A program made the position numbers and the translations under genes. The notes beneath the pieces are model-generated. The model did no database searches, was not told where the DNA came from, and was given only the letters and a program-made list of their open reading frames with translations. This document shows positions 1 to 45,228 of a stretch of 45,228 bases of DNA, piece by piece. This stretch comes from Calditrichota bacterium (lineage in GTDB: Bacteria; Calditrichota; Calditrichia; RBG-13-44-9; J042), in assembly GCA_013150955.1 (NCBI GenBank), contig JAADJD010000041.1, positions 1 through 45,228 of the forward strand, written 5' to 3'. Every line of letters starts with the position of its first letter. Position 1 is the first letter of the stretch.

Positions 1-220
1 GCTTCACCACCTTGTAGGACTTCAGGCTGCCCTCAGCACCGCCTTCCCAGGACCATTCCACGCTCGCTCCACCCAGACCATCGTTGATCTTGGTCCAGAA
101 TGCCGGAACGATCGTTTCCAGGTCCCCATTCACCAGCAGGTTCGTTCCCTGGGCAAACAGCATCCCTGCCAGAACAAAAAGAAAGAGCAGGATACTGCAT
201 ACTTTGAATAGATGCTTCAT
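1..220 (-). CDS. Secreted protein of unknown function, N-terminal fragment
   Basis: This gene starts inside the window at an ATG (complement of 218-220) and runs off its left edge, so only about 73 residues are visible. They begin MKHLFKVCSILLFLFVLAGM and end the signal peptide with LFAQ, a typical signal peptidase I cleavage site. The mature part starts GTNLLVNGDLE and continues with tryptophan-rich text (PAFWTKINDGLGG, VEWSWEGG). NLLVNGDLE followed by a Trp-rich stretch is a common opening of carbohydrate-binding (CBM-like jelly-roll) modules in secreted glycan-active proteins of FCB bacteria; that is a family-level inference. The start is supported by a GGAGGT Shine-Dalgarno four bases upstream. 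It lies 54 bp downstream of, and in the same direction as, the LacI-type regulator, so it may be a regulated target. The catalytic part, if any, is outside the window. Confidence 0.75.
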   Translation of the reverse strand, partial: MKHLFKVCSILLFLFVLAGMLFAQGTNLLVNGDLETIVPAFWTKINDGLGGASVEWSWEGGAEGSLKSYKVVK

Positions 221-274
221 ACTTACCTCCACGCTTTAATGAACTTTATGTTATTTAAAGGGAACCTCCCGGTT

Positions 275-1303
275 CTATCGATTTTCTGTGATAGAACAGG
301 TGGATTCTCTCTCAATCAGTTCCACTGGAACCAGAATCTTGCGTGGCAGCTTTTTGTCGGAGTTCAGGATTTCGATCATCAATCGGATGGCCTGAATTCC
401 CAGCTCTTCTTTGTTCACCCGAATGGTCGAGAGGCGAGGATCCACCGTCAGGTCGGCTTCCACGTCGTCAAAACCAATGATGGAAATTTCTTCAGGAACG
501 TTGCGGTGCTTTTCCTTTAAATATTGCAAAGCTCCCAGCGCCATGGCGTCGTTGCAGGCAAAAATGGCATCCACATCCGGTGCTTTTGCCAGTAATTTTT
601 CCATGGCCTGGTAACCACTGATGCGATCGGGATACGGCTCGTCCGTCACCACCCGGTTGTCTTCAAAGGGGATGTGGTTTCGCTCCAGCGCCTGTCGGTA
701 CCCCTGATAGCGATCGTAAATACTGGGATGATCAAAATCGCCCCCCAGAAAACCAATCCGCCGTCGCCCGCAATCGATCAAATGCTGGGTGGCCAGCATG
801 CCGCCAGAGATGTTATCGATGAGCACCGCGGGATAATTTCCCCGGGGCGGATGGTAATCCACAAATACCACGGGAATACCCCGGGCCTCGATTAATTGAA
901 TCAGGGAATCGGGAACTTTACCGGCAAAGATTACCCCATCCACATTGCGTTCCAGAATAAAGCGGGGCAGCCGGGAAGTGGGCTTGAAATCCGGATGCAC
1001 CGTGGTCAACAGGATGTAATATTCCAGTTCCCGGGCTTCAAATTCGGTTCCCAGAAAGATGCGCGTGTAGAACGGTTCGTGTCGGGAGAAGTGATCTTCG
1101 GTCAGGATAAATCCGATGTTACCCGTTTTGTGGGATACCAATCCCCGGGCGGCGCGCCGGGGATAATAATTTAATTCACGGATGGCTTTCAACACCCGTT
1201 GACGAGTGGATTCCGAAATACGGGGATTGTTGTTAATTACCAGAGAAACGGTTGAGATCGATACCTTCGCACGTTTTGCCACATCTTTTATTGTGGCAGA
1301 CAT
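275..1303 (-). CDS. LacI-family transcriptional regulator
   Basis: This is a 342-residue sugar-type repressor. The N-terminal helix-turn-helix (residues 1-46, SATIKDVAKRAKVSISTVS) is followed by a hinge helix (RRAARGL) whose leucine normally enters the minor groove at a central CpG. A periplasmic-binding-protein-like effector domain follows (residues about 60-335). I chose the ATG whose product begins MSATIKDV, not an in-frame upstream codon 33 bp earlier, because it has GGAG seven bases upstream and starts at the conserved HTH. A consensus promoter and a perfect 14-bp palindrome lie just upstream, so it is probably autoregulated. The effector cannot be told from sequence; the adjacent secreted NLLVNGDLE protein hints at glycan use. 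Family assignment is firm, ligand unknown. Confidence 0.95.
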   Translation of the reverse strand: MSATIKDVAKRAKVSISTVSLVINNNPRISESTRQRVLKAIRELNYYPRRAARGLVSHKTGNIGFILTEDHFSRHEPFYTRIFLGTEFEARELEYYILLTTVHPDFKPTSRLPRFILERNVDGVIFAGKVPDSLIQLIEARGIPVVFVDYHPPRGNYPAVLIDNISGGMLATQHLIDCGRRRIGFLGGDFDHPSIYDRYQGYRQALERNHIPFEDNRVVTDEPYPDRISGYQAMEKLLAKAPDVDAIFACNDAMALGALQYLKEKHRNVPEEISIIGFDDVEADLTVDPRLSTIRVNKEELGIQAIRLMIEILNSDKKLPRKILVPVELIERESTCSITENR

Positions 1304-1319
1304 AACGGTCTCCAGTATA

Positions 1320-1333
1320 GTAAAACGTTTTAC
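1320..1333. promoter_or_regulatory. LacI-family operator O1
   Basis: GTAAAACGTTTTAC is a perfect 14-bp palindrome with the central CG typical of LacI/GalR operators. It lies directly downstream of the -10 box of the regulator's promoter and 17 bp upstream of its start codon, overlapping the predicted transcription start. Binding there would block transcription, so autorepression is the simple reading. Confidence 0.8.
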
Positions 1334-1335
1334 CA

Positions 1336-1364
1336 ATAATAAGGATTTTCCTCCGATTTGTCAA
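1336..1364 (-). promoter_or_regulatory. Sigma70-type promoter of the LacI-family gene
   Basis: On the minus strand, TTGACA (complement of 1359-1364) is followed after exactly 17 bases by TATTAT (complement of 1336-1341). This is close to the ideal sigma70 promoter. Transcription would start about seven bases on, inside operator O1. Confidence 0.8.
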
Positions 1365-1443
1365 ATTTTGTGCAAAAAAAGTGTTTCGATGGCTTATTCA
1401 GGTTTAATATTACCCAACATCCAGCCGCATTTTCTCCAAAAAA

Positions 1444-1457
1444 TTAAAACGTTTTAC
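1444..1457. promoter_or_regulatory. Second LacI-family operator O2
   Basis: TTAAAACGTTTTAC shares the 12-bp perfect palindrome core TAAAACGTTTTA with O1. Its centre is 124 bp upstream of the centre of O1, about 12 helical turns, a distance compatible with repression by DNA looping. No gene start on the plus strand lies nearby to give it another role. Confidence 0.65.
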
Positions 1458-1525
1458 CCATATTTACCGAATTTTACCCCATGCAGCATTGCCTTCGCGC
1501 GCTGGACGCAGCAACCCCATCCATT

Positions 1526-1696
1526 AAACCCAGATTATGCATTAGCCTACGAATGACACGAATGAACACAAATAAAAATAATCAAATACATTGGATCAGA
1601 TCTGAATGAAAATGTATTTCGGGGTTTATTCGCAATTTTGTGGATATGGTTTGGTTTCATTCGCGCGATTCGCGGTTTCATGCATTATTTGGGTTA
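1526..1696. repeat. Dispersed palindromic repeat, copy 1 (complete unit)
   Basis: This is the clearest single unit of the window's repeat family. It opens with AAACCCAGATTATGC, then CCTACGAATGACACGAATGAA, has an A/T-rich core (AAATAAAAATAAT ... GATCTGAATGAAAATGT ... TTTATTCGCAATTTTG), and closes with TTCATTCGCGCGATTCGCGG and TGCATTATTTGGGTTAA. The last 40 bases are an imperfect reverse complement of the first 40, so the unit could fold as a long hairpin. It fills most of the gap between the operators and the 3' end of the PPIase gene. No transposase or open frame is associated. Confidence 0.85.
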
Positions 1697-1722
1697 AAAC
1701 TGGCTGGAAAAACGTTCAGAAC

Positions 1723-3258
1723 TCAGGAAGGTAAACGAAAGACAAAAAATTTCACCGGAGATCGCCAATCCACCCGCGTGGCTTCCTCACGCAAAAACTC
1801 GCTGTCAATTTCCAGACTCCCCACCTGCCTCAGAATGCGATCGTGCAGCAACCGCTGGGCCTGGTAGTATCGCCACTCGGTCAGGGAAAAGAATTTGGCC
1901 AGGGAATCGACAGCCGGTGCGACTTTCTTCCCCTCACTCCTGGCTCTAAAATAGCGCCGAACCTCAGCGGGAACCGTCAGGGTGTCCATGATCTGATACA
2001 GACACTGCTGGTAAAGGTAATTTCCCAAAACCTCGGCCACCTCTTCACGTACCCGGGGATGACTCATCAACTTCTTCCGGTGGGCCTCCCGTAGCAAAAA
2101 TTGATCGCGCACCCAGATACCCAGGTCATTGATCAACTGAAATCGAGTGCTGATGCGGCAGCGATTGGTAACCGGAATGTTCTCGATGTCGTTGAGGAAA
2201 TCCCGTAAGGTAAACACCCCATCCTTATATTGAATGAGCGGCCGATCCAGATCTGCTGCCAGCGCCTCACGAAGTTGCTCCAGGAACGCATTGGTCAAAT
2301 ATGGCGTCTTCAGCCCTTCCACCGGACTCCGTTCATTCTGGCTGGATCGGATCGCGTGCCACAGCCGATTGAAGGTCTCATGCTTCAAACGAATCACCTT
2401 CGGCTGAAGTAAATCCTGGATGTAACGGGAGGCCAATGCCTGCATCTTGCGGATCCGCACCCGGCGTTCCAGGACGTTTTTCCGCGATTGAAAATCCCCT
2501 TCCCGGAGCAACGGATTTCCCCGAATGCTGTCCACCCGCAAAATGTGATATCCCCAGGGACTCTTAACCGGTGCCGAAATTTCCCCCGGCCGCAGCTCAA
2601 ACACCTGCTCTTCCAGCGAACGGTACAAATCTCCGGCACGTACCCATCCCAGCGCCCCCCCGGTTTCGATCAGCAGCGAATCCCGAAACACCTCCCGTGC
2701 CAGCTGCTCAAACGTGGCCTCCCCCCGCACCAGTTGTCGCCGGGCCTGCCGGGCCTGCTGGAGCGTGGGGAAAAACAGATGGCGGACAAAAACCTCCTCA
2801 TTCAATTTAACGTACTCCTGCCGCAACTCCTGCTCTTCCACCGCCACCTGCTCCTGCACTTCCTCGCGGAACAACTGCCGCAGCATGGCCTGGCGAATCT
2901 CCCAGGAAAAAATGGTTTTCAATCGGCCTGCCTTGAAAGCCCCCCGGGCCAGCGAATCCTGATAAAGCCACTTGCGCACCATCAGCCGCTCCAGGGACAC
3001 CTGCAACGCCCCGGTGCCGGGATCCTCCCATTCCCCCAGCAAAGGATCCAGCTCGTAAAACTCACGAAATTCCTCCGCGGTAATCGTCAACCGATCCATG
3101 CGAGCGATTACCCGGGCATCCGTGGTGGACTCCGACTGCCGTCCACAACCTGCTGCCAACACTCCCAGCACCAGCAACGCCAATCCCATCGCCGTTTTAA
3201 AATGAATGAATCGCCTATGAATCCGAAGAAGGTTGTTCAAGATTTTGACCCGGCGCAT
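1723..3258 (-). CDS. Parvulin-type peptidylprolyl isomerase lipoprotein (SurA/PrsA-like)
   Basis: This is a 511-residue exported foldase. Its long basic N-terminus (MRRVKILNNLLRIHRR) is followed by a hydrophobic segment and the lipobox LAAGC, so it should be lipid-anchored in the periplasm. A SurA-N-like helical part (TITAEEFREFYELDP ... LERLMVRKWLYQDS) precedes one PpiC rotamase domain at about residues 156-246, recognisable by VFVRHLFF, TFEQLAREV, GGALGWV and SPWGYHILRVDSI. The remaining C-terminal 260 residues are helical and charged, with no second clear rotamase domain. A GTG start 42 bp upstream is possible; I prefer the ATG because it gives a conventional signal sequence, although neither has a strong ribosome-binding site. 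By family it chaperones outer-membrane or secreted proteins; clients are unknown. Confidence 0.85.
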   Translation of the reverse strand: MRRVKILNNLLRIHRRFIHFKTAMGLALLVLGVLAAGCGRQSESTTDARVIARMDRLTITAEEFREFYELDPLLGEWEDPGTGALQVSLERLMVRKWLYQDSLARGAFKAGRLKTIFSWEIRQAMLRQLFREEVQEQVAVEEQELRQEYVKLNEEVFVRHLFFPTLQQARQARRQLVRGEATFEQLAREVFRDSLLIETGGALGWVRAGDLYRSLEEQVFELRPGEISAPVKSPWGYHILRVDSIRGNPLLREGDFQSRKNVLERRVRIRKMQALASRYIQDLLQPKVIRLKHETFNRLWHAIRSSQNERSPVEGLKTPYLTNAFLEQLREALAADLDRPLIQYKDGVFTLRDFLNDIENIPVTNRCRISTRFQLINDLGIWVRDQFLLREAHRKKLMSHPRVREEVAEVLGNYLYQQCLYQIMDTLTVPAEVRRYFRARSEGKKVAPAVDSLAKFFSLTEWRYYQAQRLLHDRILRQVGSLEIDSEFLREEATRVDWRSPVKFFVFRLPS

Positions 3259-3333
3259 TTTCCAATTCCACCCTAAATTAAATGGGGATTTAACCGACAC
3301 CTAAATAGGTACCGGAACATGAAAGGAACACCC

Positions 3334-4059
3334 ATGATTTTACTCCTGTCCAAGGACCCGCAGCTGACTCAAAAAATTAAAGATCACCTCAACCTGGAAG
3401 GCTTCGTGGTCGAATCCACCACCTCGTTTCAGGAAGCGTTAACCCGGTTGTACCAAAATAGCGGATACGAGAGCATCATGGTCGACTTTCTGTACGACCA
3501 GGATAATATCTTTGAAGTTTTTCGAAAATTCAAGCTGGATCCGCAATGTAAATACATTCCACTGATCTGCATCATTCCCCGCAACCAGCTGGCGCAGCAA
3601 TTGATTGCCTTTGAAATGGGGGTGGACGACTTCATTTCCCGGGAATTCTCCATTTTTGAGATCCAGCTGAAAGTACGCTCCATCCAGCGGCTGATCAATC
3701 TCCAGAAATCGCTAAAAGAAAAAGATGCGCAGATTGAAAATTTTCAAAACATCACCCGCATTATCGGGACGCTGAACCATTATATCAACAACGCCCTTAC
3801 CCCGCTTTATGCCTTTGCCCAGGTCTGCCGCCCGGACAACACCCGGGATGCGGAGCGATTAAAAACTCTGACAGAGCACACCACCCTCTTTATCTCGAAA
3901 GTCTTAAAAACCCTGCGCAACATGACACAGCAGGGAGAGTTGCGCATCATTCAGGAAGGCATCTACCGGGACATCATGTTCGACATCGAGGCGGAACTTC
4001 AGCGATTAATGGAAGAGAACATGGAGACCCAGAAACACCTCACCTCCTCCAGCGAATGA
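3334..4059 (+). CDS. Receiver-domain protein with a lone DHp-like helix, no ATPase domain
   Basis: This 241-residue cytoplasmic protein begins MILLLSKDPQL. The N-terminal 120 residues look like a response-regulator receiver domain: a hydrophobic beta-1, a candidate phospho-aspartate in MVDFLYDQ, and GVDDFISREF at the place of the usual GADDYLxKPF, with Arg for the conserved Lys. After a short coiled coil (LQKSLKEKDAQIENFQNI) comes GTLNHYINNALTPLYAFAQV, which resembles the H-box of histidine kinases (HEINNPLT). The protein ends about 70 residues later without the N, G1 or G2 boxes of an HATPase domain. I chose the ATG preceded by AAAGGA at eight bases rather than one 15 bp upstream. It is convergent with the enoyl-CoA hydratase gene, overlapping by 20 bp. 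Its phosphotransfer partner is not visible. Confidence 0.75.
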   Translation: MILLLSKDPQLTQKIKDHLNLEGFVVESTTSFQEALTRLYQNSGYESIMVDFLYDQDNIFEVFRKFKLDPQCKYIPLICIIPRNQLAQQLIAFEMGVDDFISREFSIFEIQLKVRSIQRLINLQKSLKEKDAQIENFQNITRIIGTLNHYINNALTPLYAFAQVCRPDNTRDAERLKTLTEHTTLFISKVLKTLRNMTQQGELRIIQEGIYRDIMFDIEAELQRLMEENMETQKHLTSSSE

Positions 4060-4825
4060 CCTCTTTGTTTAGAAACGCGGCCAATCCCCGCTGACAGTCC
4101 GGCGTTTTACGCGCAGCAACGTTTTCCTGTGCCGCCAGTCGCAACCCTTCCTCAAGGGGCAAATCCAGCAGCCGATGGGTTAGCTGCTTGATCTGCATCA
4201 TGGCGGAAAAACTATTTTGTTCCAGCAGTTCTTCCACAAACTGTCGGGATCGGGAAAATAACTCCTCCCCGGAAAAGACCGCATTTACCAGTCCCACCCG
4301 GTGCGCTTCGTCGGCGGAAAGGATGCGGCCGGTCATCATCAGCTCCTGCGCCACGTGAGGGGAAACCCTTCGGATCAGGTAGTTGGCAACCAGGGCGGGA
4401 ATAAATCCGATGCGCACCTCGGTATAGCCAAATCTGGCTGTTTCCCGGGCGGCGGTCACAAAATCACACAGCGTGGCCAGTCCACACCCCCCGGCCAGAG
4501 CGGGACCATTCACCATTGCCAGGGTCAATTTTGGCAGTTCATACAGGGTTTGAAACAGCGTGGCCAGGCGTCGGGTATCTTCCAGATTCTCCTGATCGTC
4601 GTAGCGTGCCAGGGCTTTAAGGTAAGCCAGATCGGCACCGGCACAAAAGGCCTTTCCCGCACCGGTGATCAGCACCGCACGGATGCGATCATCCTCTGCC
4701 AGCTGCTCCAGCGCCGCGGTCAATGCCTGTACCAGCTCGGGATTCAATGCGTTTCGCTTTTCGGGGCGATTCAAGGTGAGAATCGCCACATCATCGTGGA
4801 TTTCCTGCAGCACGTGGGATGCCAT
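4040..4825 (-). CDS. Enoyl-CoA hydratase/isomerase family protein (crotonase fold)
   Basis: This is a 261-residue crotonase-superfamily enzyme of normal length. The oxyanion-hole segments KAFCAGADL and AGGCGLA are intact. The two acidic residues used for water addition in hydratases are both plausible: Glu in GYTEVRIGFIPA and Glu in AQELMMTG. The text FGYTEVRIGFIPA is typical of the methylglutaconyl-CoA hydratase-like branch (leucine breakdown), but substrate cannot be settled from sequence. The start has GAGGAG eight bases upstream. No other acyl-CoA genes are nearby, so context does not help. The 3' end overlaps the receiver-domain gene, which points the other way. Confidence 0.9.
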   Translation of the reverse strand: MASHVLQEIHDDVAILTLNRPEKRNALNPELVQALTAALEQLAEDDRIRAVLITGAGKAFCAGADLAYLKALARYDDQENLEDTRRLATLFQTLYELPKLTLAMVNGPALAGGCGLATLCDFVTAARETARFGYTEVRIGFIPALVANYLIRRVSPHVAQELMMTGRILSADEAHRVGLVNAVFSGEELFSRSRQFVEELLEQNSFSAMMQIKQLTHRLLDLPLEEGLRLAAQENVAARKTPDCQRGLAAFLNKEVIRWRR

Positions 4826-4852
4826 TCGCAGACTCCTCTCTTCAAACCTATC

Positions 4853-5039
4853 CTAAATTATGCAGTAGACTACGAATCACGCGAATGAATCCTAAAACCA
4901 CATGTTCATCCAGGTATCATCCAATGGACTTTATTATTCGTTTTAATTCGTGTAATTCGCAGGCCATTGCATAATTGGGGATTATTTTGGTTTGTGTGAA
5001 TCCGGGCAATTCGCAGGTCCAGGCAAAATCCGGGTTTAC
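4853..5039. repeat. Dispersed palindromic repeat, copy 2 (degenerate)
   Basis: This begins CTAAATTATGCAGTAGACTACG, continues with CGAATCACGCGAATGAAT, and closes twice: once at CAGGCCATTGCATAATTGGGG and again at CAGGTCCAGGCAAAATCCGGG. The central A/T core is shortened. It fills the gap between the start of the enoyl-CoA hydratase gene and the 3' end of mnmG. Confidence 0.75.
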
Positions 5040-5081
5040 TGGAACGCATCGATCCCGGCACAACGGAATCCCCATCCGTTT

Positions 5082-6974
5082 TTAGCTCACTGTTTCACGT
5101 GAAACATAATCGCGATCCCGATGATATTTTTCCAGGTACACCATCAGCACCGCGATATCGCTATGACGCACACCGGAAATGCGCGATGCCTGTCCCAGCG
5201 AGCGCGGCCGGATCTGTTTCAACTTTTCTCGACTCTCCGCCGAAAGGGAAGGCACCCGATCATAATCCAGATCCTCCGGCAACACCCGGTTCTCCATGCG
5301 ACGGAATTTCTCCACCAGATCCTGCTGCCGCTTCAAATAACCTTCGTACTTGGTGGAGAATTCCACCTGCGCCACCACCTCCCTGGGAAATGCCGCTGCA
5401 TCCTCCATCAGGGCCAGCAAATCGCTCAACCGAATTTCGGGACGCTTAACCAGCTGCCGCAAAGGGGTGGACACCCGAATCGGCGCACTGCCCATTCGCT
5501 CGGCCAGAGGATTGAATCGCTCCGGAGACAGGGAATGATCCTGCAGATACCGCTCCAGCTCTCGAATCTGCTCCCGCTTGCGCAGCATCCGCTCGTACAC
5601 CGGCTCCGGCAACAGGCCAATGCGATACCCCTTCTCCATCAATCGCAGATCGGCATTGTCCTGTCGCAGCAAAAGGCGAAACTCCGCCCGTGAAGTAAAC
5701 ATGCGGTACGGTTCCAGGATGGTCTTGTTGATTAAATCATCGATCAATACCGCGATGTAGGCTTCGGATCGATCCAGCACCAGCGGTTCTCGATCCAGCA
5801 ATTTCAGCACCGCATTGATCCCGGCGATTAATCCCTGGGCGGCTGCCTCTTCGTAGCCGGAAGTTCCGTTGATCTGCCCCGCAAAGTACAGGTTCTCCAC
5901 CAGTTTGGTTTCCAGGGTATGCTTGAGCTGAAAAGAGGGAAAGAAGTCGTATTCCACTGCATATCCCAACCGGATGATGTGCGCCCGCTCCAGACCGGGC
6001 ACCGAGCGCAACGCAGCAAGCTGCACGTCTTCCGGCAAACTGGTGGAGAAGCCGTTCACATACACTTCGGGATTGTCAAATCCTTCCGGTTCCAGAAAAA
6101 TCTGGTGCCGCCCTTTATCGGCAAAGCGAACGATTTTGTCTTCGATGGATGGACAGTACCGCGGCCCCACCGCCTTGATCACTCCCGTGTACAGCGGCGA
6201 GCGATCCAATCCCGCCCGTAGATACTCGTGAGTTTCCGCGGTTGTGTAGGTGATGTAACAGCTCAGCTGAGGACGATCGATTTTCTCCGTCTGGAAAGAA
6301 AACGGTGTGGGGGGATTATCCGGCACCTGTTCAATGACTTTCGAATAATCGATGCTGTCCCGGTGAATCCGCGGTGGGGTCCCGGTCTTTAACCGTCCGG
6401 TTTCAAACCCCAGTGCCCGCAGCTGTTCGGTTAATCCTTTAACGGCTTTTTCACCGGCGCGACCGCTTTCGAAATTGCTTAGGCCGATGTGGATGCGGCC
6501 GTTCAGGAAGGTGCCGGCACTCAGGATCAACGCACGACAGGGAATCACGCTGCCATCTTCCAACACGGCCGCCGCTACCCGGCCCTGCTTTACCACCAGG
6601 CCATTGACCGATCCCTCGATAACGGTCAAACCGGGTTGACTCAATACCCGTCGCTGGGCCTCTTTCATATAGGCCAGGCGATCGGCCTGGGCCCGGGGAG
6701 ACCACACCGCCGGCCCCTTGGAGCGATTGAGCATTTTAAAATGAATCCCGGTGGCATCGATGATCTTGGCCATTTCGCCACCCAGGGCATCGATTTCCCG
6801 CACCAGATGCCCCTTGGCCAATCCCCCAATGGCAGGATTGCAGGACATTTTACCGATGGTGTCCTTGCGCAGCGTTACCAGGGCGGTCTTTAATCCCAGT
6901 CGCGCGGCCGCCAGCGCCGCCTCTATCCCGGCATGGCCTCCACCAGCGACGACGATATCATATATGGTGCTCAT
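5082..6974 (-). CDS. mnmG: tRNA uridine-5-carboxymethylaminomethyl modification enzyme MnmG (GidA)
   Basis: MnmG, with MnmE, installs the cmnm5 group on the wobble uridine of certain tRNAs using FAD, NADH and methylene-THF. The 630-residue length equals that of the family. The N-terminal FAD site reads [20 protein letters not shown], followed by the signature [23 protein letters not shown]; a second signature [20 protein letters not shown] lies in the middle. The C-terminal helical part that binds MnmE and tRNA is complete. It is the last gene of the rpmH-rnpA-yidD-yidC-mnmE-mnmG block. Its final codons, for VSRETVS, contain a perfect parS sequence. The usual next gene rsmG is absent; a repeat and an enoyl-CoA hydratase gene follow instead. 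Confidence 0.98.
5091..5106. other. parS site (ParB-binding centromere), within the end of mnmG
   Basis: TGTTTCACGTGAAACA is a perfect match to the 16-bp bacterial chromosomal parS palindrome. It is embedded in the last codons of mnmG, where it encodes VSRET in the protein, so the C-terminus of MnmG here appears to have adapted to the site. parS sites are bound by ParB-CTP and cluster near oriC. Confidence 0.92.
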
Positions 6975-6986
6975 GGTTGTTTCCAG

Positions 6987-7002
6987 TGTTTCACGTGAAA
7001 CA
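6987..7002. other. parS site between mnmE and mnmG
   Basis: This is a second perfect TGTTTCACGTGAAACA, in the 33-bp gap between the mnmE stop codon and the mnmG start codon. It lies 1,896 bp from the first site, so the two parS copies bracket mnmG almost exactly. The sites should act as a segregation centre with a ParB encoded elsewhere. Confidence 0.92.
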
Positions 7003-7007
7003 TTGAA

Positions 7008-8396
7008 TTACTTCCCGATACAAAAGTTACTGAAAATATGCCGCAACACATCCTCCGGGGTGGTCTCCCCGGTGATTTCCCCTAGGCGATCCAGCGCCAC
7101 CCGCACATCCAGCGCCACCACTTCTTCCGGCGCACCCTGCTGCAGCGATTGCAATGCATTTCCCAGCGCCTCCACCACCGCCTCCAGAACGGCACGGTGT
7201 CGGGCGCTGGTGATGACCACTTCCTCGCTATCCCCCACATCCTCCTGGATCAATGCCTTTCGAATGGCGGCTTTCAGCGCGTCCAGTCCCCGCTCTTCTT
7301 TCACCGACAGGGTAACCAGCGGCAGCTCCAGTGCCCGCAACGGTTCCAGCGCTTCTTCCCGAACCCCCAGATCCGCCTTATTGACCACCAGCACAAATGG
7401 GGTTTCCTTACAGTGCGCCTGAATGATGCGCAGCATTTCTTGATCATCGGCATCCAGCGCGCGATGCCCTTCAAACATGGCCAGGGCCACATCGGCCGTC
7501 TTTAACAGCTCCAGCGTCCGCTGGATGCCCATCGACTCCACCTGATCCCGGGTTTGACGCACACCTGCCGTGTCCACCGCCTGAATGTAAATGCCATCCA
7601 GCTGCATCCCGGCCTCAATATAATCCCGGGTGGTTCCCGGCAAATCACTCACAATCGCACGCTCCTTGCCCAATAGCAAATTCAGTAAACTCGATTTGCC
7701 CACATTGGGTTTCCCGATGATTAACAGACGGGCTCCATTCTCCAGCAAACGCCCGTAAGCGTACGTCTTCAAAAAGGATTGGATCCGGTTCACCACGCGG
7801 GTTAAGCGCTCTCGTAATTGTTCCGGCGGGATAATCTCCAGATCTTCTTCCGAGAAATCCAGGCTGATTTCCAGCAAGGACAAACAATCCAGCAGTTCAT
7901 TCTTGATGGCGGCAATTTTTTCCGAGAGTCGTCCTTCCAGGTGATGCAGCGACTGCTTTAGACTCTGGGAAGTGCGGGCATCAATCACCTCGGCCACCGC
8001 CTCTGCCTGCGACAAATCCAGCTTGTGATTTAAAAACGCCCGGAAAGTAAACTCCCCCGGTTCGGCCACTCGCGCACCCTGCTGCACCGCCTGCGAGATG
8101 ATCCGATCGATGATCAGGGGATTGCAATGGCAACTGATCTCCACCACATCTTCACCGGTATAAGACGCCGGCGCCTGAAAATAAGTGACCACCACCTGAT
8201 CGATCAGCTCGCCACTATCGGCGGCAATCAGATCGCTAAACACCGCCCGCCGGACATCCGCCTTGCCGATTTTGCGTACCAGCAATCGATTGACAATGGC
8301 CAGACTGTCCTGGCCACTGAGTCGCACAACCGCAATGGCTCCCCTGCCCAATGGCGTGGCCAGGGCGACAATGGTGTCTTTTTCGATGTATTTCAT
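7008..8396 (-). CDS. mnmE: tRNA modification GTPase MnmE (TrmE)
   Basis: MnmE is the GTPase partner of MnmG in wobble-uridine modification. The 462 residues show the full family layout. The N-terminal formyl-THF-binding domain starts EKDTIVALATPLGRGAIAVV. A helical domain is interrupted by the G domain, with G1 GKPNVGKSS, G2 in PGTTRDYIEA, G3 DTAGVRQ and G4 NKADL. The C-terminal CIGK carries the invariant cysteine. It lies 33 bp upstream of mnmG and 27 bp downstream of yidC in the same direction, so the block is probably one transcript. No missing residues were seen. Confidence 0.98.
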   Translation of the reverse strand: MKYIEKDTIVALATPLGRGAIAVVRLSGQDSLAIVNRLLVRKIGKADVRRAVFSDLIAADSGELIDQVVVTYFQAPASYTGEDVVEISCHCNPLIIDRIISQAVQQGARVAEPGEFTFRAFLNHKLDLSQAEAVAEVIDARTSQSLKQSLHHLEGRLSEKIAAIKNELLDCLSLLEISLDFSEEDLEIIPPEQLRERLTRVVNRIQSFLKTYAYGRLLENGARLLIIGKPNVGKSSLLNLLLGKERAIVSDLPGTTRDYIEAGMQLDGIYIQAVDTAGVRQTRDQVESMGIQRTLELLKTADVALAMFEGHRALDADDQEMLRIIQAHCKETPFVLVVNKADLGVREEALEPLRALELPLVTLSVKEERGLDALKAAIRKALIQEDVGDSEEVVITSARHRAVLEAVVEALGNALQSLQQGAPEEVVALDVRVALDRLGEITGETTPEDVLRHIFSNFCIGK

Positions 8397-8423
8397 CGAT
8401 GCACAATATTCGCATTTGCTCTT

Positions 8424-10235
8424 CTACTTCTTAGTCCGCTTGCGGGATTTCGGTTCCGTTTTGCGCTTTCCTTTGGCAGCGGGGGGAGCGGCCTTGGCAG
8501 CCGGTTTCTCAGGCAGCCCATTGGGATGCATCTTCTTCTTGATCATGTTCGTCTGAATCATGCTCAGCACATTAAATACCGAGTAGTAGAGATTCAACCC
8601 CGAGGGCAGCGAATAAAAGATGAACAACATGAACACCGGCATGATGTAGACCATGAATTTCTGTTTGGGATCGGTGATGGTCATTCGTGACTGCCAGATC
8701 ATGGTCAGGGCCATGAAAATGGGCAGCACGTGGATGTTGTCCCCAATGAGCGGCAAGTCCACCCCCAGATACAACTTGTCCGGATTGGAAAGATCGGTGA
8801 TCCACAAAACAAACGGCTGATCACGGAGCTGAATGGTCGAGCGGAAGACAATAAACAGGGCAAATAACAATGGCATCTGTAGCAGGGTGGGTAGACATCC
8901 TCCCAAGGGATTAATGCCGTGCTCCTTGTAAATCCGCATCAACTCCTTGTTCATCCGCTGGGGATCGTGCTTGTACTTCTCTCGAATTTCGGCGATGAGT
9001 GGCTGGATATACTGCATTTCGCTCATCGACTGGTAACTCTTTTTGGTCAGCGGATGCAGAATGATTTTGATAAGAATGGAAAAGATGATAATCACCAGCC
9101 CGTAATTGGGAATGACACTGTGCAATAATTTAAAGGCCGGTAAAATAAGCAGACTGATGGGACGAAACAGGCGCTCGTACCAGTCTTTGTTCATCACCAG
9201 GATTTGCAGATCCACTCCATATTTCTTCAGCACATCGTAATCCAGCGGGCCCAGATAAACAGTGAAGGTATCGCGTACGGATTGTTCCGGGGTGTAGGGC
9301 ATATCGATGGTGCAGGAAAAATATTTATAAAGGATGCCGCCATCGTCCACCCCGCTGGCCTTCAGCATGGCGCCGTAGGTTTCGTCGGGATTGGCGGGAA
9401 TCAACGAGGCCAGAAAGTATTTATTTCGAATGGCCGTCCAGTTGACCCGGCCATTAAAATCGGCCTGCTTTTCCTCCACCTTGCTGACATCCAGATCCTC
9501 CAGCTCTCCTGCCATGTACACGTATGCGCGCGAGAAACTTAAATCATCCCGAATATTTTCCTCGGTGGTTGGCAATCCATTTTCCCAGCTAAACAAATAC
9601 CGGCGATTGATCACGTAATTTTGCAATCCCTCAAAATACACCACCACGTCCACGGAATAGCGATCATAATAAAAAATCATCTTTTTGACGATCTTGCCGC
9701 CCGCCACCGGCAGGTAGAATTCCACCTCGGCGGTGGGATTGTTCTCATCCAGCACAATGTTGTCGTGATCCGGGAATCGCACAAACGCTCGATAATCACT
9801 CAAAGAAATCACTTTACCATCGCGATTGGTGAACTCCAGCTCCAGCCCATTATCATGGATCAGGTTCACATTACCGCCAAGATAGTACTTGTAATGTTTG
9901 AGCTCCCAGTGTATGGGATTGCCGCCTTTTTCATTGCTTAACACGGCAATCAAATATTGATTTTCCACCCGAATTTCTCGATAGGTGGTATCCTGACGAA
10001 TGACGGTGATTTCTTCCGGCACCGTCTCTTCCACCGGTTCAACCTCTGCGGTCAGTTGCGGCGCCTCTTCCGGCTCCGTGCGCGTAAGCGCAGAGGTGTC
10101 CGCCACCTGGGTGGTGTCCTGAGCCAGCCGCTGTTCCGGCAATGGCCGATCGCCCATGATCAACCGCTGATAGTAAGGCATCAACATGGTGATGAGAATG
10201 ATCAAAATAATGCCGATGAGAGTTCGCTTATCCAT
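8424..10235 (-). CDS. yidC: Membrane protein insertase YidC
   Basis: YidC inserts inner-membrane proteins with or without SecYEG. The 603 residues have the diderm form. An N-terminal membrane segment ([18 protein letters not shown]) is followed by a large periplasmic beta-sandwich (about residues 75-350, [18 protein letters not shown] ...). A C-terminal five-helix 60KD_IMP core follows, with [42 protein letters not shown] and [18 protein letters not shown]. The tail is Lys/Arg-rich, as in homologues that bind ribosomes. The large periplasmic domain supports a diderm host. Its start overlaps the end of yidD by 8 bp. Confidence 0.98.
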
Positions 10236-10464
10236 TGTTCCTCTTTTTTATGTTTTCTGGGACGGGATCAATGCCTCCGGGATGAAACGGATGACACTTT
10301 GCAATTCGTTTTATGGATAACCATCCACCGCGAATAGCCCCATGTTTCAGAATCGCCTCCTGCGCGTATTCGGAACATGAGGGATAAAACCGACAAGAAG
10401 GTGGAAAAAAGGGTGAAATGGCCAATCGATAAAATTTGATTAAATAAATGAACAGATATTTCAT
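10228..10464 (-). CDS. yidD: Membrane protein insertion efficiency factor YidD
   Basis: YidD is a small (78-residue) membrane-associated protein that aids YidC-dependent insertion. The family signature is intact: [32 protein letters not shown], then [19 protein letters not shown]. All three conserved cysteines (SCRFYPSC and KCHPF) are present. It overlaps rnpA by 4 bp (ATGA-type coupling) and yidC by 8 bp, so translation is likely coupled. Confidence 0.95.
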
Positions 10465-10802
10465 AGTGATTTTTCTACCAGTCGCTTAATTTCGTCCTGC
10501 AATTCATGAAACCGATCGTGAAATCGCTTGATGTAAATAACCGTCAGACAATTTTCAAACCATTCGGGATGCAAGCGATAAATTTCACGTATCAAACGCT
10601 TCATTCGGTTCCGCTGAGTGGCCTTCCCCAGTCGCCGACTCACCAACACGGCAAACCGCCGCTCTTTTGCAGGAAAGGTATATAGATTGACATATTTTCC
10701 CGAACGCCGCAATCCCTGATTTAATACCTGCCGGATTTCGGATGGTTTCTTCAGGATGAGGCTTCGGGGCAGTCCAAATCGTTTGGTTTTAGAGTTCATC
10801 AC
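10461..10802 (-). CDS. rnpA: Ribonuclease P protein component
   Basis: RnpA is the basic protein subunit of RNase P, which trims tRNA 5' ends. The protein is 112-113 residues, with the family's RNR motif in [16 protein letters not shown] and the aromatic first strand ([10 protein letters not shown]). The first in-frame start is a GTG followed immediately by an ATG; either fits, and both lie inside the end of rpmH, which it overlaps by 11-14 bp. This rpmH-rnpA overlap is widespread in bacteria. Confidence 0.95.
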
Positions 10803-10935
10803 TGACGGTCAGGCGCCGACGTCCCTTTGCGCGACGGCGTGCCAGCACTTTTCTCCCGGCTTTCGTCTTCATGCGGGCACGAAAACCATGTTTGTTGCGA
10901 CGTTTCCGATTGTGGGGTTGATACGTTCGCTTCAT
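10789..10935 (-). CDS. rpmH: Large ribosomal subunit protein bL34
   Basis: This is a 48-residue ribosomal protein. It starts [20 protein letters not shown] and continues [20 protein letters not shown], which is diagnostic for bL34. A strong AAGGAGG lies just upstream of the ATG. It is the first gene of the minus-strand block that runs to mnmG. In many bacteria dnaA lies on the other side of rpmH; here a ParA-family gene does, on the opposite strand. Confidence 0.98.
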
Positions 10936-10970
10936 ATATCCTCCTTGTTTCTTTCATTTTAAAGCTTGGC

Positions 10971-10999
10971 AATTAAATAAATTTTCATGGTCAAGTCAA
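10971..10999 (-). promoter_or_regulatory. Candidate promoter of the rpmH block
   Basis: On the minus strand TTGACT (complement of 10994-10999) is followed after 17 bases by TTAATT (complement of 10971-10976), about 30 bp upstream of the rpmH Shine-Dalgarno. The -35 is good and the -10 only fair. The rest of the gap up to 11293 has no visible DnaA-box cluster, repeat or hairpin. Confidence 0.5.
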
Positions 11000-11293
11000 C
11001 ATCATCCGATTTTTTCAAATTGCCATCTAAAGGCGCTTTTCTAAACGCTTCCGGGATCGTCCCCCCAAAATTGGTGTTGTTTTGAATGACCAATTGCTTT
11101 CAGGAAGATTTGGGCATTGGAAATTCAGGAAAACCCCGTTATTTTTACATGCTGGCACAATCGGGCTCCCGAAGCCACTTAAATAAGGAGCTCTGTTTTC
11201 CGGTTCGTTTGGACAGGTGAATGGAGCCGGGATGAAAATCCCATTGCATCTTTTTACGGAAACAATTATTTTTTAATAAAATAGAGGGTATTT

Positions 11294-12289
11294 ATGGCGC
11301 GGATTGTCTCCTTCATCATCCAGAAGGGAGGGTGCGGAAAAACCACCACCACCGCCAACACAGCTGCCTATCTGGCCATGCAGGGTTTCAAAGTCCTGGC
11401 CGTGGACATGGATCCCCAGGGAAACCTCACCCAGCATTTCGGGTACGATACCGACCAGCTGGATGACACCATCCTCAAATTGTTTTTAAATCAGAAATCC
11501 TTTGAGGAAGTGGTGTTAAAACGCAGTGACAATCTGCACCTGCTGCCCAATAATATCGAAACCGCCGGATATGAGCTGACCATTTACAAATCCCTGGCAA
11601 AGGAATATTTGCTGCGCGACGTCCTGCATCCCATTTCAAATGCCTATGATTTTATTTTAATCGATTGTCCCCCCAACCTGGGCATTTTCTCCCTGAATGC
11701 GCTGGTAGCGTCCACGGAGTTCATCCTGGTGGTGTCCCCGGAATTCTTCCCCATGCGCGCCATTAAACCATTTTACGACACCTATCTGATGGTCAAGAAA
11801 AAACTCAACCACACCCTGCAATTCAAGGGGGTTTTGATGACCATGTGCGATTTTCGCACCCGGCACAGCCAGGAAGTCCGCAAGATTCTGGAAAAGAATT
11901 TCCCCCACAAACTGTACAAGGCCTACATCCGAAACAACGTGTCCCTGAAAGAAGCCTCATCCGTGGGACAGAGCATATTTGAGTACGATCCCCAATCCAC
12001 GGGGGCGTTCGATTATCAGAATTTCGTGGAAGAGTTTATCCGGGACTACGAAAGCGTTCAGCAAAAACGCCGGTATTATGATGAAAAGTTCAATCAGCTG
12101 TCCGAAGAAGAGAAAAAAGAAATTTTACACTTTGCGCGACAAAATCTGAGCCAGTACGTTCGCCATAAACTGGATGAAATGGAAAATGCCCGGATTCTAC
12201 AGGAAGCGTTGATCATCGAACGGAATCGAATCCTGGAAAAACTGTTTCCTTATCGCCAGCATGCGTATTCCAGCGAGTCCAAATCATGA
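11294..12289 (+). CDS. ParA-family ATPase with C-terminal extension
   Basis: This is a 331-residue MinD/ParA-type ATPase. The deviant Walker A is QKGGCGKTTTT (K11 and K16), Walker A' is AVDMDPQGNLT, and Walker B is FILIDCPPNLG. The region to about residue 250 is a standard Soj-like fold. The last 75 residues are highly charged and probably helical (EEEKKEILHFARQNLSQYV ...), longer than in chromosomal Soj. No parB follows; instead the stop overlaps the start of a beta-barrel protein gene (ATGA), which precedes an EnvC-like gene. It may be the chromosomal ParA serving the nearby parS sites, or a ParA-like positioning ATPase for an envelope process. The start has AGAGGG seven bases upstream. Confidence 0.85.
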   Translation: MARIVSFIIQKGGCGKTTTTANTAAYLAMQGFKVLAVDMDPQGNLTQHFGYDTDQLDDTILKLFLNQKSFEEVVLKRSDNLHLLPNNIETAGYELTIYKSLAKEYLLRDVLHPISNAYDFILIDCPPNLGIFSLNALVASTEFILVVSPEFFPMRAIKPFYDTYLMVKKKLNHTLQFKGVLMTMCDFRTRHSQEVRKILEKNFPHKLYKAYIRNNVSLKEASSVGQSIFEYDPQSTGAFDYQNFVEEFIRDYESVQQKRRYYDEKFNQLSEEEKKEILHFARQNLSQYVRHKLDEMENARILQEALIIERNRILEKLFPYRQHAYSSESKS

Positions 12290-13095
12290 AATCTGTTGCC
12301 CTGATTTTAATCGTGTGGTTAACCCCCATACACGCCGCTTTTGAATTTAGCGGAAAAACCCCTTATGCCGTGGCGCTGGGGGGGATTCCGGTGGCCACCA
12401 ATTTTTCCGCTGCAGGGTTCTGGTACAATCCCGCCCTTTCCGCCACCGCTAACTTTTTGCAGGCCCAATTTAACTATGTGATTCCCTACGGATTGCGGGA
12501 TCTATCGGTGGGGAGTGCCCTCATCACCGTTCCCATGGGACGATATTATGCCGGGCTGGGATTGAGCAGCCTGGGGAACAATCTGTATCGGGAAAATCTG
12601 ATTTCTTTAAACCTTTCACGGGCGTTTTACCAGGGACGGTTGTACATCGGCATCAATCTCCACGGCTACCTGATCAGCGTGGCCAATTACGGCAGCCAGA
12701 GCACCTGGGGATTGGACGCGGGTTTTCGCTATCGCCTTACCGATGCGGTTGCCGTGGCCGGCGTGGTCACCAATGTGAATCAACCGGAATTGTCTGGAAA
12801 TCCCGAAGAATTGCCGCAGGCCTCCCGTCTGGGAATATCCATTCATCCCTTCGATGCAGTGATTCTTCATGCGGCCATCGAAAAGGATGCCTGGTTTCCT
12901 CCCCAGCTGGCTTTCGGTATGGAGTATCGGGTAAATGCTCATTTGACGCTTCTCAGTGGATATCGCAGCGAAGGCACCCAGCCCAGCGGGGGCATTCAGC
13001 TGGTCTGGAAACAACTGGAAATAACCTACAGCATGCAATATCATTTCGAGCTGGGATTGACCCATGTGATGGGGATCGTCATTTCCGGGAAATAA
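12286..13095 (+). CDS. Outer-membrane beta-barrel protein, PorV/PorQ-like
   Basis: This 269-residue exported protein has a short signal peptide (MKSVALILIVWLTPIHA). The body is made of alternating amphipathic strands with many glycines and aromatics, such as YYAGLGLSSLGNNLYRENLI, GYLISVANYGSQSTWGLDAGF and QLEITYSMQYHFELGLTHVM. The opening PYAVALGGIPVATNFSAAGFWYNPALSA is the 'gene product is in NPA' pattern common in PorV/UPF0164-type barrels of FCB bacteria. Exact function is unknown; it is too short for a full PorV and nearer to PorQ-like proteins. Four bases overlap with the ParA gene imply translational coupling, and an EnvC-like gene follows 33 bp later. Confidence 0.75.
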   Translation: MKSVALILIVWLTPIHAAFEFSGKTPYAVALGGIPVATNFSAAGFWYNPALSATANFLQAQFNYVIPYGLRDLSVGSALITVPMGRYYAGLGLSSLGNNLYRENLISLNLSRAFYQGRLYIGINLHGYLISVANYGSQSTWGLDAGFRYRLTDAVAVAGVVTNVNQPELSGNPEELPQASRLGISIHPFDAVILHAAIEKDAWFPPQLAFGMEYRVNAHLTLLSGYRSEGTQPSGGIQLVWKQLEITYSMQYHFELGLTHVMGIVISGK

Positions 13096-13128
13096 CATCG
13101 GAATAAGCAAGAATAGTGAACGGGTTCC

Positions 13129-14331
13129 ATGATCCTTCAATCCATTCATAAAACAATGGCTATATTCTCCGTCTGGCTTCTGCTGGGGCTGCTGCTGGTA
13201 GCTGGAAAAGCTCCGGCCCAGCAAAGCGCCTCGGAAATCCGCAAACAGCTGGAAACCATTAAACGGGAAATTGATCGCCTGCAAAAGGAATTGCAGGCGG
13301 CTGAAAAACAACTGCAATCCGAAATTGCCATTGCTCAGAATCTGGACAAGCAGATTCATCTGGTCAATCAGGCATTACGGTTACTGAACAAAGAAATTTC
13401 CCGGAATCAGAAACGCATCGGCGATCTGGAACGGCAGATCCGCCAGGTAAAGCATCAACTCCAGACCCTCACCCGCCTCTTCGAAAAGCAGATTGTATTT
13501 GCCTATAAATATCAGCGGGGATTGGAATACAGCTGGTTGCTGGGATCGCAGAATTTTCATCAGGCGTATGTGCGTCTGCGCTATTTCCGTCGGGTCTCTC
13601 AAAGCGCACGTAACGTGTACAATCGCCTGGTGGATAAGCAAAAGGAACTGGAACGCCTCCAGGGCCGGTTAACGGCCGAGCTGGCCGAAAAGGAACGCCT
13701 GGCAAAAGAAAAAGCGGGTGAACAGGCTGCTCTAAAAGAAAAGCTGGCCGAACGGCGGCGCATGATTCAAACCATTCGCAACAACCGCAGCCTGCTGGCC
13801 CGCACCCTGAAACAGAAACGACAGAACTACGAACGCCTGAAAAAACTTATTGCCGAACTGGAACAGAAACGGGCCACCCGAAAACTTCATCCCCAGACTC
13901 AGCAAAAATGGGAACGGATTTCCGGCAGTTTTGCCCGCCAGAAAGGGAAGTTGAACTGGCCGGTTCGGGGGAAAATTTTACACCCATTCGGACGCTATAA
14001 AAATCCCCAGTTGAAAACCGTTCTGTTCAACACCGGGATCGATATCCGCGCCCCGAAAGGTGCTCCCGTTCGCTGTGTGTTTCCGGGTGTGGTTACCATG
14101 ATCACCTATTTGAGCGGCTTTGGAAATACGGTAATCGTCGATCATAACGACGGGTACTACACCGTTTACGCGCATCTGGATGACATTCAGGTAACCAAAT
14201 TTCAATTTCTGGAAGCCGGAGATGTGATTGGTACGGTGGGAGAATCGGGTTCTCTGGAGGGGCCCCTGCTTCACTTTGAAATCTATGGGGGGAAGAAGCC
14301 GCTCAATCCCCAGAAGTGGCTCAAGCGATAG
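13129..14331 (+). CDS. EnvC-like murein hydrolase activator (coiled coil plus degenerate LytM domain)
   Basis: This is a 400-residue periplasmic protein. A signal peptide (WLLLGLLLVAGKAPAQ) is followed by about 230 residues of heptad-rich coiled coil (EIRKQLETIKREIDRLQ and so on), a basic linker, and a C-terminal LytM/M23 domain (residues about 275-395). The catalytic set is incomplete: the HxxxD position reads N301-T-G-I-D305, so the His is Asn, and the HxH near the end reads L-L-H382, so its first His is Leu. Loss of these ligands is typical of EnvC and NlpD proteins, which activate amidases rather than cut peptidoglycan. The third gene of the ParA-barrel-EnvC run, it likely acts in septum splitting or envelope remodelling. 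The ribosome-binding site is weak; an ATG 27 bp later is also possible. Confidence 0.88.
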   Translation: MILQSIHKTMAIFSVWLLLGLLLVAGKAPAQQSASEIRKQLETIKREIDRLQKELQAAEKQLQSEIAIAQNLDKQIHLVNQALRLLNKEISRNQKRIGDLERQIRQVKHQLQTLTRLFEKQIVFAYKYQRGLEYSWLLGSQNFHQAYVRLRYFRRVSQSARNVYNRLVDKQKELERLQGRLTAELAEKERLAKEKAGEQAALKEKLAERRRMIQTIRNNRSLLARTLKQKRQNYERLKKLIAELEQKRATRKLHPQTQQKWERISGSFARQKGKLNWPVRGKILHPFGRYKNPQLKTVLFNTGIDIRAPKGAPVRCVFPGVVTMITYLSGFGNTVIVDHNDGYYTVYAHLDDIQVTKFQFLEAGDVIGTVGESGSLEGPLLHFEIYGGKKPLNPQKWLKR

Positions 14332-14484
14332 CCCCGGTTGCCAGTCGACCATTGGCCGTCAGCACAGTTTTCCAAACATGGGATCAACCCGAGCATTTGG
14401 CCCCATCGGAAGGCTTCGCGGCCTGCTCTACTCGCATTCCCCACGCAAAGGCCTGAAAGTCTGTTATACTTTATGGGAAAGGAT

Positions 14485-14952
14485 TCATTTCAATCCCGTG
14501 GAACCAAATCCTCCACGCGTTTTTCCGGCAAAATCCGGACTGTCCTGCTCATCCCATTCAATATCGGGCAGGGCGTTCTTTTCGAAAATGATCTGAGCAA
14601 TGCGGGTTCCCTTCTCGATGATCAGGGGTTCATCATTTTGGGGATTATGGGGATTGTAATGACGCACCAGAGCAATTTTCACTTCGTCTTCCGGGCCACA
14701 GTAATCTTCATCCACAATGCCCACATCGTTTGCCAGGCTGACACCGTATTTAACCGCAAAACCGCTGCGGATAAAAATTTTAAAATAATATCCGGGTGGC
14801 GATTCGATAATCAGCCCCGTGGGTACCAGCACCACTTCTCCCGCGCGAACGACCACCGTTTCCGCCGCATAAACATCCAGTCCCACCGATCGGGACGTCT
14901 TCCGTTCCGGAAGGGGCACACTTTTGTCTTTCCGATAGATACGAATCTTCAT
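14485..14952 (-). CDS. dut: Deoxyuridine 5'-triphosphate nucleotidohydrolase (dUTPase)
   Basis: dUTPase converts dUTP to dUMP and pyrophosphate, keeping uracil out of DNA. All five trimeric-dUTPase motifs are present in 155 residues: SVGLDVYA (1), IRSGFA (2), NDVGIVDEDYCG (3), GTRIAQIIF (4) and RGGFGSTG (5). A short insert (RHYNPHNPQNDEP) between motifs 3 and 4 is unusual but lies in a surface loop. It converges on the EnvC-like gene and diverges from the nucleosidase-fold gene, 68 bp away. No terminator hairpin with a T-run was seen in the 153-bp gap to the EnvC-like gene. Confidence 0.95.
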   Translation of the reverse strand: MKIRIYRKDKSVPLPERKTSRSVGLDVYAAETVVVRAGEVVLVPTGLIIESPPGYYFKIFIRSGFAVKYGVSLANDVGIVDEDYCGPEDEVKIALVRHYNPHNPQNDEPLIIEKGTRIAQIIFEKNALPDIEWDEQDSPDFAGKTRGGFGSTGLK

Positions 14953-15020
14953 ATATTGACGGCTCCAGTTTCTTCAATCGACTCAATAAAAAAGTTGCGC
15001 ATGAGCGACTCCGGATACAA

Positions 15021-15665
15021 ATGATTTTTCCAAAATCCAGACCGATTCTCTTCGTCACCGCCCTGTCGTTTGAATCACAGGCCGTGCGTTCCGCTCGCCC
15101 CTTCTGGCAGGCCGTCGCCAACCATTCATCAAGGACACTCTTTCAACATGCGCAGCTGCCACTTTATCTGGTGGAGGTGGGGCCGGGATTTCGCCTGGCT
15201 GCCGACTCATTCCGCGAACTCCTGCAGCAACTGCGCCCGCGGTGGCTGATCAATCTGGGCATTTGTGGTAGCCTGGCGCCACAAATGTCCTGGGGGCAAA
15301 CCTACCAGATTCAGCGCATCCAGGCCACCCGGTGCCTCCGGCCACTGGAAATCCCTGTGGAACCCGCTCTCCAGCCCCTTTTCCCACCGGCCAATCTGCT
15401 TACCTCCCATCAGCCAGTGTTAACGGCAGCACTACGGGAACACCACCTGCAGCAAACCGGTGCGGAACTGGTGGACATGGAAGCCTATTACATCGTGGAA
15501 ATGGCACAATCCCTGGACATCCCGGTGCTGGTTTTAAAAACAGTCTCGGATTTTGCGGATGAATCCAGCCTACGGATCCTGAAAGAACGTCGATCTGCTT
15601 TGCGGCAGTCGCTGGTTCAAACAGCAAAGCGCCTGATCGCCTTCCTCTTCCCGGAAGAGAAATAA
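15021..15665 (+). CDS. Nucleoside phosphorylase/nucleosidase-fold protein (MTA/SAH or futalosine hydrolase-like)
   Basis: This 214-residue PNP_UDP-type protein has the glycine-rich WLINLGICGSL strand and the C-terminal AELVDMEAYYIVEMA ... LVLKTVSDFAD, in which Glu of DMEA and Asp of SDFAD are the usual ribose- and base-contacting residues. It is shorter than MTA/SAH nucleosidases (about 230) and close to futalosine hydrolase MqnB, but motif text does not separate them. With MqnB function it would mark the futalosine menaquinone route; no other mqn gene is in the window. The start lacks a clear Shine-Dalgarno. The 3' end is followed within about 10 bp by repeat copy 3. Confidence 0.7.
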   Translation: MIFPKSRPILFVTALSFESQAVRSARPFWQAVANHSSRTLFQHAQLPLYLVEVGPGFRLAADSFRELLQQLRPRWLINLGICGSLAPQMSWGQTYQIQRIQATRCLRPLEIPVEPALQPLFPPANLLTSHQPVLTAALREHHLQQTGAELVDMEAYYIVEMAQSLDIPVLVLKTVSDFADESSLRILKERRSALRQSLVQTAKRLIAFLFPEEK

Positions 15666-15674
15666 GCGCGGATT

Positions 15675-15903
15675 TTAACCAGATTATGCTTTAGACCACG
15701 AATTGTACGAATTAACACAAATAAAAACAATAAAATCCATGGGATTAGATCTGGATGAAAATTCGTTTCGAGTTTTATTCGTGGTTTTATTAATATTTTT
15801 TGGGTTCATTCGCGTGATTCGCGGTTTAATGCATTTTTTGGGTTTATTATTTTAGTTCGTGTGAATTCGTGTAATTCGCAGGCAATTGCATATTCTGGAT
15901 TAA
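15675..15903. repeat. Dispersed palindromic repeat, copy 3
   Basis: This full unit opens TTAACCAGATTATGCTTTAGA and CCACGAATTGTACGAATTAA and closes at TTTAATGCATTTTTTGGGTT. It is followed by an extra right half (TTCGTGTGAATTCGTGTAAT ... ATTGCATATTCTGGATTAA). It occupies most of the 307-bp gap between the two convergent genes, nucleosidase-fold protein and SppA; the remainder is the SppA terminator. Confidence 0.85.
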
Positions 15904-15938
15904 AAAGCGTCTCCGGCCATTGCAGCGACCGGAGACGC
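15902..15938 (-). terminator. Rho-independent terminator of the SppA fusion gene
   Basis: On the minus strand a 10-bp perfect stem (GCGTCTCCGG, complement arm CCGGAGACGC, 12-base loop) ends in TTTTT. It begins about 35 bp after the stop codon of the SppA gene. The stem is G+C-rich and unlike the surrounding repeat. Confidence 0.85.
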
Positions 15939-15972
15939 TCATCTGGAACCTTTCGGAAACGTCTGACTTCCC

Positions 15973-18420
15973 CTATCGATCTACCCCCGGAAACGTCCCC
16001 GGTAGCATGATGGGAAGCGGCTGCCCGGCATGAAGCAACACCTTCCGCATGAATTCCCATTCGTATCCGCTGAGGGCGGAGGCGTTCGTGGAAATGGGGG
16101 ACAGGGCATCCGGATTGAACCACCCTTTGTGGCGCGGATATTCCACCAGCTCAACTCGCTGATCGTCGGGAATTTTCGCCAGTCTTCTGGCCACACGAAT
16201 GGCATCCTGAAGGCCACCAATTTCATCCACCAGCCCCACTTCCTTTCCGTCCAGCCCCGAATAAATCCGGCCTTCGGCAATCTGGCGCACCACCTGAGTG
16301 GGCATGTGGCGACCACGGGCGACCTTGCTTACAAACTGATCGTAAATGCCTTTGATCAAGGTCTCCATGCGGCGCCATTCCTCCGGCGTAAGGGTACGAG
16401 CCGGCAAAGAACCGATGAATGGGATGCTGGCCCCAAATCCCAGATCGGCATGTTTTCCCCGCTGTACATGATCGCTGCTCAGGCCTATCTTTCCGGTAAA
16501 CGATTTATCGTAAAACCACCCCCCAATGACCCCGATGGAGCCAGTAACGGTATTGGGGGCTGCCAGGATCTTATCGCCATACATGGAAATCCAGTACCCG
16601 CCGGAACCGGCCACCTGTCCCTGAGACACCACCACCGGCTTTTTCTCCTGACACTTGCGAATGGCTTCGGCGACCACATCGGAGGCCATGGGATCGCCAC
16701 CCGGCGAATCCACCCGAAAGACCACTGCTTTGACGGTTTTATCCTGTGCCAGCCGATGAAATACCCGCTCTAACCAACGGGCGCGGATCCCGGTGTCCAT
16801 ATCGCACACACCCAGGGCATAAACCACGGCAATTCGTGGAGGTTGCCCCCATTCGGGGTTGTAGGCCTGCCGTTTTTCCACCAATTTCACCGGAAGGTGC
16901 CGCAGTCGCTTTTTCAGGCGATCCTTCAAATAATCCTCCAGCCGGCTCCAGCGCAGCAAAGTGTCCACCAATCCTACTTCCAGCGCTTCGCGGGCCATGA
17001 CAAACCCCAGGCTGTCCACAATTTGATCAAACCGGGACTCGGTAAATCCCCGGGAGCGTACCACATCCGCCCGAATGGTCTCGTACCAGTCGTCCACATA
17101 CGCCTGGCGCTGTTCCCGATCCGCATCGGACATGGATTCCCGGGAAAAAGCTTCCAGCGCTGATTTGTATTTAAAAAATCGCCATTCATCAAAACCCACT
17201 CCCAGCTTCTCCAGCAGATGCTTGTAATACGTCCGCCCCATCACAACACCGGCCATGTCAATAGAACCCTGGGGATCCATCAGCACATGATCTCCCACGC
17301 TCGCCAGATGGTAGGTGGTTAATCCTGCATAATCCAGATAGGTAACAATTTCCTTTCCCGCCTCCCGCGCATTTTCCAGGGCGGTGCGAATTTCCCAGGC
17401 CATTTCGGGGGTCATTTGCATCCCGGACAGATTGACGGCAATGACCCGAATGCGGGGATCGGCAGCAGCGGCCCGAATCTGCTGCAATACATCCATAAAT
17501 CGGGGAGAATCATCACGGGGAAAGATGAGATATTTGAGATAATCCATCCTGCCTTTCAGACTCAGGGCGGTGTAGGCCGAACGCTTCTGAAAATACGAAT
17601 CGACAATGCCCGGTTGAAATCCCCCGATGCGAATCCCATAAAACCGCGACTCGGATTGGCCACTGCTGGAGATCCGGGTACCACCGATAAATCCTCCCAC
17701 CACGCCGAGATCCAATTTCAATCCAACGGTGAATTGTTTGTTGTGAAAATACCGACCCACCAGATGAATTCCGGATGCCAGCTGCAGGGCCGTTCCCACA
17801 CTCCACAGGGCCTGATCCAGATCTCCGGGATTTTCCAGAGCCAGATCCCCAAATAGGGTAAATAGCGGTTTTCCCAGGGGACGAACGGCCATTTCCACCA
17901 GTCCTGCTCGCGATGCGGATTGCACCCCCCACTTGGCGACCAGCCCCGCGGAAACAAATTTGTTTGGCCGCAGGATGAAGCCCATGGTCAGGTGTCGGGG
18001 CAGGGAAGATGGGGTCGTCCCCGAATAGGTGGTGTACGCCAATCCGTAGGCCAGGCTTTTCCGTCCTCCAGAAAAGCCGTAGGTGTATTCGTAAAAGGCG
18101 CGATTGCCATCATCCTGGCGAACAACGCCGAAAGCAAATCCCCCACCGGCGGAAAAAAATCCCCAATTGGATGCATTCTCCGCCAGATTTCCTCGATTTC
18201 CCCAGAAAAAGCGCATTTCGAATGGCCGGGTAAAGAAAGCATTGGCGGGATTCACATATCCCAGAAGCCCATTCTCGAAGGCCGCAGGGGGCGCCAGAAG
18301 ATAGCCCGGCTGGTACAATCGGTACAGCAATCCATTCTGCGCGAACAGGGCCGGAATGGCTCCCATGGCCATAAATAGCAACACCCACATCTTGCAACTT
18401 CTGTAGAACGGTTCCCTCAT
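15973..18420 (-). CDS. sppA: Outer-membrane-barrel / signal peptide peptidase SppA fusion
   Basis: This 815-residue protein joins two parts. After a signal peptide (MWVLLFMAMGAIPALFAQ) residues about 30-285 look like a PorV/UPF0164-type barrel: GLLGYVNPANAFFTRPFEMR and glycine-aromatic strands. The rest is a tandem SppA (peptidase S49, 67K type). The catalytic Lys is in FFKYKSALEAF (K419) in the first repeat and the Ser in QVAGSGGYWI (S605) in the second, so the dyad is complete. SppA normally degrades leftover signal peptides at the inner membrane; the barrel would instead place this one at the outer membrane, facing the periplasm (inference). I chose the ATG with GGAGG six bases upstream; in-frame upstream codons have no usable site. 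A terminator follows. Confidence 0.9.
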   Translation of the reverse strand: MREPFYRSCKMWVLLFMAMGAIPALFAQNGLLYRLYQPGYLLAPPAAFENGLLGYVNPANAFFTRPFEMRFFWGNRGNLAENASNWGFFSAGGGFAFGVVRQDDGNRAFYEYTYGFSGGRKSLAYGLAYTTYSGTTPSSLPRHLTMGFILRPNKFVSAGLVAKWGVQSASRAGLVEMAVRPLGKPLFTLFGDLALENPGDLDQALWSVGTALQLASGIHLVGRYFHNKQFTVGLKLDLGVVGGFIGGTRISSSGQSESRFYGIRIGGFQPGIVDSYFQKRSAYTALSLKGRMDYLKYLIFPRDDSPRFMDVLQQIRAAAADPRIRVIAVNLSGMQMTPEMAWEIRTALENAREAGKEIVTYLDYAGLTTYHLASVGDHVLMDPQGSIDMAGVVMGRTYYKHLLEKLGVGFDEWRFFKYKSALEAFSRESMSDADREQRQAYVDDWYETIRADVVRSRGFTESRFDQIVDSLGFVMAREALEVGLVDTLLRWSRLEDYLKDRLKKRLRHLPVKLVEKRQAYNPEWGQPPRIAVVYALGVCDMDTGIRARWLERVFHRLAQDKTVKAVVFRVDSPGGDPMASDVVAEAIRKCQEKKPVVVSQGQVAGSGGYWISMYGDKILAAPNTVTGSIGVIGGWFYDKSFTGKIGLSSDHVQRGKHADLGFGASIPFIGSLPARTLTPEEWRRMETLIKGIYDQFVSKVARGRHMPTQVVRQIAEGRIYSGLDGKEVGLVDEIGGLQDAIRVARRLAKIPDDQRVELVEYPRHKGWFNPDALSPISTNASALSGYEWEFMRKVLLHAGQPLPIMLPGTFPGVDR

Positions 18421-18772
18421 TGCCATCCTCCTTCCATTTAGATTTGTTGATCTCCTATTACGCAAATCCCTTTCCGTTGGTTTTCAAGAAAATGACCATC
18501 TGCTACTGGCTGGCATCCCTCCGACCGGGAAATCCGCCAATCTCATGAATCCGTCCGTTCCCCAACAAGCCCTTTCACTTCGCGCCCCAAACCATCTTAC
18601 ACTCACTCATTTTTTCCACCAGGAGCTTGCCGGGCGGGTCACAATTGGGATCCACGCGCCAGCGAGATGTGTCAAATTACTCAGGATGGTAAAATTTCAA
18701 TGATCCGGCATGCTGAAACCCCGGGCCATTCACGTGCCAGCACACCAATGCATGCGCTCAGGATTCCCTTCA
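18421..18772. other. Intergenic stretch upstream of the SppA gene
   Basis: About 350 bp between the SppA start and repeat copy 4. I see no gene, hairpin or repeat here. A TTGAAA on the minus strand has only a poor -10 at 19 bases, so the SppA promoter is not assigned. Confidence 0.4.
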
Positions 18773-19283
18773 TCCCAAATGATGCACGAAACCGCGATTC
18801 CCGTGAATGAATCCTTGAAATATCTACAAAATCGCGAATAAACCGCAAAACAAATTTTCATCCAGATCGAATCCAGGGTATTTTACCTAAATTGCGTTAG
18901 ACCACGAATCACGCGAATGAATTCGAAAAAAACAACAAAATAGCGAATCTATCCGGGAAAACATTTTTCATTCCGATAAAATCAAGTGCATTTTATACCA
19001 GATTAAGCAATAGCCTACGAATTACACGAATGAACACAAATAAAACCAATAAAATACATTGGATTGTGTCTGGATGAAAATGTGTTCCGTGTCTGGATGA
19101 AAATGTGTTCCAGGGTTTTTTCGCGATTTTGCAGATATTTTTTGGCTTCATTCGCGTGATTCGAGGTTTATTGCATAATTTGGGTTTATTATTTTTATTG
19201 GTGTTCATTCGTGTCATTCGTGGTCTCATGCATAGGCCGGGTTTATTCGGGGTAATTCGCAGGCCACGGCAAAATCCGGGTTC
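18773..19283. repeat. Dispersed palindromic repeat, copy 4 (composite array of about 510 bp)
   Basis: At least three units are stacked. The first opens TCCCAAATGATGC and AACCGCGATTCCCGTGAATGAA; the second opens CCTAAATTGCGTTAGACCACG; the third opens ACCAGATTAAGCAATAGCC and closes at TTGCATAATTTGGGTTTATT. Two further right ends follow (TCATGCATAGGCCGGG and CACGGCAAAATCCGGGTTCA). The last ends exactly at the stop codon of the mannosyl-3-phosphoglycerate phosphatase gene. Spurious reading frames through it encode repeat-derived text such as FIRVIRG and are not genes. Confidence 0.85.
19066..19111. repeat. Perfect 23-bp tandem duplication inside repeat copy 4
   Basis: Bases 19066-19088 and 19089-19111 are identical (GTGTCTGGATG...TGTTCC). 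Other copies of the repeat have this segment once, so it is a recent slippage-type duplication. Confidence 0.9.
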
Positions 19284-20121
19284 AATGCGATTCTTCGGAT
19301 CCAAGAAAATGCACCATTGCCCAGCTCCACCCTTCCGGACCAATTCCAGGAGCCCGCACAACGGCAAGGGAATCGGGTACCGGGATGTACTGCCCATCCG
19401 GCCGCTGCACCAGAATGGGAACATCCACCACCTGAAGCAAATCCAGGTCGTTTGGGCTATCGCCAATGCCCATTGTTCGCCAGTTGCGATGGGGCCACTC
19501 CCGCTGGTAGGCGGACTTCAACAGTAACGCGGCCTTCCCCTTCCCGGCCATCTCTCCCAGCACATGCCAGAACCGCCCCCCACGGACCAATCGCAGTCCC
19601 TGCCCGGCCAGTTGCTTCTCAAATTGGAGTCGCTTCCGGGCATCATCTTCCCAGAGAATGGGCTCTGATGACCAGCGCTGTCGGGCCAGCCGCGCCTTTT
19701 CCACGGGAAGCCCGGTGAGTCGAGCAACTTCCTCATCCGAACAATCCGAAAATCCCCGAAAACGGTAACCGTTCTCCCGACGCAGCACATTCAGCGTGTT
19801 CACAATCGTCTCGTAGTCCGGACCCAGGAGGCGAACCCGAAATGCGTCCCACTGGTGATCCAGGGGTAATCCCCGAAAATATCCCTCCGGCACCGCAATC
19901 CCGCTACCATTTTCAAAGATCACGGGATGGCGAATTTCCATTTCCCGCTGGAGTTCCCGCACCTCCGCCAGCGTCTTGCTGGTGGAAAAGATTAGCGGTA
20001 TTCGCTTTTTGCGAACAATCTGCAAACCCGGACGGGCCGCCTGCCAGGAATAGGTGTGGTGATCCAATAAGGTCCCATCCAGATCGGTAAAAACAATATA
20101 GGCAACGTCCAGGGGTTGCAT
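19282..20121 (-). CDS. Mannosyl-3-phosphoglycerate phosphatase-like HAD hydrolase
   Basis: This is a 279-residue HAD-IIB phosphatase. Motif I is FTDLDGTLLDHHTYS with the nucleophile D13 and acid D15. Motif II is STSKT and motif IV is GIGDSPNDLDLL; ENGSGIAVPEGYF between them is a hallmark of the MpgP/YedP branch, which dephosphorylates mannosyl-3-phosphoglycerate (and often glucosyl-3-phosphoglycerate) to the compatible solute mannosyl- or glucosylglycerate. The lysine of motif III (MAGKGKAALLL) is present. A GpgS-like glycosyltransferase that could make the substrate is encoded 17 kb away in the window. The stop codon abuts repeat copy 4. Substrate is inferred from family. Confidence 0.85.
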   Translation of the reverse strand: MQPLDVAYIVFTDLDGTLLDHHTYSWQAARPGLQIVRKKRIPLIFSTSKTLAEVRELQREMEIRHPVIFENGSGIAVPEGYFRGLPLDHQWDAFRVRLLGPDYETIVNTLNVLRRENGYRFRGFSDCSDEEVARLTGLPVEKARLARQRWSSEPILWEDDARKRLQFEKQLAGQGLRLVRGGRFWHVLGEMAGKGKAALLLKSAYQREWPHRNWRTMGIGDSPNDLDLLQVVDVPILVQRPDGQYIPVPDSLAVVRAPGIGPEGWSWAMVHFLGSEESH

Positions 20122-20196
20122 ACGAAATCAATTATTCCTCTTGCATTCCATGTAGGGGCCATTTAAATTTGCGCACGCTAAAAAGGAAATTTATCT

Positions 20197-20460
20197 ATGG
20201 CACGAGTGAAAGAGAAGAGAAAAGTCGGAAAAAAGCCCTACGCGTTCCCGTTGAGCCGAACGAACTATTTGATCATCGGGGCGGGGATACTGTTGTTGAT
20301 CATTGGTTATGTGTTCATGAGTTTACCGGATGATCCCGATGCGTTTTTATCCCGCACGCTGGCGCCGATCATTCTGGTGATCGCCTACCTTATCGTTATT
20401 CCCATCGGGATCATGTATCGGGAACGGAAAGAAAAAACCGCATCTCAAGCGTTAAAATAA
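20197..20460 (+). CDS. Small membrane protein, DUF3098-like
   Basis: This is an 87-residue protein with a basic N-terminus (MARVKEKRKVGKKPYAFPLS) and two hydrophobic helices: TNYLIIGAGILLLIIGYVFM, then LAPIILVIAYLIVIPIGIMY. The pattern 'NY-hydrophobic-GY-MS-DDP-F' resembles DUF3098, a small inner-membrane family known mainly from Bacteroidota and relatives, function unknown. AAGGAA precedes the ATG. A tRNA-Val gene begins 8 bp after its stop. Confidence 0.75.
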   Translation: MARVKEKRKVGKKPYAFPLSRTNYLIIGAGILLLIIGYVFMSLPDDPDAFLSRTLAPIILVIAYLIVIPIGIMYRERKEKTASQALK

Positions 20461-20468
20461 CACCGGAT

Positions 20469-20546
20469 GGGCGGTTAGCTCAGTTGGTCCAGAGCGCCTG
20501 CCTTACAAGCAGGAGGTCAGTGGTTCGACTCCACTACCGCCCACCA
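20469..20546 (+). tRNA. tRNA-Val (anticodon UAC)
   Basis: This is a 78-base cloverleaf with encoded CCA. The acceptor arms GGGCGGT and ACCGCCC pair perfectly. The D stem is GCTC/GAGC. The anticodon stem is CCTGC/GCAGG with loop CTTACAA, giving anticodon TAC (UAC, valine) at 20504-20506. The T loop is TTCGACT within GTGG/CCAC. No integrase or direct repeat marks it as an attachment site. The following 270 bp to the PLP enzyme gene show no gene or clear terminator. Confidence 0.97.
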
Positions 20547-20820
20547 GTTCCCTCAAGATCTCAGCCTTCTTTCGGAATTTTCCACTCCACAACCACTATT
20601 GAACAGCCTGGTGAGACGGCTTTCCTCCTTCCGGCAAATCGATGGGTACCCGCATTCTTGATAGAACCACAGATTGGCCAATTCTGTAACCCATCGAATG
20701 TTAAGCCCGGTAACCGGTATTACTCGTAATACGAAAAAGCCTGGTCTGGCTGAAAAAAACAATCACTGGAACGAATGATTCTCTGCCAGGGGGAAATCCA
20801 GCTGCGCTGGAAAATTTCCT

Positions 20821-22281
20821 TTATTTGAGTATTCCTACCTGGGCATTAAACGCCTCAATTTGCCGATCGATTTCTTCCAGCCGATTTTGTTTTTCCATCC
20901 AATAGTCCGGATAATCGTACCACTGCGCATCCAGTTCTTCCACGGACTTGCCCTGCTGCTCGATCCAGGTAAAATATTTTAAATTGTGAATGCGCTTCCG
21001 CTCGTAATACCCCAATTCCATCACGAAATCGGTGTGAATGCCCATGAGGTAGCGATGATAATCCCGGATGGCATCCTCCCGGGTATAGGGACCAAACTGC
21101 TCTCGCATCTCTTCCAGACGGCTGGCGTACAGTTCCATGGAATCCGTGAACACCGTGAACACGGCATCGCGTTCGGTTAACTCGAAATATTTTGCAAACT
21201 TAATGGCGGCAACCAGATTGCCCACCCCGGAAATACCAATGAGCGGCAGCTGCTGGATGTCCTGATCGCTCAGTCCCTGAGCAGCCAGATAATCCTGCCC
21301 CGCCGGTTCGTTAAACAAACGAATCAGGTGCATGGGAAAATGATCGTCCACCGCAATAACCACGTCGGTATTGCGCACGTTGTGGATCCAGGGCACATGT
21401 TTGTCTCCAATCCCCTCAATGCGATGACTTCCGTACCCGTTTAAAAGCAGGGTAGGGCATTGCAGGGCTTCGGCTGCACCGATGCGCATCCCGGGAAACC
21501 GCTCCTTCAGAAAATCGCCGGCGGCAATTGTTCCCGCAGATCCGGTGGCCACCACCAGGCCCGCAAACCGTTCGCGATCCGAAAGCTGCTGATGCAGCAC
21601 CTCCTCCATGGCCCGGCCGGTGACGTGAAAGTGCCACAAATAATTGCCAAACTCTTCGAATTGATTGAAAATGACGATGTCATCCCGGGTGGCCCGCAAT
21701 TCCCAGCATTTATCGTAAATTTCCTTTACGTTCGACTCGCTCCCCGGAGTGGCGATGACCTCCCCGGCAATCGAGCGAAGCCACTCAAACCGTTCCCGAC
21801 TCATCCCTTCGGGCAAAATGGCAATGGATTCGCACCCCAGTAGTGCCGAATTGAAAGCCCCGCCGCGGCAAAAATTCCCCGTTGAGGGCCATACGGCCTT
21901 CTGGGTAGTGGGATCAAACTCCCCGTTGACCAGTCGGGGAACCAGGCATCCAAAGGTCGCCCCCACCTTGTGGGCTCCCGTGGGAAACCATTTGCCCACC
22001 AGCGCAAATATGCGGGCACGCACTCCCGTTAATGTGGAAGGAATCTCCAGAAAATTCACGCCTCCGAAAAGTCCACCGTGAGATACAGGTTCGTTCTTCC
22101 AGCTCACGCGGAACAGGTTCAGGGGATTTACTTCCCAGAGACCCACCTGCTTTAATTTTTCCCGAATCGTTTCCGGAATGGTTTCCGGATTCATCAGCTG
22201 TTTGAAAGTGGGAATAACAATCCCTCGCTCCCGGGCGCGTTGAATCGCTCGCTCAAGAAATTCCTTTTTCTGCTGGCTCAT
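20821..22281 (-). CDS. PLP-dependent fold-type II enzyme (TrpB/cysteine synthase-like), substrate unknown
   Basis: This 486-residue enzyme has the tryptophan-synthase-beta fold pattern. The probable PLP lysine is in FPTGAHKVGATFG. The phosphate-binding and substrate loop is STGNFCRGGAFNSALLG, and a glycine-rich loop is VVATGSAGTIAAGDFL. It is longer than cysteine synthases and carries a C-terminal 70-residue helical tail (KRIHNLKYFTWIEQQ ...). It is not close to E. coli YgeX (2,3-diaminopropionate ammonia-lyase), which has KDES and AFKMLGG, yet occupies a similar place next to the Mo-hydroxylase genes. It sits 112 bp downstream of the threonine-synthase-like gene, same strand. A lyase or deaminase acting on the amino-acid end product of purine breakdown is my inference, not shown by motifs. 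Confidence 0.8.
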   Translation of the reverse strand: MSQQKKEFLERAIQRARERGIVIPTFKQLMNPETIPETIREKLKQVGLWEVNPLNLFRVSWKNEPVSHGGLFGGVNFLEIPSTLTGVRARIFALVGKWFPTGAHKVGATFGCLVPRLVNGEFDPTTQKAVWPSTGNFCRGGAFNSALLGCESIAILPEGMSRERFEWLRSIAGEVIATPGSESNVKEIYDKCWELRATRDDIVIFNQFEEFGNYLWHFHVTGRAMEEVLHQQLSDRERFAGLVVATGSAGTIAAGDFLKERFPGMRIGAAEALQCPTLLLNGYGSHRIEGIGDKHVPWIHNVRNTDVVIAVDDHFPMHLIRLFNEPAGQDYLAAQGLSDQDIQQLPLIGISGVGNLVAAIKFAKYFELTERDAVFTVFTDSMELYASRLEEMREQFGPYTREDAIRDYHRYLMGIHTDFVMELGYYERKRIHNLKYFTWIEQQGKSVEELDAQWYDYPDYWMEKQNRLEEIDRQIEAFNAQVGILK

Positions 22282-22393
22282 GGTTTCCCTCTCCAGTTAT
22301 CGGTTTCGGATTTTTGTCTCTTCCCGCCGCCGTAACTCCCCCACCTCCTCTAATTCTTCACAGCCCCTTTCAGGAACAGGGTGAGTGCTGAAA

Positions 22394-23632
22394 TCACACC
22401 TTTAATGCCCTCTCCACGGCGGCCAGCGAATTCTCGATCCGAATCGGGCTTTGCCTGACCGCCTGGAACACTCCATCAATATCCTTCAACCCGCTGCCGG
22501 TGATTTGCACCAGTACCGTGCTGTGGGAAGGGAGTAAATTCTCCAGCACCATTTTCCGAAGTCCCGCAAATGCGGCCGCAGCAGCAGGTTCGGCCATGAT
22601 TCCACCAACCCGCGCCAGTAGCGCCATGGCTTGGCGAATGGCATCGTCTTCCACGGCAATAAACCGCCCGCCGGACTCCCGAACGGCTTTTAGCGCCTTT
22701 ACCTGATCCCGGGGAACTCCCACCGCAATGCTGTCGGCAAAGGTACGGGGTTCCACCGGTTCTACCGTGTCCTGCCCTTTTTCCCAGGCGGTGACCAGCG
22801 GTGCACTTCCCGCCGCCTGCACCCCAATCAATCTGGGCAGGCGATCAATAAACCCCAGATGATAAAAATCCCGAAATCCCTTCCACATTCCCTGAATGAT
22901 GCACCCATCCCCCACCGGCACAAAAACGTAATCGGGCACCTGCCAGTCCAGCTGTTCACAAATTTCCAGTGCCGCCGTCTTTTTTCCTTCTCCCAGATAG
23001 GGATTAATGGCCGTGCTGCGATTGTACCAGCCCCACTTTTCAGCGGCCTGCATGCACAGATCGAAGGCCTCATCGTAGGTGCCTTCCACCTGCAACACCT
23101 TCGCGCCGAATAACAACAGCTGGGCAATTTTTGCCCGGGGTGCATGGCGGGGCACAAAGATCACCGTCTCCAGTCCGGCCAGCGCGGTGAATGCCGCCCA
23201 GGAAGATGCCGCATTTCCCGTCGAAGCGGCGGTAACCACCCGCGCGCCCCTCTCCAGAGCCTTTACCACGCCTACGGAGCTCGCCCGATCCTTGTACGAG
23301 GCCGTGGGATTCCGGCTATCGTCTTTAATCCATACCCGCTTCAGCTGCCATTCGCGTTCCAGCGTCGGGTTGCGATAAAGGGGTGTCCATCCTACTGAAA
23401 GGGGCAGGATCCTTTCCGGCTGGTCGATGGGCAATACCGGTAAATAACGCCAGTGGGAATTTTCACGGCTGGCTTTCAGATCCTCCCGGCGAAACCGTCG
23501 ACGCACCGTCTCCAGATCGTACACCACCTCCAGCGTTCCCCGAATGGGCCCGCAGGCCGGGCAGGTGTAATCCACTTCCTGTTTATCATACGCGCGGTGA
23601 CAGGTCACACATTTCAACTGGATTTCTGCCAT
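22394..23632 (-). CDS. thrC: Threonine synthase-like PLP enzyme
   Basis: This is a 412-residue protein with an N-terminal zinc-ribbon-like segment (CVTCHRAYDKQ, then TCPACG), as in many ThrC proteins. The PLP lysine lies in NPTASYKDRASS, the phosphate-binding loop is ASTGNAASSWA, and the C-terminal glycine loop is ITGSGLKDID. ThrC makes threonine from O-phosphohomoserine. No hom or thrB gene is nearby, and it lies directly between the XdhD-like gene (116 bp upstream) and another PLP enzyme gene, so a catabolic or paralogous role (for example on a diaminopropionate-type amino acid) is possible. The family is clear; the exact substrate is less certain. Confidence 0.85.
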   Translation of the reverse strand: MAEIQLKCVTCHRAYDKQEVDYTCPACGPIRGTLEVVYDLETVRRRFRREDLKASRENSHWRYLPVLPIDQPERILPLSVGWTPLYRNPTLEREWQLKRVWIKDDSRNPTASYKDRASSVGVVKALERGARVVTAASTGNAASSWAAFTALAGLETVIFVPRHAPRAKIAQLLLFGAKVLQVEGTYDEAFDLCMQAAEKWGWYNRSTAINPYLGEGKKTAALEICEQLDWQVPDYVFVPVGDGCIIQGMWKGFRDFYHLGFIDRLPRLIGVQAAGSAPLVTAWEKGQDTVEPVEPRTFADSIAVGVPRDQVKALKAVRESGGRFIAVEDDAIRQAMALLARVGGIMAEPAAAAAFAGLRKMVLENLLPSHSTVLVQITGSGLKDIDGVFQAVRQSPIRIENSLAAVERALKV

Positions 23633-23748
23633 TCCGACTCACGCCTTTTCGTTCGGTTTTCCTTCCACTTCCATCGATCGCCATCTCCCGCGGCTCGAAT
23701 CCCGGCAAAATTTTCTGGACGTTTCATTCCTGGCAGTAGCGATCATTT

Positions 23749-26325
23749 CTATTGCGCTCGCACCCTCAACTTCTTCGGTCGAATGCGCAGGGGCAGTTTA
23801 TACCGGCGGATGCCATCGTACTGGCAGTAGGCATTGGCCACCGCGGCGGCGGTGGGCACCAGGCCAATTTCCCCCACCCCTTTGGCACCGTAGGGGCCGT
23901 GGGGATCGGGAACTTCCACGGCGACCACTTCAACCCGGGGCATTTCTTTTGCCCGCAAAATTCCCAGCTTCCGCAAGCGGGTGGTTTTGGGCACTCCCTT
24001 CTCCAGCACCAGTTCCTCCGTTAACGCATAGCCCAGGCCCATGTGGATGGCCCCTTCGATTTGCCCTTCAAACAGATTGGGATTGATCACTTTACCCGCA
24101 TCATGGGCAGCAATTACTTTTTCCACCTCGCCATCATCATTCAGGATGACCACCTGGGTGGCGTACCCGTACGAGTAATGGGTGATGATTTCCTCCACAT
24201 CGGCACCCGGCTTGGTGGTCCAGTCACACCGCCATTCGCCCTCGTACACGTTGCCGACCAGCTGCTCCAGCGGTTGCTTTTCCAGGTCCCGTTTCAATTG
24301 TTGACAGGCATTCAACAATGAATTGCCGATGATCGATGTGGCCCGGGAGGCGGTGGTCATTCCAGCGGGGGCTTTTGCAATGGTATCGACGCGCACTTCC
24401 ACAATGTCCGCCGGCAAACCGGTCTCCTGGCAGAAAAACTGAACCGCCATGGTGTGGACTCCCTGTCCCATCTCGGTCCACCCATGGTGAATGATGACCC
24501 GATCCGGGGCCTGAATCTCTATTTTCACTTTGCCTTCATCCGGCATGCCATTTCCAATTCCGGTATTTTTGATGCCACAGGCAATTCCGGCATATTTGGC
24601 GCTGTAAAAGGCATCCTTCACCGCCAGCAGGGCTTCGCGCACCCCGCAGGCCGCCTTAATGATCTGCCCGGTGGCGGTCATGCGTCCCTCCGTCAGCGCA
24701 TTACGGTAGCGAAATTCCCAGCGATCAAATCCCCCCAGCTTGCACAATTCATCGATGCAGCTTTCGATGGCAAAGGTTACCTGATTGACCCCAAATCCGC
24801 GCATGGCGCCACAGGGAATGTTGTTGGTGTAAACGGCTCGACTGACAATGTCCACGTTGGGAATATGGTAGGCCCCGGTGGCGTGACCCGCTGCCCGCTC
24901 CAGCACCTTCATGCCCACAGAGGCGTAAGCGCCGGTATCTCCGATGATGCGGGCCCGCAGGGCCGTCAAATTCCCCTCCGCATCGCAGGCCAGGGTGTAT
25001 TCCATTTTCATGGGATGACGCTTGGGGTGCATCCGGATGGACTCGTCCCGTGTGAGGGTGATTTTCACCGGCTTCTTCAGCAAATGGGCAAACAAGGCCG
25101 TGTGGCCCTGAACAGACAAATCTTCCTTTCCCCCAAATCCCCCTCCATTGGAGACCAGAATCACCCGGACCTTTTCCCGGGGCAGTCGCAGCAATTGGGC
25201 AATTTGCACTTGATCGTCATACACGCCCTGGCCCTGAGAATACACCCGAAGTCCATCGCCTTCCGGAACGGCCAGGCAACTTTCCGGCTCCATGAATGCG
25301 TGTTCGATCATCTGGGTCTCGTAAACGCCGTGGGTCACATGGGCGGCCTCTTTCAGCGCCTGATCCACGTCACCGCGCTGGATGACGGTTTCGGAAAGCA
25401 GATTCCCCCGGGGATGAATTGCCGGACTCTCCGGCTTCAGCGCCTCTTCCGGATCAGTGATCGGCTCCAGCACCTCGTAAGTGACCCGAATGGCGGCCAC
25501 CGCCTGCCTGGCTGCATCTTCCGAAGTCGCCACCACTCCGGCCAGCACATCGCCCACGTAGCGGGTCTCTTCTCCCTCCTGAATCATCAGCGGCCAATCT
25601 TTGACAATGAGGCCGGTGAAGCGTTCTCCGGGAATATCTTTTGCGGTAAACACCCGCACCACCCCGGGAATTTTGCTGGCAGCATCGGTGTCAATCCGAA
25701 TCACCCGGGCACGGGGATGATCACTAAATTTCAATGCCCCGTACAGCATACCCGGCACTTTCATATCGGCAATGAAGGGCCGCTGGCCAAGGACCAGCTT
25801 TTCCGCTTCATATTTCGGGTAGGACTGCCCCACGCCCGTCTGCCGGGGCATTTCCGGCAGCGAGTCGCTCTTCTGTTTCAGCTCCGCAGCATATAAAATG
25901 GCGTCCACAATCTTCTGGTACCCGGTGCAGCGGCAGAGATTGGGCGTTAACGCCTGCCGAACCTTTTCTTCATCGGGCCGGGGATGATGATCCAGTAACA
26001 CTTTTGCCTGCATCACAAAGCCCGGAATGCAATACCCGCATTGAACCCCTCCTTTTTCCACAAACGCGCGGGCAAAAATGCGCTGCAGTTCCGGTTCCAT
26101 GCCCTCTATGGTGATCACGTTTCCATCCGCCACTTTCTTCATGGGAGTCACACAGGAAAGCACCGCCCTGCCATTTAATTCCACCGTACAGGCACCACAG
26201 GCCGCCTGTGGCGAGCAGCCGTCCTTAGGCGAGGTGATCCCCTCGATTTCCCGCAGGTACCTCAACAACGAAAGATCCGGGTCCCCGTCATAAACCCTTT
26301 CCTGACCATTTAACCAGAACCTCAT
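23749..26325 (-). CDS. XdhD-like molybdenum hydroxylase with fused [2Fe-2S] domain (selenium-dependent xanthine dehydrogenase type)
   Basis: This 858-residue enzyme combines an N-terminal ferredoxin domain with the Mo-pterin domains; there is no FAD domain. The first cluster uses C37, C43, C46 and C58 and the second C96, C99, C131 and C133 (QCGYC and LCRCTGY). The Moco part has GGGFGGKEDLS (Glu of the purine site), MRGFG (Arg contacting the substrate) and KGVGEIG near the C-terminus with the catalytic Glu. This domain order matches the family annotated as selenium-dependent xanthine dehydrogenase and XdhD, found with YgfK, SsnA, YgeW and YgeY. The start has AGGAGGT upstream. Electrons must leave to a separate flavoprotein or ferredoxin. 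Which purine it acts on, and whether selenium is needed, cannot be read here. Confidence 0.9.
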   Translation of the reverse strand: MRFWLNGQERVYDGDPDLSLLRYLREIEGITSPKDGCSPQAACGACTVELNGRAVLSCVTPMKKVADGNVITIEGMEPELQRIFARAFVEKGGVQCGYCIPGFVMQAKVLLDHHPRPDEEKVRQALTPNLCRCTGYQKIVDAILYAAELKQKSDSLPEMPRQTGVGQSYPKYEAEKLVLGQRPFIADMKVPGMLYGALKFSDHPRARVIRIDTDAASKIPGVVRVFTAKDIPGERFTGLIVKDWPLMIQEGEETRYVGDVLAGVVATSEDAARQAVAAIRVTYEVLEPITDPEEALKPESPAIHPRGNLLSETVIQRGDVDQALKEAAHVTHGVYETQMIEHAFMEPESCLAVPEGDGLRVYSQGQGVYDDQVQIAQLLRLPREKVRVILVSNGGGFGGKEDLSVQGHTALFAHLLKKPVKITLTRDESIRMHPKRHPMKMEYTLACDAEGNLTALRARIIGDTGAYASVGMKVLERAAGHATGAYHIPNVDIVSRAVYTNNIPCGAMRGFGVNQVTFAIESCIDELCKLGGFDRWEFRYRNALTEGRMTATGQIIKAACGVREALLAVKDAFYSAKYAGIACGIKNTGIGNGMPDEGKVKIEIQAPDRVIIHHGWTEMGQGVHTMAVQFFCQETGLPADIVEVRVDTIAKAPAGMTTASRATSIIGNSLLNACQQLKRDLEKQPLEQLVGNVYEGEWRCDWTTKPGADVEEIITHYSYGYATQVVILNDDGEVEKVIAAHDAGKVINPNLFEGQIEGAIHMGLGYALTEELVLEKGVPKTTRLRKLGILRAKEMPRVEVVAVEVPDPHGPYGAKGVGEIGLVPTAAAVANAYCQYDGIRRYKLPLRIRPKKLRVRAQ

Positions 26326-26352
26326 GGGACCTCCTTTCCTGCAATTTTTACT

Positions 26353-26380
26353 GGTAAAATTAAACCTAAAAAATTTTACC
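26353..26380. promoter_or_regulatory. Inverted repeat upstream of the XdhD-like gene
   Basis: GGTAAAATT and AATTTTACC form perfect 9-bp arms separated by 10 A-rich bases, centred about 40 bp upstream of the XdhD-like start codon. It could be an operator. A related 12-bp palindrome, GTAAAATTTTAC, lies before the hydantoinase gene. Confidence 0.4.
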
Positions 26381-26584
26381 CGAATAGCAACAAAAATTTG
26401 GGAAAAAATGGGGGAACGCTGCGTTCACGCTGGACGCGATCCCGTGCCATTTCCGGAACATTTTCATGAGCAGGCTCAGCCGGCCGTCACCGGATGCATC
26501 GCCGAAAAACCCACCCGGAAGGTTGAATTCCCCTTAAAAAATCCCCAATTTTAGGGAAGCCAGCAACACGTTAAGGAGGCCAAC

Positions 26585-26884
26585 ATGAAAGTCATCTTAA
26601 ATTTCACGGTGGTCCCCATTGGTGTGGGAACCTCCCTTTCAAAATATGTTGCTGCCTGTGAGAAGGTGATCACGGAAATGGGGCTGAAACATCACCTGCA
26701 CGCGAACGGCACCAATGTGGAAGGTGAATGGGACGAGGTGTTTGCCGCCATTAAAAAGTGCCATCAGGTGCTGCACGAGATGGGCGTTCCGCGGATCCAC
26801 ACGTCCATCGAACTGGGCACCCGGACCGACCGGCCCCAGACCATGGAGGATAAGGTAAAGAGCGTGCAGGAGAAGCTGGGCTGA
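26585..26884 (+). CDS. MTH1187-family thiamine-binding protein
   Basis: This is a 99-residue protein of the YkoF-like/MTH1187 (DUF77) family, small ferredoxin-fold proteins that bind thiamine or related ligands. It has the family pattern VVPIGVGTSLSKYVAACEKV, the HANGTNVEGEWDEVF turn and VPRIHTSIELGTRTDRP near the end; length is typical. AAGGAGG lies seven bases upstream of the ATG. It is on the opposite strand to all neighbours, between the XdhD-like and YgfK genes, and so breaks that run. Why it is here is unknown; thiamine salvage is the family-level guess. Confidence 0.9.
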   Translation: MKVILNFTVVPIGVGTSLSKYVAACEKVITEMGLKHHLHANGTNVEGEWDEVFAAIKKCHQVLHEMGVPRIHTSIELGTRTDRPQTMEDKVKSVQEKLG

Positions 26885-26982
26885 ATCCCGCCTCGGAAAT
26901 CCCGGAACACGCACACTTTCCACGCCCCGGCAGGCTGTCGCTGGCTCGGGAGCCTGTCGGGCCCTAAACGCCGGGTGAATCG

Positions 26983-28935
26983 CTACCGGGAAGCCAGCAA
27001 TACAATTGCCGGGTAATTTGCCGGATCGTTTAAAAATCCCTGCAGAAGGGTTTTAAAAATGTGATACGGTTCCAGCGTCAACAAAACATCCCGATTCCCT
27101 TTCACCTGCCAGTTGATTAATTGATCGGTAGCATTCAGCCAGATCTCCGCATCGCGGGTCTTCCAGTAATAGGTTTTCTTTTCCGGATCAAACCGCAGCA
27201 GGTATTCCTCCCCATTTAAGCGCCCCTGCAACGAATACCGATCCGGGAAATAAAATCCATCATATTTCCGGAATTTGCGATAGGTTTCGGCATTCAGGAA
27301 AAATCGTGGCTTTTCGATGAACGGACCGCCATGCTCGGGACAATAGGTATCGCAATTCCCGCACTCATTGCACCAGTCCGCAATATTGGCAATCTGAAAT
27401 GATTTCTCCAGCTGAAAGGTTCCACTGGGGGAATATTCCAGATGATCCCCGGAAATGTGATACTGATGCACCGTACGCTCTCCCGGCTCCGAAGGGATGG
27501 CAAAGTTGGCCGCGTTGGGACATACGGACAGGCACTTGTTGCAGGTTAAACAATCGAACAGTGAAAGGTGGCTATCCACTTTTGGTGGATTCTTCTGATT
27601 CCGCGAATAGTGATATCGAGGATCCTGTACCAGCTGCGAGACGTACCGCTCCATGTTGGCCATTCCCGCTGCCGCAACGGTTTGCTCCTCATTCCCTTCA
27701 CTCGACCGGAGAATGTAGTCCTGAATGGTGTTGACCCCCAGGGCTTCCATTTCTGTTTTCAACTGCTTTAAATAATCGAACAATCGGGTGTAGCCACCGG
27801 TTTTAAGCAGATCGGTACACACAGTAATGGGTGTCAGGTGGCAGCGAACGGCATCGGCGAAATTGTATCTGGAGATTCCCGCCGAAAAGGAGATGGGGAA
27901 TTGGTCGCCCAGCGCCCGGCGGAACCGATAGGCCGCATGCATGGCCAGGACATGCAGCGGGGTTCCCGACAGGTACATGACCTCGTCTTTGAAAAAGTCC
28001 TGATTGTTTTTTACCACCAGGGTATTGGTGAATTTGGCCCCAACACGTTTCCCATGCTGCCGGGCAAACACCTGCAAGCGTTTCATCATATCCACCGCCT
28101 CGTCAAACTGCAGATCGTGCGCAAAGGCCTGTGGATCCAGTTCCAGGTAGGAGTAACCCAGCTGTTCAATCAGTATTTCGCGCACCGCGTCATATCCCAG
28201 CAGCGTGGGATTCATTTTGACAATGACGTGAAAGCCCTGTTCCGCAATCAGGTACTGGACAATGGATTCGATCTCGTCCCGGGGACATCCGTGGAAGGTG
28301 GACAGGGTAACGGAATCCGCAATGTACGGATCCACGGGAAATTTCCGGAATTGGGAAAACTCCGGCGAAAGCGATCGCAACATGGTCTCGATTGCGGCCG
28401 AAGCATCCCGCATATGGCGAAGCCACTGGCTCACCCGATCCGAGGTGATGCCCTTCAGATCGTAACCCACGGACACATCGAATATGGTGCGGTAAAACGG
28501 AGAGCCTTTGGGCACCTCCAGCAACTCCATCTCCTCGATCAATTTAATGAGTACCCAGGCAGTAACGTATTCCTGGTAAGATTCGTCCAGGGTCAGTTCC
28601 TGAGACCATTCCACATTAAAGCCGATGTTTGGTGCGTAAATGCAGGGGCGGGGAATCTCCAGCCGATCCAGGACTTGCACCGTCTTTAGCTCAATGATTC
28701 GGGCGCCCCCCAGAAATGCCAGCACAATATTTTGCGCCAGCTGGGTGTGGGGACCGGAAGCGGGTCCCAGCGGCGTGGCAGCCTCTTTCTCGTGGAATGG
28801 AACCGAAAAATCATACCCTTCAAACCCGGTAAAGAATTTTCGGCGGGGATAACCGTAAATGCGCTGATGCGCTCTCAATTCGGAAGTGATTGCCTTCAAA
28901 TGGGTTCCCAGAGGAATGCCTTTCAGCTCTGCCAT
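26983..28935 (-). CDS. ygfK: YgfK-like iron-sulfur protein lacking the internal FAD/NAD(P) module
   Basis: This 650-residue protein matches the two ends of E. coli YgfK (about 1,030 residues). Residues 1-430 are the dihydroorotate-dehydrogenase-like barrel (ATPLGPASGPHTQLAQNIV, IELKTVQVLDRLEIPRPCI, TLSTFHGCPRDEIESIV, KMNPTLLGYDAVREIL, TDLLKTGGY). At 455-535 come two ferredoxin-type motifs, C462-C465-C468-C472P and C522-C525-C528-C532P, followed by a 115-residue tail. The roughly 400-residue GltD-like flavin/pyridine-nucleotide domain that E. coli YgfK carries between these parts, and its extra Cys motif, are absent, with no sign of a frameshift. YgfK is the electron-transfer partner of XdhD-type enzymes (selenate reductase-like or 2,8-dioxopurine/urate reductive chemistry). 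This form must use another electron donor. The start has GGAG nine bases upstream. Confidence 0.88.
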   Translation of the reverse strand: MAELKGIPLGTHLKAITSELRAHQRIYGYPRRKFFTGFEGYDFSVPFHEKEAATPLGPASGPHTQLAQNIVLAFLGGARIIELKTVQVLDRLEIPRPCIYAPNIGFNVEWSQELTLDESYQEYVTAWVLIKLIEEMELLEVPKGSPFYRTIFDVSVGYDLKGITSDRVSQWLRHMRDASAAIETMLRSLSPEFSQFRKFPVDPYIADSVTLSTFHGCPRDEIESIVQYLIAEQGFHVIVKMNPTLLGYDAVREILIEQLGYSYLELDPQAFAHDLQFDEAVDMMKRLQVFARQHGKRVGAKFTNTLVVKNNQDFFKDEVMYLSGTPLHVLAMHAAYRFRRALGDQFPISFSAGISRYNFADAVRCHLTPITVCTDLLKTGGYTRLFDYLKQLKTEMEALGVNTIQDYILRSSEGNEEQTVAAAGMANMERYVSQLVQDPRYHYSRNQKNPPKVDSHLSLFDCLTCNKCLSVCPNAANFAIPSEPGERTVHQYHISGDHLEYSPSGTFQLEKSFQIANIADWCNECGNCDTYCPEHGGPFIEKPRFFLNAETYRKFRKYDGFYFPDRYSLQGRLNGEEYLLRFDPEKKTYYWKTRDAEIWLNATDQLINWQVKGNRDVLLTLEPYHIFKTLLQGFLNDPANYPAIVLLASR

Positions 28936-29104
28936 CGCCTGCTCCGTTTTTTATTCCATCTTTACAAAGATTTTCCCGAAAATCCAACGGGAATCTCCAC
29001 TTCCCGGAAAAAACTGGCGTCGGGAGGCGGTGAATCTCCCGGCGTGATTCCCCGTTGGAGGTACCTCGAACCGTTTTCCCATACATCCCTATGCACCGGA
29101 ACGA

Positions 29105-30460
29105 TCAGCGCGTCTGATAAAACCGTTCCCATACCCGCCGCGCCACGACGCGTGCTTCGTAGGCAATCTTCTCCTCATCGATGTGAAGCAATTGCCGGTC
29201 GCGCATAATCACCCGGCCATTCACGATGGTCGTATTTACCGGCGCATCAATAAAACCAAACAGAAAATGTCCCCAGATGTTGTCCGGGGTCAACTCGGTA
29301 GGTGCCCAGTAGTCCAGTAAAATCAGGTCTGCCAGGAAACCTTCTTTGACCTGCCCCACCGGTTGCCCGGAAATTTCCCGGTAAATCCGGGGATTGTTTT
29401 TCCAGGCCATGGTCTGGATCTCCTCCCACCCAAAATTGGGATCCTGCAGGGCATGCTTGTGCAACCAGGCCGCCATGCGAACATCCGCCTTAACATCCGG
29501 CGTCATGCCATCGGTACCGATGCCCGCAATCACCCCTCGATTCAATAATCCCAAAATATCCGTTCGCCCCACCGCATTGTTCATATTGGATTGCGGCTGG
29601 TGGGCGATAAATGCTCCCGATTCGGCCAGTAGATCTTTCTCCTTTTCATTCAGGTGAATGCAATGGGCGGCGATTGCCCCCGAAGTTAACACCCCGCTGC
29701 GCACCAGCCGTTCAATGACGCTTTGCTGCCCATATTTCCGGAAGGTCTCTTCCCGATCCACCGCATCCTCCAGCACATGAATATGGCACCCCCGATTTAA
29801 GGTTCGGCTCAAATCCACCGCCGCTTCCAGGGTATTGTCATCCACCGTAAAAGAGGCGTGCAGTCCCACCATGCCATCAAAGGGGTGGGATGGATCGTGC
29901 TGGCGTGCACGCTGACATTCCCTGATATAGCGCTCGTTCTCCCGAAGGCCCTGCTGGGCAATGGCCCTGCCATCGCGATCGGAAACCTCGTAGCACAGGA
30001 TGCCGCGTAATCCCACCTGAGCCAGTGCCGCTTCGATTCGATCCAGGCTGCCATCCACCGCATGGGGACTGGCATGGTGGTCGATAAATGCGGTCACCCC
30101 GGCCTTTGCCGCACCAATCGCCGGTAACAACGCACTGAAATACACCGCTTCGGGATCCAGCGAACGATCCAGGCGCCACCACAAAAATTTCAGAATCTCA
30201 GCAAAATTTCGCGGGGTTTCAGGCAGCGCCAGTCCCCGGGCAAAGGTGCTGTAAAAATGCATGTGCACATTCACCCAGCCAGGCATCAGCAGGCGGCCCC
30301 CGCCATCCAGGACGGGCAAATCGGCATACGCCTCCCGCAACTGTAGTTCGGAACCCACGGCCACAATCCGATTCCCTTGAATGGCCACCGCCCCGTTCCG
30401 GATAACCCGATTTTGTTCATCATTGACAAAAATTTCCACATTGGTAATCAACAGGCTCAT
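29105..30460 (-). CDS. ssnA: SsnA-type amidohydrolase (aminohydrolase of purine-degradation clusters)
   Basis: This 451-residue amidohydrolase-superfamily enzyme is related to guanine and chlorohydrolase-type deaminases. Metal ligands are visible: H-M-H in NVHMHFYSTFARG, His in GLHASF, His in AAHCIH, and Asp in GIGTDGMTPDV. The text VHMHFYSTFARGLAL and TNNPRIYREI-like KNNPRIYREI are characteristic of SsnA, found with YgfK and XdhD. SsnA is proposed to hydrolyse a purine-derived ring. I chose the ATG (MSLLITNV) preceded by GGGGGG; a GTG 12 bp upstream is the only alternative. It lies upstream of ygfK on the same strand with 169 bp between. Repeat copy 5 starts 58 bp upstream of its start codon. 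Confidence 0.92.
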   Translation of the reverse strand: MSLLITNVEIFVNDEQNRVIRNGAVAIQGNRIVAVGSELQLREAYADLPVLDGGGRLLMPGWVNVHMHFYSTFARGLALPETPRNFAEILKFLWWRLDRSLDPEAVYFSALLPAIGAAKAGVTAFIDHHASPHAVDGSLDRIEAALAQVGLRGILCYEVSDRDGRAIAQQGLRENERYIRECQRARQHDPSHPFDGMVGLHASFTVDDNTLEAAVDLSRTLNRGCHIHVLEDAVDREETFRKYGQQSVIERLVRSGVLTSGAIAAHCIHLNEKEKDLLAESGAFIAHQPQSNMNNAVGRTDILGLLNRGVIAGIGTDGMTPDVKADVRMAAWLHKHALQDPNFGWEEIQTMAWKNNPRIYREISGQPVGQVKEGFLADLILLDYWAPTELTPDNIWGHFLFGFIDAPVNTTIVNGRVIMRDRQLLHIDEEKIAYEARVVARRVWERFYQTR

Positions 30461-30517
30461 ATTGCCCCCCACATTTCAATTGCAACCATCAACCATATGG
30501 ACAGAGGTCATCCATTA

Positions 30518-30690
30518 TAAACCCAAATTATGCTTTAAACCACGAATTGCACGAATGAACGCAAATAAAAATAACAAAATACAATGGATTTTATCTGTAT
30601 GAAAATGTGTTTCGGGATTTGTTCGCGATTTTGTTTGTGTTTTTTGTTTCATTCGCGGGATTCGCGGTTTAATGCATTTTCTGGGTTTAT
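30518..30690. repeat. Dispersed palindromic repeat, copy 5 (complete unit)
   Basis: This single unit opens AAACCCAAATTATGC and AAACCACGAATTGCACGAAT and closes TTCATTCGCGGGATTCGCGG and AATGCATTTTCTGGGTTTAT. It is nearly the same length as copy 1. The 300 bp between it and the H-NOX terminator (30691-30993) hold no gene or structure that I can support. Confidence 0.85.
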
Positions 30691-30993
30691 CTGCTGGCTC
30701 CTGTTTTTCAGGGTACCATCCGCATCCGTTCTGCCCTGTCTGAATTTGAAACGATAAAATAGTGCCTGGAAGGAAAGATTCAAAATTTAAAGGGAATTCA
30801 ACAAAACTTTTCCCGACTCACGGGCGGCAGGGATTTGCTTTCCGGATCCCGGCCCCCCGCAATTTCAAGCCTCCCTGCACACCGGGGACGTTTGTGTGAA
30901 AAATTGGTTTTGATTGACACAGACATGGTCGGAACGCAGGCGGTCGTTCAGTGAAATGAGCGATTGGCGGCTATGTTGCCCACGATGGGTGGG

Positions 30994-31033
30994 AAAAAAG
31001 CAGGCCATCAGCGCCCCCCACATGCTGATGACC
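30994..31033 (-). terminator. Rho-independent terminator of the H-NOX gene
   Basis: On the minus strand, GGTCATCAGC and GCTGATGGCC form a stem with 9 of 10 pairs and an 11-base loop, followed by TGCTTTTTTCCC. It starts 24 bp after the H-NOX stop codon, so that gene is terminated as a single unit and does not read into ssnA. Confidence 0.8.
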
Positions 31034-31056
31034 TACCCTCCGCTACCCTGTAATAC

Positions 31057-31596
31057 CTACATTACCCGCAAGCGGATGTGACATTCGGGTGCTCCGTTCA
31101 GCATACACTGGGTTTCGCTTACGGAAATCCGTTCGCCAAAATGATTGGCCACTCCCCGGGCAATACCTTTGGCCAGGGCACACATCTTTCGGGGCGAAGC
31201 GTAAACCAGCAGCAACTCACCGGGACTGATCCGCTGGCATTTCAATTCGGCCGGTCGGGCTCCCGGATTTTTCATACGCACCACCTTGTGAATCACTTCT
31301 TCGGTATTCTCAATCAAATCCAGCGTTTTCCAGTTGGGCTGCACCAGCGCTTTGTACATCTGAAGCAATTGCGGCGCAATGAATTGCCCAAACTCTTCGA
31401 GAATCACCGCCGGCGATTTGTGCGTGATCCGGGCAGCTGCCTGCACCAGCGCTACCGCTTCCTGATCGGGATATTCCTGGATGGCCATGTAAATCCGATT
31501 TCCCAGTCCGGCTTCTTTTAACAGACGCTGCCAGGCCCCCGGGCCAAGGGAATGATCCACAAACTTACGTAATTCGGAGAAAACGATTCCATGCAT
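31057..31596 (-). CDS. H-NOX (heme NO/O2-binding) domain protein, stand-alone
   Basis: This is a 179-residue single-domain H-NOX protein. It opens MHGIVFSELRKFVDHSLG, the standard start of the family. The proximal heme ligand is H103 in LIENTEEVIH, and the propionate-binding YxSxR motif is Y132-A-S134-P-R136. C139, C164 and C172 (the last two in CMLNGAPEC) recall the cysteine cluster that binds zinc in some bacterial H-NOX proteins. Such proteins sense nitric oxide and usually sit next to a histidine kinase or diguanylate cyclase; none is adjacent here. It is monocistronic, with its own terminator, inside the purine-degradation island. A signalling role toward these oxygen-sensitive enzymes is an inference only. 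Confidence 0.85.
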   Translation of the reverse strand: MHGIVFSELRKFVDHSLGPGAWQRLLKEAGLGNRIYMAIQEYPDQEAVALVQAAARITHKSPAVILEEFGQFIAPQLLQMYKALVQPNWKTLDLIENTEEVIHKVVRMKNPGARPAELKCQRISPGELLLVYASPRKMCALAKGIARGVANHFGERISVSETQCMLNGAPECHIRLRVM

Positions 31597-31653
31597 GTCT
31601 GCACCCCCACTTTTTTCTGAATAAAATCGGATCGGGGAGTAAAAAACTTGATA

Positions 31654-31671
31654 AAATTTTTGTAAAAATTT
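31654..31671. promoter_or_regulatory. A/T palindrome upstream of the H-NOX gene
   Basis: AAATTTTT and AAAAATTT form perfect 8-bp arms with a 2-base spacer, 58 bp upstream of the H-NOX start, in a strongly A/T-rich promoter-like stretch (31640-31690). Being only A and T, it may be promoter composition rather than an operator. Confidence 0.3.
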
Positions 31672-31760
31672 AGTAAAATTTCCTTATTTTGCATTTTCAT
31701 TGATTCCAGATCCCGCATCCGCTGGCGCATGATGCGAATCCAGGGCAGACAATGCCTTTC

Positions 31761-32191
31761 ACCCAAACAACGCCTTAAACCGCGAACTACGTGAATGAAA
31801 CCAACCCAGATTATGCATTCGCCTACGAATGACACGAATGAACACCAATAAAAATAATAAAATGCACTTGATTCTATCTGGGTGAAAATGTTTTCCCGGA
31901 CATATTCTCTATTTTATCCCAGATTATGCAATAGCCTACAAATCACGCGAATTAACACAAATAAAACCAATAATATGAATTGGATTGTGTCTGGATGAAA
32001 CTGTGTTCCGGGGTTTATTCGCGATTTTGTTGATATTTTTTAGTTTAATTCGTGTGATTCGCGGTTTCATGCATTATTTGGGTTTATTGATTTTTTTCGA
32101 ATTCATTCGCGTGATTCGTGGTTTAGTGCATTATTTGGGTTAATTGATGTTTATTCGTGTAATTCGTGGCTAAGGCAGAATAGGGGATTAA
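31761..32191. repeat. Dispersed palindromic repeat, copy 6 (composite array of about 430 bp)
   Basis: Left ends occur at 31761 (ACCCAAACAACGCC), about 31802 (AACCCAGATTATGC) and about 31917 (TCCCAGATTATGC). One complete unit runs from there to GCATTATTTGGGTTTATT near 32090. Two more right ends follow (GTGCATTATTTGGGTTAATT near 32145, and AATTCGTGGCTAAGGCAG). It fills the gap between the H-NOX promoter and the 3' end of xdhC. A small GGGG-ATTAAA-CCCC hairpin at 32183-32196 closes it. Confidence 0.85.
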
Positions 32192-32216
32192 ACCCCAGGC
32201 TGTAAATCCAGGAATG

Positions 32217-33338
32217 CTATCTGGATGAGGAATTAAGGTGGGTCTTCTGAAATTCGGCAATTTGCAGCCGCATGGGCCTGCCCTGCCCCCCGCGCCGAAT
32301 CATGATTATTTCCGCCAGCACGCTGATGGCAATTTCTTCCGGAGTCAGGGCACCGATGTCCAGTCCCACAGGCGCGTACACATTTTCCAGTCGAGAAGCC
32401 GGCGTGCCATCATCCCGCAAATGCCGCAGGATCATGAGAATCTTTCGCTTGCTCCCCAGCACCCCAATGTAGCGGGCCGGGGTCGCAACCGCCGCCTGAA
32501 CCGCCCGGTCATCGTAACGATGCCCCCGCGTTGCCGCAATAATGAACGCATTCCGGGGCACATTAAACTGGCGCAGGGCCTGATCATACGGCGCCACGTA
32601 AATCTCGTCGGCTTCGGGGAATCGTTCCGGGTTGGCAAATTCCGCCCGATCGTCGATAACGATGATGCGAAAATCCAGATGTCGCGCCAGGGAAGCAATG
32701 GCTTTGTTCACATGCCCACCTCCCAGCAGAATCAAGGTAACCGGGGCGGTGATGCCTTCCAGAAAAATGCGCGCCCCATCCTGTGTATCGATTAATTGAT
32801 TTTCCCCGTAAGGTGCCAGCTGCCGGGCCCGGGCAATCACCGATTTGTCCGGCACCGGAAATGTTCCTTCCCCCAGAACCGTTCCATCCATGCGAATGAT
32901 TACCTTCAGCCCAACGGGCAGATTCGTCTTCCCTCCATCAACCACGGTGACCATTGCAACCGGTGAGTCCCCTTCCAGCGCGTTTTCCAGCTCCGACAAC
33001 ATCCGGGTGGACACATGGGGAGATGGGAAGGGTTCCAGCAGAAACCGCATGGTCCCCCCACACACCATGCCATCCTGTGCGGCCAGCTCGGCATTCAATG
33101 TATGTTGAACCGTGCAGGCCGTTCCCCCTTCGGCCAGCAATCGTTTGGCCCGGTACCACAAATCCCCTTCCACACACCCACCCCCCAGCGTGCCGACAAA
33201 CGATCCATCCGGGCGCACCAGCAATCGGGCACCCGCCTTCTGGGGGGACGATCCCCGCGTCTCCACCACAGTAACCAGCACACAGGGCTGCTGACGCTTC
33301 AAACAGGCCAGCCACTCTTTCAACACCGTTTGTTTCAT
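32217..33338 (-). CDS. xdhC: XdhC-type molybdenum cofactor insertion/sulfuration chaperone
   Basis: XdhC binds Moco, protects its sulfurated form and inserts it into xanthine dehydrogenase. The 373-residue protein has the N-terminal XdhC/CoxI domain (ETRGSSPQKAGARLLV, GGGCVEGDLW, MVCGGTM) and the C-terminal Rossmann domain (LLGGGHVNKAIASLARHLDF, AATRGHRYDDRAV, YIGVLGSKRK). It is the last gene of the xdhA-xdhB-xdhC run, 136 bp after xdhB. In clusters with selenium-dependent hydroxylases, YqeB, YqeC and YgfJ usually do cofactor maturation; none is in the window. Confidence 0.95.
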   Translation of the reverse strand: MKQTVLKEWLACLKRQQPCVLVTVVETRGSSPQKAGARLLVRPDGSFVGTLGGGCVEGDLWYRAKRLLAEGGTACTVQHTLNAELAAQDGMVCGGTMRFLLEPFPSPHVSTRMLSELENALEGDSPVAMVTVVDGGKTNLPVGLKVIIRMDGTVLGEGTFPVPDKSVIARARQLAPYGENQLIDTQDGARIFLEGITAPVTLILLGGGHVNKAIASLARHLDFRIIVIDDRAEFANPERFPEADEIYVAPYDQALRQFNVPRNAFIIAATRGHRYDDRAVQAAVATPARYIGVLGSKRKILMILRHLRDDGTPASRLENVYAPVGLDIGALTPEEIAISVLAEIIMIRRGGQGRPMRLQIAEFQKTHLNSSSR

Positions 33339-33474
33339 GATTCCGAATCCGATTGATGATCTTTGTTTTGAACCAATGAGGTGAACGGGAATGGATCCTT
33401 CGATGCCCTTTTGTCCCTACAGCGGAAATGTCCAGAGCGGAGTCCCATGCAACGCCTTTCCCTTGCGTCGGGCC

Positions 33475-35781
33475 TTACTTTCCTGCGGAGCTCGTCGCCA
33501 GCACACGGGATCGCAACCGGGCAATTTCTTCCCGGTGCAGTTCCATGAGCACGCGTTCCGGAGTCAACGGCGCCCGGAAGGCATAGTCCTCCCGCGGGCG
33601 AAACGCCTGCATGGCCTGCCGGATGGCAAAAAACACCCCTATCCCATACATAAACGGCGGCTCACCAACCGCCTTATTACCGAACGGGCCTGTGGGCTCA
33701 TCCGCATTTTCCAGAAAGGTAACCTCTAAATCATCGGGCATGAAATACACATCGGGCAGCTTGTAGGTCGCCAGCGCTCCAGACAGATTCCGGCCATTTT
33801 CGTCGAACACCAACTCTTCCACAGTCATCCATCCCAGTCCCTGGGCCAATCCTCCTTCCACCTGGCCCAGATCGACCCGTCGATTCAGCGGCCGTCCCAG
33901 ATCGTGCACAATCTTCACCGCATCGATGGTATACGTGCCTCGCAGCGCATCCAGGGTTACTTCCAGGATGGCGGTACCGTAGACGTGATAGGCAAACGGC
34001 CGGCCCTTTTCCTTCTGCTTATCGAAATAAATGCCGGGTGTGGCAAAAAATCCATGGGCCGAAAGACTCACCCGCTTAAAATAGGCCGTCTGCACCAGCT
34101 TTTCCCAGGTCCAGCCGGTCTCGCTCCCCCGGTAAAAAATTTTCTCATCCTGAATGGTAATGGATTCCGGATCGGGGACATTCAACTCCCTGGCCACCAG
34201 GGGTTTTAATCGGGAAAGAATTTGCTGAATGGCCAGCAGAGTGGCATTTCCGTTCAGCACGGTGGTGGCACTGGCGGCACTGGGGGACATGTTCGCAATG
34301 CGGGTGGTGTTGGTGGACTCCATCTTAATTCGTTCCAGTCGAATGCCCAGTGCCCGCGCAGCAATGGTGGCAATGTTTGCGCGCAGTCCCTGCCCCATCT
34401 CCACTCCGCCGGTCGAAATGCTCACGCTGCCATCCGTGTACACATGCACCAGGGCACTGGCCTGATTCAAAAACGTGGCGGTAAAGGAGATGCCAAAACA
34501 GATGGGCATGACCGCCAGGCCCTTCTTTTTATGAAAATGAGATTGGTTAAACTGCTCGACCCGCTGCTTCCATTCGGAAAAGCGGTACACTTCCATGGCC
34601 GTGTCCCAGGTTCGGCGTGCGCGGCAATCCGTTGCCCGCTGCCCGTATGGGAACAGATCATTTTCCTTCAACAGGTTTTTCCGCTGAATCTCCTCCCGCG
34701 GCATGTTTAACGCCTCGGCGACCCGGGCAATGGCAGACTCCATCACGAACATCCCCTGGGGTCCACCAAAGCCCCGAAACGCGGTAAACGGTGGCAAATG
34801 GGTCCGGCAGGACACCGCAAACAATCGCACATTGGGAATAAAGTAGCTGTTGGTGCTGTGAAAGAGGGTTCGTTCCAATATGGCGGGCGAAAGGTCCGCA
34901 GCCGCCCCCGCATTTTGATAATGCCGCACCTCGAAAGCCAGGATCCGGCCATCGCGGGTTACCCCGATTTTAAAATCGGACTGATAGGGGTGGCGCTTTC
35001 CGGTCATGATCATGTCTTCTTCCCGGGATAAAACCAGCTCCACCGGCTTACCGGTATGCCAGGTGGCCAGCGCCACCAGACAGGCCCATGCCGTTGCCTG
35101 ATCTTCCTTTCCACCAAAACCACCGCCCAGTCGCAGCACGTCTACTTCGATGAGATGATTGGGATAACCCAGGACCCTGGCTGCATGGCGCTGCACCGCG
35201 TAAGGGCTCTGGGTGGAAGAATAAATGCGGATTGCTTTCCCCTCAGCCGGGACCGCCCGGGCCCGCTGGGTTTCCAGATACACATGCTCCTGTCCGCCAA
35301 TTTCACAATGGCCTTCCAGAACCAGATCGCATTGCTCCCAGGCTGCCTCCACATCCCCCAGCTGAAACACCCGCGGGGTGCCAATGATTTCTCCTTTCTC
35401 GTACGCTTCCCGGGGATCGGTAATCACCGGCAGATGATCCACCTGCAGGGAAATCCGCCGGGCCGCTTTACGCGCCTGTTCCGCATGGGTGGCCACTACC
35501 AGTGCAACGGGCTGGCCAATATAAAACACCTCCTCGCTGGCCAGCAATTCCTGATCCGGAATCAACGGACCGATTTGATTTTCTCCGGGAATATCTTTTG
35601 CCGTCAATACCGCAACCACGCCTTCCATTTCCAGTGCCGCAGAAACATCCAGCTGGCGGATACGCCCATGCGCTACCGGAGAGAAAAACACCGCTGCGTG
35701 AAGCATGCCCTCCGGTTGGGGCAAGTCGTCCACATAACGGGATTCCCCCCGGGTATGAAGTTCGGGATCATGGAATGGCAT
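33475..35781 (-). CDS. xdhB: Xanthine dehydrogenase molybdopterin-binding subunit
   Basis: This is a 768-residue Mo-pterin subunit of xanthine dehydrogenase. The active-site text is canonical: GGGFGGKEDQ (Glu near the purine), FTAFRGFGGPQGM (Arg that orients xanthine) and NKAVGEPPFMYG with the catalytic Glu. The order matches the C-terminal two thirds of bovine XDH. Its start (after GAGGG) overlaps the end of xdhA by 14 bp, so the subunits are translationally coupled. With xdhA it should form an alpha-beta dehydrogenase oxidising hypoxanthine and xanthine with NAD+. It is distinct from the XdhD-like enzyme 7 kb away; the window thus encodes two Mo hydroxylases. Confidence 0.96.
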   Translation of the reverse strand: MPFHDPELHTRGESRYVDDLPQPEGMLHAAVFFSPVAHGRIRQLDVSAALEMEGVVAVLTAKDIPGENQIGPLIPDQELLASEEVFYIGQPVALVVATHAEQARKAARRISLQVDHLPVITDPREAYEKGEIIGTPRVFQLGDVEAAWEQCDLVLEGHCEIGGQEHVYLETQRARAVPAEGKAIRIYSSTQSPYAVQRHAARVLGYPNHLIEVDVLRLGGGFGGKEDQATAWACLVALATWHTGKPVELVLSREEDMIMTGKRHPYQSDFKIGVTRDGRILAFEVRHYQNAGAAADLSPAILERTLFHSTNSYFIPNVRLFAVSCRTHLPPFTAFRGFGGPQGMFVMESAIARVAEALNMPREEIQRKNLLKENDLFPYGQRATDCRARRTWDTAMEVYRFSEWKQRVEQFNQSHFHKKKGLAVMPICFGISFTATFLNQASALVHVYTDGSVSISTGGVEMGQGLRANIATIAARALGIRLERIKMESTNTTRIANMSPSAASATTVLNGNATLLAIQQILSRLKPLVARELNVPDPESITIQDEKIFYRGSETGWTWEKLVQTAYFKRVSLSAHGFFATPGIYFDKQKEKGRPFAYHVYGTAILEVTLDALRGTYTIDAVKIVHDLGRPLNRRVDLGQVEGGLAQGLGWMTVEELVFDENGRNLSGALATYKLPDVYFMPDDLEVTFLENADEPTGPFGNKAVGEPPFMYGIGVFFAIRQAMQAFRPREDYAFRAPLTPERVLMELHREEIARLRSRVLATSSAGK

Positions 35782-37189
35782 AATAGTCCCTCACCTGCAT
35801 TTTTTCCGGAAAAAGTTCCGTAAAATGGGCAATAATCAATTGCCGGGTTAAAAGCCGCTTGTAATCCGCACTTCCACGGATATCGCTGATGGGCGAAATT
35901 TCTTCCATCGCCTGTTCGATGGCCCCTTCAACGGTTTCAGGGGTACAGGGCCTGCCCACCAAAAACCGGCTGGTCTTTTCCAGGTAGAGGGGAATTGGCG
36001 CCACGCCTCCCACTGCCAGCGCCGCTTCTCGAATGATGCCTGCTGCATCGCAGCGCAGGCGAATGGCACTGTTTACCGAAGCAATATCCAGTGTCCGCCG
36101 CTTGCTCACCTTTTCAAAATGAATCTGACACTTTCCAACAGAAAGCGGCAGGCGCACTTCGGTCAGAATCTCACCCGGCTGTTTGTCCAGTTGTTTGTAT
36201 CCACGATATAATTTCCGCAACGGAATCACCCGCTGCTGTCGGCCTTTTTGCATCACCACTTCTGCATCCAGGGCCAGCAGCAGAATGACCCCATCGGCGA
36301 TGGGTGAAGCGTTGATGATGTTGCCACCAATGGTGGCCCGGTTGCGAATCTGCAGGGAAGCCACCAGAAACATGTACTCCTGAATCCGGGGAACCAGCTT
36401 CTGCACTTCGGGATGATTGCCCAGTTCCTCGAAGGTCGTCAGCGCCCCGATACGCAAAAACCTCCCCGCGCGTCGGATGCCTTTCATCCGGGGGTAGCGA
36501 TTCAGGATGTGCACGCTGGCTTCGGGGAGCATCTCCCCGCGCTGCACGTAAATATCCGTCCCCCCGGCAATGATCAGGCGCTCCTCCGATCGCCCATCGC
36601 GGGATACGGGAGGTGGAATCCGACGTAACCGTTCGGGCATTTCCAGAAAATACGCTGGCAACCAGCCATGTTTTACCAGTTCCTCCACGCCGGTATGCTC
36701 GCCCACTATCTTCTTCAAATGCAAATAAGCGTCTTTCAGGGAACGGTATCCGGTGCACCGACACAGGTGGCCGCTCAACCAGCGCTTGACGCCATCAGCG
36801 GTAATGGGTTGATCCGTTTGCATCAAATAGCCCGTTAACGACACCACAATGCCCGGGGTGCAAAAACCGCACTGGGTGGCACCTTCCTCCACAATGGCTT
36901 TTTGAACGGGATTCAAATAGGGCAGGTTTAATCCCTCGATGGTAACCAGATGTTTTCCATGCAATTCTCCCACCGGCATTAAACAGGAGGTCACCGGTCG
37001 ATATACCACGTCGTCGCCCTGTAATTCTCCCACCAACACCGTACAGGCACCGCAATCCCCTTCCTTACAACCCTCTTTTGTGCCCACCAGCCGCTGTTTC
37101 TTACGGAGATAATCCAGCACCAATAAACCGGGAGGCTCGTTGCAGCGTATCTCTTCGTTGTTTAACCAGAAATGGAGCTGTGCCGACAT
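35768..37189 (-). CDS. xdhA: Xanthine dehydrogenase small subunit ([2Fe-2S] and FAD domains)
   Basis: This 473-residue subunit carries two [2Fe-2S] clusters then a CO-dehydrogenase-flavoprotein-type FAD domain. The first cluster is GCKEGDCGACTV plus a later Cys (TSCLMP); the second is TQCGFCTPG with HLCRCTGY. The FAD domain (from about residue 190) contains IIAGGTDIYVQRGE, TIGGNIINASPIADG and the C-terminal GGVAPIPL. It passes electrons from the XdhB Mo site to NAD+. I chose the ATG with GAGGAA six bases upstream rather than the TTG two codons before. It is the first gene of the xdhABC run; the 200 bp upstream hold no repeat. Confidence 0.96.
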   Translation of the reverse strand: MSAQLHFWLNNEEIRCNEPPGLLVLDYLRKKQRLVGTKEGCKEGDCGACTVLVGELQGDDVVYRPVTSCLMPVGELHGKHLVTIEGLNLPYLNPVQKAIVEEGATQCGFCTPGIVVSLTGYLMQTDQPITADGVKRWLSGHLCRCTGYRSLKDAYLHLKKIVGEHTGVEELVKHGWLPAYFLEMPERLRRIPPPVSRDGRSEERLIIAGGTDIYVQRGEMLPEASVHILNRYPRMKGIRRAGRFLRIGALTTFEELGNHPEVQKLVPRIQEYMFLVASLQIRNRATIGGNIINASPIADGVILLLALDAEVVMQKGRQQRVIPLRKLYRGYKQLDKQPGEILTEVRLPLSVGKCQIHFEKVSKRRTLDIASVNSAIRLRCDAAGIIREAALAVGGVAPIPLYLEKTSRFLVGRPCTPETVEGAIEQAMEEISPISDIRGSADYKRLLTRQLIIAHFTELFPEKMQVRDYYAIP

Positions 37190-37396
37190 GGCCAATTCCT
37201 CATCATCATAATCAAAAGGACTTTTGAAAACAGGACACTTCTTTTACCGCCGGGCTCACAAAGCCAGCTGTCCAGACCTGTCCGGAAAACTGCTTCCCCA
37301 ATCACAATCCGCGATCTACCAGGGAAAATAACACGGCGATTCAGGGAATGCAAACAGATTCAGGGGGGAACGGGGCATCCCCTGGCGAGGGAAAAT

Positions 37397-38602
37397 TTAG
37401 TTGTCTTCTTCCACGGCTTTGTACAGCAAATCGTAAAACTCCGGTATGGCGGAAATGACCCGACTCCAGTTGGGGATGAGAGGTACTTCCATGGGATTGG
37501 CCAGGAATTGTTCTCCGGCAATGATGATGCTGCGGATAAACACCTCGATGGTCTTTTCTTCCTGGTGACGATCAAAATGCAATCCATTGATCTTTGCATC
37601 ATAATAATACTTTTCCAGAAAATCGAAGGCCGTGCGCAGGTAGGTCGCCTTGATGGTGCGGAAGAACTCCTCGGAGAATACCACACCCATGCTGGCCAGG
37701 GTACGGTAGATGGATTTGGCGATGTCAATGGTCATCTTCGACAGGCCGGCATTGGGATCTTCCTCCGACAGCGGCTGATGCTTGTGGTCAAATTCGTCGG
37801 CGATGTCCACCTGGCAGATCTGTTTCAGGGCATAATTTCGGTAGACTTCGGACAGTACACCCACTTCCAGTCCCCAGTCGCTGGGGATGCGGATGTGTTC
37901 CAGCACATCCACGCCCATGGAAAACTCGCCCGCCAGGGGATAACGAAAGCCATCCAGAAATTCCAGATATTCCAGTGTCCCCAGAATTTTTTTCAACGAC
38001 CGCACCAGGGGTGTTACAAACAGCCGGGTAACCCGTCCATTTAACCGATCGGTGACCCGGGCATAGTAGCCCTTGCAAAATTTGATTCCGAAATTGGGAT
38101 TGGCCACCGGGTAAAACAGGCGGGCCAGCAGGTGACGGTTGTAGGTTAGAATATCGCAGTCGTGAATGGCCACTGCGCGGGATCGCCCAGCGGATAAAAT
38201 ATATCCAAAGCAGAACCAGGCATTCCGTCCCTTACCCGGCTCCCCGATGGACAGGCCGTGATGCTTGAGCAAATCGTGCAGCTTGAGCATATTGGGACCA
38301 TCCTGCCAGATCACCCGATGGGGTTGGGGCAATTCCGCGAAGAATTTTTTGGCATACTGAAATTCGCTCTTGGTGGCCCGATCCAATCCAATCACAATTT
38401 CCTGGATATATTCCACCTGTCGCAGTTCTTCGATGATCTTTGGCAGGGCGTCACCTTCCAGCTCGGAATACAGGGTGGGCAATACCAGGGCCATGGGCCG
38501 CTTGCGGGAAAAACGCTTCAATTCATTCTCCAGCGATTCCAGCGGTCGGTGCTTCAGTCGATGTAAGGTGGCGATCAATCCATTCTGAAAAAAATCCGCC
38601 AT
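37397..38602 (-). CDS. gpgS: Glucosyl-3-phosphoglycerate synthase-like glycosyltransferase (GT81-type)
   Basis: This 401-residue cytoplasmic GT-A glycosyltransferase resembles GpgS, which joins a nucleotide-glucose to 3-phosphoglycerate. Recognisable parts are VLPTLYSELEGDALPKIIEELR at the start of the Rossmann fold, the segment GKGRNAWFCFGYILS, the metal-binding DxD as AIHDCDILTY, the acceptor-site text FRYPLAGEFSMGVDVLEHI, and DHKHQPLS, whose His often completes the metal site. A phosphatase of the matching type (mannosyl-3-phosphoglycerate phosphatase family) is encoded at 19282-20121, so the cell may make glucosyl- or mannosylglycerate as compatible solute. I prefer the ATG preceded by GGGGGG; an ATG 27 bp upstream has no ribosome-binding site. 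Confidence 0.8.
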   Translation of the reverse strand: MADFFQNGLIATLHRLKHRPLESLENELKRFSRKRPMALVLPTLYSELEGDALPKIIEELRQVEYIQEIVIGLDRATKSEFQYAKKFFAELPQPHRVIWQDGPNMLKLHDLLKHHGLSIGEPGKGRNAWFCFGYILSAGRSRAVAIHDCDILTYNRHLLARLFYPVANPNFGIKFCKGYYARVTDRLNGRVTRLFVTPLVRSLKKILGTLEYLEFLDGFRYPLAGEFSMGVDVLEHIRIPSDWGLEVGVLSEVYRNYALKQICQVDIADEFDHKHQPLSEEDPNAGLSKMTIDIAKSIYRTLASMGVVFSEEFFRTIKATYLRTAFDFLEKYYYDAKINGLHFDRHQEEKTIEVFIRSIIIAGEQFLANPMEVPLIPNWSRVISAIPEFYDLLYKAVEEDN

Positions 38603-38767
38603 CTTGCCCCCCAAAGATGGTTTTTCCATTTACCGTGAAAGTCCCATGGTAAAATATACAAAAATATCTCCGACGAATGTAGCGAAAGCTCAGAATTTGT
38701 TGGCACCTGGATAATCACCGGAGAGGGACACCTGTTCCAGGCGGTCAAGCGAGCTTACCGGGGGATT

Positions 38768-38950
38768 TATCCCAAATAATGCGCTAAACCACGAATCACG
38801 CGAATGAATTCGAAAAAAATCAACAAAATGATAACATATCTGGGAAAATTTTTTCATCCAGATAGAATCAAATGCATTTTATTATTTTTATTGGTGTTCA
38901 TTCGTGTAATTCGTGGTTCTAATGCATAATCTGGATAATCTGGGTTTATT
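38768..38950. repeat. Dispersed palindromic repeat, copy 7
   Basis: This opens TATCCCAAATAATGCGCTAA and ACCACGAATCACGCGAATGAA and closes TTCATTCGTGTAATTCGTGG, AATGCATAATCTGG and, doubled, ATAATCTGGGTTTATT. The last bases include the stop codon (TAA, complement of 38946-38948) of the tRNA-dihydrouridine synthase gene, so the repeat edge has become part of that gene's end. The stretch 38630-38767 before it shows nothing. Confidence 0.85.
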
Positions 38951-40016
38951 CTTCAACGCTTTCGTTTCCCGCGATGGAGAACGGCCGGGAATGGAGGTTG
39001 GGATGGGAGCCGAAAGTGTTCGCAAGGTGATTCAGGGTGGCGATGAGCTCAGCAAGGGTATCGGCCTGAAACAACCGCTGCCACCAGGCTGTCGGAATGG
39101 CGAAATTGTCCAGGTACCATTTTAAATGCTTGCGAAAGTTCCGCAGCACCTGCGCCTGGGGTCGATACTGGCATTCCACCCGCAAATGGCGTTTAATAAC
39201 GGCCACCACCCCGGTCATTTCGGGATCTGAAGACACCGGCAGACCGTTGAATGCCTCGCTAAGCTGTTGGAAAAGCCAGGGCCGGCCCAGTACCCCGCGA
39301 CCAATACCCACGCCATCGCACCCGGTTTTCCGCATCAGGAGCAGGGCATCGTCTGCCGTCCGCACATCCCCATTCCCAATAATGGGAACGTCCCTCACCC
39401 GTTCTTTGAGTCGGGCAATGGCTTCCCACCGGGCATTGCCGGAATACAACTGCTCCGCCGTGCGGGCATGGAGGGTGATGGCAGCCACCCCTTCCGCTAC
39501 CGCAATCTGTCCCGCCTCCAGATAGGTCAAACGTTGCGCATCCACTCCCATTCGAAACTTCACCGTTACCGGAACGGCCCCCGCTGCCCGAACGGCGGCG
39601 CGAACGATCCGGGCAAAGAGGGGGAGGTTTAACAGCAGGGCCGCCCCACCACCCTTTTTTAACACTTTGCGCACCGGACATCCAAAATTCAAATCCACGT
39701 GATCCACTCGATGTTCCGCCACCAGCAACCGAACGGCCGCTGCCACCTCGCCGGGATCCGTCCCATACAGTTGGATACTGCGCACCGCTTCATCAGGGGC
39801 AAATCGTGCCAGCGAAACGGTGTACGGATCCCCTTCTACCAGCAGACGCGCGTGTACCATTTCCCCCACAAACAATCCCGCTCCAAATTCCGCGCACAGG
39901 CTGCGAAAGGCGGCATTGGTCACCCCGGCCATGGGGGAGAGCACCACGGGAGGCCAGATGCGAAGGGGGCCAATCGCGAGAGGTAAATACCCGGGTTTCT
40001 CGTTTCCATTCTCCAT
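38946..40016 (-). CDS. dusB: tRNA-dihydrouridine synthase (DusB-like)
   Basis: Dus enzymes reduce uridine to dihydrouridine in tRNA D loops using FMN. The 356-residue protein has LSPMAGVTNAAFRSLCAEFG (FMN phosphate and entry), the active cysteine in LNFGCPVRKVLKKGGGAALL, the conserved VKFRMG, TLHARTAEQLYSG, and IIGNGDVRTADDALL with GVGIGRGVLGRPWLF. The order fits the DusB branch. I placed the start at the ATG of MENGNEKPGY; the frame is open for 75 more codons upstream, but that extension has no domain and would enter the divergent promoter region of ygeY. The stop codon lies in the end of repeat copy 7. Confidence 0.93.
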   Translation of the reverse strand: MENGNEKPGYLPLAIGPLRIWPPVVLSPMAGVTNAAFRSLCAEFGAGLFVGEMVHARLLVEGDPYTVSLARFAPDEAVRSIQLYGTDPGEVAAAVRLLVAEHRVDHVDLNFGCPVRKVLKKGGGAALLLNLPLFARIVRAAVRAAGAVPVTVKFRMGVDAQRLTYLEAGQIAVAEGVAAITLHARTAEQLYSGNARWEAIARLKERVRDVPIIGNGDVRTADDALLLMRKTGCDGVGIGRGVLGRPWLFQQLSEAFNGLPVSSDPEMTGVVAVIKRHLRVECQYRPQAQVLRNFRKHLKWYLDNFAIPTAWWQRLFQADTLAELIATLNHLANTFGSHPNLHSRPFSIAGNESVEE

Positions 40017-40170
40017 AAACAATAAAATAACGCCCGCGGGAGACCCAAGACCAGAGAAATGAAAAATTTTGTCCCCCTGAACCGAATGGGTTTTCAATTT
40101 TTCCTTTATTTTCAGGGTGGGATTTACGATAATCCGGTGTTCCACAGGAAACGATTCAGGAGGTGGCGAT

Positions 40171-41361
40171 ATGGACACACTGAAACAGGCACAGGCCATT
40201 GAACCCGAACTGATCACTTTTTTGCAGGACATCGTTCGCATTCCTTCCCCCAGCGGTGAAGAAGCCAGAGTCGTTCAGCGCATTCGGGAGGAGATGGAAA
40301 AGGTGGGATTCGAAGAAGTGAAAATCGATGGTCTGGGAAACGTGATGGGGCGGATTGGAAGCGGCCCCCGGGTCGTGGCCATCGATGGTCACTGCGATGT
40401 GGTCGACGTGGGCAACCCCGACCTCTGGACGGTTGAACCGTTCGGGGCGGAGATCCGGGATGGCAAATTGTACGGACGGGGAGCCTGCGACCAAAAAGGG
40501 GGGGTTGCCAGCGCCGTTTACGCCGGAAAAATCCTTTCCCGGATCGGCGTTCCCGACGACGTGACCGTCTGGGTGGTGGCAACCATCATGGAAGAAGACT
40601 GCGACGGGCTTTGCTGGAAATACATCATCGAGCAAAAGGTGATCGAGCCCGAACTGGTCATTCTTACCGAGCCCACCAATCTGAATATTTACCGGGGTCA
40701 CCGGGGACGCATGGAAATAAAGGTGCAAACGTCTGGAATTTCTGCACACGGCTCAGCCCCCGAAAGAGGTGATAATGCCATTTACAAAATGGCGCCCATC
40801 ATCCAGGAAATCGAACAACTGCATCCCCGCCTCAAACACGACAATTTTCTGGGCAAGGGAAGCGTGACCATCTCCGACATTCGTTCCACCGCTCCCTCGT
40901 TGTGTGCGGTGGCGGATTCCTGCACCATCCATCTGGATCGACGCCTTACCGCCGGCGAGACCATCGAAAGCAGCCTGGAAGAGATTCGCTCCCTGCCCGC
41001 GTTTCAGAAAGCGGGAGCCCGGGTGTGGGTCCCCGAATACCGGCGGGAAAGTTACCGGGGAACCGTCTATCCGATGCAAAAATACTATCCAACATGGGTC
41101 CTTCCACCCGATCACCCGGCACTCCATACGGCCATTCGCAGCTACCGGCAATTGTTTAAGACCGATCCGGTGGTGGACAAGTGGACGTTTTCTACCAATG
41201 GAGTGGGGATTATGGGATTGTTTCAAATTCCCACCATTGGGTTTGGTCCGGGGAACGAAATCTACGCCCACGCACCGGATGAGCACATTCCGCTGGAACA
41301 TCTGGCTCCTGCGGCAGCCTTCTACGCGGCCTTCGTTCACGAATGGAGTAGAGGGGAATGA
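40171..41361 (+). CDS. ygeY: YgeY-type M20 family metallohydrolase
   Basis: YgeY is an M20 peptidase/deacylase-family hydrolase linked to selenium-dependent Mo-hydroxylase clusters. The 396 residues have the family's metal and catalytic pattern: DGHCDVVDVG (first His and catalytic Asp), GRGACDQKGG (bridging Asp), MEEDCDGLCW (Glu pair), TEPTNLNIYRGHRGR and a late GFGPGNEIYAHAPDEHI with the last metal His. The text IMEEDCDG differs from carboxypeptidase G2-type enzymes and is typical of YgeY. By analogy it cleaves an amide or ureido bond in a ring-opened purine. The ATG with AGGAGGT eight bases upstream is the start. It is the first gene of the plus-strand run ygeY-ygeW-hydA-hydrolase. Confidence 0.92.
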   Translation: MDTLKQAQAIEPELITFLQDIVRIPSPSGEEARVVQRIREEMEKVGFEEVKIDGLGNVMGRIGSGPRVVAIDGHCDVVDVGNPDLWTVEPFGAEIRDGKLYGRGACDQKGGVASAVYAGKILSRIGVPDDVTVWVVATIMEEDCDGLCWKYIIEQKVIEPELVILTEPTNLNIYRGHRGRMEIKVQTSGISAHGSAPERGDNAIYKMAPIIQEIEQLHPRLKHDNFLGKGSVTISDIRSTAPSLCAVADSCTIHLDRRLTAGETIESSLEEIRSLPAFQKAGARVWVPEYRRESYRGTVYPMQKYYPTWVLPPDHPALHTAIRSYRQLFKTDPVVDKWTFSTNGVGIMGLFQIPTIGFGPGNEIYAHAPDEHIPLEHLAPAAAFYAAFVHEWSRGE

Positions 41362-41499
41362 GAATACCGTCCGGGCAGATGTTTGCATTCCGGCAGGGAA
41401 TGCCCTTAAATTAAGCCAATCAACGATGCGATGAGCAAAATGTGGAGGGATGCCACGGAATCGATTTTCTGAAACCGTAAAACGAAAAGGAGGCGAGAC

Positions 41500-42480
41500 A
41501 TGATCGGACAGTTAAAAGGGCGAGACTTCATTTCCACTCAGGACTGGAGCGACGAAGAGATTGAGCTGGCCTTACAAACCGCCAAAGAATTGAAATTCAT
41601 GTTTAAGAACAACATTCCCCATCGCTATCTTCCCGACAAAACCATTTTCCTGATGTTTTTCGACAAATCCACCCGCACCCGCAACTCCTTCGAGGCGGGC
41701 ATCACCCAGCTGGGGGGTCACGCCCATTACATCGATGTTAGCACGTCCCAGATTGCCCACGGGGAAAGCCCGAAGGATACGGGAATCATCCTTTCCTCCT
41801 ACGGACATGCCATTGCTATCCGACACGATCTGGTACCGGGTGAGGGGAACAAATACATGCGGGAGATGGCCCGCTGGGCCGATAAACCCGTCTTTAACAT
41901 GCAATGCGACGTGGATCATCCTTTTCAAACCCTGGCGGATCTGATGACTATCCGCGAAATATTTGGCGAGAATCTGCGGGGACGCAAGATCGTGGTTTCC
42001 TGGGCGTACGCGCCCTCCTATGCCAAACCAATGTCGGTACCTCAGGGACTGATCATGCTGATGACTCGTTTTGGGCTGGATGTGACCCTGGCACACCCCC
42101 CGGAATACAAGTTAATGGACGAACCCATGCGCATCGCCCGCGAAAACGCTGAGAAAGCCGGGGTGAAATTCGAGGTAGTGGATGACATGGATGCCGCCTT
42201 CGAAGGGGCGGACATTGTGTACCCCAAGAGCTGGGGCATTGAGGAATTGTTCGACCGACCGGAAGAAGCGCTGAAAATTGCCAAAAAATATCAGGACTGG
42301 ATTTGCGACGAACGCCGCATGAAGCTGGCCAAAAAAGAGGCCATTTACATGCACTGCCTGCCAGCAGACAGAGGATATGAAGTGACCGACGCCGTCATCG
42401 ATGGTCCGCAGTCGGTGGTTTATCAGGAAGCCGAAAACCGTTTGCACACGGCTAAGGCAATCATGGCCCTGACCATGTAA
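41500..42480 (+). CDS. ygeW: YgeW-type knotted carbamoyltransferase (compact form)
   Basis: This 326-residue enzyme belongs to the aspartate/ornithine carbamoyltransferase family. The carbamoyl-phosphate site is FDKSTRTRNSFE, a second phosphate contact is SQIAHGESPKDT, and the second-substrate loop is MHCLPADRG. The segment VVSWAYAPSYAKPMSVPQG matches the characteristic YgeW text (TWAYSPSYGKPLSVPQG), as does NMQCDVDHPFQTLADL. E. coli YgeW is about 396 residues; this one lacks an N-terminal stretch, two inner inserts and the C-terminal tail. In purine-degradation clusters YgeW is thought to recover carbamoyl phosphate from a carbamoylated intermediate, for ATP synthesis by a carbamate kinase (not in the window). 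AAAGGAGG precedes the start. It lies 138 bp after ygeY. Confidence 0.9.
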   Translation: MIGQLKGRDFISTQDWSDEEIELALQTAKELKFMFKNNIPHRYLPDKTIFLMFFDKSTRTRNSFEAGITQLGGHAHYIDVSTSQIAHGESPKDTGIILSSYGHAIAIRHDLVPGEGNKYMREMARWADKPVFNMQCDVDHPFQTLADLMTIREIFGENLRGRKIVVSWAYAPSYAKPMSVPQGLIMLMTRFGLDVTLAHPPEYKLMDEPMRIARENAEKAGVKFEVVDDMDAAFEGADIVYPKSWGIEELFDRPEEALKIAKKYQDWICDERRMKLAKKEAIYMHCLPADRGYEVTDAVIDGPQSVVYQEAENRLHTAKAIMALTM

Positions 42481-42485
42481 ACATT

Positions 42486-42558
42486 GCCGCCCGATAGTAG
42501 ACGGCCCGTGGCATCGCGAGTAAGGCGGGCGGCTCTCTCGACCCGGCAGAAAAGCCGG
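42486..42558. other. Structured intergenic segment between ygeW and the hydantoinase gene
   Basis: Two hairpins lie in tandem: GCCGCCCG (42486-42493) pairs with CGGGCGGC (42526-42533) around a 32-base loop, and CCGGC (42543-42547) pairs with GCCGG (42554-42558) around AGAAAA. Neither is followed by a T-run, so they are not classical terminators. They could stabilise the ygeW mRNA end or regulate the next gene; nothing known was recognised. Confidence 0.4.
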
Positions 42559-42568
42559 TGAATTTGTT

Positions 42569-42580
42569 GTAAAATTTTAC
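42569..42580. promoter_or_regulatory. 12-bp palindrome upstream of the hydantoinase gene
   Basis: GTAAAATTTTAC is perfectly symmetric and sits 24 bp upstream of the chosen hydantoinase start codon. It resembles the arms of the inverted repeat before the XdhD-like gene. A shared regulator is possible but not shown. Confidence 0.4.
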
Positions 42581-42603
42581 CACATAAACAGGTGGAAACA
42601 CAG

Positions 42604-44001
42604 ATGCCCAACACATCCCGGGTAACGTTCGATTTAATCATCCGCAATGGTACGGTGGTAACCTCCCGGAACACGCAGGTCATGGACGTGGGTGTCCGGG
42701 AGGGCAAAATCCAGGCCCTGGAACCGCATTTGTCTGCCCGGGCAAAACAGGAGATTGACGCCACCGGCCGTCTGGTCTTCCCCGGGTTTATTGATGCGCA
42801 CACCCATATGGGCATTCCCATAAAAACCACCACCTCTGCGGACGACTTTTCTTCTGGCAGTCTGGCCGCCGCGTTTGGGGGAATAACCACCATTATCGAT
42901 TTTACGGTGCAGGAGAAGGGGCAATCCCTGATCGATTCCCTGGAAGAACGCATCTCACGGGCACGCGGCAAAAGCTATGTGGATTTTCACATTCACGTGA
43001 ATGTGACCGACCAGCCGGAACGGTGGTTATCCCAGATTCCCGAAATCATTCGCCGGGGATTCCGTAGCTTCAAAACCTTTTCCACATATCGGGAAGCCGG
43101 CATGATGGTCACCTGGCCGCAATTCCGCACCATTATGGAAGCCGTTTCGGCCGCCGGGGGACTGGTCATGCTGCATGCGGAAGATAATACCGTGGTTGAA
43201 GAGGCCACCCAAAAACACCTTGATGAGGGGCAACTGGAACCGATCTACCACGCCCGTTCCCGCCCAGCATCCGCCGAAGCCCGGGCCATTGAACAGGCAG
43301 CCCGGATCGCCGGCGAGCTTCAGGCTCCGCTGTATATCGTTCACCTGAGCAGCGCTGCCGGTTTAGCGGTTGCCCTCAGGGCAAAACAAGGCGGCGTCCC
43401 CCTCTTCATCGAAACCTGCCCTCAGTACCTACTCCTGGACAAAAGCGTTTATTTAAACGAAAATGGCCATTACTTCATCACCACGCCCCCGCTGCGAACC
43501 CGCTCTGACCAGCAGGCCCTGTGGCAGGCCCTTTCAAACAACCAGGTGGATGTGGTGGGAACCGACCACTGTCCTTTCACCCGGGAACAAAAAGAAATGG
43601 GCCAGCGGCAATTTCACCAAACTCCAAATGGCCTACCGGGAGTGGAAACCCTGTTCCCGTTATTATACACCTACGGGGTTCAGACCGGGCGCATGACCCT
43701 GCAGCAGCTGGTTCAGGTACTGGGGGTTAATCCCGCACGGATTTTTGGACTGGAGCATCGGAAAGGGGACATTCGTGTGGGACTGGACGCCGATCTGGTT
43801 ATCTGGAATCCCCGGGAGACCACCCGGATTACCGGACAACACCAGCATGGACGAGCCGACTGGTCTCCTTACGAAGGCATGACAATTGCCGGAAAGCTGG
43901 AATGGACTCTGTTGAGAGGAAATGTCCTGGTTCACAATGACCAACTCATGGCCTCTTCTCCAGATGGCCAGCTCATTCCAGCGAAATCGGAAATCTCTTG
44001 A
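42604..44001 (+). CDS. hydA: Dihydropyrimidinase / hydantoinase
   Basis: This 465-residue cyclic amidohydrolase has the ligands of the two-zinc hydantoinase site: H-x-H in GFIDAHTHMGIP, the lysine that becomes carbamylated in RSFKTFSTY, His in MLHAEDN, His in YIVHLSSAAG and Asp in VVGTDHCPFT. FSTY replaces the more usual FMAY. It is the counterpart of HyuA/YgeZ in E. coli's ygeWXYZ cluster. There it would open a hydantoin-like or dihydropyrimidine-like ring made from purines. I chose the ATG 12 bp inside a possible GTG start; AGGTGG lies nine bases before it. It follows ygeW by 123 bp, including hairpins and a palindrome. Confidence 0.93.
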   Translation: MPNTSRVTFDLIIRNGTVVTSRNTQVMDVGVREGKIQALEPHLSARAKQEIDATGRLVFPGFIDAHTHMGIPIKTTTSADDFSSGSLAAAFGGITTIIDFTVQEKGQSLIDSLEERISRARGKSYVDFHIHVNVTDQPERWLSQIPEIIRRGFRSFKTFSTYREAGMMVTWPQFRTIMEAVSAAGGLVMLHAEDNTVVEEATQKHLDEGQLEPIYHARSRPASAEARAIEQAARIAGELQAPLYIVHLSSAAGLAVALRAKQGGVPLFIETCPQYLLLDKSVYLNENGHYFITTPPLRTRSDQQALWQALSNNQVDVVGTDHCPFTREQKEMGQRQFHQTPNGLPGVETLFPLLYTYGVQTGRMTLQQLVQVLGVNPARIFGLEHRKGDIRVGLDADLVIWNPRETTRITGQHQHGRADWSPYEGMTIAGKLEWTLLRGNVLVHNDQLMASSPDGQLIPAKSEIS

Positions 44002-44174
44002 GCAGATGATCCAGCTTTGTACCTGGACTCGAAAATGGATCCCGTGTAATCGAATGATGAACAACGAAGCCTTTTACAACGATTCCACTTCAACAGTCAG
44101 AATATCGGGCTTCCCGAAAGGATGGGCTGGTTGAGGCAAACAGCGGATCATCAATCAATTCCAGAGGAAAGGTT

Positions 44175-44930
44175 GTGAAAACGGCCCTCATTTCAATCGA
44201 GGCGTACAATATTTTTGTGGCTTATCGGGAGGGAGCATCTCCCCTTCTGTGCTTCATCCACGGGCTGGGATGCGATCATAAGCATTACGGTGCCGTCTGG
44301 GATCATCCGGCCATGGCGAACCATGCCATTCTGATCCCGGATCTGCCGGGATACGGCTTCAGCAGCAAATTTCCCGAAATGGATTACTCCCTTAATAAAA
44401 TGGCCGAATTGCTTCACCGTCTTCTTCATCTGTGGACATCGGATTCGGTGGTTCTGGTCGGGCACAGCATGGGAGGCGCCATCGCTCAGCTCATGATCCA
44501 GCAAAACCCGCATCCCATAGCGGGATTTGTTAATGTGGAAGGCAATCTCATCGGCGCCGATTGCACATTCAGCCGGAAGGCCAGTCAGGTGGACTTTTCC
44601 ACCTTCGCTTCCCTGCGTTTCCCGGCGCTTCAGCGCGCGTACGAAAATCACCCCTACGGCCGCAGTTTAAAACGGAGCCTGGCACACACCTTTTATCAGC
44701 AAAGCCAGGATCTGGTACAATTGTCTGATAGCGAAACGCTGCTGAATCATTTTCTTCACATGTCCTTACCGCGGGTGTACGTGTACGGGGAGAAAAATCG
44801 TTCGCATCCGGTACTCCCGCGTTTGAGCACCGTCTCCAGAATCGAAATCCCAAATAGTGGCCACTTTCCCATGCTGGACAATCCTGATGACTTCTTTGCA
44901 TCCATTGCCCGCGCCGTTGCCAGTTTTTAA
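44175..44930 (+). CDS. Alpha/beta hydrolase
   Basis: This is a 251-residue alpha/beta-hydrolase-fold protein. The oxyanion motif is FIHGLGCDHKH, the nucleophile elbow is LVGHSMGGAIAQ (Ser), and the base is in PNSGHFPMLDNPDDF (His); an acid is likely in YVYGEKNRS. The cap region has LIGADCTFSRKASQVD. It has no signal peptide. The start is a GTG with AGAGGAAAGG upstream. It lies 173 bp after the hydantoinase gene, same strand, so it may belong to the run, but no substrate is suggested by the motifs. Its stop codon runs directly into repeat copy 8. Confidence 0.85.
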   Translation: MKTALISIEAYNIFVAYREGASPLLCFIHGLGCDHKHYGAVWDHPAMANHAILIPDLPGYGFSSKFPEMDYSLNKMAELLHRLLHLWTSDSVVLVGHSMGGAIAQLMIQQNPHPIAGFVNVEGNLIGADCTFSRKASQVDFSTFASLRFPALQRAYENHPYGRSLKRSLAHTFYQQSQDLVQLSDSETLLNHFLHMSLPRVYVYGEKNRSHPVLPRLSTVSRIEIPNSGHFPMLDNPDDFFASIARAVASF

Positions 44931-45140
44931 CCCGGATTTTGCATTAGCCTACGAATGACACGAATGAACCCAGATTGTTCTTTAGAACCACGAATCACAC
45001 GAATGAACACAAACAAAATCAACCCAAATAAAGCGTTAAACCACGAATCACTCGAATGAATTCGAAAAATATCAACAAAATAGCGAATATATCCAGGAAA
45101 CATTTTCATTCAGATAGAATCAAGTGCATTTTATTTTACC
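44928..45140. repeat. Dispersed palindromic repeat, copy 8 (three left ends in tandem)
   Basis: The stop codon of the alpha/beta hydrolase gene is itself in TTAACCCGGATTTTGC, the first left end. Two more follow at about 44967 (AACCCAGATTGTTC) and 45021 (AACCCAAATAAAGC), each with a CACGAATCAC(A/T)CGAATGAA block; then one A/T core runs to TTTTATTTTACCCG. The right ends are missing or degenerate, so this looks like successive insertions at one edge. Confidence 0.8.
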
Positions 45141-45163
45141 CGTTGTGCGAATTAGACAATCCA

Positions 45164-45228
45164 AACCGTTAAAACGGTTCTATAACTTATTGTTACTACA
45201 GGAGTTGCCCACCCAGATAAATCTGGGT
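45164..45228. other. Two short hairpins at the window edge
   Basis: AACCGTT and AACGGTT (45164-45179) form 7-bp arms around two bases. ACCCAGATAAATCTGGGT (45211-45228) has perfect 8-bp arms around AA. The second resembles the AACCCAGAT end of the repeat family meeting its mirror copy, cut by the window edge. Neither has a clear T-run inside the window. Confidence 0.45.

Follow-up and report, generated by a model that had tools for sequence, protein, structure and literature searches.

A threonine synthase relative and a second fold-type II PLP enzyme as candidates for the end step of reductive urate degradation in a Calditrichota bacterium

The reductive urate pathway of Escherichia coli and Clostridioides difficile has been described as the series XdhD–YgfK/UacX–SsnA–HyuA–YgeW/UacY–YgeY–YgeX (PMC12507026). 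This anaerobic pathway was not elucidated until 2025, and broad Pfam labels have served to judge how widely it occurs; in the published pathway map YgeX, the 2,3-diaminopropionate (DAP) ammonia-lyase, is marked by PF00291 (PMC12507026). E. coli YgeX is given there as equally active on the D and L isomers (Li et al.; PMC12507026), and the stereochemical configuration of the ureido intermediates is described as still open (PMC12990295).

The window, a stretch of 45,228 nucleotides from a Calditrichota bacterium, was found to carry reductive urate pathway genes for XdhD, a short YgfK-like protein, SsnA, a hydantoinase, a YgeW-like protein and YgeY. The features are as follows.

20821..22281, minus strand: fold-type II PLP enzyme of 486 residues (P486); open reading frame with PF00291 at 54 bits
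22394..23632, minus strand: threonine synthase relative of 412 residues (ThrC-L); NF006050 331.6 bits, cut-off 303
23749..26325, minus strand: XdhD-like molybdenum hydroxylase; TIGR03311 993.5 bits, cut-off 830
26983..28935, minus strand: short YgfK-like protein of 650 residues; TIGR03315 445 bits, cut-off 835
29105..30472, minus strand: SsnA aminohydrolase; NF005540 518 bits, cut-off 444
32217..33338, minus strand: XdhC-family maturation factor; NF045664 298 bits, cut-off 350; PF13478 and PF02625 over cut-off
33475..35781, minus strand: xanthine dehydrogenase molybdopterin subunit; TIGR02965 790 bits, cut-off 849.5
35768..37195, minus strand: xanthine dehydrogenase small (FeS/FAD) subunit; TIGR02963 357 bits, cut-off 467
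40117..41361, plus strand: YgeY-type M20 peptidase; 55% identity to E. coli YgeY, E 9e-144; PF01546
41500..42480, plus strand: YgeW-like carbamoyltransferase; NF005538 275 bits (cut-off 453), TIGR03316 256 bits (cut-off 500)
42592..44001, plus strand: HyuA-type D-hydantoinase/dihydropyrimidinase; TIGR02033 455 bits, cut-off 393

XdhD, SsnA and the hydantoinase exceeded the curated cut-offs (993/830, 518/444 and 455/393 bits). The YgeW-like protein was matched best by the YgeW models, yet under their curated cut-offs. The YgfK-like protein has the N-terminal part plus a 4Fe–4S region, and its best TIGR03315 stretch spanned positions 4–398 of 1012; a Pfam search returned Fer4 matches only and the FAD/pyridine-nucleotide module was not detected. 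By analogy with the described systems, the XdhD-like protein would convert urate to yanthine and YgeY would catalyse the last ureido hydrolysis, giving DAP. The 25 kb region shares XdhD, SsnA, the hydantoinase, a YgeW-like protein and YgeY with E. coli and C. difficile and, again by analogy, would encode every DAP-forming step, with YgfK and YgeW scoring under the curated cut-offs.

The cluster differs from those of E. coli and C. difficile in its short YgfK and at its end. YgeX was found neither among the window proteins nor in the whole genome (99.7% complete), in which the best NF006058 score was 46 bits against a cut-off of 276. The presence of YgeY, YgeW and the hydantoinase at 40117–44001 on the plus strand makes the absent last step more telling. 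ThrC-L and P486 are present instead. As the initial annotation had described, open reading frames for a threonine-synthase-like protein and a 486-residue PLP enzyme follow the XdhD-like gene on the same strand. ThrC-L comes after a gap of 116 bases and P486 after a further gap of 112 bases, and the motif TGAHKVGATFG lies in the product of 20821–22281 (minus strand). The pair resembles YgeX (NF006058) in fold type (II), in the reaction proposed for it and in its genomic position, where the DAP route ends; both proteins also score over the PF00291 cut-off, so the published map (PMC12507026), as far as its PF00291 marking goes, could not separate them from YgeX.

Neighbourhoods were counted in the 80 named P486 stretches, which are the closest 80 of 589 matches. 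Among these closest 80 a ThrC relative was present in 53, a carbamoyltransferase in 44, YgeY in 23 and YgeX in none; at least one of YgeW, YgeY, HyuA, SsnA and YgfK was present in 59, and 15, several of them short contigs, contained none of the searched pathway genes. At the genome level P486 was detected in 31 of 70 SsnA-positive and ten of 229 SsnA-negative genomes of the phylum Bacillota (Fisher 1e-14), and in 23/25 and 4/15, respectively, in the class of the present genome. YgeY was tracked closely: P486 was found in 21/22 YgeY-positive genomes of this class and 22/28 of Bacillota, and in 30 of the 31 genomes with YgeY and without YgeX (17/17 and 13/14). One genome (G151) has YgeY and neither YgeX nor, at the threshold used, P486; another (G034) has YgeY and P486 and no ThrC-L or SsnA. 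The neighbourhood analysis proposed in the initial annotation yielded strong co-occurrence with SsnA and YgeY, and these data support the conclusion that ThrC-L and P486 belong to the urate pathway and travel with it in several bacterial phyla.

The suggestion that the two enzymes stand in the place of YgeX held for this genome and failed as a general rule. The ThrC–P486 pair occurs together with YgeX in four of 70 SsnA stretches, and P486 was also found, at the score threshold used, in nine of 20 Bacillota genomes positive for both YgeX and SsnA. The module is thus not simply a YgeX substitute, and orthologous replacement of YgeX by P486, considered as a simple explanation, is weakened by this co-occurrence. 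Ten P486-negative genomes examined also lacked YgeX, so the absence of YgeX there is not specific.

ThrC-L passes the curated threonine synthase models (NF006050, 331.6 versus 303 bits; TIGR00260, 217 versus 167 bits) and its PLP lysine is K114. Threonine synthase is its nearest relative in sequence and fold: the nearest structures are ThrC entries (Z 47–43) and the nearest by sequence is 2zsj (239 bits), whereas against DAP ammonia-lyase the model gave Z 35.2 (5ygr; 47 for ThrC) and the sequence 25 bits (4d9g). In a first ThrC tree five rows labelled as unlinked fell inside the linked clade, and all five proved to come from purine clusters. A third subfamily of ThrC-like proteins (linked-HMM scores 220–316), which occurs in P486-negative genomes too, was taken into a second tree. 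Here the cluster-linked proteins formed a clade of their own across phyla (support 100/100), with one row scoring 403 (L329, G063) outside it. The T of STGNT (replaced by A) and the NS and R of NSxNPYR are present in 15/15 biosynthetic-type ThrCs and lost in 65/65 linked ones; D242, D300–S301, R205 and K217 were gained in 65/65 compared with the same 15. We take the STGNT and NSxNPYR residues to hold O-phosphohomoserine, including its phosphate. A literature search for papers on the phosphate-binding residues of ThrC and on DAP ammonia-lyase residues found none.

We infer the substrate, the reaction and the division of labour between the two proteins as follows. The pathway from XdhD, the short YgfK, SsnA, the hydantoinase, YgeW and YgeY would deliver DAP, and a conserved two-gene PLP module, rather than YgeX, would end it. 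The pair probably carries out this terminal step, with ThrC-L as the likeliest DAP ammonia-lyase and P486 as its partner. ThrC-L, with PLP on K114, would abstract the α-proton and expel the β-ammonium group, and the resulting aminoacrylate would give pyruvate and ammonia; threonine deaminase activity has been published for one ThrC-family protein (PMC12172450). P486, with PLP on K105, would share the substrate of ThrC-L or use a neighbouring one, its likeliest roles being the other DAP isomer or a β-replacement on DAP. The use of two enzymes for a one-enzyme reaction needs a reason and counts against the proposal. The alternative end step put forward in the initial annotation is partly supported: comparative evidence places both enzymes in the pathway, and the genome is without YgeX. 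Either of the two may be the one that acts on DAP.

P486 was further characterized by profile searches and an AF2 model (pLDDT 91.8). PF00291, at 54 bits, was its sole Pfam match and the curated-model scores were far under cut-off (cysK, 83 versus 351 bits; CBS, 69 versus 510; SbnA, 42 versus 350). The best PDB match of the model was β-cyanoalanine synthase (3vc3; Z 35.2, r.m.s.d. 2.5, 311 aligned), and the 50 listed entries, of CysK/CBS type, had Z scores of 35–31; a DAP ammonia-lyase was not among these 50, which is not evidence of absence. Alignment to the organism's own CysK located the PLP lysine (K105, in TGAHKVG), the S-T-G-N and G-S-A-G-T loops, EGIG and D-S. By its model P486 has the cysteine synthase/CBS-type fold, and it shares fold and PLP motifs with the cysteine synthase, cystathionine β-synthase and Fn1055 group; it differs in TGAHKVG in place of GGSVKDR, in additional N- and C-terminal segments and in an identity of about 17–28% across the aligned part. 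A TrpB-like identity, suggested by the TGAHK motif, was rejected as fold and profile point to CysK/CBS.

This fold group performs β-elimination and β-replacement on alanines with a β leaving group, as described for Fn1055 (PMC5348791), and P486 alone might be the DAP (or albizziin) lyase, with ThrC-L doing another job in the pathway. The close tracking of YgeY fits this reading, as does P486b, which adjoins SsnA or XdhD without ThrC in seven of 70 SsnA stretches. We nevertheless regard it as unlikely, since in three genomes (G027, G028 and G016) it is ThrC-L, and not P486, that lies beside SsnA or YgeY, and since P486 accompanies YgeX in the nine genomes mentioned above.

The best structure matches of P486, with its CysK/CBS-like fold, include H2S-producing enzymes. 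P486 could accordingly be imagined to split cysteine or selenocysteine for the maturation or S/Se supply of molybdenum hydroxylases (XdhD and kin), leaving only ThrC-L as a metabolic enzyme, and it does lie near yqeB/XdhC-family genes at ten loci (L048, L076, L099, L105, L107, L199, L240, L244, L253 and L254). YgeW, YqeA, YgeY or ThrC, however, neighbour P486 in more stretches than maturation genes do, and among SsnA-positive genomes P486 is found more often in those whose cluster includes YgeY (22/28 versus 14/42 for the others), which makes such a role very unlikely.

That ThrC-L is an ordinary housekeeping threonine synthase here by chance, and P486 an unrelated amino-acid enzyme, is highly improbable: the curated thrC models are passed and the genome has two homoserine dehydrogenases with ThrC-L as its sole ThrC above cut-off, but the separate clade, the lost residues, the repeated linkage to YgeW, YgeY and SsnA and the homoserine dehydrogenase pattern all weaken this reading. 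Homoserine dehydrogenase was absent from 4/4 Bacillota genomes tested (G118, G230, G268 and G317), in which the linked ThrC is the only TIGR00260 match, and was present in 14/14 control genomes. The search for another thrC with thrB and hom, advised in the initial annotation, returned hom and neither a second thrC nor thrB over cut-off in this genome; ThrA, read by eye, sits in an apparent methionine operon and not beside thrB or thrC. A threonine role of ThrC-L here is still compatible with the gene content (the only canonical ThrC plus homoserine dehydrogenase). Of the three observations named beforehand as jointly counting against the end-step proposal (a single thrC, clustering with biosynthetic ThrC and no co-occurrence with purine genes), only the first was made.

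A literature search of a PMC subset found no role of ThrC or P486 in purine breakdown. If the proposal that the pair performs the terminal DAP step is true, the pathway would be complete in several phyla with few or no YgeX genes, among them Chloroflexota, Halanaerobiales and KSB1, their annotations of threonine synthase would be wrong and two unassigned PLP families would gain a testable function. More speculatively, and we think it rather doubtful, most non-enteric reductive urate degraders might use a two-enzyme PLP module unlike YgeX at the DAP step with the work split by stereoisomer or outcome. ThrC-L would deaminate one isomer to pyruvate, and P486, like Fn1055, which is described as converting cysteine to serine and H2S (PMC5348791), would replace the β-amino group of the second isomer by water or sulfide, with the result that serine or cysteine, and not pyruvate alone, would carry off the purine carbon; a serine product would fit the serine hydroxymethyltransferase gene found between the ThrC-L and P486 genes in Synergistales. 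Given the reported activity of YgeX on both isomers and the ureido stereochemistry described as open, a two-enzyme variant would offer a direct handle on the stereochemistry of the pathway.

As proposed in the initial annotation, a threonine-synthase-like gene (22394-23632, minus strand, 412 residues) and a gene for a 486-residue PLP enzyme (P486; 20821-22281, minus strand) were located in the window. The 412-residue protein passed curated ThrC models; PF00291 was the only model passed by P486. The minus-strand row reads SsnA, short YgfK, XdhD, ThrC, P486. This row is separated by XdhAB-type subunits and an XdhC-type factor from a plus-strand group 10-20 kb away:

40117-41361, plus strand, YgeY, 55% identical to E. 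coli YgeY
same region, plus strand, YgeW-like carbamoyltransferase
same region, plus strand, hydantoinase

According to the pathway account of Li et al. (2025; PMC12507026), this gene set would yield 2,3-diaminopropionate (DAP). YgeX, the expected DAP consumer, was found nowhere in the window genome (99.7% complete). Its seven PF00291 proteins were read as CysK, an IlvA-type protein, the window ThrC, a divergent ThrC-like protein, two TrpB and P486 (other names assigned by eye).

Further features of the window were recorded. A 179-residue H-NOX protein (haem-NO-binding, PF07700) with a V4R match is encoded directly upstream of SsnA (31057-31596, minus strand) and is conserved within the genus (locus L119 matches it at 85% over 81 residues); it is possibly an NO/O2 sensor beside an anaerobic pathway. 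The YgfK-like protein (26983-28935, minus strand) matches no more than the initial 40% of the YgfK model and carries 4Fe-4S sites; those of L220, L232 and L239 cover the same 40%, and no FAD module was detected in these four. The short form also occurs between XdhD and SsnA in Bacillota, and L239 holds a UacX-like DHO_dh gene; the short form suggests ferredoxin, not NAD(P)H, as donor. Glucosyl-3-phosphoglycerate synthase-like (37397-38629, minus strand) and mannosyl-3-phosphoglycerate phosphatase-family (19282-20121, minus strand) genes bracket the purine genes, perhaps as an osmolyte route.

A scan of named genomes gave at least 589 relatives of P486, of which the closest 80 were retained for neighbourhood counts. 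Their stretches contained a ThrC relative (53/80), YgeW-type carbamoyltransferase (44), YqeA-type kinase (33), YgeY (23), hydantoinase (20), molybdenum hydroxylase (17), SsnA (10) and YgfK (7); YgeX was in none of the 80. The neighbourhood analysis suggested by the initial annotation bore out the purine link, at least one core pathway gene being present in 59 of these 80 stretches; 15 had not one of the pathway genes sought. They span KSB1, Chloroflexota, Halanaerobiales, Atribacterota, Spirochaetota, Marinimicrobia, Synergistales and others. Among the matches listed, L038 (KSB1) is the closest named relative and shows the order XdhD-ThrC-P486-YgeY-YgeW.

Two carbamoyltransferases per cluster were seen in L040, L041, L044, L061, L063, L064, L067, L071, L073, L096 and L306, mostly with carbamate kinase and without nearby YgeY (weak YgeY also in L041 and L044); both ureido groups could be saved as carbamoyl phosphate. 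In Anaerolineae (L065, L074, L075, L081, L085, L089, L103, L113, L117) a PgfS-like glycosyltransferase separates the pair; a Bmp-type ABC transporter set comes before it, and in several SelB comes after. In Synergistales (L047, L072, L101) the pair is separated by serine hydroxymethyltransferase (Pfam match tested on the L072 copy).

Co-occurrence was assessed by Fisher tests in which genomes were counted as if unrelated. SsnA was over the cut-off in 70 of 299 genomes of Halanaerobium's phylum, and P486 (E <= 1e-100 in Bacillota-phylum genomes) in 31 of these 70 versus 10 of the 229 others. In the window genome's class, P486 was present in 23/25 SsnA-positive versus 4/15 SsnA-negative and in 21/22 YgeY-positive versus 6/18 YgeY-negative genomes, a weak match in genome G018 (31% identity) being scored absent. 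YgeX was absent from all 28 genomes tested in this class, and all 17 YgeY-positive genomes among them hold P486. Among 28 SsnA-positive Bacillota with YgeY in the cluster, 13 had P486 without YgeX, nine both, five YgeX only and one neither, matches within the stretch to a P486 subfamily (P486b) also being counted. P486 thus occurs in 30 of 31 genomes with YgeY and without YgeX (17/17 and 13/14). YgeX was over the cut-off in four of the 70 P486-positive genomes searched for it; in one more (G093) the gene is split.

Linked ThrCs (ThrC-L, from purine clusters) formed one clade apart from 15 (first tree) or 23 (second tree) other ThrCs; in the second, the clade of 38 had support of 100/100, one sequence classed as linked (L329) falling outside. 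The 65 linked ThrCs, compared with 15 of biosynthetic type, have lost the Thr after STGN and the Asn-Ser and Arg of NSxNPYR, which we take to hold the phosphate of O-phosphohomoserine. They have gained A117 and S118 (63/65 each), R205, K217, D242-G243 and D300-S301 (65/65); the PLP lysine K114 is kept. Among solved structures, threonine synthases come closest (Z 47-43), DAP ammonia-lyase scoring about 35. A third subfamily of ThrC-like proteins, distinct from both the biosynthetic-type and the linked ones (L307, L322, L324, L334, L297, L308), occurs in several genomes of the window genome's order, P486-negative ones included.

Many P486 genomes have a second, higher-scoring ThrC. Homoserine dehydrogenase was absent from the four searched Bacillota (G118, G230, G268, G317) in which the linked ThrC is the only TIGR00260 match; it was present in 14/14 control genomes. 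ThrC-L is, in general, probably something other than a normal threonine synthase. The search for another thrC with thrB and hom, advised in the initial annotation, gave a mixed answer: the window genome has neither another ThrC nor any thrB over the cut-off (the linked ThrC is the sole one there and in a congener) and does have homoserine dehydrogenase. Its 843-residue ThrA-type gene lies within an apparent methionine operon (judged by eye). From its clade and residues, the window copy too is probably not a normal threonine synthase.

The predicted P486 model is confident (pLDDT 91.8). Its top structural matches (Z 31-35) were beta-cyanoalanine synthase, Fusobacterium Fn1055, cysteine synthases, CBS and O-ureidoserine synthase; Fn1055 is described as converting cysteine to H2S and L-serine (PMC5348791). 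P486 motifs align to the window genome's CysK. P486b (42-46% identical to P486 where measured) adjoins SsnA in four genomes and XdhD with short YgfK in three, without ThrC in all seven.

The pair is very probably part of the reductive urate pathway, with at least one of the two rather likely performing the DAP step. The alternative end step proposed in the initial annotation gains from the pathway linkage and the missing YgeX; a plain exchange for YgeX is disfavoured because the pair and YgeX share a stretch in 4 of 70 SsnA clusters, 9 of 20 YgeX-positive genomes hold P486 as well, and P486 sometimes adjoins molybdenum-hydroxylase maturation genes. This evidence is just as important. As the lyase, ThrC-L is the better candidate, because it adjoins SsnA or YgeY with P486 elsewhere (G027, G028, G016), because its clade, besides losing the ThrC residues, has acquired acidic ones that might face a cationic substrate, and because its fold relatives deaminate. 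P486 may act on the other DAP isomer or replace the beta-amine.

In the SsnA network of Li et al. (PMC12507026), YgeX is marked by PF00291, a label that the window ThrC-L and P486 also satisfy. A literature search covering few subscription journals found no paper tying threonine synthase relatives or the 486-residue family to urate breakdown.

Follow-up and report, generated by a model that had tools for sequence, protein, structure and literature searches.

The DNA analyzed here, which we call the window, is a stretch of 45,228 nucleotides that makes up an entire contig of a Calditrichota genome of 4.07 Mb with an estimated completeness of 99.7%. On its minus strand, an open reading frame with an ATG start and a purine-rich stretch upstream (26983 to 28935) encodes a 650-residue YgfK homologue, which we refer to as short YgfK. 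The protein comprises an FMN-type barrel (residues 1 to 400; 27736 to 28935), a linker (residues 401 to 461; 27553 to 27735) homologous to the one that enters the GltD-like module of long YgfK proteins, two [4Fe-4S] motifs of the form CxxCxxCxxxCP, and a C-terminal domain. The first motif (C462 to C472; 27520 to 27552) directly follows the linker, at the position that GltD takes in long forms, and the second spans C522 to C532 (27340 to 27372).

When we compared this protein with Escherichia coli YgfK by BLASTP, residues 4 to 404 matched E. coli residues 5 to 416 with 40% identity (E = 5e-90) and residues 462 to 583 matched residues 898 to 997 with 31% identity, while most of E. coli residues 417 to 897, the GltD-like module, had no counterpart. 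The FAD/NAD(P)H module that is missing amounts to about 445 residues. The YgfK model TIGR03315, which we take to be the same family as IPR017701, also covered the protein in two blocks only (4 to 398 and 910 to 989, with residues 4 to 398 of the protein aligned to positions 4 to 398 of the model), and the score of 445.4 bits (E = 3e-133) was below the curated cutoff of 835.3. All eight motif cysteines were present (C462, C465, C468, and C472; C522, C525, C528, and C532). These results bear out the sequence-only reading, which had described a YgfK with both ferredoxin motifs and no GltD-like module. An AlphaFold2 model (pLDDT of 84.6 and pTM of 0.86, with low confidence in the Fe-S parts) predicted a barrel that matches those of dihydroorotate dehydrogenase (DHODH) and dihydropyrimidine dehydrogenase (DPD) at E values of about 1e-11 to 1e-10, and a phmmer search of PDB sequences returned no matches.

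We found that the short layout is neither an assembly artifact nor a local deletion. A same-genus genome encodes a short protein with the same layout and 72% identity; dN/dS was about 0.11 against a same-genus homologue (dS of 1.87, near saturation), showing that the gene is under purifying selection; and every barrel position conserved in at least 97% of 128 homologues is kept in the window protein. The intact reading frame, the two-block BLASTP match, the dN/dS value, the kept residues, and the short same-genus homologue led us to reject a frameshift, an assembly break, and decay, in agreement with the earlier claim that the junction is genuine. Loss of barrel residues and a deletion confined to this locus had both been raised as possible objections; the former was not seen, and the latter was rejected because the nearest relatives are all short.

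The genes around short ygfK are predicted to form a near-complete reductive uric-acid cluster. On the same strand lie genes for the SsnA aminohydrolase (29105 to 30472; TIGR03314, 496.8 bits, cutoff of 455.5) and for a selenium-type xanthine dehydrogenase (Se-XDH; 23749 to 26325; TIGR03311, 993.5 bits, cutoff of 830) with 2Fe-2S and Mo domains and no FAD domain, a candidate urate-to-yanthine reductase. They are accompanied by a threonine-synthase-like, pyridoxal phosphate (PLP)-dependent lyase (22394 to 23632), which had no DAPAL equivalog match and may fill the YgeX step, and by a second PLP-dependent protein of 486 residues (20821 to 22281), which recurs in uricolytic clusters (20 loci) and has no clear pathway role. 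Also on the minus strand are an XdhC-type maturation factor (32217 to 33338), a xanthine dehydrogenase Mo subunit (33475 to 35781; TIGR02965, 790 bits, below the cutoff of 849.5), and a small subunit that carries a 2Fe-2S and an FAD domain (35768 to 37195). The plus strand carries genes for a YgeY hydrolase (40117 to 41361; TIGR03526, 549 bits, cutoff of 321.5), a YgeW-like carbamoyltransferase (41500 to 42480; TIGR03316, 256 bits, below the cutoff of 500), and a HyuA-like D-hydantoinase/dihydropyrimidinase (42592 to 44001; TIGR02033, 455 bits, cutoff of 393), so that SsnA, Se-XDH, YgeY, and the hydantoinase exceed their curated cutoffs. Two further genes are interspersed, one for an MTH1187-family thiamine-binding protein on the plus strand between ygfK and the Se-XDH gene (26585 to 26884; TIGR00106) and one for a Haem-NO-binding (HNOB)/V4R protein on the minus strand between ssnA and xdhC (31057 to 31596), which is also found in the same-genus genome (L051).

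Short YgfK proteins form a real domain-level variant, as the sequence-only reading had supposed. After duplicate removal, our set of barrel sequences held 127 members besides that of the window, namely, 95 short forms from about a dozen named phyla, 30 long forms, and 2 hybrids. Among 40 Calditrichota genomes, 8 besides that of the window encode an essentially full-length short homologue (41 to 72% identity), 3 more have partial matches, 7 have a 1,029- to 1,075-residue form or fragments of it, and none has both the short and the long form. When 84,980 genomes were searched with the C-terminal half, 385 proved to encode relatives; the best 80 of these, which we retained, come from Calditrichota, KSB1, SAR324, Acidobacteriota, Planctomycetota, Verrucomicrobia, Marinimicrobia, Myxococcales, Elusimicrobia, Latescibacterota, Sumerlaeia, and others. 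The balance between forms varied among samples, with 4 short and 1 long in 150 Elusimicrobiota genomes, 1 short and 15 long in Verrucomicrobiota, roughly equal halves among 24 in Acidobacteriota, and a barrel match in 15 of 149 Planctomycetota genomes, 2 of them with GltD. All 32 short members that we tested matched TIGR03315 (best E value, 4.9e-134), and none of the 32 matched PF01180 (DHO_dh) at an E value of 0.01 or less or a pyridine-nucleotide domain.

Across many phyla, the recurrent neighbors of short ygfK are ssnA, Se-XDH, PALP1/2, ygeY, ygeW/OTC, and yqeA genes. In the 79 short-form loci of at least 9 kb, SsnA was encoded nearby in 35 and a Mo subunit in 39, 22 of which had no FAD subunit at all; the corresponding counts for 26 long-form loci were 14, 15, and 3. 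This difference in Mo subunits without an FAD partner is only suggestive, because an adjoining ordinary xanthine dehydrogenase also brings an FAD subunit. In many short-form loci, ssnA and Se-XDH genes are absent within 10 kb. At the genome level, 37 of the 40 short-form genomes tested had SsnA-model matches at an E value of 1e-60 or less, a threshold that also picks up two archaea.

The point at which long and short forms diverge is a cysteine. The linker NPRYHxxxNxxxPxKVxSxLxLFDC is common to both, most clearly when acidobacterial long forms such as L226 are compared, and after its terminal FDC the long forms continue into the GltD N-terminal Fe-S domain, whereas the short forms continue into the CxxCxxCxxxCP ferredoxin cluster. 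The short form shares with E. coli-type YgfK (TIGR03315), the NAD(P)H-dependent yanthine reductase of E. coli and its relatives, a homologous barrel, the linker, the C-terminal Fe-S pair, and the neighbors SsnA, an XDH-type reductase, and YgeY. In addition to lacking the GltD-like module and scoring below the TIGR03315 cutoff, it differs in its first Fe-S motif, for which long forms have the five-cysteine EAxRCLxCxxxCxxCxxxCP, and in a longer stretch between the two motifs. The same order of barrel, linker, and CxxCxxCxxxC cluster with no GltD between them is found in E. coli PreA and the C-terminal half of DPD. The barrel profiles of short YgfK and PreA aligned with E = 3e-8 (hhalign), but PreA and DPD share only about 15% identity with short YgfK, act on pyrimidines, and have their GltD partner either as an adjacent gene product (PreT) or as an N-terminal fusion.

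In E. coli, yanthine is made from urate by XdhD-YgfM and is then converted to ureidomethyl-hydantoin by YgfK and SsnA at the expense of NAD(P)H (PMC12507026). The sequence-only reading had assumed an XdhD-YgfK complex; we found no support for one, and the published enzymology does not support the premise either, since it pairs XdhD with YgfM and assays YgfK in the presence of SsnA and NAD(P)H (PMC12507026). Its other point, that a short YgfK acting as a reductase needs a separate electron donor, stands. We propose, with a probability of about 0.72, that the gene encodes a YgfK-family yanthine (2,8-dioxopurine) reductase without its own NAD(P)H-oxidizing module, driven by an external low-potential donor, most likely ferredoxin. 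The FAD-less Se-XDH would convert uric acid to yanthine, and short YgfK would receive single electrons from a soluble carrier of low potential, most probably ferredoxin that pyruvate:ferredoxin oxidoreductase (PFOR) keeps reduced. The C-terminal pair of [4Fe-4S] clusters would relay them to FMN within the barrel, the FMN would reduce the purine ring, and SsnA would hydrolyze the product, pulling the reaction forward. We infer this path, and with it the occupancy of the FMN and Fe-S sites, the substrate, the direction, and the donor, from the FAD-less precedents UacX and PydAc, the likeness of the barrel to those of E. coli YgfK, DHODH, and DPD, the gene context, and the PFOR encoded in the genome (1880 bits).

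Of these precedents, UacX of Clostridioides difficile has the same proposed pathway step, lacks an FAD domain, lies in a uricolytic cluster, and has been assayed with reduced methyl viologen, with ferredoxin as the proposed donor (PMC12507026). Its gene, like short ygfK, neighbors one for an XdhD-type enzyme that has no FAD subunit of its own. UacX is a PydA homologue with PF01180, and we set the two apart by domain content rather than by direct sequence comparison. PydAc of Clostridium chromiireducens is a dihydropyrimidine dehydrogenase that, as predicted for short YgfK, has an FMN site and ferredoxin domains and no FAD; it works with reduced ferredoxin or methyl viologen, but belongs to another family and acts on uracil (PMC7332683). 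We rejected PFOR as a marker of the short form, since it did not clearly track either form in Calditrichota, where one short-form genome (G030) lacks it and several long-form genomes have it. A motif scan for a dedicated ferredoxin near short ygfK was positive in only 5 of the 79 loci, 2 of these hits being GltD-like genes, and no CxxCxxCxxxC protein other than YgfK is encoded in the window. In a Collinsella cluster, a 4Fe-4S protein encoded between a long ygfK and a selenium-dependent XDH gene (L181, 12012 to 12491, plus strand) is a possible electron carrier.

A less likely alternative is an NAD(P)H-driven enzyme to which an unlinked GltD-like subunit docks in trans, in the manner of E. coli PreT and PreA, which are encoded by adjacent genes and form two subunits of one NAD-linked enzyme. 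The window's genome does contain several unlinked stretches that match the GltD portion of TIGR03315 (for example, C50:40201-41109 and C41:39374-39859), but GltD-family proteins are so common that their presence elsewhere in a genome says little. The sequence-only reading had suggested looking for a separate GltD-like gene that accompanies the short form; we found one nearby in only 2 of the 79 loci of at least 9 kb (L103 and L128), and the annotated one is a GltD-plus-PreA fusion of the PydA/DPD type rather than a free partner, so we regard docking in trans as unlikely. Both of these genes adjoin short ygfK in Verrucomicrobia on the minus strand (L103, 4293 to 6836; L128, 5799 to 8321), and the fusion, in L103, lies beside ssnA and could be a second reductase.

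It is also rather improbable that the short clade acts on another substrate (a different oxopurine or a pyrimidine) or works oxidatively in some hosts. The pyrimidine-reducing PreA and DPD have the same fold, and the loci without ssnA and Se-XDH nearby would fit such a role, but short ygfK is recurrently linked to SsnA, Se-XDH, YgeY, and YgeW-type genes, the barrel of the window protein is about 40% identical to that of YgfK, and the Pfam DHO_dh model matched no short member tested. That short YgfK is a decayed or truncated, catalytically dead protein is strongly disfavored; an entire module is missing relative to the characterized E. coli enzyme, but the low dN/dS, the retained barrel positions and cysteines, and the recurrence of this layout in 95 further distinct sequences all argue against it.

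Reductive uric-acid breakdown has been worked out in gut bacteria, where NADH drives YgfK, ferredoxin is proposed to drive UacX, and there is also a variant of the F420 type. If our reading of short YgfK as an externally driven reductase is correct, an FAD-less YgfK-family enzyme in about a dozen named phyla would add another wiring of this step and extend the pathway to soil, sediment, and marine bacteria. Short and long YgfK proteins would then also provide clean pairs for the gain or loss of NAD(P)H dependence through one module at one cysteine. In a published survey, SsnA neighbors were colored by IPR017701, PF01180, and PF00296 (PMC12507026), a scheme that probably left the short forms unlabeled. 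Such surveys probably undercount them, because short forms miss both the YgfK model cutoff and PF01180.

To which form the module was added, or from which it was lost, was addressed with trees of the barrel. FastTree placed the short forms in one clade (support of 0.961) adjoining the two hybrids and apart from the 30 long forms, and IQ-TREE with 48 taxa gave moderate ultrafast bootstrap support for the short forms (78) and for short forms plus hybrids (85). The hybrids are Planctomycetota YgfK proteins of 1,189 and 1,139 residues (L167, 1 to 3567, minus strand; L168, 49 to 3465, plus strand) in which a GltD module lies between a short-type barrel and the Fe-S pair. Their GltD modules cluster with those of long YgfK proteins (0.986) when a limited selection of generic GltD proteins is used for comparison, a grouping that suggests one fusion event. 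Midpoint rooting fell between the long forms and the short forms plus hybrids; an unfinished run under a non-reversible model, which we did not use, put the hybrids inside the short forms and the root on a single tip.

The sequence-only reading had offered, as one of two alternatives, that the two-domain form is ancestral. Compatible with this are the single split between short and GltD-containing forms in the reversible-model barrel trees and the layout of PreA, which has the same linker-then-cluster order without GltD; given this match, the short layout may be the ancestral one and counts as a good candidate. On the other side, the approximately unbiased (AU) test with PreA/PydA outgroups rejected none of three constrained roots (P = 0.36 to 0.43; only 5000 replicates), the unconstrained outgroup tree rooted among the long forms, and a deletion from cysteine to cysteine would yield an identical junction. 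Only tentatively, then, do we suggest that a short, ferredoxin-driven YgfK was the original, that the environmental reductive uric-acid pathway is older than the NADH-driven version of E. coli, and that a single insertion of GltD at the first cysteine of the cluster gave the 1,000-residue YgfK.

One locus, L054 (genome G040), carries short ygfK and a full set of uricolytic neighbors in a single co-directional run and is the sole barrel carrier among the 111 genomes of its phylum sample, which suggests transfer or a binning error.
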